Positions 1 to 32,296 of a stretch of DNA of 32,296 bases are shown one piece after another. Numbering within the stretch: position 1 is the stretch's first letter; each line of letters opens with the position of its first letter. Source of the DNA: Armatimonadota bacterium (GTDB lineage Bacteria; Armatimonadota; SYMT01; JACQGL01); assembly GCA_016199525.1 (NCBI GenBank), contig JACQGL010000150.1, positions 1 through 32,296 of the forward strand, given 5' to 3'. Both the position numbers and the translations under genes were made by a program. The notes below the pieces were generated by a model, which worked only from the letters and a program-made list of their open reading frames with translations, searched no databases and was not told the origin of the DNA.

Positions 1-1
1 C

Positions 2-1092
<1,091 letters not shown>

Positions 1093-1100
<8 letters not shown>

Positions 1101-1752
1101 GCCGCTGCGGGTGTTCATCAGCTATGACAGGTCAGATGGCCACGAGGCTGCATGCATCAAGGCATGTCTGGAGGCCGAGGGCTTCACCTGCTTCCTGGCG
1201 CACGAGGACCTGGAGGTGTCATCGGTCTGGCGGGAGCGCATCTGGGAGGAACTCACCGGCTGTGACTGCTTCGTCGGGCTGATCTCGGAGGCCTCGAACG
1301 CGAGCGTGTGGTGCCAGCAGGAAACCGCGGTGGCGCTGTGCCGTCTCCCCCCGGAACGGTTCGTTCTGGTGAAGCTCGGCGCAGCGGACCCGCAGGGGTT
1401 CGCCGCGAGATACCAGGCCATACCCGTCGGCAGGCTTCTCCCCGCGCTCGATAGCTGCCCGTTTGTGCGCGAGAACCGGATCAACGCGATGATCGGGCGC
1501 CTCAAGGAGGCCAACACCTACTCACAGGCGCGAGAGCGCGGCCGCCAACTCGTGGGGCTCATCCCGACGCTCACCCGGGAGCAGGTCGCGCGGCTGCTTC
1601 GGGTCTCGCTGCAGAACGACCAGGTCTGGAACGAGGAGTACGGGATTGGGCCGCGTGTTCGAGAGCTCTACGCTGCCTACGAGGAACAGCACGGGGAGGA
1701 CGCGGCCAGGGCACTGCGATGGACGCCACACCCTTCGGATTCCCCTGGGTAG
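1093..1752 (+). CDS. TIR-domain protein (putative NADase effector)
   Basis: A 219-residue protein with an N-terminal TIR fold over about residues 1-130: LRVFISYDRSDG (strand A), GFTCFLAHEDLEVSSVW (BB-loop region), CDCFVGLISEAS, and SVWCQQETAVAL, in which Glu77 sits where TIR NADases carry their catalytic glutamate. Bacterial TIR proteins of this kind usually cleave NAD+ in abortive phage defence. The C-terminal 90 residues (LTREQVARLLRVSLQNDQVW...) match no domain I know and may sense or oligomerise. The start ATG lies inside ATGGATGA, so it overlaps the stop of the frame-corrected methyltransferase. That overlap suggests translational coupling and a shared operon. The zinc-knuckle/KGG gene follows after 12 nt. 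NADase activity is inference from the fold and the Glu. Confidence 0.8.
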
Positions 1753-1764
1753 CGGAGGTCTACT

Positions 1765-2190
1765 ATGCGGAAAGAGCACGTACCTATCCGTGAACCCAGC
1801 CGCTGTATCGAATGGGGCTGCGCTGGAAAAGCAAGAACGCGACAACGCTGCCGCAAGCATTACCAGCAGTTCCGTACTGCGGCGATCCAGCTGGGGATCT
1901 GGGAGCAGATACGGCTGCCCTGCGGCAACTTCGGCGATCCGGAAGGGCATCGCGCCTCGGCCACGATGGGCGGCGCGAAGAGGAGCGAAGACCGCGCGGG
2001 CCTGGCGGCGGCGGGCCGGATCGGGGGGCGCCGATTCGCCGAGAACAAGGAAGCACAGCGCCAGGTCGCCCGCCTTGGGGGTCTGGCCGTCGCTCGGGAC
2101 AGGGAGCGCATGGCGGAAATGGGGCGCAAGGGGAACGCCGTGCGCTGGCAGAAGCGCTCCCAGGACACCGCCGACCAGGAAGGGGCATAG
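1765..2190 (+). CDS. Small zinc-knuckle protein with KGG-like glycine repeats
   Basis: A 141-residue basic protein starting at ATG 1765 with GGAGG 8 nt upstream, 12 nt after the TIR stop. Residues 14-37 carry CIEWGC...RQRCRKHYQQFR, a C-x4-C-x9-C-x2-H arrangement resembling the zinc knuckle seen near phage HNH and recombinase proteins. The C-terminal two thirds contain repeated glycine pairs with helical spacers (MGGAKRSEDRAG, GRIGGRRFAENKEAQ, RLGGLAVARDRERMAEMG, RKGNAVRW), like the KGG repeats of stress protein YciG. I do not know a characterised protein with both halves. It looks like a nucleic-acid-binding accessory of the neighbouring defence genes. The function is unknown; coding status is supported by the RBS, spacing and repeat periodicity. 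Confidence 0.65.
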   Translation: MRKEHVPIREPSRCIEWGCAGKARTRQRCRKHYQQFRTAAIQLGIWEQIRLPCGNFGDPEGHRASATMGGAKRSEDRAGLAAAGRIGGRRFAENKEAQRQVARLGGLAVARDRERMAEMGRKGNAVRWQKRSQDTADQEGA

Positions 2191-2262
2191 CGGACGGCAG
2201 GGAGGACTTGCGGGGCGACACAGCAAACGGATGTTTGAATATCGCCCGGCGTGGGTAAGTTC

Positions 2263-3138
2263 ATGGCAACACAGCAACTTGCCCCGGTGCTGCCGGTGGT
2301 CCACGCGTACGCCGATCACCGGCCCGTGCTCGACGTGAAGACGCGCTGGGAACCGCGCCGCGTGTGGTGTACCCGGACTGCCGACCACGCCGACGCGCCG
2401 GGGCAGGAGTACGTGGTCAAGTTCCGGCGTCCCGGCACCGGCACAGCTGCGCTGATCAGCGAAGTAGTCTGCCACGCGCTTCTCCAGGCGCTCGGCCTTC
2501 CAAGCCTGGTGGCCGCGCGCGTGAGTGTCGGCGAGAGGATGGCGCGCTCCTACAACGATGCCCGCACGGTGGACTACGAGGTCCTGCCCGGCTTACACTT
2601 TGGTACCGCGTGGCGACCGGATGTTCAGGCAGGTCCGCCGGAATCATGGGAGCAGCTCGCCGACCCGGAGGAGCTGGTACGGATCTGGGCGGCGGACTGC
2701 TGGCTGATGACGCCGGACCGGCGCACCTACGGTAACATATTGCTCGCGGACCCGGACAGCATGGGGCGATTCCATCTGATTCCGGCGGATCAGAGCGACT
2801 GCTTCCTGGGGTCTGGATCTCTGCAAGACGGTTCGTACACCGGACGGTCTGCCGACCACGGAGCCGCCCCGTACCTGGACCTGCTGGAGAGAGCGTTCGT
2901 GGAACGGGGATGCGTGGCTCTGCACGACATGGCGCGGCGCATCGCCGGAGCCACGGCAGCCGTTCCGACGGCGCTGAAGCGCGTTCCCGACGAATGGTGG
3001 GCCGAGGCAGAGGTGAACCAGCGTGATCTGGCAGCGTGCTTGCACGAGCGCGCTAACAGGGCACGCATCATCCTGGAGATCGAGAAGTGGGAGGGACTGG
3101 GGAATGCTACTGCAGGCGGACACCTTTTCGACCTATAG
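2263..3138 (+). CDS. HipA-like (HipA_2 family) Ser/Thr kinase-fold protein
   Basis: A short HipA-family kinase of about 291 residues from ATG 2263; an in-frame GTG at 2251 is an alternative and neither has a strong RBS. Kinase-fold signatures in order: YVVKF with Lys53 as the ATP-binding lysine; the catalytic-loop equivalent TPDRRTYGN with Asp152 and Asn158; then FHLIPADQSDCF with Asp176 as the metal-binding aspartate. The protein lacks the N-terminal HipA domain of E. coli HipA and resembles the compact HipA_2 type, which is commonly paired with a DUF3037 protein, as here: the next gene starts inside this one (35-nt overlap). It likely phosphorylates a protein target and acts as a toxin or defence component. 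Its last 11 residues, NATAGGHLFDL, recur as a fragment at 5863-5895. The family is clear; the substrate is unknown. Confidence 0.75.
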   Translation: MATQQLAPVLPVVHAYADHRPVLDVKTRWEPRRVWCTRTADHADAPGQEYVVKFRRPGTGTAALISEVVCHALLQALGLPSLVAARVSVGERMARSYNDARTVDYEVLPGLHFGTAWRPDVQAGPPESWEQLADPEELVRIWAADCWLMTPDRRTYGNILLADPDSMGRFHLIPADQSDCFLGSGSLQDGSYTGRSADHGAAPYLDLLERAFVERGCVALHDMARRIAGATAAVPTALKRVPDEWWAEAEVNQRDLAACLHERANRARIILEIEKWEGLGNATAGGHLFDL

Positions 3139-3961
3139 CTGCGCCACGCTGCGCTGCCTTGTGGACCCTACCCGGGGGATCACCGTGCCCGTCGGCGTCG
3201 TCCTGTGGAGCCGGGCCGACCGACACCCGCGGTTCCGTCTCCCCAGCGAGGGTGAGCGGATCGAGGACGTGCCGATCCAGACAGTGATGCCCTACCTGCG
3301 TGCGGCGCAGACGCAGATCGAGGCGTGGCTCCGGCGCGGCCAGCTCCCCTACCAGACCGAGCCGCTGGAATCATTGAGTGACCGGTGGTGGGAGCACGTG
3401 CGGGGGCTGATGCAGTTCACCGTGCAGATTGATCCCCCTCGGCCGGTAGACTGTGTGCGTCCCGACGAAGAGATGGAGACGCTCTTCGAGGCACTCGTGC
3501 AACCGGTGAAGACGGCCCGCGAGCGCGCGCAGCGGATCGATGGCGCTGTCAAGGCTGCCCTCGGTCGGCAGTACGTGACCAGGTTCAAGCGCCAGCAACG
3601 TGCGCCGGGGTTCAGGGGCAGGCCGGTCTCCGTCCTGCGCATGGCGGAGGGCCGGAACGCAGTGGTGGTCGTAGAGGCGGTGAATCTGGCCCTCAAGACG
3701 GCGGAGCGGGATTCAGACACGCTGGCGAGCAGGCTGCGGCGCATCCAGGAGAACAGCACGAAGCGGAAGGTTCGCTTGGTATTGGGGTATCTCGCTTCTC
3801 CTGGGGGCCTCAACGGAGAGGGTGTACTCAAGGACTGGATCGAGCACGTCACCAACACGCCGATGTACGACCTGACGCGGCAGTCCGCCGAGTTCCGTAG
3901 GACCGCCGCAGAGGCTCTGGCGGAGGCCGAGGACTCTCTCGGTGTCCTTGCCGAAGGGTAG
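3104..3961 (+). CDS. DUF3037 family protein, partner of the HipA-like kinase
   Basis: About 285 residues from ATG 3104, chosen because it has a good purine-rich RBS (GGGAGGGACTGGGGA) and gives the family-typical N-terminus. The frame is open further upstream, but that part only shadows the kinase gene. TFSTYSCATLRCLVDPTRGITVPVGVVLW matches the DUF3037 pattern of a tyrosine-rich strand, an arginine and a V-P-V-G-V-V-L strand. The middle (ETLFEALVQPVKTARERAQRI) and C-terminus (SADRWW... to EALAEAEDSLGVLAEG) are helical. It overlaps the kinase gene by 35 nt, so the two are translationally coupled and probably work together, perhaps as antidote or adaptor, although the biochemical role of DUF3037 is not established. 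It ends 65 nt before the AlbA_2 gene. Confidence 0.7.
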   Translation: MLLQADTFSTYSCATLRCLVDPTRGITVPVGVVLWSRADRHPRFRLPSEGERIEDVPIQTVMPYLRAAQTQIEAWLRRGQLPYQTEPLESLSDRWWEHVRGLMQFTVQIDPPRPVDCVRPDEEMETLFEALVQPVKTARERAQRIDGAVKAALGRQYVTRFKRQQRAPGFRGRPVSVLRMAEGRNAVVVVEAVNLALKTAERDSDTLASRLRRIQENSTKRKVRLVLGYLASPGGLNGEGVLKDWIEHVTNTPMYDLTRQSAEFRRTAAEALAEAEDSLGVLAEG

Positions 3962-4026
3962 TCTGACGCAATCGTTCAGTGTTCCCCATATCGGGGGTGG
4001 TTGACTCGGGGGTACTGCCTCCTCCC

Positions 4027-5678
4027 ATGAACCGCTCGATCCCCAAGCGTGAGAGCCTGACGGTGGAGTTGAAGAGCGACCAGGGGCCACTGCCGGACTC
4101 GGAGCTGGTCGCTGCCGTCGTTTGCCTTGCCAACACAGAAGGCGGCGATGTGTACGTCGGCGTTGAGAATGACGGGGCGGTGACGGGCCTCCACCCCAAG
4201 CACCGCAACGTAACGGGCGTGGTGGCATTGATCGCCAACCGCACCAGCCCATCTCTTTCGGTGCGCGCCGAACTCCTGGAGGTGAGCGGCCTGCCCGTGG
4301 CACGCATCCAGGTGCCCAAAGCGGAGTCCATCGTCTCCACGTCTGACGGATTGATCCAGCGCCGTCGCCTCGCTGCCGATGGCACGCCTTTCTGCGCGCC
4401 ATTCTACCCGCACGAGTTCGCTCAGCGGCAATCAGACCTCCGCCGCCTGGACTACTCGGCTCTGCCCGTCGTGGGCGCTGCCGCTGACGACCTGGACCCG
4501 CTGGAACGCGAGCGGCTCCGGCAACTCGTGGGCCGGTACGGGGGTGACAGCGCCCTGCTGGTGTTGAGCGACGGTGAACTCGATGGCGCGCTTGGCTTCG
4601 TGACCCGGGAGGGAGACCGCCGTGTACCGACCGTCGCGGGACTGCTCACCATCGGCCGCGAGTCGGCGCTGCGGAAGCATCTCCCGACCCACGAGGTGGC
4701 GATCCAGGACCTTTCGGGGACCCAGGTCCGTCTCAACGAGTTCACCCGCAGGCCGTTGCTGGCGGTGTTCCAGCACATTTACGAGCAGCACTTTGCAGCC
4801 CGCGTGGTCGAGGATGAGTTGCAGGTCGGCATGTTCCGTGTGCCTGTCCCCAACTATGACCGGCGTGCGTTCCGCGAGGGCCTCGTCAACGCCCTGGTTC
4901 ACCGCGATTACGCCCGCCTGGGCGCTGTCCACGTGCGCTGGGAGGCAGACGGCCTGATTATCAGCAACCCTGGTGGGTTCGTGGAGGGGTGACGCTGGAC
5001 AACCTCCTCGTCACGGAACCGCGCCCCCGGAACCCGATGCTTGCGGACATTGCGAAGCGGGTCGGCCTGGCGGAACGGACAGGGCGCGGTGTGGATCTGA
5101 TCTACCAGGGCCTGCTGCGCTACGGACGGCCTGCCCCCGATTACAGCCGGAGCGATGCTACCAGCGTGGTGCTGCGGCTCCCCAATGCTGACGCTGACCT
5201 GCCGTTCCTGGAGTTGATCCTGGAGGAGGAGCGCCGCATCGGTGCTCCCATGCCGGTCGATACCCTGATCGCCTTGGCCCACCTCCGCATGGCGGCACGC
5301 TTGGACGCCGCCGCCCTGTCTCGTGCGCTCCAGAGGGACGAGGCCGCGACGCGCGCCCTGCTCGGTCGGCTGACGGCGGCGGGCCTGGTCCAGGCGCACG
5401 GGGCGACACGCAATCGCGAGTACAGCTTGAGTGCGGCGGTCTACCGACGGCTCGGAGAAGCAGCGGATTACATCCGGCAGGCTGCTTTCGATGAGATCCA
5501 ACAGGAGCAGATGGTTCTCCAGTACGTCCAGCGGCACGGGCGGATTACACGGCGGGAGGTTGCAGGTCTGTGCCTGCTAGGGTCGTTCCAGGCCAGCCGC
5601 CTCCTGAAGCGTCTGGTTGCCGAGGGCAAACTCAAACTGCACGGCGAGAGGCGGGGCGCCTATTACACGCGCCCATAG
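4027..5678 (+). CDS. AlbA_2 / GHKL-type ATPase / winged-helix regulator (apparent frameshift)
   Basis: Two overlapping frames together encode a normal-length (about 550 residue) Schlafen-AlbA_2 ATP-binding regulator. The first (4027-4992) holds the AlbA_2 domain (ESLTVELKSD, LANTEGGDVYVGVENDG, IPKA-type strands) and the start of the HATPase_c_4 region (REGLVNALVHRDYA, LIISNPGGFVEG). The continuation from 4989 begins VTLDNLL and contains RNPMLADIAKRVGLAERTGRGVD, normally contiguous with NPGGFVEG, then a C-terminal winged helix (YVQRHGRITRREVAGLC...LKLHGERRGAYYTRP). At 4986-4989 the G run is one short, giving GAG GGG TGA instead of GAG GGG GTG. Members of this family are usually transcriptional regulators; the dyad pair just after its stop is a candidate target. 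Whether the break is a sequencing error, a mutation or a -1 slip on GGG before a stop cannot be told. Confidence 0.75.
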
Positions 5679-5684
5679 CGCGAA

Positions 5685-5718
5685 ATGAGCGCGCTCATAA
5701 CCAGAATGAGCGCGCTCA
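5685..5718. promoter_or_regulatory. Pair of perfect dyads (TGAGCGCGCTCA) 21 bp apart, candidate operators
   Basis: ATGAGCGCGCTCAT at 5685-5698 is a 14-bp perfect palindrome. TGAGCGCGCTCA recurs at 5707-5718. The offset is exactly 21 bp, two helical turns, so two dimers would sit on the same face. The array begins 6 nt after the AlbA_2 stop and 340 nt before the helicase start. It could bind the winged-helix protein encoded just upstream. Read as protein, it would repeat MSAL every 7 codons, but no coding support exists. Confidence 0.6.
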
Positions 5719-5747
5719 ATAGATATGGGCGCCGCGCGGGTCGCACC

Positions 5748-5775
5748 CTGACAGTTCCTATCGTCGATATATATG
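5748..5775 (+). promoter_or_regulatory. Weak candidate promoter between the two dyad arrays
   Basis: CTGACA (5748-5753) is followed after 16 bp by TATATG (5770-5775) within an AT-rich ATATATAT tract. It points at the helicase gene and lies between the two candidate operator arrays. The match to the consensus is modest. Confidence 0.3.
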
Positions 5776-5860
5776 CGCGCGACCTATGGTCATGGGTGCG
5801 TAGAGGATCTGGGGATCCAGATAGCGAACGAGCGTTTGGGGTCGCCCTGGGAGGAGCCGC

Positions 5861-5932
5861 CGAATGCAACCGCAGGTAGACACCTCTTCGACCTGTGGTG
5901 GGGGACGAGGAGCCTACTACACAGCGCCCTAA
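5861..5932 (+). pseudogene. Fused remnant: HipA-type tail joined to AlbA_2-type tail
   Basis: Bases 5861-5898 match the 3' end of the HipA-like gene (3101-3138) at 30 of 38 positions. In the kinase frame they read NATAGRHLFDL against NATAGGHLFDL, with all but one sense difference at silent third positions and the stop TAG changed to TGG. Directly after, 5903-5932 read GRGAYYTAP-stop, matching the end of the AlbA_2 regulator (RRGAYYTRP-stop at 5652-5678), again with nearly all differences silent. The simplest reading is a second, diverged HipA-DUF3037-AlbA_2 cassette that collapsed by an internal deletion. The fragment is short, so chance cannot be fully excluded. Confidence 0.5.
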
Positions 5933-5939
5933 ACACACA

Positions 5940-5998
5940 AAACACGCGCGCATGTTTCAGAAACACGCGCACGTGTTTCTTTCTATCCGCGCGTGTTT
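5940..5998. promoter_or_regulatory. Second dyad array (AAACACG...CGTGTTT), 21-bp period, candidate operators
   Basis: Two units start at 5940 and 5961, exactly 21 bp apart: AAACACGCGCGCATGTTT and AAACACGCGCACGTGTTT. Each is an inverted repeat of AAACACG with a short centre. A third right half-site CGTGTTT lies at 5992-5998. The array follows the second AlbA_2-type tail (stop at 5930-5932), just as the first array follows the intact tail, and precedes the helicase start by about 60 nt, so it could control helicase expression. Confidence 0.55.
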
Positions 5999-6058
5999 TG
6001 CCGCCCGAAGACGACGGAAATCCAGAGCCGGGTTGTTACTCGGGAGGCGAGCGAGACC

Positions 6059-11215
<5,157 letters not shown>

Positions 11216-11217
11216 TC

Positions 11218-11726
11218 CACCCGGAATCTGCGGCATCTTCGCAACGATCTGCTCGCACCGCGCGATCCGCTCGCGTTCCCTGGGTTGGTAGTCCTCCGCG
11301 GGCGGGACGGCGATCCCTTCGCACTGCTCCACGTTGAACACGCAGTAGTAGCGCAGAATCGGCGCGCTGTGCACGTCTCCGCCCTCCTCTCGGGGCCGCT
11401 CCGTGAGCTTACAAGAGGTGACCAGGGAGGTCGTCCACACGTCGTCCGCGTTGCACCAGTACAACCCGCTCGCCGCTCCGTGAGCTTACAAGAGGTGACC
11501 AGGGAGGTCTTCTCGCCCTTGCGGACGTGGCCGGCCAGCTCCTTCCCCTGCTTGAACGTGAGCCACCAGGGCGATGCGTATCCCGACCCGGTCTGGACCA
11601 GGGGCAGGAGCAGGACGTTCATCCCGCGGTAGGGCCGGTGGTGTCCCAGGGCTTGTGCCAGGGGACGGTTCCTGCTTCCAGGGCGGCAGTGATCTTCCCC
11701 GTGACGATCTGGTATACGTCTGCCAT
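11218..11726 (-). pseudogene. ArdC-like antirestriction / ssDNA-binding protein, degraded and truncated
   Basis: The start at 11726 has GGGAGG upstream and gives MADVYQIVTGKITAALEAG then TVPWHKPW, the N-terminus of ArdC-type proteins. The rest is split over three frames: YRGMNVLLL, GYASPWWLTFKQGKELAGHV, RKGEKTSLVTSCKLTER, then APILRYYCVFNVEQCEGI and ARCEQIVAKMPQI. A stretch around the expected NLVSGKP is missing, a 77-bp insertion breaks the middle, and homology stops at about 11,220, exactly where the helicase gene ends. The metallopeptidase-like C-terminal half (HELAH region) is gone. ArdC proteins protect incoming plasmid DNA from restriction, so this is a relic of conjugative DNA now disrupted by the defence genes. 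Confidence 0.75.
11395..11509. repeat. 38-bp exact direct repeat (11,395-11,432 and 11,472-11,509), 77-bp offset
   Basis: GCCGCTCCGTGAGCTTACAA and the next 18 bases occur twice, separated by 39 bp of unrelated sequence. The repeat lies in the ArdC remnant, duplicates the peptide SLVTSCKLTER and, being 77 bp, shifts the frame. The copies are identical, so the event is recent relative to the gene's decay. Confidence 0.85.
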
Positions 11727-11787
11727 CTCCGTTCCTCCCCACCGGTAGGGGGGGGTGGTGCCGGACCGCCCATCCGGTCGGACCTGC

Positions 11788-12331
11788 CTACCCGGCAGGG
11801 AAGAACTGCTCGTATCGCACCACGTAGCCGCCCGGTGCGTCCGCCACAGAGAGGATACGGACCGTGGGCGGGAACTCACGGAGGGTGTCTGCCTCACGGC
11901 GCCCACCGAGATAGTTCGGTTCCGGGTAGGCTTGCTCAATTCACCGCTGCACCTCGGCGCGGCGGGCCTGCGCTGCCTGCTTCTCCTCGTGCTGCTGCTG
12001 TTAGAACGCCTCCACAGCGCGGCGGACCGCCATGTGCTTGCAGTACCGCTCCTCGTGGTGCTTCTCCCAGTCGGGGCAGGAGCAACCCTGGCCGTTCCGG
12101 CTCGGGCAGGCCCTCGCCGGTGGTCACGTAGGTCCCGTGGGTGTTGGAGGTGACCACTAGCTCCCCGGGCTTCTCGCCACGGCGGGCAGTGAACGCGGCG
12201 GGAACCTCGGTATGCTCGATGACCCAGCCCTCGCCGTCCTTCTGCACGCGGTAGAGGCGGCTGTCGCAAAGCAGACGCCGCTGCTCGGGGGTAAGGCCGT
12301 TCCCCTGTTGCTCGGGCGGGCAGGAGGGCAC
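11788..12331 (-). pseudogene. SWIM zinc-finger protein, degraded (frameshift and two stops)
   Basis: Starting at ATG 12331 the frame reads MPSCPPEQQGNGLTPEQRRL and onward to TNTHGTYVTTGEGLPE-like residues. It then must shift to give GCSCPDWEKHHEERYCKHMA, a SWIM finger (C-x-C...C-x-H). That frame hits TAA at 12001-12003 and TGA at 11941-11943 and finally ends at 11788 after YEQFFPAG. The readable protein between the stops (QQQHEEKQAAQARRAEVQR, then IEQAYPEPNYLGGRREADTL) suggests one formerly longer gene. SWIM proteins of this type are common near ArdC in mobile elements. The partner ArdC relic starts 62 nt downstream on the same strand, so both belonged to one plasmid-like operon. Confidence 0.6.
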
Positions 12332-12451
12332 CTGGTACCGGCGCTGGGTGCCTCCGTGGCGATGCCATGAGCGGGGGGAGAGCCGTCGCGACGGTTAGCC
12401 ACGAACGCAGAAGCACATACACTAACTAGCTTCATGTCATGTGCCCGCCCG

Positions 12452-12581
12452 GGTTGCAACCATTTTGCAACCCAACTCGGTTGCAGAGGATTCACGGCGA
12501 TTGCAGAGGATTACATGAAGGGGCGCGATTCAAGGCTGTGGATGGGGCGCTTTTGTAGGCGATTACAGGGGATTGTAGGGG
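12452..12581 (+). repeat. Cluster of direct repeats beside attR, candidate integrase arm-type sites
   Basis: TTGCAGAGGATT occurs at 12481-12492 and 12501-12512, 20 bp apart. A variant TTACAGGGGATT is at 12563-12574, and related TTGCAACC/TTGCAACCC are at 12454 and 12465. They lie on the inner side of the tRNA fragment, where tyrosine recombinases usually have arm-binding sites. Role is inferred from position only. Confidence 0.45.
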
Positions 12582-12586
12582 TCCCC

Positions 12587-12643
12587 TCGGTCTCAAAAAC
12601 CGGTTCCCGCGAGGGAGTGCGGGTTCGACCCCCGCCTTCGGCA
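12587..12643 (+). other. 3' fragment of tRNA-Leu(CAA): attR of the integrated island
   Basis: From 12587 the sequence forms an anticodon stem TCGGT/ACCGG with loop CTCAAAA (anticodon CAA, 12594-12596), a class II variable arm (TTCCC-GCGA-GGGA), a T-arm GCGGG-TTCGACC-CCCGC (12619-12635) and the acceptor 3' strand CTTCGGC with discriminator A at 12643. The 5' half (GCCGAAG... D-arm) is absent upstream; instead there is repeat-rich DNA. This is what remains at the distal end after integration into a tRNA-Leu gene on the + strand. The intact tRNA should be left of the window. Confidence 0.8.
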
Positions 12644-12687
12644 TCACAGAAAACGTGCGCAAGCGTCTGTTAGAAAACAGCGTTAGA

Positions 12688-12719
12688 AGCCCTCGGGCGG
12701 GAGCGTCCGGGGGCTTTTG
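12688..12719 (+). terminator. Hairpin terminator following the tRNA-Leu fragment
   Basis: AGCCCTCGG (12688-12696) pairs with CCGGGGGCT (12707-12715) with one G-U pair, followed by TTTTG. It is probably the original terminator of the tRNA-Leu transcript, left on the distal side of the island. Confidence 0.55.
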
Positions 12720-12760
12720 CTCGCAGATTGCTCACAAACCGCCCGGTTCCCCGCACGAGG

Positions 12761-12997
12761 ATGAGGAAGCGAGGCTCTGAACCATATTCCGGCTACCGAA
12801 TCCGGTGGGACGACAAAGCCGAGGAGATAGATTACCTCTACCTCTCCGAAGCACGAAAGATATTTCGCGCTCTCTGCGACTGCAGCGTGTACCGGAGGGT
12901 CGAACTGTTCGGGGTGATACCGAGGAGAGGCCGAGCGAGGGAGACGGGCTGGAACCCATCGATCGGTGGGAACAGGATATGGCGGTATAGCCTCTGA
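12761..12997 (+). CDS. Possible small hypothetical protein
   Basis: A 78-residue frame from ATG 12761 (an in-frame ATG also exists at 12728) with a plausible mixed composition, YSGYRIRWDDKAEEIDYLYL then SEARKIFRALCDCSVYRRVELFGVI. I recognise no family and see no clear RBS. It ends 30 nt before the HEPN gene, which is convergent. It may be a genuine foreign small gene or an unused frame. Confidence 0.3.
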   Translation: MRKRGSEPYSGYRIRWDDKAEEIDYLYLSEARKIFRALCDCSVYRRVELFGVIPRRGRARETGWNPSIGGNRIWRYSL

Positions 12998-13026
12998 ATT
13001 GCAAGTGAGACGGTCTGCATTTTACT

Positions 13027-14379
13027 TCACTCCACCGGTCGGAAGCTCTGCTGTTCCACCCACTTGATCAGATCTTCCTGCGATTGCCACTCGTGCATCC
13101 TATTCGCCACAGCAACCAGGGACTGTACCGCCATCACTTCCAGCTTCAGAGTATCTTCGTAGGGGAAGATACTCTCGCCTGTGTGTGCAACCTTACTACG
13201 AAGGTCGTACAGACGCTTGGCTTCGTGGTAGTTGCTGAGAACGTTGCTTCCGCCTATGACGTAAGCCATCCTCGTTGCCATCTTGTCGGCAATTCCTTCG
13301 CCACCTTGTCCGTGTAGCAGGCGCTCAAGCCCGATGGTGTAGTGCAGTATCTTCTGTGCTGGCTCCGAGGAGTTGATGCCGGCCCCGATCCACTGCGCTG
13401 CAATGAACAGAGCGTTCTCCAGATTGTTCCTCTCGTCCGCAGGCTTCCTCAAGATCTCATCAAAGCGACTCAATGCACACTTCTGACGCAGGTGTTCGAG
13501 CCGTGCTGGGTTCAGGACGTACTCTTGGAAAGCGCCAATTGCATCTATTCTCACGTGATGGCTATCTTCAGCGAAGAGGAAGCCCACGCGATTGTGATGA
13601 ATCACCGTTCCCGCAAGACCGATATAGGCTCTGGAATCGAGTGAGAACAGCAGGTGCGTGAAGCAGCGCAAGACATTAATCCCCGCAATAATCCTGTCTG
13701 CGGTGATCTGCACGGCCTGACCTGCCTCGGAGTTGACCACTGTGCGTGCAGTGGTGGGGAAATTCCCGTATGCGTCGAACGCGATCTGCGCCAGCTGGAA
13801 CTTGTGACCTCTCTTCTGCTCGGGGGTGTTAGCTGTCGTGTCGATGCTGTTCCATGAGTCCTGCACGAACTCGGGCACTGCAAGTTGTGTGGGTCTGAAG
13901 GTCAGGCCTCCGAGTTCAAGCGTGCTTACGCCCTCAAGCACCAAGTTATCTACCGGTAAATAGACAGTCCACTCCTTCACAGCGTCTCGCGCCGACTTGA
14001 GGAACTCTCGAACCGTGCTCTGATCGATACTATCAGCGGTAGCGGTTCCATAGAGGCTGGCGACCAATCTGTCAAGCCTCGTTGCCAGAAACTCACGCGA
14101 AACCTGCGTCCCCAATACGGGGTCTAGCTGACACTCGTCCAAGAACGCCTGCCGAGCCGCGAAACCCTCTCCTGACACGAACAGAGTTGGTGGCCCTTCG
14201 GATGCCATCTGCCCCGACACCGCAGGCATCCCGGCAGACTGAATGGTGACTACACTGCCAGCACCACCGATCATATGTACGCCTGGTCCGACCTGATCCT
14301 CGCGGGGCTGCTGCTCAGTCGTATCTGCGAGCATCCCTTTCAGGTGCTTGACTAACTTGTCCTTTGAAAGATTGGGCAT
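13027..14379 (-). CDS. Apea-like HEPN domain protein
   Basis: A 450-residue protein whose C-terminal third is an Apea-like HEPN domain: IGLERLLHGQGGEGIADKMA, TRMAYVIGG, then AKRLYDLRSKVAHTGESIF. The R-x4-H motif (Arg394, His399) is the RNase active site in HEPN proteins. The N-terminal and middle regions (ECQLDPVLGTQVSREFLATRLD, WTVYLPVDNLVLEGVSTLEL) match the poorly defined sensor regions in front of such domains. ApeA-type HEPN proteins act in abortive phage defence, so this is probably a single-gene defence nuclease. The gene stands alone, is visibly less GC-rich than both flanks and lies between the tRNA-Leu fragment and an integrase relic, all pointing to acquisition. The HEPN domain is well supported; defence is inference. 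Confidence 0.75.
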   Translation of the reverse strand: MPNLSKDKLVKHLKGMLADTTEQQPREDQVGPGVHMIGGAGSVVTIQSAGMPAVSGQMASEGPPTLFVSGEGFAARQAFLDECQLDPVLGTQVSREFLATRLDRLVASLYGTATADSIDQSTVREFLKSARDAVKEWTVYLPVDNLVLEGVSTLELGGLTFRPTQLAVPEFVQDSWNSIDTTANTPEQKRGHKFQLAQIAFDAYGNFPTTARTVVNSEAGQAVQITADRIIAGINVLRCFTHLLFSLDSRAYIGLAGTVIHHNRVGFLFAEDSHHVRIDAIGAFQEYVLNPARLEHLRQKCALSRFDEILRKPADERNNLENALFIAAQWIGAGINSSEPAQKILHYTIGLERLLHGQGGEGIADKMATRMAYVIGGSNVLSNYHEAKRLYDLRSKVAHTGESIFPYEDTLKLEVMAVQSLVAVANRMHEWQSQEDLIKWVEQQSFRPVE

Positions 14380-14550
14380 CGTGTTCTTCTTCGTTGAGGA
14401 GAGTACTCGTGCCTAGTCGGGTGAAAGGTTACCATTCAGCTGGCAGATTGTCAATCGACCCTCGTGCTCCCCACACAAGTGAACCGGGCACCAGACCATG
14501 CTGTTCCAGTGCTCGATGCATCCGAGGCTTTTATCGCCGCTATCTGTGGG

Positions 14551-14683
14551 AGTGATGTTCCCCTTCGCATTCCCGGCAGGCGGCTCGGAGAGCACCGTTG
14601 GCGCGGTCTGTCGCCTCCCATCCCGTCCCCGGCATCACGTGGCTGTAGGTGTCCAGCGTGATGCCCACCGCGGTGGTAACCCT
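14551..14683 (-). pseudogene. Tyrosine recombinase (integrase), C-terminal remnant
   Basis: On the minus strand the frame reads VGITLDTYSHVMPG, then GWEATDRANGALRAA. LDTYSHV with its catalytic tyrosine is the highly typical end of phage and ICE integrases. The sequence upstream of VGIT (toward 14,700) no longer matches an integrase, so only about 40 C-terminal codons survive. It belongs to an older integration outside the tRNA-Leu attR. Confidence 0.6.
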
Positions 14684-15072
14684 CCTGGCGGGAGAACTAA
14701 GGCTTCGCCCGTGAGTGTCTACCACCCTGTGCTTTCCAGGCTGCCTACGGGCTGCGTGGCGTGCCGCCGCTTGTTCGGACGAAACTTCGGTAGGTAACCC
14801 CAGGAATGCCGCTGCCCTAACCGCCCTGCAGGCAGCCGGCCTGGCCCGTACGGGCTCGTCGCCGTCGCGCGGTGACCGGGCTCCGGCACCCTGTCCCAGC
14901 GCGACCACGGGCGCCTGGAGCCTTCGTACGGACGCCGGCGATCCCTCTGGAAGGTGCTACTTACGGGCCGCCTGCCGACGCTGTGGGATGGGAGCACGCC
15001 CACTCCATGCCCTGCGAGCCGGAAATCAACTGAACAGCACACGTTGATGCGGCGAATTGTGGCGCGTAGCCC
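14684..15072. other. No gene recognised
   Basis: About 390 bp between the integrase relic and the nusG-like promoter. Frames on both strands are short and arginine/proline-rich, as expected of non-coding GC-rich DNA. I see no second tRNA fragment or clear repeat here. It probably holds the eroded edge of the older insertion. Confidence 0.4.
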
Positions 15073-15102
15073 TTGACGAAGAAGCACTTATGCAGGTATA
15101 GT
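15073..15102 (+). promoter_or_regulatory. Sigma70-type promoter for the nusG-like gene
   Basis: TTGACG (15073-15078), an 18-bp spacer and TATAGT (15097-15102). It is the only good promoter upstream of the nusG-like gene and implies a leader of about 450 nt. Confidence 0.6.
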
Positions 15103-15109
15103 AGTGCTT

Positions 15110-15562
15110 CCGAGGCCAGTCTTAAGCACGGGGATCGGTTAGTTAGCAGCCACGCGGACCCGACGACTGATGGGTTGATGGCCACCCAACCGCCGGCGAG
15201 GATGGACCGATGGCGGGCTGCCACGGTGCGTGGGAGCGAGCGAATACGCCATTAATTACCTAAATCGTGTAGTTGTCTGCAAGCAGGAAGCGAGCGCCAG
15301 CACCAGGGGTATATGCGCCTCCAGGCCCCCTAGAAGAAGAACGAGGAGCAGGGACGAGGAGGCGAACCAGCGGCGCATCGGAACCAGACGTCGTAGAGGT
15401 CGGGAGGCGGGCGGAGCAGCCCGAGCGCAGCGCGAAGGCATCCGTGGAGACTCCCTGCTGGGGATGCGCCGGACGAATCCGGGTGACGCAGTTCAGGTTC
15501 CGGCAAGCCTGCCGAGGGCAACCAGCCATCCGGGCAGTATCACTCACTTGTTGAGAACGGCA
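15110..15562 (+). other. Long 5' leader of the nusG-like gene
   Basis: About 450 nt between promoter and start codon. The frame is open in places but the translation is arginine-rich and repetitive, unlike a protein. It contains purine-rich stretches and GC-rich potential stems (for example around 15,470-15,540). I could not match it to a known riboswitch or to the ops/JUMPstart element. Its length suggests regulation at the RNA level. Confidence 0.35.
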
Positions 15563-16075
15563 ATGGCAACCCTCACGGCGGCCTGGTACGCAATCTATAC
15601 GCGGAACCGGCACGAAAAGCAAGTGGATGCTTACCTGCGACAGCAGCGCCTGCAGACCTACCTGCCGCTGCTGCACACCTGGAGTTCCCGCCAGGATCGC
15701 CGTCAGCTAATCGATGTCCCGGCGCTGCCTGGCTACCTGTTCGTCCACTGTGCCCTCTGGCCCGAAATCCGCGCCGTTATTAAACGCAACAGCGGGGTGG
15801 TTCGGCTGGTGGAGCACGCAGGACGACCCGCTGTTATTCCCCCGGAGCAGATCGAATCCCTGCGCATTGCCCTGGAGAGCGGTCAGCCAGCAAGCCCCCA
15901 TCCGTGCCTGAAAGTCGGCGACCGGGTCCGTGTTACGCGGGGCCACTTCAAGGGGGTTACCGGCCATCTGATGCGCGTGGCCCCCGGCCGCTGTAAGCTG
16001 GTGATCAGCATCGACTTCATCAATCGGGCGGTTTGTGTCGAGATTGACGCCAGCGCGGTGGAGAAGGATCGCTGA
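15563..16075 (+). CDS. NusG/RfaH-family transcription elongation factor (specialised paralogue)
   Basis: A 170-residue protein starting MATLTAAWYAIYTRNRHEKQ. The open frame extends further upstream, but this start gives the exact family N-terminus (WYAIYT-RNRHEKQV). Residues 7-105 form the NGN domain, with LQTYLPLLHTWSSRQDR and LPGYLFVHC; residues 115-160 hold a KOW motif (VGDRVRVTRGHFKGVTGHLMR). NusG-like proteins bind RNA polymerase and suppress pausing. Core nusG normally sits with secE and rplK, which are absent, so this is more likely an RfaH/UpxY-type paralogue dedicated to a particular operon. No polysaccharide cluster follows within the window, although a GT4 gene lies 2 kb away on the other strand. 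A strong terminator follows at 16,150. Confidence 0.85.
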   Translation: MATLTAAWYAIYTRNRHEKQVDAYLRQQRLQTYLPLLHTWSSRQDRRQLIDVPALPGYLFVHCALWPEIRAVIKRNSGVVRLVEHAGRPAVIPPEQIESLRIALESGQPASPHPCLKVGDRVRVTRGHFKGVTGHLMRVAPGRCKLVISIDFINRAVCVEIDASAVEKDR

Positions 16076-16149
16076 TCTCAGCACCAGGCCGCCGCAAGCG
16101 TCCGTCCATCCGGATGCGGGTTCCGATCTCTCGCACGGCGCACGCAGAA

Positions 16150-16180
16150 AACCCTCGGGGCGCTTCCCGAGGGTTCTTTT
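16150..16180 (+). terminator. Intrinsic terminator of the nusG-like gene
   Basis: AACCCTCGGG (16150-16159) and CCCGAGGGTT (16166-16175) form a perfect 10-bp stem with a 6-nt loop, followed by CTTTT. Confidence 0.8.
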
Positions 16181-16209
16181 GCGGCCGAGGCTTTTGTTAT
16201 CTTCTACAG

Positions 16210-16229
16210 GCCCCGAAAGCTTTCGGGGC
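16210..16229. repeat. Palindrome family, class A copy (intergenic)
   Basis: GCCCCGAAAGCTTTCGGGGC is a perfect 20-bp palindrome between the nusG terminator and tRNA-Gln. It is the leftmost member of the family that recurs through the chromosomal part of the window, here with an extra outer G-C pair. Confidence 0.8.
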
Positions 16230-16244
16230 AGGCGGGCTACGCTA

Positions 16245-16315
16245 CTCCCGGGCATGGATTCGAACCACGATTAACGGATCCAAAGTCCGTTGTCCTACCT
16301 TTAGACGACCCGGGA
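16245..16315 (-). tRNA. tRNA-Gln(TTG)
   Basis: On the minus strand the acceptor arms TCCCGGG (16315-16309) and CCCGGGA (16252-16246) pair. The anticodon stem/loop ACGGA-CTTTGGA-TCCGT has anticodon TTG (16283-16281), and the T-loop GTTCGAATC is canonical. Discriminator is G; CCA is not encoded. Confidence 0.9.
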
Positions 16316-16328
16316 TCGGCACCGCCTC

Positions 16329-16357
16329 ATTATAAGCCTGGCGGCCCGGGGCGTCAA
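16329..16357 (-). promoter_or_regulatory. Promoter of tRNA-Gln
   Basis: Minus-strand TTGACG (16357-16352), a 17-bp spacer and TATAAT (16334-16329), 13 bp before the tRNA-Gln 5' end. Confidence 0.75.
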
Positions 16358-16358
16358 C

Positions 16359-16387
16359 TTGACAACAGCCTGAGCCGCACCTATAAT
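16359..16387 (+). promoter_or_regulatory. Consensus promoter of tRNA-Pro
   Basis: TTGACA (16359-16364), a 17-bp spacer and TATAAT (16382-16387), a perfect sigma70 consensus. Its -35 box is separated by one base from the -35 box of the divergent tRNA-Gln promoter. Confidence 0.85.
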
Positions 16388-16439
16388 GACTGCAGCCCAA
16401 CGAGACTTACGCCCGCGCGGGCGAAGTCACCCGGGCTAC

Positions 16440-16513
16440 CGGGGCGTGGCGCAGCTTGGTAGCGCACCGGTATGGGGTGCCGGTGGTCGCAGGTTCAAAT
16501 CCTGTCGCCCCGA
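16440..16513 (+). tRNA. tRNA-Pro(GGG)
   Basis: Acceptor arms CGGGGCG (16440-16446) and CGCCCCG (16506-16512) pair, with discriminator A. The D-arm is TGGCGCAGCTTGGTAGCGCA, the anticodon arm CCGGT-ATGGGGT-GCCGG carries GGG, and the T-loop is GGTTCAAATCC. CCA is not encoded. Confidence 0.88.
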
Positions 16514-16520
16514 TGTGGAT

Positions 16521-16552
16521 GGGCGTCTGATCCCCGATCGGACGCCCGTTTT
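16521..16552 (+). terminator. Intrinsic terminator of tRNA-Pro
   Basis: GGGCGTCTGATC (16521-16532) pairs with GATCGGACGCCC (16536-16547) with one G-U pair, followed by GTTTTCGTT. It lies 8 nt after the tRNA. Confidence 0.8.
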
Positions 16553-16626
16553 CGTTAGCTGGCCTCCTGGTTTCTGGTTGCGCGAAGTATGGGTCGGGGA
16601 CACGACCAGAACCTCTAAAGCCGAAG

Positions 16627-18129
16627 CTATTCCTGCGACTTGAACTCCAGCGCAGGTAACCGCGCCTCTTTCCCGGTGATAATTGTCACCACGACATCGG
16701 CGTTCTGCCAGCGCCCCTGGCGGCCGGACGGCGTTGCGTACCGGCGCAGCACCCGATAGGTGCCCGGCGCCAGATCCTCCAGGCGTGCTGCGCCTCCCGC
16801 GCTCAGCCATACATCCCGCCACCGGATCGGGCCCCAACCGCGCCCCTGCCGCGTGGCCATTCCCACTGCCAGCTTGCCCGGCGTTGCCGGCTTCCCATCG
16901 ATGAGCACCTGACACGCGAGGGAGCCCGTCCGCACCGCCGGGGCGGTCACCGGCGGCTTCGGTGCGGGCGCCGGCCGCTTCGGCGGCGACGGAAGCGGGA
17001 TGTCCGTCAGCCGCAGGCTGGTGACTTTCTCCAGATCGCTGCACAACAGCAGGTTCCACTCCAGGCGCACGGCGGGTGCCTGCATCCCGTGAAAGGTCAC
17101 CTGCCCTTCCCGCCACTCAACTTCCCCGCCGCCTCCCGAGCCGCCGTTCACCGAAGGGTAATAGCGGCGGCCGGACGCATCGACTGCCACGGGGGCCATC
17201 AGCCAGTCATCACGGTCGCGCGCCCTGACGGTCTGCCCGGCAGCCCACTGCACGCGGACCCGCGCGCTCGGTCCGCCATCGCCCCCGAACCCCGCCAGCT
17301 CCGGCGGCAGACCCTCGATCGGTTCTGCCGACCGCCAGTCCGCTACAGCGACCAGGACCCCCTGCTCCTGGCGAACGACGATGCGCTTCTCCAGGGGCAG
17401 CGGAATCGAAATCCGCACTTCCTGGACAGAGCGGTGGGCGTACAGGTCCGCCGTGAGCCAGCGCAGCCGCGTGGCGCGTGGATCCGGAGTGGGAAGCTGG
17501 CTGCTGACGATTCGCTCATCGGGAAACTGCACCCCTCCGGAGTAGTAGCCGCTCCCGTCCGGGGACGTCAGCCGGTTGCCCAGATCATCCTCGGCCTGGA
17601 CGTTGTCCAGAGTCGCTGCCGCCAGGCTCTCACCCGCGGGGCAGCGGCAGAGGATCTGGATGGTCAGGTTGCCGTACTGCTCGTCCTGGCCACCGCCAAG
17701 GAAGGTGCGCGCTCGCCCTTCGTAAACCTGGATGCGCTGCGCGATGACCTGGTAACCCTCCGGCGTGATAGCGCGGGGGGCATTGTCCTCGCCCGCGTTG
17801 GGTGCCACGCCGCCGAACCGGCGCAACTCATAGCCTGCCCCCGGGCGGTGCTGCGCCACCAGAGCAAACCGGTTACAGAGATCGCGCATCGCCTGGCCCA
17901 GGCCGACCTTCTCCCAGTGGAAGCTCGCTTTTTGGGAGGTGACGTCGTCGGGAGCGAACAGCTCGAGCGGTGCCCTGGCCGTCTCACCCAGGCGCTTGAC
18001 GATCTCGCGGAGTTCAAGGTTATCCACGTTCAGTGTGATGGCTGGGTTCTGCGCGCCCGCCGGATATATACCGGCCACCCAGATTAGCGCCGCCATCCCG
18101 ATACAGCGAGACCACCGCGAGACCTTCAT
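16627..18129 (-). CDS. Secreted protein with N-terminal STN/secretin-like domain
   Basis: A 500-residue exported protein. Residues 1-26 are a signal peptide (arginine-rich start, then MAALIWVAGIYPAGAQ with an AQ cleavage site). Residues 29-100, ITLNVDNLELREIVKRLGET through VGLGQAMRDLCNRFAL, follow the pattern of the secretin/TonB short N-terminal (STN) domain, in which a helix-strand unit precedes a binding region. The rest is beta-rich with glycine-rich loops (NGGSGGGGEVEW), a proline linker (PLPSPPKRPAPAPKPPV) and a final carboxypeptidase-regulatory-like strand set (SLACQVLIDGKPATPGKLAV...LAPGTYRVLRRY). AGGAGG lies 7 nt before the ATG. It follows the GT4 gene on the same strand after 87 nt. 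The exact function is unknown; an envelope role is likely. Confidence 0.7.
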   Translation of the reverse strand: MKVSRWSRCIGMAALIWVAGIYPAGAQNPAITLNVDNLELREIVKRLGETARAPLELFAPDDVTSQKASFHWEKVGLGQAMRDLCNRFALVAQHRPGAGYELRRFGGVAPNAGEDNAPRAITPEGYQVIAQRIQVYEGRARTFLGGGQDEQYGNLTIQILCRCPAGESLAAATLDNVQAEDDLGNRLTSPDGSGYYSGGVQFPDERIVSSQLPTPDPRATRLRWLTADLYAHRSVQEVRISIPLPLEKRIVVRQEQGVLVAVADWRSAEPIEGLPPELAGFGGDGGPSARVRVQWAAGQTVRARDRDDWLMAPVAVDASGRRYYPSVNGGSGGGGEVEWREGQVTFHGMQAPAVRLEWNLLLCSDLEKVTSLRLTDIPLPSPPKRPAPAPKPPVTAPAVRTGSLACQVLIDGKPATPGKLAVGMATRQGRGWGPIRWRDVWLSAGGAARLEDLAPGTYRVLRRYATPSGRQGRWQNADVVVTIITGKEARLPALEFKSQE

Positions 18130-18216
18130 CGCTACCTCCTACGCGGACAGGTACACGCTCGTACGGCTCCATTCGCCGCCCCCCAGGGGAGTTCCTGGCT
18201 CCCCCCCAGGCATCGC

Positions 18217-19287
18217 CTATCCCGCCACCCCCGCGCGCTGGTAGGCAGCCAGCGTGCCCTGGACCATCGCCGCTACAGTGAACGTGCGGCGGATGCGTTC
18301 CCGCGCCGCCTCCCCGAGCCGCCGGCGCAGGTCTGCATCCGCGGCGAGCTGGCCCAGGCGCTCCGCCAGCGCATCCGCGTCGCCGGGGGGTACCAGGTAG
18401 CCGGTGCGGCCGTCCGCCACGATCTCGGGGGTCCCACTAATCCGGCTGGCGATGGCGGGCAGGCCCAGGAAGCCGCCCTCCAGGAGCGTGCGCGGCAGCC
18501 CTTCCCCCTCCACCGCCGGCAGGGCCACCACATCCATCGCCGCGTACCACGGGAGGACGTCCGGCTGATAGCCGGCGAAGGTGACGCGCTCCGCAATGCC
18601 CAGCGCCTGCGCCTGGTTCTCCAGCGCGGGGCGGAGGTTGCCGTCGCCCACGCAGAGCGCGCGCACCGGTGGCCGCGTCTCGCCCAGCCGTGCCAGCGCC
18701 TCCAGCAGCACCGCGTGCCCTTTCCGTGGCGATAGGTGCGCCGCCACGCCCACGATCACGGCGTCCCGCGCCAGCCCAAGCCGCTCCCGGGCCACCTCCC
18801 GGGAGAGCGAGAGATGGTAACGCGCCGGGTCGATGCCGGTGTAAACCACGTCGATCCGGTCCGGGCTGATTCTCTGGGCGACCAGGTGATCCTTCACCGC
18901 CTGGGAGACGGCGATGATGCGCCGCGCGGCCAGGAAGCAGGCCGCAGAGTTCAGGGCGCGCACGTGCGCCACGCAGGGCACGCCCGACAGCAGACCGGCG
19001 TAGGAGCCCCACAGGGAGGCGGTGGAGAGGTGGGTGTGGAGGACGTCCGCGCGGTGACGCCGCGCCAGCCGCGCCAGGAGCGCCGGGGCGAGGAGGTTCG
19101 CCTTGCCGCCTATCGGGTGTCCCTCCGCCGCCAGGCCAAGCGAACGCGCTGCCGCGAGCAGCTCCACCCCCGGTTTGGCAATCACCACCACCTCATGGCC
19201 CGCGTGCGCCAGGTGCTCGCACAACGAGAGCATGGAGCGCTCTGCGCCCGCCATTCGCGCTGGGGTAATCACCTGCAGGATGCGCAT
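18217..19287 (-). CDS. GT4-family glycosyltransferase
   Basis: A 356-residue GT-B glycosyltransferase. The N-terminal Rossmann half begins MRILQVITPARMAGAERSML, with the glycine-containing loop that binds the acceptor, and includes DVLHTHLSTASLWGSYAGLL. The C-terminal donor-binding half has VGVAAHLSPRKGHAVLLEAL, RVTFAGYQPDVLPWYAAMD, and the E-x7-E motif in EGEGLPRTLLEGGFLGLPAI. GTPEIVADGRTGYLVPPGD is typical of GT4 enzymes. It transfers a sugar from a nucleotide donor at the inner membrane face, probably for surface polysaccharide or glycolipid. It sits upstream of the secreted protein on the same strand. The donor and acceptor cannot be read from the sequence. Confidence 0.88.
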   Translation of the reverse strand: MRILQVITPARMAGAERSMLSLCEHLAHAGHEVVVIAKPGVELLAAARSLGLAAEGHPIGGKANLLAPALLARLARRHRADVLHTHLSTASLWGSYAGLLSGVPCVAHVRALNSAACFLAARRIIAVSQAVKDHLVAQRISPDRIDVVYTGIDPARYHLSLSREVARERLGLARDAVIVGVAAHLSPRKGHAVLLEALARLGETRPPVRALCVGDGNLRPALENQAQALGIAERVTFAGYQPDVLPWYAAMDVVALPAVEGEGLPRTLLEGGFLGLPAIASRISGTPEIVADGRTGYLVPPGDADALAERLGQLAADADLRRRLGEAARERIRRTFTVAAMVQGTLAAYQRAGVAG

Positions 19288-19346
19288 CAGATCTGCTCGA
19301 TCGAATACGGCTTCTTACTCATTCCCTTGCTCTTACTCCTGAATGG

Positions 19347-20264
19347 TCATCCCGAAAGCTTTCGGCCCGTACGGGCCAGCGCCTCTCGCAGCCGCTGCAC
19401 CGCCTCTCGATAATAAGTAGGGGAGATCTCCATCCCCAGGAACGGCACCTCCAATCTGGCCGCCGCGAGGGCGGCACTGCCCAGGCCCAAGAACGGGTCC
19501 AGCGCCAGTCCCGAACGCTTTCGGGACAGGCCGTGGAGACGCATGCACATCTCCGCCAGACGCGGAGGGAAGGTGGCCGGATGCGGCCGATCCCGGTCCC
19601 GCCGTTGGATTGTTGAGTAGGGAATAAACCAGGTGTTACCACGGCAATGAAGGTCCCCCCCTGCAGCACGCCAGCGTGTGACGTTGCTCTTGTCGCGATA
19701 GGGCACGCCGATGGCCAGGCGGTCCAGGGCCACGTCTCCCTGGTGCGTGAGGTGGAACACATATTCCTGGCAGTCGTTCAGGTAGCGCGCGCTGTTGATC
19801 GGCTTGTAATGCCCCACCACCAGGTCGTTTTCCCACCCAGGGTAGTTGCCTATGTCCTCGTCCCGTCCCGAAAGCTTTCGGGATTCGGGAATGGCGATGG
19901 ACTTGATCCAGTGGATGGTGTTCTGCAGCCGGAAGTGACGGCGCATCACCTGCAGCACGTCGAATGGGCCCCAGGGATCGCTGGGCTTGCCCGCGATGTT
20001 GAGGAAAAACGATCCCTGGGGGGAGAGAACGCGCGCCACCGCCGCCGCCCAGCGATCCGTCCACTCCAGGTAGGCATCACGGGGTGCGGCATCGTCGAAC
20101 CCTTTGTAGCCGATGCCCAGGTTATAGGGCGGCGAGGTGATCACCACATCTACGGCGCCGGGTTCCAGCAGGGCGGGGAGCACCTCCAGGCAATCGGCCT
20201 GGATCAGGCGCACCACGGCGCCCGCCTCCCCCACACAGAAGCGCTGTTCTTCCCACGCGTCCAT
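19347..20264 (-). CDS. Beta-class DNA methyltransferase containing three palindrome copies
   Basis: A 305-residue amino-methyltransferase with catalytic motif IV TSPPYN at residues 43-48 and the SAM-binding motif DPFLGLGSAALAA near the C-terminus, the beta-class order. Strong family features include GSFFLNIAGKPSDPWGPFDV, WENDLVVGHYKPINSARYLN and HPATFPPRLAEMCMRLHGL. SPPY favours N4-cytosine or N6-adenine methylation. Three copies of the window's palindrome lie in the gene and encode SRKLSG between SIAIPE and RDEDIGNYPG, SRKRSG between LHGL and LALDPF, and GRKLSG immediately before the stop. From memory of the family these are loop positions where homologues are shorter. Its ATG overlaps the stop of pabB by one base (TGATG), so the two are co-translated. 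No cognate restriction gene is adjacent, so it may be an orphan methylase. Confidence 0.85.
   Translation of the reverse strand: MDAWEEQRFCVGEAGAVVRLIQADCLEVLPALLEPGAVDVVITSPPYNLGIGYKGFDDAAPRDAYLEWTDRWAAAVARVLSPQGSFFLNIAGKPSDPWGPFDVLQVMRRHFRLQNTIHWIKSIAIPESRKLSGRDEDIGNYPGWENDLVVGHYKPINSARYLNDCQEYVFHLTHQGDVALDRLAIGVPYRDKSNVTRWRAAGGDLHCRGNTWFIPYSTIQRRDRDRPHPATFPPRLAEMCMRLHGLSRKRSGLALDPFLGLGSAALAAARLEVPFLGMEISPTYYREAVQRLREALARTGRKLSG
19352..19377. repeat. Palindrome family, class A copy fused to GGCCCGTACGGGCC
   Basis: CCGAAAGCTTTCGG (19352-19365) forms the last codons (RKLSG) of the methyltransferase. It overlaps a second perfect palindrome GGCCCGTACGGGCC (19364-19377). Confidence 0.8.
19508..19527. 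repeat. Palindrome family, class A copy (one core mismatch)
   Basis: GTCCCGAACGCTTTCGGGAC, within the methyltransferase gene, encodes SRKRSG between LHGL and LALDPF. Confidence 0.8.
19861..19890. repeat. Palindrome family, class A copy with outer half-repeats
   Basis: TCCCGAAAGCTTTCGGGA (19866-19883), flanked by an extra TCCCG on the left and TTCGGGA on the right. It encodes SRKLSG in the methyltransferase. Confidence 0.85.
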
Positions 20265-21754
20265 CAGCGATCTGTCATCTTCAGTCCCAGCGCCTCCTGC
20301 ATTCCCCGCGCCTTGTGCAAGGTTTCCTCATACTCGGCGTCGGGATCGGAATCAGCCACAATGCCCCCGCCCGCGCAGAACGACACCTCCTCTCCCGCCA
20401 CCCTCATCGTGCGGATGGCGATGTTCCATTCCGCCGTGCCATCGAAGCCACAGTAGCCAATCGCCCCCGTGTAGACGCCCCGCTCGAACGGCTCCATCTC
20501 GGCGATGATCTCCATAGCCCGCACCTTGGGTGCGCCGGTGATCGAGCCGCCAGGGAAGCACGCCCGCAGGCAATCTATGGGGTGCACCTCCTCTCGCAGC
20601 CGTCCGCACACGGTGGCCACCAGGTGGTGCACGGTAGGATGGCTTTCCAACGCGCACAGGTCCGCCACGCGCACGCTGCCATAGTCGCACACGCGGCCCA
20701 GATCGTTGCGTTCCAGATCCACGATCATCACCAGCTCGGCGCGGTCCTTCGGGCTAGTGAGCAGGGCGCGGGCCAGATCGGCATCCGCCGCCGGATCCGC
20801 CCCACGCGGGCGCGTGCCCTTAATCGGCCGCGTTTCCACCTCTCGGCCCCGGATGCGCAGGAACCGTTCCGGCGAAGAGGAGAGCACCTGATGGTCGCCG
20901 GCGTCCACGTAGGCGGCGAACGGAGCGGAGCTGCGCTCCCGCAGCCGCCGGTAGAGTGCCCACGGATGGCCATCCCGACGTAGTCGGGACTGGAATCGCT
21001 GGCTGAGGTTCACCTGGTAGATATCGCCCGCAGCAATGTAGGCCAGCGCGCGCCGAACCGCCTGCGTGTAGGTGGCCCGCGTGTGAGAGGACGTTAGCCC
21101 CATTGCCGGGGAGCTGCACCACTCCGGAGTCGGGCCCGCGCCCCCTACGGGCCGTAGGGCCGCACGAGGTCCCGAAAGCTTTCGGGATAGCCAGCGCACG
21201 CGTTCCTCCGGCGAGCCGTGCCTATCACCGCCTGGCCCTGGCGCATCATCGCCGCTGGCGACCAGGTAGCCGGTCCCGGAGGCGTGGTCGAAGGCGTACA
21301 CCAGGTCGTAGAAGCCGATCCAGGCGTCCGGGAGCGCCGATGCGGCCGGAACCGGGCGGCGCCGACGCACCCGGGGTTCGACCTCCGTACCCAGTTCGTA
21401 GCCCCAATAACCCGCGGCCCCACCCACGAACGGAACCTCGGGATGAGGAGCAAGCGGATGGGCGCGCAGCAGGTCGCGGACCGTATCGAACAGGCCCCGA
21501 TGCGATCGGGACCAGCGGACGTCCTGAGACGCTCGGGACTGAAGGCAGAGAGCGCCATGGGATGCGGTCAGCACGCACTGCGGATCGATGAGCAGAAACG
21601 ACCACCGCCCCTGCCCACCGACCTCACTGGCGCTGTCGAGGAACACCAGGCCCCGCTCACCCAGCAGACGCGCGGCCAGGTCGACGGGCGCTGCGGCAGC
21701 GGTCCACGGCACCACTAGCGCCGACCGCCGTCCCGACATCGCCGACACAGGCAT
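20264..21754 (-). CDS. pabB: Aminodeoxychorismate synthase component I (PabB)
   Basis: A 496-residue chorismate-utilising enzyme. The start at 21754 has GGGGGGAG just upstream; the frame is open for another 1.6 kb, but that extension has no homology. The chorismate-binding domain is complete: RRALAYIAAGDIYQVNLSQR, FAAYVDAGDHQVLSSSPERF, RPIKGTRPRG, ELVMIVDLERNDLGRVCDYG, FPGGSITGAPKVRAMEIIAE and YTGAIGYCGFDGTAEWNIAI. The PIKGT lysine (Lys312) is the residue that distinguishes PabB from TrpE (PIAGT), so the product is 4-amino-4-deoxychorismate for folate. The N-terminal half carries palindrome-derived segments (SRKLSG after RVRWL; SRLRRDG within SQRFQ...HPW; SRASQD; SRSHRG). No pabA or pabC is adjacent; instead a DNA methyltransferase gene overlaps its stop. 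Confidence 0.9.
   Translation of the reverse strand: MPVSAMSGRRSALVVPWTAAAAPVDLAARLLGERGLVFLDSASEVGGQGRWSFLLIDPQCVLTASHGALCLQSRASQDVRWSRSHRGLFDTVRDLLRAHPLAPHPEVPFVGGAAGYWGYELGTEVEPRVRRRRPVPAASALPDAWIGFYDLVYAFDHASGTGYLVASGDDAPGPGGDRHGSPEERVRWLSRKLSGPRAALRPVGGAGPTPEWCSSPAMGLTSSHTRATYTQAVRRALAYIAAGDIYQVNLSQRFQSRLRRDGHPWALYRRLRERSSAPFAAYVDAGDHQVLSSSPERFLRIRGREVETRPIKGTRPRGADPAADADLARALLTSPKDRAELVMIVDLERNDLGRVCDYGSVRVADLCALESHPTVHHLVATVCGRLREEVHPIDCLRACFPGGSITGAPKVRAMEIIAEMEPFERGVYTGAIGYCGFDGTAEWNIAIRTMRVAGEEVSFCAGGGIVADSDPDAEYEETLHKARGMQEALGLKMTDR
20973..20989. repeat. Palindrome family, class B copy
   Basis: TCCCGACGTAGTCGGGA: 7-bp perfect arms around GTA, inside pabB, encoding SRLRRD. Confidence 0.75.
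21170..21187. repeat. Palindrome family, class A copy
   Basis: TCCCGAAAGCTTTCGGGA inside pabB, encoding SRKLSG after RVRWL. Confidence 0.85.
21496..21539. repeat. Two class B palindrome copies (one degenerate) in pabB
   Basis: CCCGATGCGATCGGG (21496-21510) and the degenerate GTCCTGAGACGCTCGGGAC (21521-21539) sit 10 bp apart in the 5' third of pabB, encoding SRSHRG and SRASQD. Confidence 0.65.
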
Positions 21755-21777
21755 CGCTCCCCCCGGAAGCCGCGCCG

Positions 21778-21884
21778 TCCCGATTGCACCGGGATTGCCC
21801 CCGTCCCGAATCCCGTCCCGAAAGCTTTCGGGATTCGGGACGGGATCTATGCGGCTTTCCCGCCCAGTCCCGATTACGTCGGGA
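21778..21884. repeat. Dense palindrome cluster upstream of pabB
   Basis: Three members in 107 bp: degenerate TCCCGATTGCACCGGGA (21778-21794); a 45-bp nested inverted repeat (21800-21844) built around TCCCGAAAGCTTTCGGGA (21816-21833); and TCCCGATTACGTCGGGA (21868-21884, one arm mismatch). The 260 bp between pabB and the next gene hold no ORF I can support. The cluster lies in the probable pabB leader. Confidence 0.8.
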
Positions 21885-22014
21885 TTCCGCGCACGCGCCC
21901 GTAACCCTTTCGCCGCACCGCTACTGGAAGCCCTCATCGCCACTGCGCACAGGGAAGCGGCTCTCACCCGCTCCCCCCGGCCAGCCACCATGATACGAGC
22001 GCGCCGCGCGCCTG

Positions 22015-22530
22015 TCAAAGGGGAGAGCAGTCCCGACGGCGTCGGGACCACGCCAGCACGAAGAAAGCCGCGGCGCCCATCAGCATCGCCCAGTCGCCCG
22101 GAGTGGAAAGAGTCATGCCCTGCTGGCGTAGCTTTGGGCCCGCCAGTAACGCCAGCGAGAGGCCGAACAGCAGCGTCACTGCCGCGATGCCCATGCCGAG
22201 GTTGAGCCCCCACCGCCGCCGGAGGCAGACGCCCACCGCCGGTAGCCACCAGAGAAGGGCGTAAATCGCCACCGGTATCGCCAGCAATGGACCGGATTGC
22301 AGCTCCAGAACCTCGCCGGAGTCCAGAGTAAGCGCCTCGGCACGAGGAGGTCCTATACCGAGGGATATGGCCTGCCAGGTGGCCGCTACGGCGATCCCTG
22401 CTGCTATCCCGGCGGCCATCCAGCGCTGCCATTCCCCCCCCTGGGGCCGCTTTTCGCCTGCGAGCTCTTTCCCTGTGGCGAGCGGAGAAGGCTCTGGCCC
22501 GACTGTTCGCGCTTTCCGTTTTCTTGACAC
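22015..22530 (-). CDS. Small multi-pass membrane protein
   Basis: A 171-residue protein from a GTG start at 22530 with AAGGGAAAAGGA upstream. A basic N-terminus (MSRKRKARTV) is followed by four predicted membrane segments: WMAAGIAAGIAVAATWQAIS, LLAIPVAIYALLWWLPAVGV, LGMGIAAVTLLFGLSLALLA and WAMLMGAAAFFVLAW. The last residues (SRRRRDCSPL) come from a class B palindrome, so the repeat forms the C-terminus. I recognise no family. It lies upstream of pabB on the same strand but is separated from it by the palindrome cluster. Divergent to it is the epimerase gene, whose -35 box overlaps its start codon. Confidence 0.55.
   Translation of the reverse strand: MSRKRKARTVGPEPSPLATGKELAGEKRPQGGEWQRWMAAGIAAGIAVAATWQAISLGIGPPRAEALTLDSGEVLELQSGPLLAIPVAIYALLWWLPAVGVCLRRRWGLNLGMGIAAVTLLFGLSLALLAGPKLRQQGMTLSTPGDWAMLMGAAAFFVLAWSRRRRDCSPL
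22030..22048. repeat. Palindrome family, class B copy
   Basis: GTCCCGACGGCGTCGGGAC: 8-bp perfect arms around GGC, forming the C-terminal codons (SRRRRD) of the small membrane protein. Confidence 0.8.
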
Positions 22531-22552
22531 CGGATTCCTTTTCCCTTAAGAT
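22524..22552 (+). promoter_or_regulatory. Promoter of the TIM-barrel epimerase gene
   Basis: TTGACA (22524-22529), a 17-bp spacer and TAAGAT (22547-22552), about 100 nt before the start codon. The -35 box overlaps the GTG start of the divergent membrane protein. Confidence 0.65.
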
Positions 22553-22651
22553 GGGGCGGCCGCCTGGTTCCTTCCCGCTGGCCGGCGGCCGCGGGGCGCG
22601 CCGTGCGGTCGGTAGCAACTGCTTTCCCGCCACGTAGGGGACGGAAAGAGA

Positions 22652-23509
22652 ATGCAGCCCGCGGTGATTACGGACGAGGTTTCCCAGGACTTTGAGCATG
22701 CCCTCGATGTGATGGCCGAGTACGGCGTGCGCACCGCCGAGTTGCGCGGCCTCTGGGGCACCAACATCATGGACCTCGCGCCCGCGTCGCTGGCTCGCGC
22801 CCGACGGGCCCTCCGGGAGCGGGGCATGAGCGTGTGCGGCATCGCCAGCCCGATTTACAAGTGCGACCTGCACCCTGGCGCTGCTACTGATGTCAAGAGT
22901 TCGCTCCACCTGGCCACCGAACAGGGCCGCGAGGCGCAGCTCCAGCTGCTGGAGCGCGCCTTTGATCTCTGCCGCTATTTTGATACGACGCAGGTGCGCA
23001 TCTTTGCCTTCTGGCGGCACGAAGAACCGACGCGGGAAATCCTGGCCGAGATCGAGGCGGCGCTGCACCCCGCCGTCCGCCGTGCAGAGCAGGCGGGGTT
23101 TACGCTCGCCCTGGAGAACGAGCACGCCTGCTACCTCGGCACCGGCGCAGAGGCGGCGAGCCTGCTTGCCAGGATTAACTCCCCTGCCCTGCGGTGTGTG
23201 TGGGATCCCGGCAACGCCTTTATGCTGGGTGAGATCCCCTACCCGAACGGCTACGGGGCGGTGCGGCCCTACCTCCAGCACGTGCATGTGAAAGATGCGA
23301 TCAGGGATGCGGACGGCCAGCGGCGGTGGACGATTGTCGGCGAGGGTGATATCGACTACGCGGGGCAGTTCGCGGCCCTCGCCCGCGATGGCTATGCCGG
23401 CTATGTCTCTCTGGAGACGCACTACCAGCCGCCGAATGGCGATATTGAAGCGGGCTCCCGGCTGTGCCTGGAAGCAATGCTTCGCCTCATGCGTACGGCC
23501 ATCGCCTGA
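22652..23509 (+). CDS. Sugar phosphate isomerase/epimerase family TIM-barrel protein
   Basis: A 285-residue xylose-isomerase-like TIM barrel (AP endonuclease 2 superfamily). Expected strand-end signatures are in order: PAVITDEVSQDFEHALDVMA, RTAELRGLWG, VCGIASPIYKC, VRIFAFWR, FTLALENEHACYLGTG (metal-binding Glu), CVWDPGNAFM (Asp), YLQHVHVKDA (His/Asp) and YVSLETHYQPP (Glu). The four metal ligands therefore appear intact. Such enzymes isomerise or epimerise small sugars or inositol derivatives, or act as hydroxypyruvate isomerases; the substrate cannot be assigned. Start at ATG 22652 preceded by GGAAAGAGA. The enolase-superfamily dehydratase and the SDR within 5 kb would suit a sugar-acid pathway, although they are not in the same operon. 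Confidence 0.85.
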   Translation: MQPAVITDEVSQDFEHALDVMAEYGVRTAELRGLWGTNIMDLAPASLARARRALRERGMSVCGIASPIYKCDLHPGAATDVKSSLHLATEQGREAQLQLLERAFDLCRYFDTTQVRIFAFWRHEEPTREILAEIEAALHPAVRRAEQAGFTLALENEHACYLGTGAEAASLLARINSPALRCVWDPGNAFMLGEIPYPNGYGAVRPYLQHVHVKDAIRDADGQRRWTIVGEGDIDYAGQFAALARDGYAGYVSLETHYQPPNGDIEAGSRLCLEAMLRLMRTAIA

Positions 23510-23587
23510 TCTCTGAATTCACCCCGGCGCGAGCGAAGGCCTGCCGCTAACATACGGGTACGCTCACTACGGAGACGCGGCGGCGCG

Positions 23588-23644
23588 GAGAACGGGAGAG
23601 TGGGAGAAGGCATCGGGACGCCATTCTCCTATGCTCTTGTTCTC
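23588..23644 (+). repeat. Long inverted repeat (imperfect, many G-U pairs) before the foldase gene
   Basis: GAGAACGGGAGAGTGGGAGA (from 23588) and the segment ending CTCTTGTTCTC (to 23644) form a roughly 24-bp stem around ATCGGGACG. Most mismatches become G-U pairs in + strand RNA, so the structure favours that transcript. It may terminate the epimerase transcript or structure the foldase leader; there is no clear T-run. Confidence 0.45.
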
Positions 23645-23704
23645 TCGCTCCCCCATCCCTCCGCGTGGCGCAGGCAACGGCGACCCTGAATTTGGGAGGC
23701 ACCC

Positions 23705-25342
23705 ATGTCTTTGGTCCGGATGCGACGGAAGATGCGGCGGGCCATCCGGCCCGTGATGTTCGTATTCGCGCTGGTTTTTGCCGTGGGCGCCGTGTATGTA
23801 TTCACCCCCACCACAGCGCAATTCATGGGCGCGGGCTCGACGCAGGAGGAGTTTGCCACCGTTAACGGCGTCCCCATCCAGCGCCTGGACTTTCAGCAGC
23901 GCATCGAGGAGATCATGCGGGGCCAGGCCCTGCCCATATCCATGCAGTTCTTCATGACGCGCATGGCCTGGGATGGCGCGGTCGAGGACGTGATCCGGTC
24001 CCAGGGCGCCCAGAAGATCGGCGTCAGCGTCAGCGATGGGGAGGTGAGGCAGCAGACCGATGCGATGATCGACGCGCGCCTCCAACAGGAGGGTGAGGGG
24101 CTATCTCCAAAGGACCAGGAGGAGCGGCGCAGCCAGCTCCGGTCGGCAGTCATCTATCAGCCGGACACTGTCCGCCGCCAGCTGCTGCGCCAGCGCCTGC
24201 AGGAAGCCCTCACCGCCAAGGCCCGCCCCGTGGAAGTGCGCGTTTCTCACGTGCTGATAAACCTGGAGAAACGCACGCCGGAACAGGCCCTGCAACAGGC
24301 ACGCTCCATTGCCCAGCAGCTCCGCGGCGGCGCGGACATTGCCGCCCTGGCCCGCGCGCGCTCGGATGACGCGGGCAGTAAGGACAAAGGAGGCGACGTT
24401 GGCTGGGTAACGCCCAGATCCAGTTTCGTACCGGAGTTCCTCGGCGCGGCGCTGCAACTCAAGAAAGGCCAGGTCTCCGATCCGGTACGCAGTGAGTTCG
24501 GCTACCATGTGCTGAAGGCGATGGACGAACGCCCCTGGCAGCCGACAGAAAAAGGGGCCGATAAGTGGAGCCCCGAGGAACGGCGCAGGAAGCAGGAGGA
24601 GTACCAGCAGTCCGTCGGCCAAGCGATCGCACGGGGCTTCGTAGAGGAGCTGAAGCGCAGCGCGCGGATCGAGCCCCGGTCGCCGTTCGTCAAAGGCGTG
24701 CTTCTGGAAGAGCAGACGGGTGGTGATGCTCTCTCGATGGCGTTCGGCGCCCCCGCCGACGCGAAGCCGCTGGGTGAGAAGGAGCAGCAGGTGCTCCGAC
24801 AGGCGGCGGAACAGTACGAGCTGGCGCTCGGCGAGGGGGGCAGCGAGACGGTGGGCCTGGAATACCACCTGGGCCAGATCTACACGCGCCTGAAGGATTG
24901 GCCGAAGGCGGAGGCAGTCCTCCGGAAGGCCCTGGACCGGAGCGCCGCCGCCGAGATCTACCTGCAGCTGGGGGAGGTGTACCGGGAGATGGGCCGCAAG
25001 CCGGATGCGGTCAAGGCCTACCAGGATGCCTCCCGGAACGCCTACGACCAGGGCAGCTTGCACGACCATCTGGCGAAGAAGTTCCGCGAACTCGGCCGCA
25101 AGGATTTGGCGGCGGCGGAAACGCGCCTCTACGCGAAGTACCAGAAGGAGCAGGAAGCCGAGCGCCAGCGCCAGGAGCAGCTCCGCAAACAGGCCGAAAA
25201 GCAAGCCAGAGAGGCCGAGGCAAAGGCGAAAAAAGAGGCCGCTGAGAAGGCCAGGCAGGCGGCGAAAGCAGCGGCGTCAACACCGAACCAGGCGGCTAAC
25301 GCGCCCGCGCCGGCCAACGCACCCACGCCCGCCACCCGGTAA
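23705..25342 (+). CDS. Membrane-anchored parvulin-type peptidyl-prolyl isomerase with TPR and coiled-coil tail
   Basis: A 545-residue PpiD/SurA/PrsA-type foldase with GGGAGG 8 nt before ATG. Residues 17-37 (VMFVFALVFAVGAVYVF) are a membrane anchor after a basic start. Residues 50-170 form a SurA_N-like helical chaperone region (VNGVPIQRLDFQQRIEEIMR). Residues 178-272 are a parvulin domain with VRVSHVLINLE, the GGDVGWV motif, FVPEFLGAALQLKKGQVSDP and SEFGYHVLKA. Residues 365-475 contain TPR-like repeats (LEYHLGQIYTRLKDWPKAEA, AAEIYLQLGEVYREMGRKPD). The tail from 478 is a Lys/Glu/Ala coiled coil ending in an Ala/Pro-rich stretch. It should help fold exported proteins outside the membrane. The TPR-plus-coil extension is longer than in standard PrsA/SurA. 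Confidence 0.85.
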   Translation: MSLVRMRRKMRRAIRPVMFVFALVFAVGAVYVFTPTTAQFMGAGSTQEEFATVNGVPIQRLDFQQRIEEIMRGQALPISMQFFMTRMAWDGAVEDVIRSQGAQKIGVSVSDGEVRQQTDAMIDARLQQEGEGLSPKDQEERRSQLRSAVIYQPDTVRRQLLRQRLQEALTAKARPVEVRVSHVLINLEKRTPEQALQQARSIAQQLRGGADIAALARARSDDAGSKDKGGDVGWVTPRSSFVPEFLGAALQLKKGQVSDPVRSEFGYHVLKAMDERPWQPTEKGADKWSPEERRRKQEEYQQSVGQAIARGFVEELKRSARIEPRSPFVKGVLLEEQTGGDALSMAFGAPADAKPLGEKEQQVLRQAAEQYELALGEGGSETVGLEYHLGQIYTRLKDWPKAEAVLRKALDRSAAAEIYLQLGEVYREMGRKPDAVKAYQDASRNAYDQGSLHDHLAKKFRELGRKDLAAAETRLYAKYQKEQEAERQRQEQLRKQAEKQAREAEAKAKKEAAEKARQAAKAAASTPNQAANAPAPANAPTPATR

Positions 25343-25357
25343 CCACTCTGCGGAATC

Positions 25358-25390
25358 GACACCACGGAGTTTATTAAACTCCGTGGTGTC
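25358..25390. terminator. Bidirectional hairpin between convergent genes
   Basis: GACACCACGGAGTTTA (25358-25373) and TAAACTCCGTGGTGTC (25375-25390) are perfect 16-bp arms around one T. Outer bases (GCGGAATCGA / TCGAATTCTGC) pair further with a bulge. It sits between the foldase stop and the convergent dehydratase stop, so it likely terminates both. T-runs are short. Confidence 0.6.
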
Positions 25391-25405
25391 CGTCGAATTC
25401 TGCGA

Positions 25406-26554
25406 CTACTCGCCCTCCCGGCGCTCCCAGCCTGGCTTGAACAGCGGCAGGAAGTACATCTTCTCGTACGGGTGCTTGCGGGCCTCTTCGAGGTTGAGGC
25501 TTACGCCCAGACCCGGCCGCTCGGGGATCTCCAGGTAACCATCCACTACGTGGGCGGGGTGATCGATCAGCCGCTGCTCCCACTCCACGTTGAACTCGTC
25601 GAAGATTTCCTGCACGTAGAAGTTCGGGGTGCAGGCAGCGAGCTGCAGGCACATCGCTGTGGAAACTGGGCCCTGCGCGTTGTGTGGCGCCACCACGGCG
25701 TAGTGGGCTTCGGCCATCGCGCATACCTTGCGCGCCGCCAGGATGCCACCCAGGTGGTGTATCTCCGGCTGGTAGATGGAAACCACGTTGTGGTCCATCA
25801 GCTCGGCGAACTGGTGCAGGGAGCTAAAGCTCTCCCCCGTAGCAATTGGCACCGGGGAGTGGCGCGCCACCTCCGCCATCGCTGGGATGTGCTGGTGGGG
25901 CACCGGCTCCTCAAACCAGGAAGGGCGACAGGGCGCCATCCGCTCGGCCAGCTTGATCGCCTGCGCCACCGTGAAACGGCAGTGGCCCTCGACGAATAGG
26001 TCCACCTGCGTCCCCACCGCCTCGCGCACCGCGGCGATGATGTCGATAGAGAGGTCTTCGTCCAGGCGGTCCTGCGCCATCCAGGCAGCGCCAAACGGAT
26101 CGAACTTCAGGGCCGTATAGCCCCGCGCCGCGACCTTCTGCGCCAGTTCTGCGAATGCCTCCGGCTGGCGTTCCCCGCGATACCAGCCGTTGGCGTAGGC
26201 GCGGATCTTCTCGTGGCAGCGGCCGCCGAGGAAGTTATGGATCGGCTGCCCGAGGGCCTTGCCGATGATGTCCCAGCACGCGACCTCCACGGCGGCCACG
26301 GCGCCCTTGTGCACCTGGCCACCCTCGGAAAACAGGTCGCGGACCATCTTCTGGGTGATGATCTCGATCTGGAACGGATCGGATCCGAGGAAGAACCGAT
26401 CCAGCTCCCGGATCACCGCCTCGGTGGGCCGAGCGAAGCCGTGCACGGTGCCTTCGCCCACGCCGTCGATCCCCTCGTCCGTGTGTAGCACCAGGAAGAC
26501 CCAGTTCTTCCACGGGTTGCCGACTAGGTAGGTATCGTAGCTGGTGATTTTCAT
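25406..26554 (-). CDS. Enolase-superfamily sugar-acid dehydratase (mandelate racemase / galactonate dehydratase type)
   Basis: A 382-residue enzyme of the mandelate racemase/muconate lactonising group. The N-terminal capping domain is MKITSYDTYLVGNPWKNWVF. The barrel holds GYTALKFDPFGAAW (the catalytic-loop KFDPF of galactonate/gluconate-type dehydratases), VDLFVEGHCRF, PSWFEEPVPHQ (metal-binding Glu), IATGESFSS (Glu), and VAPHNAQGPVSTA (catalytic His). It should abstract the alpha proton from a sugar acid and eliminate water. KFDPFG and the HNAQGP loop are close to D-galactonate dehydratase, but the exact acid is not decided by the sequence. It is transcribed convergently with the foldase gene and stands alone on its strand. 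Confidence 0.85.
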   Translation of the reverse strand: MKITSYDTYLVGNPWKNWVFLVLHTDEGIDGVGEGTVHGFARPTEAVIRELDRFFLGSDPFQIEIITQKMVRDLFSEGGQVHKGAVAAVEVACWDIIGKALGQPIHNFLGGRCHEKIRAYANGWYRGERQPEAFAELAQKVAARGYTALKFDPFGAAWMAQDRLDEDLSIDIIAAVREAVGTQVDLFVEGHCRFTVAQAIKLAERMAPCRPSWFEEPVPHQHIPAMAEVARHSPVPIATGESFSSLHQFAELMDHNVVSIYQPEIHHLGGILAARKVCAMAEAHYAVVAPHNAQGPVSTAMCLQLAACTPNFYVQEIFDEFNVEWEQRLIDHPAHVVDGYLEIPERPGLGVSLNLEEARKHPYEKMYFLPLFKPGWERREGE

Positions 26555-26923
26555 ACTGGTCTATACCCCATCGCTTGCTTTCCCGTCCGCGTCTGCGGGT
26601 AAGTCTTCTTCCGCGCTTCTAGCGGCTGTCCTTCGCGCCGGATCTCCACACTCACCTCCAGACAGGTTCGCGCCTCTTGGCAAAGAGATACGCTGACGTG
26701 TTGGCCGAAGGGAGGGAGATTTCCTCGCCCGTGAGGCGGCCCACCAGCACGGCCGCAGCACTCTCGGGGTCCGTAGCCCTGCCGCTCCGCCAGGGGGGAT
26801 GGGAGAGGTCCGATGCGGTATCCTGGCGAACTGAGCGGCGATCCCGACTGCGTCGGGATGCGGATTCTCGCTGAAGCAGCTCACCCGCCGGGTGAGGACC
26901 CATTGCCCCAGCAGGAGGCCCCG
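26555..26923. other. Intergenic region with one palindrome, no gene
   Basis: About 370 bp between divergent genes. Open frames here are arginine-rich and lack RBSs. A class B palindrome lies at 26841-26859, about 65 nt before the next start codon. I found no clear promoter. Confidence 0.5.
26841..26859. repeat. Palindrome family, class B copy
   Basis: ATCCCGACTGCGTCGGGAT: 8-bp perfect arms around TGC, in the leader of the small secreted protein gene. Confidence 0.8.
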
Positions 26924-27295
26924 ATGCATGCCCGCGCCCTGCCCCTGGTCGCGCTGCTCTCCGTGATCGCCGCCACGGCTACCGTGGCACCGGCGGCCAC
27001 GCCCCGAAAGCCGGTGCCGAAGATCGTTTCCACGCTTATCGGCACCTGGAAGGGTGCCGATCCCGATTCGGGGGGGGAAGGGGTGGTTATCTTTCAGAAG
27101 AACGGCCGCTGCACGTGGAAGGCCCCGTCCACCAGCGACCGAGGCACCTGGTCCGCAGATAGCAGGCAGCTGTACCTGAAAACCAGTAGCGGCGCCGGGG
27201 GCCCGATTCCCTACCGCCTCCTGAACAAAGGCAAGATTCTGGAGTTGACCGGGCATGACGGGCAGAAGATCCGGCTGCGCAAGCAGCGGCGTTAG
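26924..27295 (+). CDS. Small secreted beta-rich (lipocalin-like) protein
   Basis: A 123-residue protein. The start at 26924 was chosen for the GGAGG 9 nt upstream; the frame is open further upstream, but that part lacks coding character. Residues 1-24 are a signal peptide (MHARALPLVALLSVIAATAT then VAPAAT). The mature part, IGTWKGADPDSGGEGVVIFQ, GRCTWKAP, GTWSADSRQLYL, KILELTGHDGQKIRLRKQ, is a run of short strands like the small lipocalin-like domains that open with G-x-W. It is a periplasmic or extracellular protein of unknown role. The SDR gene follows after 50 nt on the same strand. Confidence 0.65.
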   Translation: MHARALPLVALLSVIAATATVAPAATPRKPVPKIVSTLIGTWKGADPDSGGEGVVIFQKNGRCTWKAPSTSDRGTWSADSRQLYLKTSSGAGGPIPYRLLNKGKILELTGHDGQKIRLRKQRR

Positions 27296-27345
27296 GCGCG
27301 CGTGCCACGGCTGATTCCGGGTGGAACCAGATTCTTGAATAGGCA

Positions 27346-28059
27346 ATGGCAGGACTACTCCAAGATCGACACGCAGTGGTGACGGGCAGCGGACGCGGGA
27401 TCGGCGCCGCCATTGCGCGGGCGTTCGCGCGGGAGGGAGCGCACGTAGCCGTAGCCGCCCGCAGCGAGGCAGAGGTCGCCGCCGTGGCACGGGAGATCGA
27501 GGCGCTCGGCCGGCGCGCCCTCGCCATTCCCGCCGACCTCACCGATGAGGCGTCCGTAGCCACGCTGGCCGAACGGGTGCTGGGCGCCTGGGGCGGCGTG
27601 GATATCCTGGTCAACAACGCGGGCTGGGGCGTGTTCAAGCCGGTCATCGAGATGACCCTGGCGGAGTGGGAAGGGACGGTAGCGGCTAACCTGCGTACCG
27701 CTTTCCTCTGTACGCGGGCGTTCGCACCCTCCATGAGGGCGCGCGGGGGCGGCGTGATCATCAACCTCTCCTCGCGGAGCTCCCACCGCGGCAAGCCCGA
27801 TTACGGCCCCTACGCTGCCGCCAAGGCGGGGATCAATAACCTCACCGAGGCGCTGGCCGCAGAGCTGAAGCCGTATCACATCCGCGTGGTCGCCATCGCC
27901 CCCGGGGGCGTGGCCACCCGTATGCGCGCCGCCTACCTCCCCGACGAGGACCCGTCGAAGGTCATGCAGCCGGACACGGTGGCGGACGTAGCGGTCTTCC
28001 TCGCCTCCGATGCGGCCCGCGGCATCAGCGGGGCGGTGGTGGATGTGAATCATTACTGA
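27346..28059 (+). CDS. Short-chain dehydrogenase/reductase (SDR)
   Basis: A 237-residue classical SDR. The cofactor motif TGSGRGIG is at residues 13-20, NNAG follows in DILVNNAGWGVF, the catalytic serine lies in VIINLSSRSSHRG and the Y-x3-K pair is Tyr156/Lys160 in YGPYAAAKAG. AVAARSE after the second strand, with basic residues, suggests NADP(H) preference. The C-terminus (PDTVADVAVFLASDAARGIS, GAVVDVNHY) is the usual tail. It reduces or oxidises a small carbonyl/alcohol, of the FabG/3-oxoacyl reductase-like group; the substrate is unknown. The RBS is weak. It may be co-transcribed with the small secreted protein upstream. Confidence 0.88.
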   Translation: MAGLLQDRHAVVTGSGRGIGAAIARAFAREGAHVAVAARSEAEVAAVAREIEALGRRALAIPADLTDEASVATLAERVLGAWGGVDILVNNAGWGVFKPVIEMTLAEWEGTVAANLRTAFLCTRAFAPSMRARGGGVIINLSSRSSHRGKPDYGPYAAAKAGINNLTEALAAELKPYHIRVVAIAPGGVATRMRAAYLPDEDPSKVMQPDTVADVAVFLASDAARGISGAVVDVNHY

Positions 28060-28130
28060 CAGGGGAGGCGCGCCTATTCCGCCTCCATCTTCGCGATCGC
28101 GGCGGCAAACCGAGAGAGTGCGAGCCAGGA

Positions 28131-29537
28131 TTACCCGCTGGCCACCTCGCCCGGCTTCACCGTTCGGCGCCACTCCTTCATGCTGCGGACGAAATCCCAC
28201 CCCTCGGCCACCAGCAGGGCCACCAGGGCGCTCTGCAAAGCGAGAACCCAGTAACGGCGGTAGGCGTAAATGTAGGGATACCACCCCACCACCAGGGCCG
28301 TGAGCAGGAACCCCACCGTCAACGCCGCCACTGCCGGCCGCCGCCACGCCCGGATTGCCAGGGCCGCTGCCGTCAGCCAGGTCATCAGATTGAGGAGCGT
28401 ACGGAGCGCAGTGGTATCGAACAGGATCAGCATATGTCCCACTGCGAAGCAGGTTCCGGCCAGGGTCGGCAGTGCACCGGCAGCCGCCGCGGCCCACAGG
28501 CGGATGCGAGTGCGGGCCAGAAGGACAAACGCGACCACCCCCAGGATGGCGCCTGCCAGTTGCGGCCACATCCCCTTGATGATCAGCAGCAGGGCGACCT
28601 GCGGCGCCGCAATGAGTGCGAAGTAGCGGGGCCACCCGGTGAAATGGGCGCCCGTGTTAAGCGATCCCGACAGCGCCAACAGCCGCGCGCCGATCAGCAA
28701 CGCCAGCGCGATCCCGTAGGCTGCGGCAACCGGCCGCCACCGGGCCCGCGCCTCCAGGGCGAGAAGACAGGCCATTGGGGCCACCACGTAGGCGATTTCC
28801 TTGAACAGCACGGCGACCGAGAAGGCGGCCACTGCTGCGTACAGCCAGCGATGCTCGCCGGTGTGGAGGAAGTGCTTCACCAGGATCAGGGACAGGAGGC
28901 TGAACGCCAGGGAGCCGAGGTCCATCTGGGCGGGCCACCAGGTGAGCTCCCAGCTGATCACCGTGTCATTGGCCAGCCAGGGGCTGCCGAATAACACCAC
29001 GGCCCCGCCCCCGAGGCCTAGTCGTGCCCAGAGCGGCCCACCTGCCAGGTGGGCGGTAAGCAGCGCTACCAGCACCACGTTCGTCAGGTGCAGCAACAGG
29101 CTCAGCCAGCAATAGAGGTCGTCCCGCTCGCCCCAGAGTCGGTACTGAAGATAGAAGAGGGTGCTGGTGAGGGGGCGATAGTGGCGGGTGTCGGGGACAC
29201 CCTCTTCTTCGCTGATCCAGGGTCCGATCCACCAGCCAAGGATCTCTCTGAAGCTTGCCTGGCGCGCGTGCCGCTGGGGCACTTCGATATCGCTGCCCTT
29301 CTTCTCGTAGTGCCAGAACGCTCCGGGCCAGCCGCGGGCGGGGTACCGCCCGGCGTGGAAGCTGGCAACCACGAGAGCGAAGAGGACGAGCGCGGCCCAG
29401 CCCAGTGCCGGTCGGGACGCCAGCCCCAACGCCGGCCGCATAAGCGCCGTCAGTCCCGATGCCATCGGGATGCACAGCCTCCGTCTGTCTGGCTTGGGAT
29501 CAGGCGCCTGCTGGTCCTCCGTGCCTGGTGGGGCCAT
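28131..29537 (-). CDS. Polytopic membrane protein, GT-C glycosyltransferase-like
   Basis: A 468-residue integral membrane protein with about ten hydrophobic segments. After the first segment (GWAALVLFALVVASFHAG) comes a periplasmic loop with RHYRPLTSTLFYLQYRLWGE and YCWLSLLLHLTNVVLVALL, a pattern of the PMT/GT-C superfamily found in many putative lipid-linked-sugar glycosyltransferases. Later segments include LWAAAAAGALPTLAGTCFAV and WYPYIYAYRRYWVLALQSAL. ATG 29537 is the longest start; ATG 29465 (Met25, inside a class B palindrome) is a plausible alternative because the first 24 residues are polar and unlike a membrane protein. Its role is probably sugar transfer to an exported substrate, but this is inference from topology and the loop motif. 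Confidence 0.6.
   Translation of the reverse strand: MAPPGTEDQQAPDPKPDRRRLCIPMASGLTALMRPALGLASRPALGWAALVLFALVVASFHAGRYPARGWPGAFWHYEKKGSDIEVPQRHARQASFREILGWWIGPWISEEEGVPDTRHYRPLTSTLFYLQYRLWGERDDLYCWLSLLLHLTNVVLVALLTAHLAGGPLWARLGLGGGAVVLFGSPWLANDTVISWELTWWPAQMDLGSLAFSLLSLILVKHFLHTGEHRWLYAAVAAFSVAVLFKEIAYVVAPMACLLALEARARWRPVAAAYGIALALLIGARLLALSGSLNTGAHFTGWPRYFALIAAPQVALLLIIKGMWPQLAGAILGVVAFVLLARTRIRLWAAAAAGALPTLAGTCFAVGHMLILFDTTALRTLLNLMTWLTAAALAIRAWRRPAVAALTVGFLLTALVVGWYPYIYAYRRYWVLALQSALVALLVAEGWDFVRSMKEWRRTVKPGEVASG
29454..29470. repeat. Palindrome family, class B copy
   Basis: TCCCGATGCCATCGGGA: 7-bp perfect arms around GCC at the 5' end of the membrane protein gene; the ATG of Met25 lies inside it. 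A weaker relative, CCCGCTATCGGG, is at 29564-29575. Confidence 0.75.
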
Positions 29538-29758
29538 CCTGGTCCTCGCTCCCGCCAGACCATCCCGCTATCGGGCAGCCGCAAGCGGACCTTGGTGAAT
29601 GCCCATACCAAGAAGAAACGAGTGAGGCAACGAACTCAGAAGGACCGGGGTACTACTGCCTGTGGAACGTTGTTTTCTCACCTGTCGCTGCCTCGTAGAG
29701 TCGTCTTCTCTTTTCTAGCCGCACTGATGCGCCTTCATTGACGGCCTAGTGAACCGAT

Positions 29759-29787
29759 GCCTGGGCGGGTGTCGTCTAACCCCAGGC
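29759..29787 (-). terminator. Possible terminator after lepA
   Basis: GCCTGGG (29759-29765) and CCCAGGC (29781-29787) form a 7-bp stem 8 nt beyond the lepA stop. There is no T-run, so a factor-assisted or weak terminator is more likely. Confidence 0.35.
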
Positions 29788-29794
29788 AAGCAGG

Positions 29795-31606
29795 TCAATC
29801 CACGCGCAGCACGGAGAGGAAGGCCTCCTGCGGGATTTCCACCGATCCCACGGCCTTCATCCGCTTCTTGCCTTCCTTCTGCCGTTCCAGGAGCTTGCGC
29901 TTGCGGGTCACATCGCCGCCATAGCACTTGGCCAGCACGTTCTTGCGCAGCGGTTTGACGCTCTCCGCGGCGATGATCTTGCTCCCCAGCGCCGCCTGGA
30001 TGCGGATTTCAAACAACTGCCGCGGCAGAATGCCGCGCAGCCGCTCTACCAGCTGCTTGCCGCGCGGATAGGCCCGGTCGCGGTGCGTAATGAAGGAGAG
30101 CGCATCCACTACCTGGCCATTCAGCATAATATCCATCTTCACCAGGTGGCTTTCCTGGTAGCCGGCAAAATCGTAATCCAGGGAGGCGTAGCCCTTCGTG
30201 CGGCTCTTTAGCTGGTCGAAGAAATCGAGCAGGATCTCCGCCAGGGGCAGCCGGTAGGAAAGGATCACCCGCTGCGCGCCCGAGTACTCCATGTTACGGA
30301 ACTCGCCGCGGCGGTTGTTGCACAGCTCCATGCACGTGCCCACGTACTCTGTGGGCACTACGATGGTGGCGTCCACCACCGGCTCTTCCACCCGCTGGAT
30401 GCGGCCTGGATGCGGCCAGCGGGTCGGGTTGTCAATCTCGTGGGTCACGCCATCCGTGGTGGTTACGCGGTAGACTACAGACGGGCAGGTAGCCACCAGC
30501 TCCAGGCCGAATTCCCGCTCCAGCCGTTCCTGGATAATCTCGCTGTGCAGCAGCCCCAGGAACCCACAGCGGAACCCGAAGCCGAGGGCTGCCGAGGTCT
30601 CCGGCTCATAAACCAGGGCGGCATCGTTGAGCTGGAGCCTGGCGAGGGCGTCCCGCACGTCGCCGAACTGGTCGCTGTCCACTGGATACAGGCCGCAGAA
30701 GACCATCGGCTTGACCTGCTTGTAACCAGGGAGCGGCGTCTCGGCGGGGCGCTCCGCGGCGGTGATCGTGTCCCCCACGCGGCAATCGCCTACGGTCTTG
30801 ATGCCGGCGTGCACAAAGCCGACCTGCCCCGCGGCCAGCGTGGTGGTGGGCTGCATCTCCGGCGTGAAGATGCCAACCCCGCCCACCTCGAACTCGCGCC
30901 CGCTGCTCATCATGCGGAGGCGCATCCCCGGCCGCAGCTCGCCGTCTACCACCCGCACGTAGGCGATGATCCCCAGGTAAGGATCGAAGTGGCTATCGAA
31001 GATGAGCGCGCGCAGGGGCGCCTCTGCACGCCCGGACGGGGGCGGGATACGCTCCACCACCGCCTCCAGGATCTCCTCGATCCCCAGGCCCTGGCGTGCG
31101 CTGGCGAGCAGGCACTCGCTCCCCTCGATGAGCAGCACCTCCTCGATTTCCTCTCGTACGCGCTCGGGGTCGGCGGCGGGCAGGTCCACCTTGTTGATCA
31201 CGGGGATGATCGTCAGATGGTTGCCCAGGGCCAGGTTAACGTTGGCGATCGTCTGCGCCTCGACCCCCTGGGACGCATCCACCACCAGGACTGCGCCTTC
31301 GCACGCCGCCAGGCTGCGGGATACTTCGTAGCTGAAGTCCACGTGCCCGGGCGTATCGATCAGATTTAGCTCGTACTCCTGGCCGTTACGAGCGCGGAAA
31401 TGCATGCGGACGGCGGCCATCTTGATGGTGATGCCGCGCTCCCGCTCCAGATCCATGCGATCCAGCACCTGGTCGCGCATACGATCGGGGCTGATCGCGC
31501 CGGTGACCTCTAGGAGGCGATCCGCCAGCGTGGACTTCCCGTGATCGATGTGCGCGATGATGCAGAAGTTCCGGATGCGTGCCTGCTTGTCCCGCGGTTC
31601 TGTCAT
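29795..31606 (-). CDS. lepA: Elongation factor 4 (LepA), ribosome back-translocase GTPase
   Basis: A 603-residue translational GTPase of normal LepA length. GTPase motifs: G1 AHIDHGKST (18-26), switch region GITIKM, G3 DTPGHVDF, G4 NKVDLP, G5 ASARQGLG. Then domain II ([20 protein letters not shown]) and LepA-specific stretches [32 protein letters not shown]-type residues, and the C-terminal domain [30 protein letters not shown]... ending [10 protein letters not shown]. LepA acts on stalled ribosomes and in initiation/assembly. ATG 31606 gives the typical short N-terminus. A promoter and an intrinsic terminator lie between about 31,710 and 31,611, directly in front of the start, and no SD is visible because the hairpin occupies that site. 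Confidence 0.95.
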
Positions 31607-31611
31607 CCATC

Positions 31612-31634
31612 AAAAAACGGCCCGTGCGGGCCGT
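31612..31634 (-). terminator. Intrinsic terminator or attenuator in front of lepA
   Basis: On the minus strand ACGGCCCG and CGGGCCGT (31634-31627 and 31624-31617) form a perfect stem followed by TTTTTT, 5 nt before the lepA ATG. It is oriented the same way as lepA. Confidence 0.75.
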
Positions 31635-31681
31635 GGGATCGGCTGCCTCTTGTAACGCGTCGCGGCCTGGCGAGCGGGCCA

Positions 31682-31710
31682 ATTGTAGCACGCGGCCAGG
31701 GTAGTGTCAA
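31682..31710 (-). promoter_or_regulatory. Promoter upstream of lepA
   Basis: Minus-strand TTGACA (31710-31705), a 17-bp spacer and TACAAT (31687-31682). Transcription would start near 31,675, giving a 65-nt segment before the terminator. Confidence 0.75.
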
Positions 31711-32031
31711 TTGATGCGCCCGATTAGGAAGAAACCAACCAGGCATATGTCTGCCCGTACCTCCTGATGGCGGGCAGGGTTGCCCGGCGCTTAGAGGCCA
31801 GGCCGCAGCGCGGCGGAGTGTGGAAATCACGCCGAAGGGATCTGGGAAGATCCGATGAACGGGATAAGCCCCAGTGAGTCAGAGCAGTTTCGTCTCGCAG
31901 CCGTCCCGCGGGGCGACCGTTTTTATTTGCCTGGGAATCAGGATCGGGGCGAGCGCGCGCGTAACAGATTCTCGGGAACGGCGTTCCTTAAATCATGGAA
32001 CGCGCCTCTTTCCGGCCAGAAGGGAACCGGC
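31711..32031. other. Intergenic, no gene recognised
   Basis: About 320 bp between the lepA promoter and the small protein gene. An open + frame starts at 31855, but its first 59 residues have no coding character and the downstream ATG with RBS is preferred. I see no strong repeat. Confidence 0.4.
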
Positions 32032-32226
32032 ATGGCCAAGATAGATCCCGAAGCGCGCCAGCGAATCGATCGCTGGATCAAGGAGAAGGGTCTGAACCCG
32101 TACGGCGACCCGCCGGATACGGTCTACGCAGGCGGTTCGCCGCTGTTCGACATGCGCACGGGGCAGACACGGGACCGCTATGAGTACATTCTGGAGCGCC
32201 ACCCCGAGCTCCGGCACGCACGATAG
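32032..32226 (+). CDS. Small conserved-looking soluble protein (64 aa)
   Basis: Starts at ATG 32032 with AGAAGGGA 8 nt upstream. The sequence begins MAKIDPEARQRIDRWIKEKG, continues LNPYGDPPDTVYAGGSPLFD and RTGQTRDRYEYILERHPEL. This pattern (NPYGDPxxTVYxGGxPLFD, then DRYEYIL) resembles small conserved proteins of unknown function that I recall from several bacterial phyla. There are no membrane segments or cysteines. An in-frame ATG at 31855 would add 59 poorly coding residues and is rejected as the start. Confidence 0.65.
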   Translation: MAKIDPEARQRIDRWIKEKGLNPYGDPPDTVYAGGSPLFDMRTGQTRDRYEYILERHPELRHAR

Positions 32227-32265
32227 TCTTCGCGCACCACCGAAATGCAGAGACTGCCGAGGGAT

Positions 32266-32296
32266 AAGGAACTGCGGATGAACGCAGATGGACACA
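32266..32296. repeat. Edge of a possible intergenic repeat
   Basis: GAACTGCGGATGAACGCAGA and the following TGGACACA resemble a GCGGATGAACGCNGAT phrase common as dispersed intergenic sequence in some genomes. It is cut by the window edge, so this is only a note. Confidence 0.2.

Follow-up and report, generated by a model that had tools for sequence, protein, structure and literature searches.

A probable remnant of a second HipA-DUF3037-AlbA_2 cassette, with its own operator-like array, in an armatimonadotal defence island

The window, a contig of 32,296 nt from an Armatimonadota bacterium (JACQGL010000150.1, assembly GCA_016199525.1), carries a defence island in which a HipA_2-like kinase gene, a DUF3037 gene and a gene for an AlbA_2-HATPase-winged-helix protein precede a gene for a DruE-like helicase (Table 1). 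The HipA-like kinase gene is adjacent to the DUF3037 gene, the arrangement that characterizes HipAD and PDC-M66. The intact AlbA_2 gene encodes all three parts of the family architecture, AlbA_2, HATPase_c_4 and a C-terminal winged helix, but a frameshift near 4989 (4981-4992) splits it between the AlbA_2 and HATPase halves into ORFs 4027-4992 and 4989-5678. The homologous gene in relatives is usually one ORF of about 550-600 codons (approximately 565), and the frameshift may be either real decay or an assembly error. Upstream of the trio is a TIR-domain gene (1093-1752) with weak matches to the ThsB model of Thoeris and the ThcB4 model of type III Thoeris, followed by an ORF (1765-2190) that matched no family. 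A tRNA-Leu (CAA) gene at 12564-12645, just past the helicase end of the island, is a possible integration site.

Table 1. Coordinates of the intact cassette, the remnant, the palindrome arrays and the helicase gene in the window
Feature	Positions	Strand	Basis or remark
HipA_2-like kinase gene, intact copy	2251..3138	+	Pfam PF20613, E 1.4e-9; HMM built without it, E 5e-17
DUF3037 gene, intact copy; ATG and RBS inside the HipA tail	3104..3961	+	Pfam PF11236, E 6e-5; phylum-wide family search; start inferred from sequence
AlbA_2-HATPase_c_4-winged-helix gene, intact copy, in two ORFs	4027..5678	+	SLFN_AlbA_2, E 2.8e-13; HATPase_c_4, E 1.5e-8
Operator-like array behind the intact gene: pair of TGAGCGCGCTCA palindromes spaced 21 bp	5685..5719		Begins 7 nt past the stop
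Remnant HipA' 3' end, also RBS and first DUF3037' codons	5848..5894	+	Match to 3088-3134
In-frame fusion ORF, DUF3037' start and AlbA_2' end, MQPQVDTSSTCGGGRGAYYTAP and stop	5864..5932	+	Putative deletion product
Remnant AlbA_2' 3' end and stop, encoding the wing of the final winged helix	5896..5932	+	Gene tails, family motif, predicted structure of a relative
Putative orphan operator-like array of the lost gene: AAACACGCGCGCATGTTT and AAACACGCGCACGTGTTT, 21 bp apart, half site 5990-5999	5940..6000
DruE-like DEAD/DEAH helicase gene, presumed regulated gene	6059..11215	+	PADLOC DruE1, 5.5e-108; Pfam DEAD, Helicase_C, MZB

The intergenic region between the intact AlbA_2 gene and the helicase gene (5679-6058) repeats the ends of two genes of the trio. 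When the 384-nt intergenic sequence was compared with the window by blastn, 5848-5894 matched the end of the HipA-like gene over 47 nt with 78.7% identity (E 5e-7), and the local score of 27 was reached by none of 2000 dinucleotide shuffles, the maximum of which was 15. The AlbA_2 part is weaker when taken alone, its local score of 15 being reached by 4 of 2000 such shuffles. However, 5895-5936 was also compared with 912 gene tails, drawn from open frames of at least 250 codons in all six frames from all loci compared: the top three distinct ones were all AlbA_2 tails, those of L072 from the cyanobacterium Leptolyngbya (score 19) and, at 14 each, of L068 and the window's own gene. The best match is thus to a cyanobacterial relative, above the neighbouring intact copy, and the remnant peptide fits the family tail motif GxxRGAxY. 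An earlier note on this DNA, made from the letters alone, had described both repeated ends, and these comparisons confirm them. It had overlooked that the repeated HipA tail doubles as the RBS and start of a DUF3037 gene. The DUF3037 ATG lies inside the HipA tail in both copies, at 3104 in the intact one and at 5864 in the remnant, which keeps about 11 DUF3037 codons. HipA tail with DUF3037 head, followed by AlbA_2 tail, is the order of the intact trio. The two parts are joined in frame; behind the RBS GGGAGGAG, the ATG opens a fusion of 22 codons that ends at the AlbA_2 stop, 5930-5932.

The differences between the two copies were said in the note to fall almost only on silent codon positions. 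This holds for the last 11 HipA codons, where five of six changed codons are silent, and for the last nine AlbA_2 codons, where six of seven are, stop included. It does not hold for the five codons by which the HipA match extends upstream, three of which change the amino acid (WEGLGN vs WEEPPN). Read in the DUF3037 frame, the same bases show changes most of which alter the amino acid (MLLQADTFSTY vs MQPQVDTSSTC), which makes the HipA frame the conserved one. The silent terminal changes indicate that what was lost had been a coding paralogue, already diverged, and a palindrome array of its own, which begins 8 nt past the remnant AlbA_2 stop, backs this independently. A second, diverged cassette with its own operator-like sites is well supported by these sequence features. 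Against this, the 5' part of HipA' is absent: no clear similarity to any gene of the trio (HipA, DUF3037, AlbA_2) was seen in 5719-5850, so that at least two events would be needed to produce the present arrangement.

It was further proposed in the note that the trio moves as a unit, and here the comparison with relatives speaks against it. HMM searches of 84 AlbA_2 loci (80 in genomes and four viral) detected neither HipA_2 nor DUF3037 even at E<=1, and the same models recover the window's own HipA_2 (E 5e-17) and DUF3037 (E 1.6e-9) if built without those two copies. No AlbA_2 gene was found within 1.5 kb of the DUF3037 loci of the phylum. The trio is consequently not a travelling unit in this sample, and a search for islands with two intact trios found none. 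The tail peptides mark the cassette in part only: tails of the GxxRGAYY type are general in the AlbA_2 family, where they occur without HipA or DUF3037. Close relatives of the window's HipA were absent from 101 related genomes, genome contigs and plasmids. In viral contigs the window's own AlbA_2 protein had no match, and the AlbA_2 alignment used as query had four distant ones. The genes downstream of AlbA_2 relatives are often defence genes, the commonest matches among 53 downstream proteins scanned being PglX or type IIG-like (15 of 53), PglZ (8 to 9 of 53) and N6 methylase, with HsdM and others besides.

A feature that the remnant does share with the family is what lies behind it. Palindromes stand directly behind AlbA_2-HATPase-winged-helix genes in many phyla, before defence genes such as PglX, PglZ and HsdM. 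Among 65 dereplicated loci, the 80 nt past the AlbA_2 stop contained a palindrome in 54% at p<=0.05 and in 31% at p<=0.01, compared with 6.4% and 1.6% of 250 control stops from the same loci. The palindromes often have no spacer, and sites of the same class lie 20-22 bp apart in 22 loci, the distance being 21 in both arrays of the window. A repeat-count statistic on 200 nt, which is blunt, was also enriched (30% vs 6% at p<=0.05). Class consensus patterns were written after the loci had been inspected, and their count of 63 of 77 is descriptive only; the palindrome enrichment in 80 nt is the unbiased test.

The half-site of these arrays tracks the similarity of the recognition helix (partial Mantel r 0.19, p 0.005, 39 loci), with 11 residues compared with the half-sites and with overall protein identity and GC removed. 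Three DNA regions and two peptides used as controls gave no correlation. This half-site comparison with a GC covariate replaced a 6-mer Mantel test, which lost its place as main evidence when control regions proved to correlate as well. In an AlphaFold2 model of the L064 protein (pLDDT 87) the 11-residue segment corresponds to helix 519-531 of the last winged helix, and the conserved GxGRGAxY is its wing. The ghost shuffles, the palindrome enrichment over control stops, the half-site Mantel test and the gene-tail comparison are the tests that bear the weight of our argument. In the open papers searched we did not find a description of arrays behind AlbA_2 or Schlafen-type genes with a match between helix and operator.

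The two arrays of the window belong to different classes. The array nearest to that of the intact gene is the one in L065, whose protein likewise carries an almost identical recognition helix (GEFQASRLLKR vs GSFQASRLLKR). The array behind the remnant consists of AAACACGCGC..GTGTTT, twice, and is situated 80 bp before the helicase start. The remnant copy thus ends as members of the family do, with the wing motif GxxRGAxY and a stop followed by a palindrome array. Its own recognition helix has been deleted, and the match to the array is left to family comparison: elsewhere, loci with the GxGRG tail type tend to have a AAACACGC-type array (Fisher p 3e-4), and an array of the same type lies behind the remnant. 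The assembled genome has no further copy of the remnant's sites, and its other two AlbA_2-like genes have different repeats behind them, so that the array appears to be orphaned as far as an 88%-complete genome shows. An extra ATGAGCGCGCTCA on contig C4 was taken as chance, being apparently within coding sequence. A third, distant AlbA_2-like gene of this genome (L052, contig C199) is also split in two frames and is followed by direct repeats of the type TTTGACGCAAG in place of palindromes.

We consider it probable that an internal deletion in a second HipA-DUF3037-AlbA_2 cassette left this segment as its scar, that the operator array of the lost regulator remains, and that the locus records regulator turnover. 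The sequences themselves show both tails and their in-frame join, the two arrays, the family-wide position of such arrays and the correlation of helix with operator; beyond that, we infer the following course. Two toxin-antitoxin-plus-regulator cassettes would once have stood in tandem, the second between the present cassette and the DruE-like helicase gene. A deletion would have brought roughly codon 12 of DUF3037' up against roughly the tenth-last codon of AlbA_2', and the 5' part of HipA' would have been lost as well. With the cassette nearer the helicase removed, its operators, beside the helicase gene, would have been left orphaned. The AlbA_2-HATPase-winged-helix proteins would be dimeric, ATP-sensing regulators, each of which binds the palindrome pair directly behind its own gene and so switches the defence operon that follows. 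Each regulator would have an operator sequence of its own, dictated by the recognition helix in its terminal winged helix; it is the correlation of helix and half-site that suggests AlbA_2 as a regulator of the adjacent defence operon. One regulator-plus-toxin-antitoxin module would have superseded another at the locus.

The most serious alternative, albeit an unlikely one, accepts the segment as a gene remnant and has the palindrome arrays act as RNA, in the form of hairpins, terminators or substrates of the Schlafen RNase domain, rather than as operators. In its favour, the motif E-x4-E-F-K is invariant in the AlbA_2 domain (E9, E14), the solved structures closest to the L064 model are 3lmm (uncharacterised, of the same architecture) and then Schlafen RNase domains, and one stem, at 5979-5939 on the minus strand, resembles a terminator. 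However, the coding strand has no terminator-like site, and palindromes that are often spacerless, lie two helical turns apart and vary in sequence with the recognition helix of a winged helix point to DNA as the ligand. The intact RBS, start and frame would also suit a fusion that has been kept in function, as leader peptide or as attenuator of the helicase gene, and is not mere debris. We regard this as improbable, since an in-frame join is expected once in three by chance, none of the relatives examined has such a leader, and the changes in the DUF3037 frame of the fusion are mostly non-silent. Still less probable is an assembly chimera of related strains. The contig is metagenome-derived, from an assembly of 266 contigs that is 88% complete, and the intact AlbA_2 gene is also frameshifted; but the remnant differs silently from the intact copy in 5 of 11 HipA codons and 6 of 9 AlbA_2 codons, more than strain mixing would explain, a chimera would take two joins inside some 90 bp, and an array of another class stands at the right place behind the remnant. 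Similarity by mere chance, the intergenic region being GC-rich, which the shuffles of the AlbA_2 part alone might suggest, can be set aside because the HipA part is far past chance, the AlbA_2 tails beat some 900 others and an array follows.

The scar of a deleted cassette can be compared with several known systems. HipA and DUF3037 form an experimentally supported defence toxin-antitoxin pair (DS-6/HipAD, PDC-M66; PMC13092281, PMC12548924), which the window resembles in having a HipA-like kinase gene beside a DUF3037 gene in a defence island. The published systems are two-gene units, whereas here an AlbA_2 regulator-like gene follows, and the window's proteins are distant from them and matched no PADLOC model. 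The similarity to Druantia lies in the downstream gene and its DruE1 match; no other Druantia genes were identified among the island genes assigned by the searches run. BrxR/CapW WYL regulators, of a family that co-localizes with diverse defence systems (PMC9122589, PMC9122601), and RptR, which binds repeated palindromes upstream of its own gene (PMC12255303), are likewise encoded beside defence operons. They belong to unrelated protein families, and in the window the sites are directly behind the regulator gene; RptR was rejected as a member of the same family.

A recent study treats the AlbA_2 family itself as Schlafen RNases, with a link to BREX in at least 1017 taxa, and casts them as backup suicidal RNases (PMC12839542), which weighs against a regulatory reading. 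Those Schlafen RNase-minimal histidine kinase-winged-helix proteins have the same domain order as the window's gene, and relatives of the latter adjoin PglX and PglZ. In contrast to the suicidal role, the operator-like arrays 3' of the genes and the correlation of helix with operator point to regulation; the invariant E-x4-E motif leaves room for an RNase role in addition. On balance, and with less assurance than for the deletion scar, we favour the view that the widespread Schlafen-like AlbA_2-HATPase-winged-helix proteins encoded in BREX, restriction and other defence loci may not be, or not only be, suicide RNases but self-contained, orthogonal switches, with an operator pair behind each gene, specificity vested in one helix, and replacement that leaves behind orphan operators and gene-tail fossils. 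If this is so, the family would provide a set of orthogonal regulator-operator pairs, and its role in BREX and related systems would be directly testable. The switching-on of defence islands is poorly known, and this defence locus would illustrate clearly how one regulatory toxin-antitoxin module takes the place of another.

Other loci also have more than one class of array. In L080, L103, L113, L134 and L135 a second array of another class follows the first at a distance of some tens of nt up to 200 nt, with no gene tail, and it is possible that these second arrays are orphan operators of earlier regulators. No gene-tail ghosts were seen in these loci or in L142, which likewise has two classes. 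More than one class per locus, as in L080, L103 and L134, fits repeated replacement of the regulator, but could also mean that several regulators act on one promoter. CTATCGTCG occurs once at 5758-5766, between the window's two arrays; it is the half-site of the array behind another AlbA_2-like gene of the same genome (L051, contig C49).

Follow-up and report, generated by a model that had tools for sequence, protein, structure and literature searches.

Very small palindromic hairpins, probably non-autonomous elements, that coincide with short insertions in conserved proteins of an Armatimonadota bacterium

We analyzed a window of 32,296 nt, contig 123 of the home genome, which is a 3.74 Mb draft that is 88% complete (GenBank assembly GCA_016199525.1, contig JACQGL010000150.1). 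A sequence-only reading had pointed to 14 short palindromes with TCCCGA/TCGGGA arms in this window. All 14 places do hold such a palindrome, with the earlier coordinates off by at most 2 nt, and the description of a dispersed family found both within and between genes held up. The CCCGA/TCGGG arms are intact in 11 of the 14 copies, and three (at 19350, 21522 and 21778) are degenerate. Chance would account for very few of them: six matches to the pattern called class A were seen at up to three mismatches against 0.01 expected, and nine matches to class B at one mismatch against 0.23 expected. A window scan found no perfect copy in the first 16 kb, the expected picture for an element of the host lineage if that segment was acquired later. 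The same 16 kb hold defence-type genes.

The leftmost copy (16211..16228, CCCCGAAAGCTTTCGGGG) has a C..G outer pair, is flanked by CAGGC and GCAGGC, and lies 17 nt beyond the 3′ end of a tRNA-Gln. Three copies lie in a gene for an N4/N6 DNA methyltransferase (PF01555; 19347..20264, minus strand). A degenerate class A copy (19350..19367, TCCCGAAAGCTTTCGGCC) supplies its last codons (GRKLSG-stop), a tail that homologues do not share. A class A variant with loop ACGCTT (19509..19526, TCCCGAACGCTTTCGGGA) corresponds to a 2-aa insertion relative to 13 of 13 homologues, and a class A copy at 19866..19883 to an 8-aa insertion, again relative to 13 of 13. The adjoining gene encodes anthranilate synthase component I (TrpE; 20264..21700, minus strand, start approximate) and carries four copies: class B at 20973..20989 (TCCCGACGTAGTCGGGA), a 2-aa insertion against 28 homologues; class A at 21170..21187, in the variable linker joining the two TrpE domains; a class B-like copy with outer pair C..A at 21495..21511 (CCCCGATGCGATCGGGA), a 4-aa insertion in the N-terminal domain; and a degenerate class B copy at 21522..21538 (TCCTGAGACGCTCGGGA), where the alignment shows no insertion.

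Upstream of trpE lie a degenerate class B copy (21778..21794, TCCCGATTGCACCGGGA) and two further class B copies (21868..21884, TCCCGATTACGTCGGGA; 22031..22047, TCCCGACGGCGTCGGGA). Among them, on the plus strand, is a 30-mer (21811..21840, TCCCGTCCCGAAAGCTTTCGGGATTCGGGA) that contains the class A copy at 21816-21833 and is identical to 19861-19890, the surroundings of copy 19866. These two sites are 1.95 kb apart, and no third occurrence of the 30-mer turned up in 1.32 Mb of home-genome sequence; it looks as if one had been copied from the other. The last two copies are both class B: TCCCGACTGCGTCGGGA at 26842..26858, which has the commonest triloop, and TCCCGATGCCATCGGGA at 29454..29470, near the 5′ end of an ORF without a Pfam match (28131-29537, minus strand).

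Classes A (an 18-mer) and B (TCCCGAY-NNN-RTCGGGA) had been proposed as two forms. Both exist, but they are not separate: they are loop variants of one hairpin, which also has a form with a 2-nt loop and one with a C..G outer pair. The unit is a palindrome of 16-20 bp, R-T-CCCGA-(loop)-TCGGG-A-Y or C-CCCGA-(loop)-TCGGG-G, which folds into a hairpin of 7-8 bp whose loop has 2 nt, 3 nt (on one strand usually GNA) or 4 nt (AGCT). Folding of the units as single-stranded DNA gave hairpins at -6.4 to -7.8 kcal/mol, and in DNA, mini-hairpins of the C(GNA)G type stand out for their stability. Spacers of 4 bp read C-NN-G, those of 5 bp Y-NNN-R and those of 6 bp A-NGCN-T, mostly AAGCTT (95 of 138 six-base loops). 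In the T..A form, 42 of 57 triloops are GNA or its complement TNC, against 11% expected. The closing pair covaries (C-G in 32 of 69 copies, T-A in 26 of 69). Covariation is also seen at the outer pair, which is T-A or C-G with few mixed cases. The stem (T/C)CCCGA is fixed, with symmetric single-base arm variants found 0-2 times each against 155; the exception is the outer T to C change, with 45 copies. One-mismatch copies above background number about 56, against 200 perfect ones. The base just outside the class A stem is G or A (0.92), no pairing excess extends the palindrome into its flanks, and all frames of the class A unit are free of stop codons.

The home genome holds more than 400 of these hairpins, 16-20 nt each, between and inside genes. 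The sequence-only reading had suggested comparing motif counts with a Markov background, and the counts proved far above it. Across the whole home genome, we counted 104 exact class A, 124 class B and 315 TCCCGA-N4-6-TCGGGA sites, each with none for the reversed-pattern control, and 121 CCCCGA-N4-6-TCGGGG sites with three for the control. A 1.32-Mb sample contained 200 perfect copies against five in a first-order Markov simulation; its densities are somewhat high because it was chosen partly for contigs with copies, which leaves the whole-genome counts unaffected. In this sample, TCCCGA-N4/N5/N6-TCGGGA occurred 8/57/90 times, with enrichment at spacers 4, 5 and 6 only, and the C..G form occurred 42 times at spacer 6. 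Eight control arms of equal base composition gave 0-3 each at spacers 4-6. The copies cluster, with 29 neighbor pairs within 250 bp against 7.2 expected (maximum 14). The idea that they are the ends of one larger element was rejected, as there is no fixed spacing between copies in the home genome. The codon score places 51 of the 215 copies in the sample (24%) inside coding sequence, compared with 58% of random positions, so coding sequence is avoided but often hit.

Proteins with 17 in-gene copies were aligned to homologues from the same phylum. By automatic scoring, residues specific to the query coincide with 13 of the 17 copies, against 2.1 for random positions; none of 5,000 permutations reached 13, and the maximum was 7. 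The methyltransferase, compared with 13 homologues at 51-63% identity, has only two query-specific insertions in its 305 residues, and both are at palindromes (+8 and +2 aa). Besides TrpE (+2 aa at 20973, +4 aa at 21495), insertions were found in alanine racemase (+5 aa), a P-type ATPase (+4, a thin alignment with four homologues), MoeA (+5), a DUF6807 protein (+2), NADH dehydrogenase (+1), an amine oxidase (+3), a CobQ-like protein (+2, two homologues only) and a pyruvyl transferase (+3 or 4). A transposase, also with only two homologues, showed none. In an FGGY kinase, we counted about +2 aa twice by hand, though the automatic zone test listed neither.

The net in-gene insertion is 0, 3, 6, 9, 12, 15 or 24 nt (0 to +8 aa) and never 18, and a fixed-length clean insertion inside genes was rejected on these lengths. 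At copy 19866, taking out 24 nt (ATTCCCGA...CGAG) would leave GCC ATT CCC GAC GAG and restore the length of the homologues, a plausible pre-insertion sequence. The variable net length is the main weakness of an insertion reading, as it could also reflect growth of palindromes in situ.

An empty site at the DNA level was found within the home genome itself. Two near-identical filled loci, L141:6584-6800 and L273:17766-17980 (copies L141:6648 and L273:17832), align with a third locus, L146, over 172-175 positions, with roughly 90% and 87% of them matching. L146 lacks exactly 22 nt, which read as the 16 bp CCCGAAAGCTTTCGGG and the second GCCTGC of a 6-bp direct repeat. This is the one distinct, clear case, represented by two filled loci; a second comparison, of L255 with L164, fits the same picture, although these sequences have diverged. 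An exact 6-bp flanking direct repeat accompanies 10 of the 42 C..G copies, compared with a mean of 2.2 and a maximum of 6 in shuffles, and at the T..A forms no duplication of the target site, at 3-10 bp, was seen. The clean insertion proposed in the sequence-only reading therefore had a mixed outcome: it is seen for the intergenic C..G form only, and in-gene lengths vary.

We think that these copies probably belong to a family of very small non-autonomous hairpin elements. A unit would be transferred to new sites with small loss or duplication of target sequence, and copies in genes would survive when the length changes overall by a multiple of three. New copies might be made via a single-stranded hairpin intermediate, and arm-to-arm template switching may keep the arms perfect. 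Within coding genes, such switching is documented to make the arms of short inverted repeats alike and to flip their spacers (PMC8604942). The perfect arms may reflect either youth or this kind of correction. More tentatively, we propose that a hairpin of less than 20 bp may multiply without a dedicated transposase through host replication or repair: the folded single strand would be copied into loci at short TCCCGA homologies, repeatedly adding residues to conserved enzymes, and the same stem with other loops would recur in unrelated families of the phylum.

Several other explanations could produce an abundant palindrome. One is a recognition word that selection or biased mutation preserves, whether it resembles HIP1 or serves a DNA-binding protein or methyltransferase; such a word would arise mainly by point mutation. 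It would suit the nearly invariant arms, with their surplus of perfect over one-mismatch copies, the reappearance of the arm, with different loops, in genomes scattered over the phylum, and the many copies that lie within genes or at their edges. We consider it unlikely: insertions are preferred over mutated words because protein insertions coincide with copies and the genome contains an empty site of its own. The spacers, 4, 5 or 6 bp long with self-complementary ends, also go better with a hairpin than with a fixed dimer site. More doubtful again is an origin in situ, in which template switching during replication copies a TCCCGA half-site back on itself and adds a few bases, with no transfer between loci. 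The small and variable net insertions, the perfect arms and the native TCCCGA that can be reconstructed at the methyltransferase insertion all fit this idea, but the process should act on any quasi-palindrome, yet this stem alone is enriched. Neither the predominance of AAGCTT among six-base loops nor a 16-bp insertion with a 6-bp direct repeat would be its product. Template switching may still serve in the upkeep of perfect arms.

A further source, one that we regard as improbable, would be REP elements of the GTAG type that a RAYT (Y1 HUH) transposase mobilizes. Repeats of the form GTAGCGCAGGC...GCCTGCGCTAC are present in the home genome, the empty site sits in a GTAG/CTAC-type repeat, and GTAGC/GCTAC lies within 40 nt of 13 of 42 C..G copies (6% for random positions). 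The tag accompanies only 12 of 155 T..A copies, about the random rate, and no match to the REP-type transposase domain Y1_Tnp (PF01797) was found in the 88%-complete home genome, which leaves 12% missing. The least probable alternative is a hairpin acting in RNA, such as a terminator or processing site. The stable fold and the position of more than half of the copies outside well-scored coding sequence would agree with it, but many copies lie within open reading frames and their flanks have no T-rich tract. In-gene copies use all three reading frames, and the loop orientations on the coding strand are balanced (10 TNC, 9 GNA), which argues against a function in RNA.

The preferred reading, a family of hairpin elements, can also be viewed against other genomes, with the caveat that the home genome is the only member of its family in the comparison set. 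Class A is restricted to its lineage and occurs in 0 of 60 relatives. Across the phylum, the general arm pattern has a patchy distribution, with 60 copies in G033, 59 in G066, 52 in G118, 50 in G067, 42 in G250 and 31 in G249, and 0-5 in most other genomes. Copy number differs even among genomes of one genus: G067, with its 50 copies, contrasts with 11 in G096, and G208, with 27, contrasts with three in G084 and seven in G091. G066 carries TCCCGAAGCTTCGGGA, and G208 has mostly TCCCGAC-NN-GTCGGGA; these loop types suggest that the stem is common and the loops are lineage-specific. In G066, we also observed paired TCCCGAAGCTTCGGGA sites 124-147 bp apart. Viral carriage was considered and rejected, as IMG/VR contains no class A and only two single matches to class B. 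Exact class A 18-mer matches in GTDB contigs were mostly single copies (Bacteroidota and others) and were treated as unrelated or terminator-like.

On our best reading, the family resembles REP, dRS3 and RPE elements and mitochondrial GC clusters, and we file it as a member of none of them. Cyanobacterial SDRs (SDR5 and others; Elhai et al. 2008) are reportedly very small repeats, dispersed like ours, for which there is evidence of mobility. SDR5 inserts precisely inside HIP1 (PMC4390886), whereas we see no fixed target for the T..A forms. HIP1 itself is, like our hairpin, an over-represented palindrome in genes, but it is an 8-mer without insertion (PMC4390886), and here there are insertions and a variable spacer. 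The likeness to HIP1 behavior drawn in the earlier reading thus failed on the 13 of 17 in-gene copies that coincide with protein insertions and on the intragenomic empty site. Its other comparison, with Rickettsia palindromic elements, survives in part: both enter unrelated conserved genes in frame, but RPEs are about 150 bp and are inserted as a block (PMC10969869). A member would be expected to add some 100-150 bp with a conserved encoded peptide, compared with 16-20 bp, 0-24 nt net and three frames here.

The CGTC-tagged REPs, including Neisseria dRS3 and Rickettsia RPE-6/RPE-4, come nearest in size, in their location in genes and in having no transposase. Their tag is a terminal CGTC (or TGTC/CCTC) at one end. 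These are very small C/G-rich stem-loops with intragenic units and no dedicated transposase, and have an 8-9 bp stem whose first two pairs are A-T, a 4-5 nt loop and a CCA tail (PMC3733652). In our family, a CGTC that stands before the stem or overlaps it accompanies 52 of 87 class A copies but only 17 of 57 class B and one of eight two-nt-loop copies. The stem starts (T/C)CCCGA, loops are 2-4 nt, and the flanking base is R/Y without the CCA pattern. GTAG REPs with RAYT are likewise short multicopy hairpins (PMC3733652), and the home genome has GTAG/CTAC repeats, but most of our copies have no GTAG tag and the Y1 transposase was not found in the 88%-complete genome. A MITE would have terminal inverted repeats plus a target-site duplication; here a 6-bp direct repeat is seen, at the C..G form only. 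Yeast mitochondrial GC clusters are likewise small palindromes rich in G+C, with a putative target-site duplication, with merging and shuffling among them, and with a mechanism that is unknown; they differ in being organellar, mostly intergenic and about 42 bp long (PMC4478555).

Very small mobile hairpins are known elsewhere; a family this small and this often located in enzymes was found in none of the sources searched, which cover the literature in part, and the same partial coverage yielded no description of Chloroflexi dispersed palindromes or mini-palindromes. How very small palindromes such as dRS3, cyanobacterial SDRs and mitochondrial GC clusters spread is a long-standing open question. 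Because the home genome offers more than 400 copies, many of them in enzymes with readable homologues, rules for insertion length, target and loop become measurable. The hairpin family would represent a source of short in-frame insertions in conserved proteins.

Eight of the mini-palindromes, of differing loop classes, lie within ~1.7 kb of the home genome (locus L254, 17376-19131), all inside a single open frame of 1147 codons; the part of this frame that was scanned, segment 17491-18288, gave no Pfam match. At a contig terminus of the same genome, a class A copy forms the centre of a near-80-bp perfect palindrome, GTAGCCCGCCCG...CGGGCGGGCTAC (L146:13838-13916), which may be either genuine or an artefact of the assembly end.

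The window itself carries a cluster of defence-type genes (1093-11215), encoding a TIR-domain protein (1093-1752), a HipA-like kinase (2251-3138), a Schlafen/AlbA_2 protein (3979-4992), and a helicase of 1740 aa (5993-11215) whose best match is DruE of Druantia. Two copies of a 41-bp direct repeat (98% identity) are found 77 bp apart at 11395-11512. Elsewhere in the home genome, close to a contig end, a CRISPR-like array (L148:16706-17440) contains at least 12 repeat copies with a period of 61 bp, the repeat including GGTTCACCCCCACATGCGTGGGG.

A dispersed repeat larger than the mini-palindrome, of the form GTAGCGC...GCGCTACCCACTGAAC, was observed in the home genome at L138:12439-12612, L133:14139-14317, L246:8019-8167, L139:2129-2277, and L242:4223-4370. 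Its interior varies between copies by block swaps, several copies contain the mini-palindrome, and the repeat has the appearance of a composite family of MITEs or REPs. In G066, another genome of the phylum, TCCCGAAGCTTCGGGA or a variant differing by one base occurs in pairs 124-147 bp apart (contigs C19, C39, C53, C76, C109, C136, and C221), as if the paired sites were the two ends of a small element.

Follow-up and report, generated by a model that had tools for sequence, protein, structure and literature searches.

A very short palindromic repeat of one Armatimonadota lineage, found in and between genes and in a preferred but not exclusive reading frame

The genome of an Armatimonadota bacterium (GenBank assembly GCA_016199525.1; 3.74 Mb in 266 contigs, 88% complete) carries a dispersed palindromic element, TCCCGAAAGCTTTCGGGA, in and between its genes. 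This dispersal, the covariation within the hairpin stem, the variable, in-frame net length at sites in genes, the biased use of reading frames, and the near absence of the element from related genomes suggest that it is probably a lineage-specific, very short repeat, similar to REPs and to the Rickettsia palindromic elements (RPEs), that lands with little precision and is subject to purifying selection. The window described here is contig C123 of this assembly (JACQGL010000150.1) at its full length of 32,296 nucleotides, in which the element and its close variants (with at most 3 mismatches) are found six times, versus 0.01 expected in shuffled sequences.

The exact 18-mer is present in 104 copies in this genome, and its reversed control in none. 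Of the 291 phylum genomes compared, the other 290 contain from 0 to 6 exact copies each, with 6 in one genome and 1 in another. The looser pattern CCCGAN{5,6}TCGGG occurs 478 times here versus 2 to 68 times in each of 20 relatives. The large number of unmutated copies, with nearly none in relatives, suggests a recent spread. Searches of IMG/VR and of the literature gave no match to the exact 18-mer, and a phage origin was rejected on the absence of an exact IMG/VR match. Two relatives from the same phylum, G014 and G006, seemingly have repeated palindromes of their own with the same arms, such as CCCGACGAAGTCGGG and CCCGATTTCAATCGGG.

The element is found in two classes that have common arms, (R)TCCCGA...TCGGGA(Y). 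The core consists of 6 bases in class A, mostly AAGCTT, and of 5 bases in class B, and the conservation stops at about 20 bp. Flanked by G..C, class A is predicted to fold into an 8-bp hairpin with a 4-base AGCT loop; the class B loop has 3 bases. Of the 64 T..A-flanked class B copies, 28 have C-G as the inner pair and 27 have T-A. On one strand, the class B loop is mostly GCA, GTA, or GAA (GNA), with a closing pair that covaries between C-G and T-A. Loops of the GNA type make unusually stable DNA hairpins. Because of the inner-pair covariation and the loop preference, we suggest that the single-stranded hairpin is the form that matters. Orientation relative to the gene is mixed: asymmetric G..T copies are sense in 12 cases and antisense in 14, and the GNA-loop strand is the same as that of the gene in 9 cases and opposite in 14.

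A quite improbable alternative is that the palindrome is a multicopy binding or methylation site maintained at the DNA level, for chromosome organization or restriction-modification, as with HIP1 of cyanobacteria. It would account for a near-perfect, uniform palindrome, and HIP1, likewise a short iterated palindrome present in high numbers, coding sequence included, provides a precedent in coding DNA (PMC4390886). However, HIP1 has 8 nucleotides and is linked to methyltransferase sites, whereas here net material is added at the sites, and the palindrome of class B is imperfect, with an inner pair that covaries like that of a hairpin stem. Clustering of the copies within 300 bp and their near absence from relatives also argue against a DNA-level site.

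At a shorter range, the copies have 18 neighbors within 100 bp, versus 2.4 expected, and extra half-arms adjoin them 21 times, versus 6 in a control position. The intergenic context of the copies shows no striking bias. Target-site duplication, a trait of MITEs, is little above background at the T..A copies. The C..G subtype, CCCCGAAAGCTTTCGGGG, has 4-base direct repeats on both sides in 28 of 44 intergenic copies; these are nearly all CAGG/CCTG, and a flanking repeat that is nearly always one sequence may be part of either the target or the element. Within-genome nucleotide comparison of the copies yielded one clear empty site, of this subtype: the paralogous site L042:13250-13398 is empty, the sites L146:14653, L090:17833, and L025:6649 are filled, and the gain is 22 bp. 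The C..G subtype may be related to the T..A copies and specific for its target. Composite repeats, consisting of a short hairpin, a class A palindrome, and a second short hairpin, are found within about 70 bp of contig ends, at the starts of the L048 region 1878-1949, L081, L120, L136, and L146. Since they lie close to several contig ends, assembly breaks may hide further copies.

Genes were called with a home-made hexamer-based caller, which yields sensible genes in the window and assigns 78.4% of the DNA to coding sequence. Two minus-strand genes of the window contain several copies each. The N6/N4 DNA methyltransferase (Pfam N6_N4_Mtase; positions 19350 to 20264, 305 aa, stop codon at 19347-19349) has three class A copies, and pabB (aminodeoxychorismate synthase component I; positions 20267 to 21754, with the start taken as 21754) has one class A copy and two of class B. 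The degenerate class A copy at 19350-19367, with two mismatches and a perfect palindrome at 19352-19365, forms the C terminus of the methyltransferase; in the gene frame it reads GRKLSG and is directly followed by the TGA stop. The copy at 19509-19526, with one mismatch and the core ACGCTT, reads SRKRSG in the loop that precedes the LDPF motif. Exact copies at 19866-19883 in the methyltransferase, with extra half-arms adjoining, and at 21170-21187 in pabB, within the linker between the Anth_synt_I_N and Chorismate_bind domains, both read SRKLSG.

As proposed in the earlier note, these four class A copies share one frame. However, its claim that class A palindromes in genes always read SRKLSG is not confirmed. 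Within the window, the class B copies inside pabB, at 20974-20988 and 21496-21510, read SRLRRD and SRSHRG and had not been counted. A fifth exact copy, at 21816-21833, had also been left out; it would give PESFRD if the open frame were read through. This copy is nested in more TCCCG half-arms 5' of the assumed pabB start and thus is probably in the leader. Further class B copies are found upstream of pabB (21869-21883), close to the 3' end of a small minus-strand gene (22032-22046), and close to the starts of two called genes (26843-26857 and 29455-29469), where they would be translated as PDCVGM and IPMASG, respectively. A class A copy of the C..G subtype, a 20-bp palindrome at 16210-16229, lies between CAGG direct repeats in the spacer adjoining tRNA-Gln.

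The suggested placement of the inserts in loops or at the terminus is supported for both proteins. In a structural model of the methyltransferase (mean pLDDT, 83), one internal copy falls into a low-confidence stretch at residues ~121 to 160, the other internal copy lies in a helix-strand loop, and the third is the C terminus itself; the PabB copy is in the interdomain linker.

Genome-wide, all three frames of the palindrome are used. The frame counts come from 1.73 Mb of fetched sequence (46% of the genome), which holds 88 exact copies of the 18-mer. Among the exact copies in called genes, SRKLSG is found 21 times, PKAFG 15 times, and PESFRD 7 times, so that the "always" of the earlier note is a small-sample effect. 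Inclusion of the core variants gives 57 T..A class A copies in genes, 30 of the SRKLSG type, 18 of the PKAFG type, and 9 of the PESFRD type. Equal use of the three frames, the outcome that the note had set against its own reading, is not seen either: in confident genes outside the window, the counts are 22, 13, and 3 (p = 0.0008 versus equal use). In class B, with arms identical to those of class A, the in-gene peptides are PDxVG (23 copies), xPxxSG (21 copies), and SRxxRD (8 copies). In both classes, the rarest frame is the one ending in Arg-Asp (12 of 66 copies in class A and 8 of 52 in class B). The preference for SRKLSG is genuine and PESFRD is avoided, yet this is no rule.

Neither the local sequence nor the target explains this preference. 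Outside the elements, the TCCCGA half-arm is in the TCC CGA frame in just 49 of 525 in-gene cases; this background is opposite to the observed frame, which excludes codon usage and pre-existing TCCCGA half-sites as its source. A target preference for R|Y dinucleotides also predicts the opposite bias, as random R|Y sites in genes give about 14.7, 20.1, and 17.2 (unscaled, with a sum of 52) for the three frames versus the 30, 18, and 9 seen. Of the two causes offered in the earlier note, selection on the inserted peptide is thus retained as a tendency, in line with the 22, 13, and 3 copies in confident genes. The other one, a frame-preferring insertion mechanism, is not supported, given the half-arm background, class B, which favors other frames with the same arms, and the net lengths described below.

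Selection could also be positive, with SRKLSG itself useful, for example as a charged surface tag, and the in-gene copies kept for that reason. The 22 SRKLSG copies among 38 in confident genes, in a frame disfavored by codon usage, speak for this view. However, other peptides are encoded by about 40% of the in-gene copies, class B gives PDxVG, xPxxSG, or SRxxRD from the same arms, the host proteins have neither function nor location in common, and about half of the copies are outside genes, which makes a useful SRKLSG improbable. The preference is better read as tolerance: the reading frame should be invisible to a process at the DNA level, and class B favors other peptides. On the counts, the bias would then reflect selection against the less acceptable peptides. 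Tolerance, however, does not foretell that the hydrophilic PESFRD should be the rarest.

The net length of the inserts was measured against relatives, as the PDB homologues are too distant to fix it to the codon. For the methyltransferase, 58 orthologues from many phyla were used, several Armatimonadota metagenome-assembled genomes among them. The site at 19866 is longer by 8 residues (24 bp) than in 45 of the 58 orthologues and the one at 19509 by 2 residues (6 bp) than in 57 of 58, so that the six added codons supposed in the earlier note are found at neither site. That note had also named, as an outcome against its own reading, orthologues that share the same residues without the palindrome. 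This outcome is not seen: RKLSG or RKRSG is found at either site in none of the 58 orthologues, although LSR is already present at the second site in about nine of them. Short query segments of three other proteins, searched against relatives, give class A gains of 3 residues (9 bp; 29 of 36 relatives) in glycerate kinase, 7 residues (21 bp; 16 of 18) in transketolase, and 4 residues (12 bp; 8 of 13) in TrmFO; some of the net lengths are based on search-reported alignment ends and not on full alignments. PabB, with its three elements, is 4 to 29 residues longer than its relatives.

All five measured in-gene gains (24, 6, 9, 21, and 12 bp) are multiples of three, and none is 18 bp. This contradicts a cassette of 18 bp that is cleanly inserted in a preferred codon phase, a highly improbable reading also in view of the use of all three frames, even though the four window copies share one frame and the SRKLSG frame puts the T..A boundaries between codons. 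In the one informative pair of protein paralogues, the IS701-like (DDE_5) transposases L099:9862-10749 and L130:171-1034, the element replaces conserved residues (HWLLL or ERI) and may have overwritten target codons, so that some sites may not be insertions in the strict sense. From the variation of the five net lengths and this replacement, we infer an imprecise process, in which a hairpin is added and target sequence is removed or extra sequence is brought along, unless later indels adjusted the sites.

The share of copies in genes is consistent with random landing followed by frame filtering. Among the T..A copies, 57 of 109 (~52%) are in genes. Random landing with one third of the events keeping the frame predicts 55% in genes (p = 0.63), whereas tolerance of all landings predicts 78% (p = 1.5e-9). 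The C..G subtype, whose gain of 22 bp at the one measured site would shift the frame, is found in genes in only 7 of 51 cases (p = 2e-6 versus T..A). The host genes include those for SMC, DnaG, FtsK, alanine racemase, transketolase, and cytochrome bd. L107:2019-2951, an open frame of 311 codons with no match in Pfam, contains four class A copies and is possibly a decaying gene.

Palindromes within genes are already established for REPs and Rickettsia RPEs (PMC3733652, PMC2229807, PMC10969869), and the element described here is a new, very short variant. RPEs (Ogata et al. 2000; reviewed in PMC2229807 and PMC10969869) are dispersed palindromes of one lineage, many of them in frame in unrelated, partly conserved genes and tolerated rather than clearly useful. 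Like RPEs, the element forms in-frame palindromic insertions in unrelated protein genes that are missing from the orthologues. However, RPEs are about 105 to 150 bp long, whereas the unit here has about 18 to 20 bp and adds 2 to 8 codons. CGTC-tagged REPs, which include Neisseria dRS3, ATTCCC(N8)GGGAAT (PMC3733652, PMC3898611), resemble it in their size of ~20 bp, conserved arms, variable core, and hundreds of copies, as well as in a hairpin loop of 4 to 5 bases, known intragenic copies, and the lack of a dedicated transposase. Class A has such a loop (4 bases) and class B has one of 3. The CGTC tag (or TGTC or CCTC) at one defined end is absent as a rule from the 109 T..A class A copies, in which CGT/ACG is found at exactly one end in 54, at both ends in 7, and at neither in 48; when the 54 copies are oriented and aligned, their untagged end has no CCA tail. 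Instead of an 8- to 9-bp stem that opens with two A-T pairs, the element has a stem that begins with TCCCGA, T-A first and C-G second.

GTAG-tagged REPs, mobilized by RAYTs (PMC3733652), are also short, clustered hairpin repeats of high copy number, some of them in genes. However, the element has no GTAG tag, and no Y1_Tnp gene is found in its own 88%-complete assembly. GTAG occurs near the T..A copies 10 and 5 times versus 7 expected, which is not above background; CTAC is found on the right side of the C..G subtype 13 times versus 3. Lacking the defining GTAG and CGTC tags and being far shorter than RPEs, the element is not filed as a member of any of these families, and membership in the GTAG- and CGTC-tagged REPs was rejected.

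A RAYT-type (HUH/Y1) transposase might still move the hairpin in trans, as it does GTAG REPs. The REP-like size, hairpin form, copy number, and clustering agree with this, and Y1_Tnp is found above the cut-off in 13 of 21 genomes (this one and 20 relatives). Against it, a search for Y1_Tnp (PF01797) gives no match in the bacterium's own assembly (G000, 88% complete), no GTAG or CGTC tag marks one end, and the variable net length is not a simple outcome of transposase action; such an enzyme is therefore an unlikely, though not negligible, agent. Ku-dependent end joining was rejected, as Ku is found neither in this 88%-complete assembly nor in 20 relatives.

With imprecise landing and purifying selection, the history of a copy would be as follows. 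A hairpin unit with TCCCGA arms around an AGCT tetraloop in class A and, mostly, around a GNA triloop in class B would land anywhere in the genome, genes included, and change the net length by an amount particular to each site. Frameshifting landings would be lost, and those with a net change that is a multiple of three would survive where the site is a loop, a linker, or a terminus. None of the three frames of the palindrome contains a stop codon, so that a copy can be retained in any of them. The inserted residues would then come under purifying selection, which would thin out the less acceptable peptides and leave SRKLSG moderately preferred and PESFRD scarce. As for the landing itself, one tentative possibility is hairpin-templated copying in place of the transposition of a unit: a template switch through a copy already present would overwrite a target stretch of variable length. 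Such copying would explain why the net length varies, why extra half-arms adjoin copies, why the hairpin has a GNA loop, and why no transposase was detected.

If true, template switching would scatter small peptides through the proteins of a single species without any transposase. In-frame palindromes in genes are best known from Rickettsia, and here a much shorter repeat, apparently unrelated, leads to the same outcome, with about half of the T..A copies in genes, some of them conserved. With the measured net lengths, the account by random landing and frame filtering can be tested directly. If the spread is as recent as suggested, the multiplication of REPs without a transposase could be studied in living populations.
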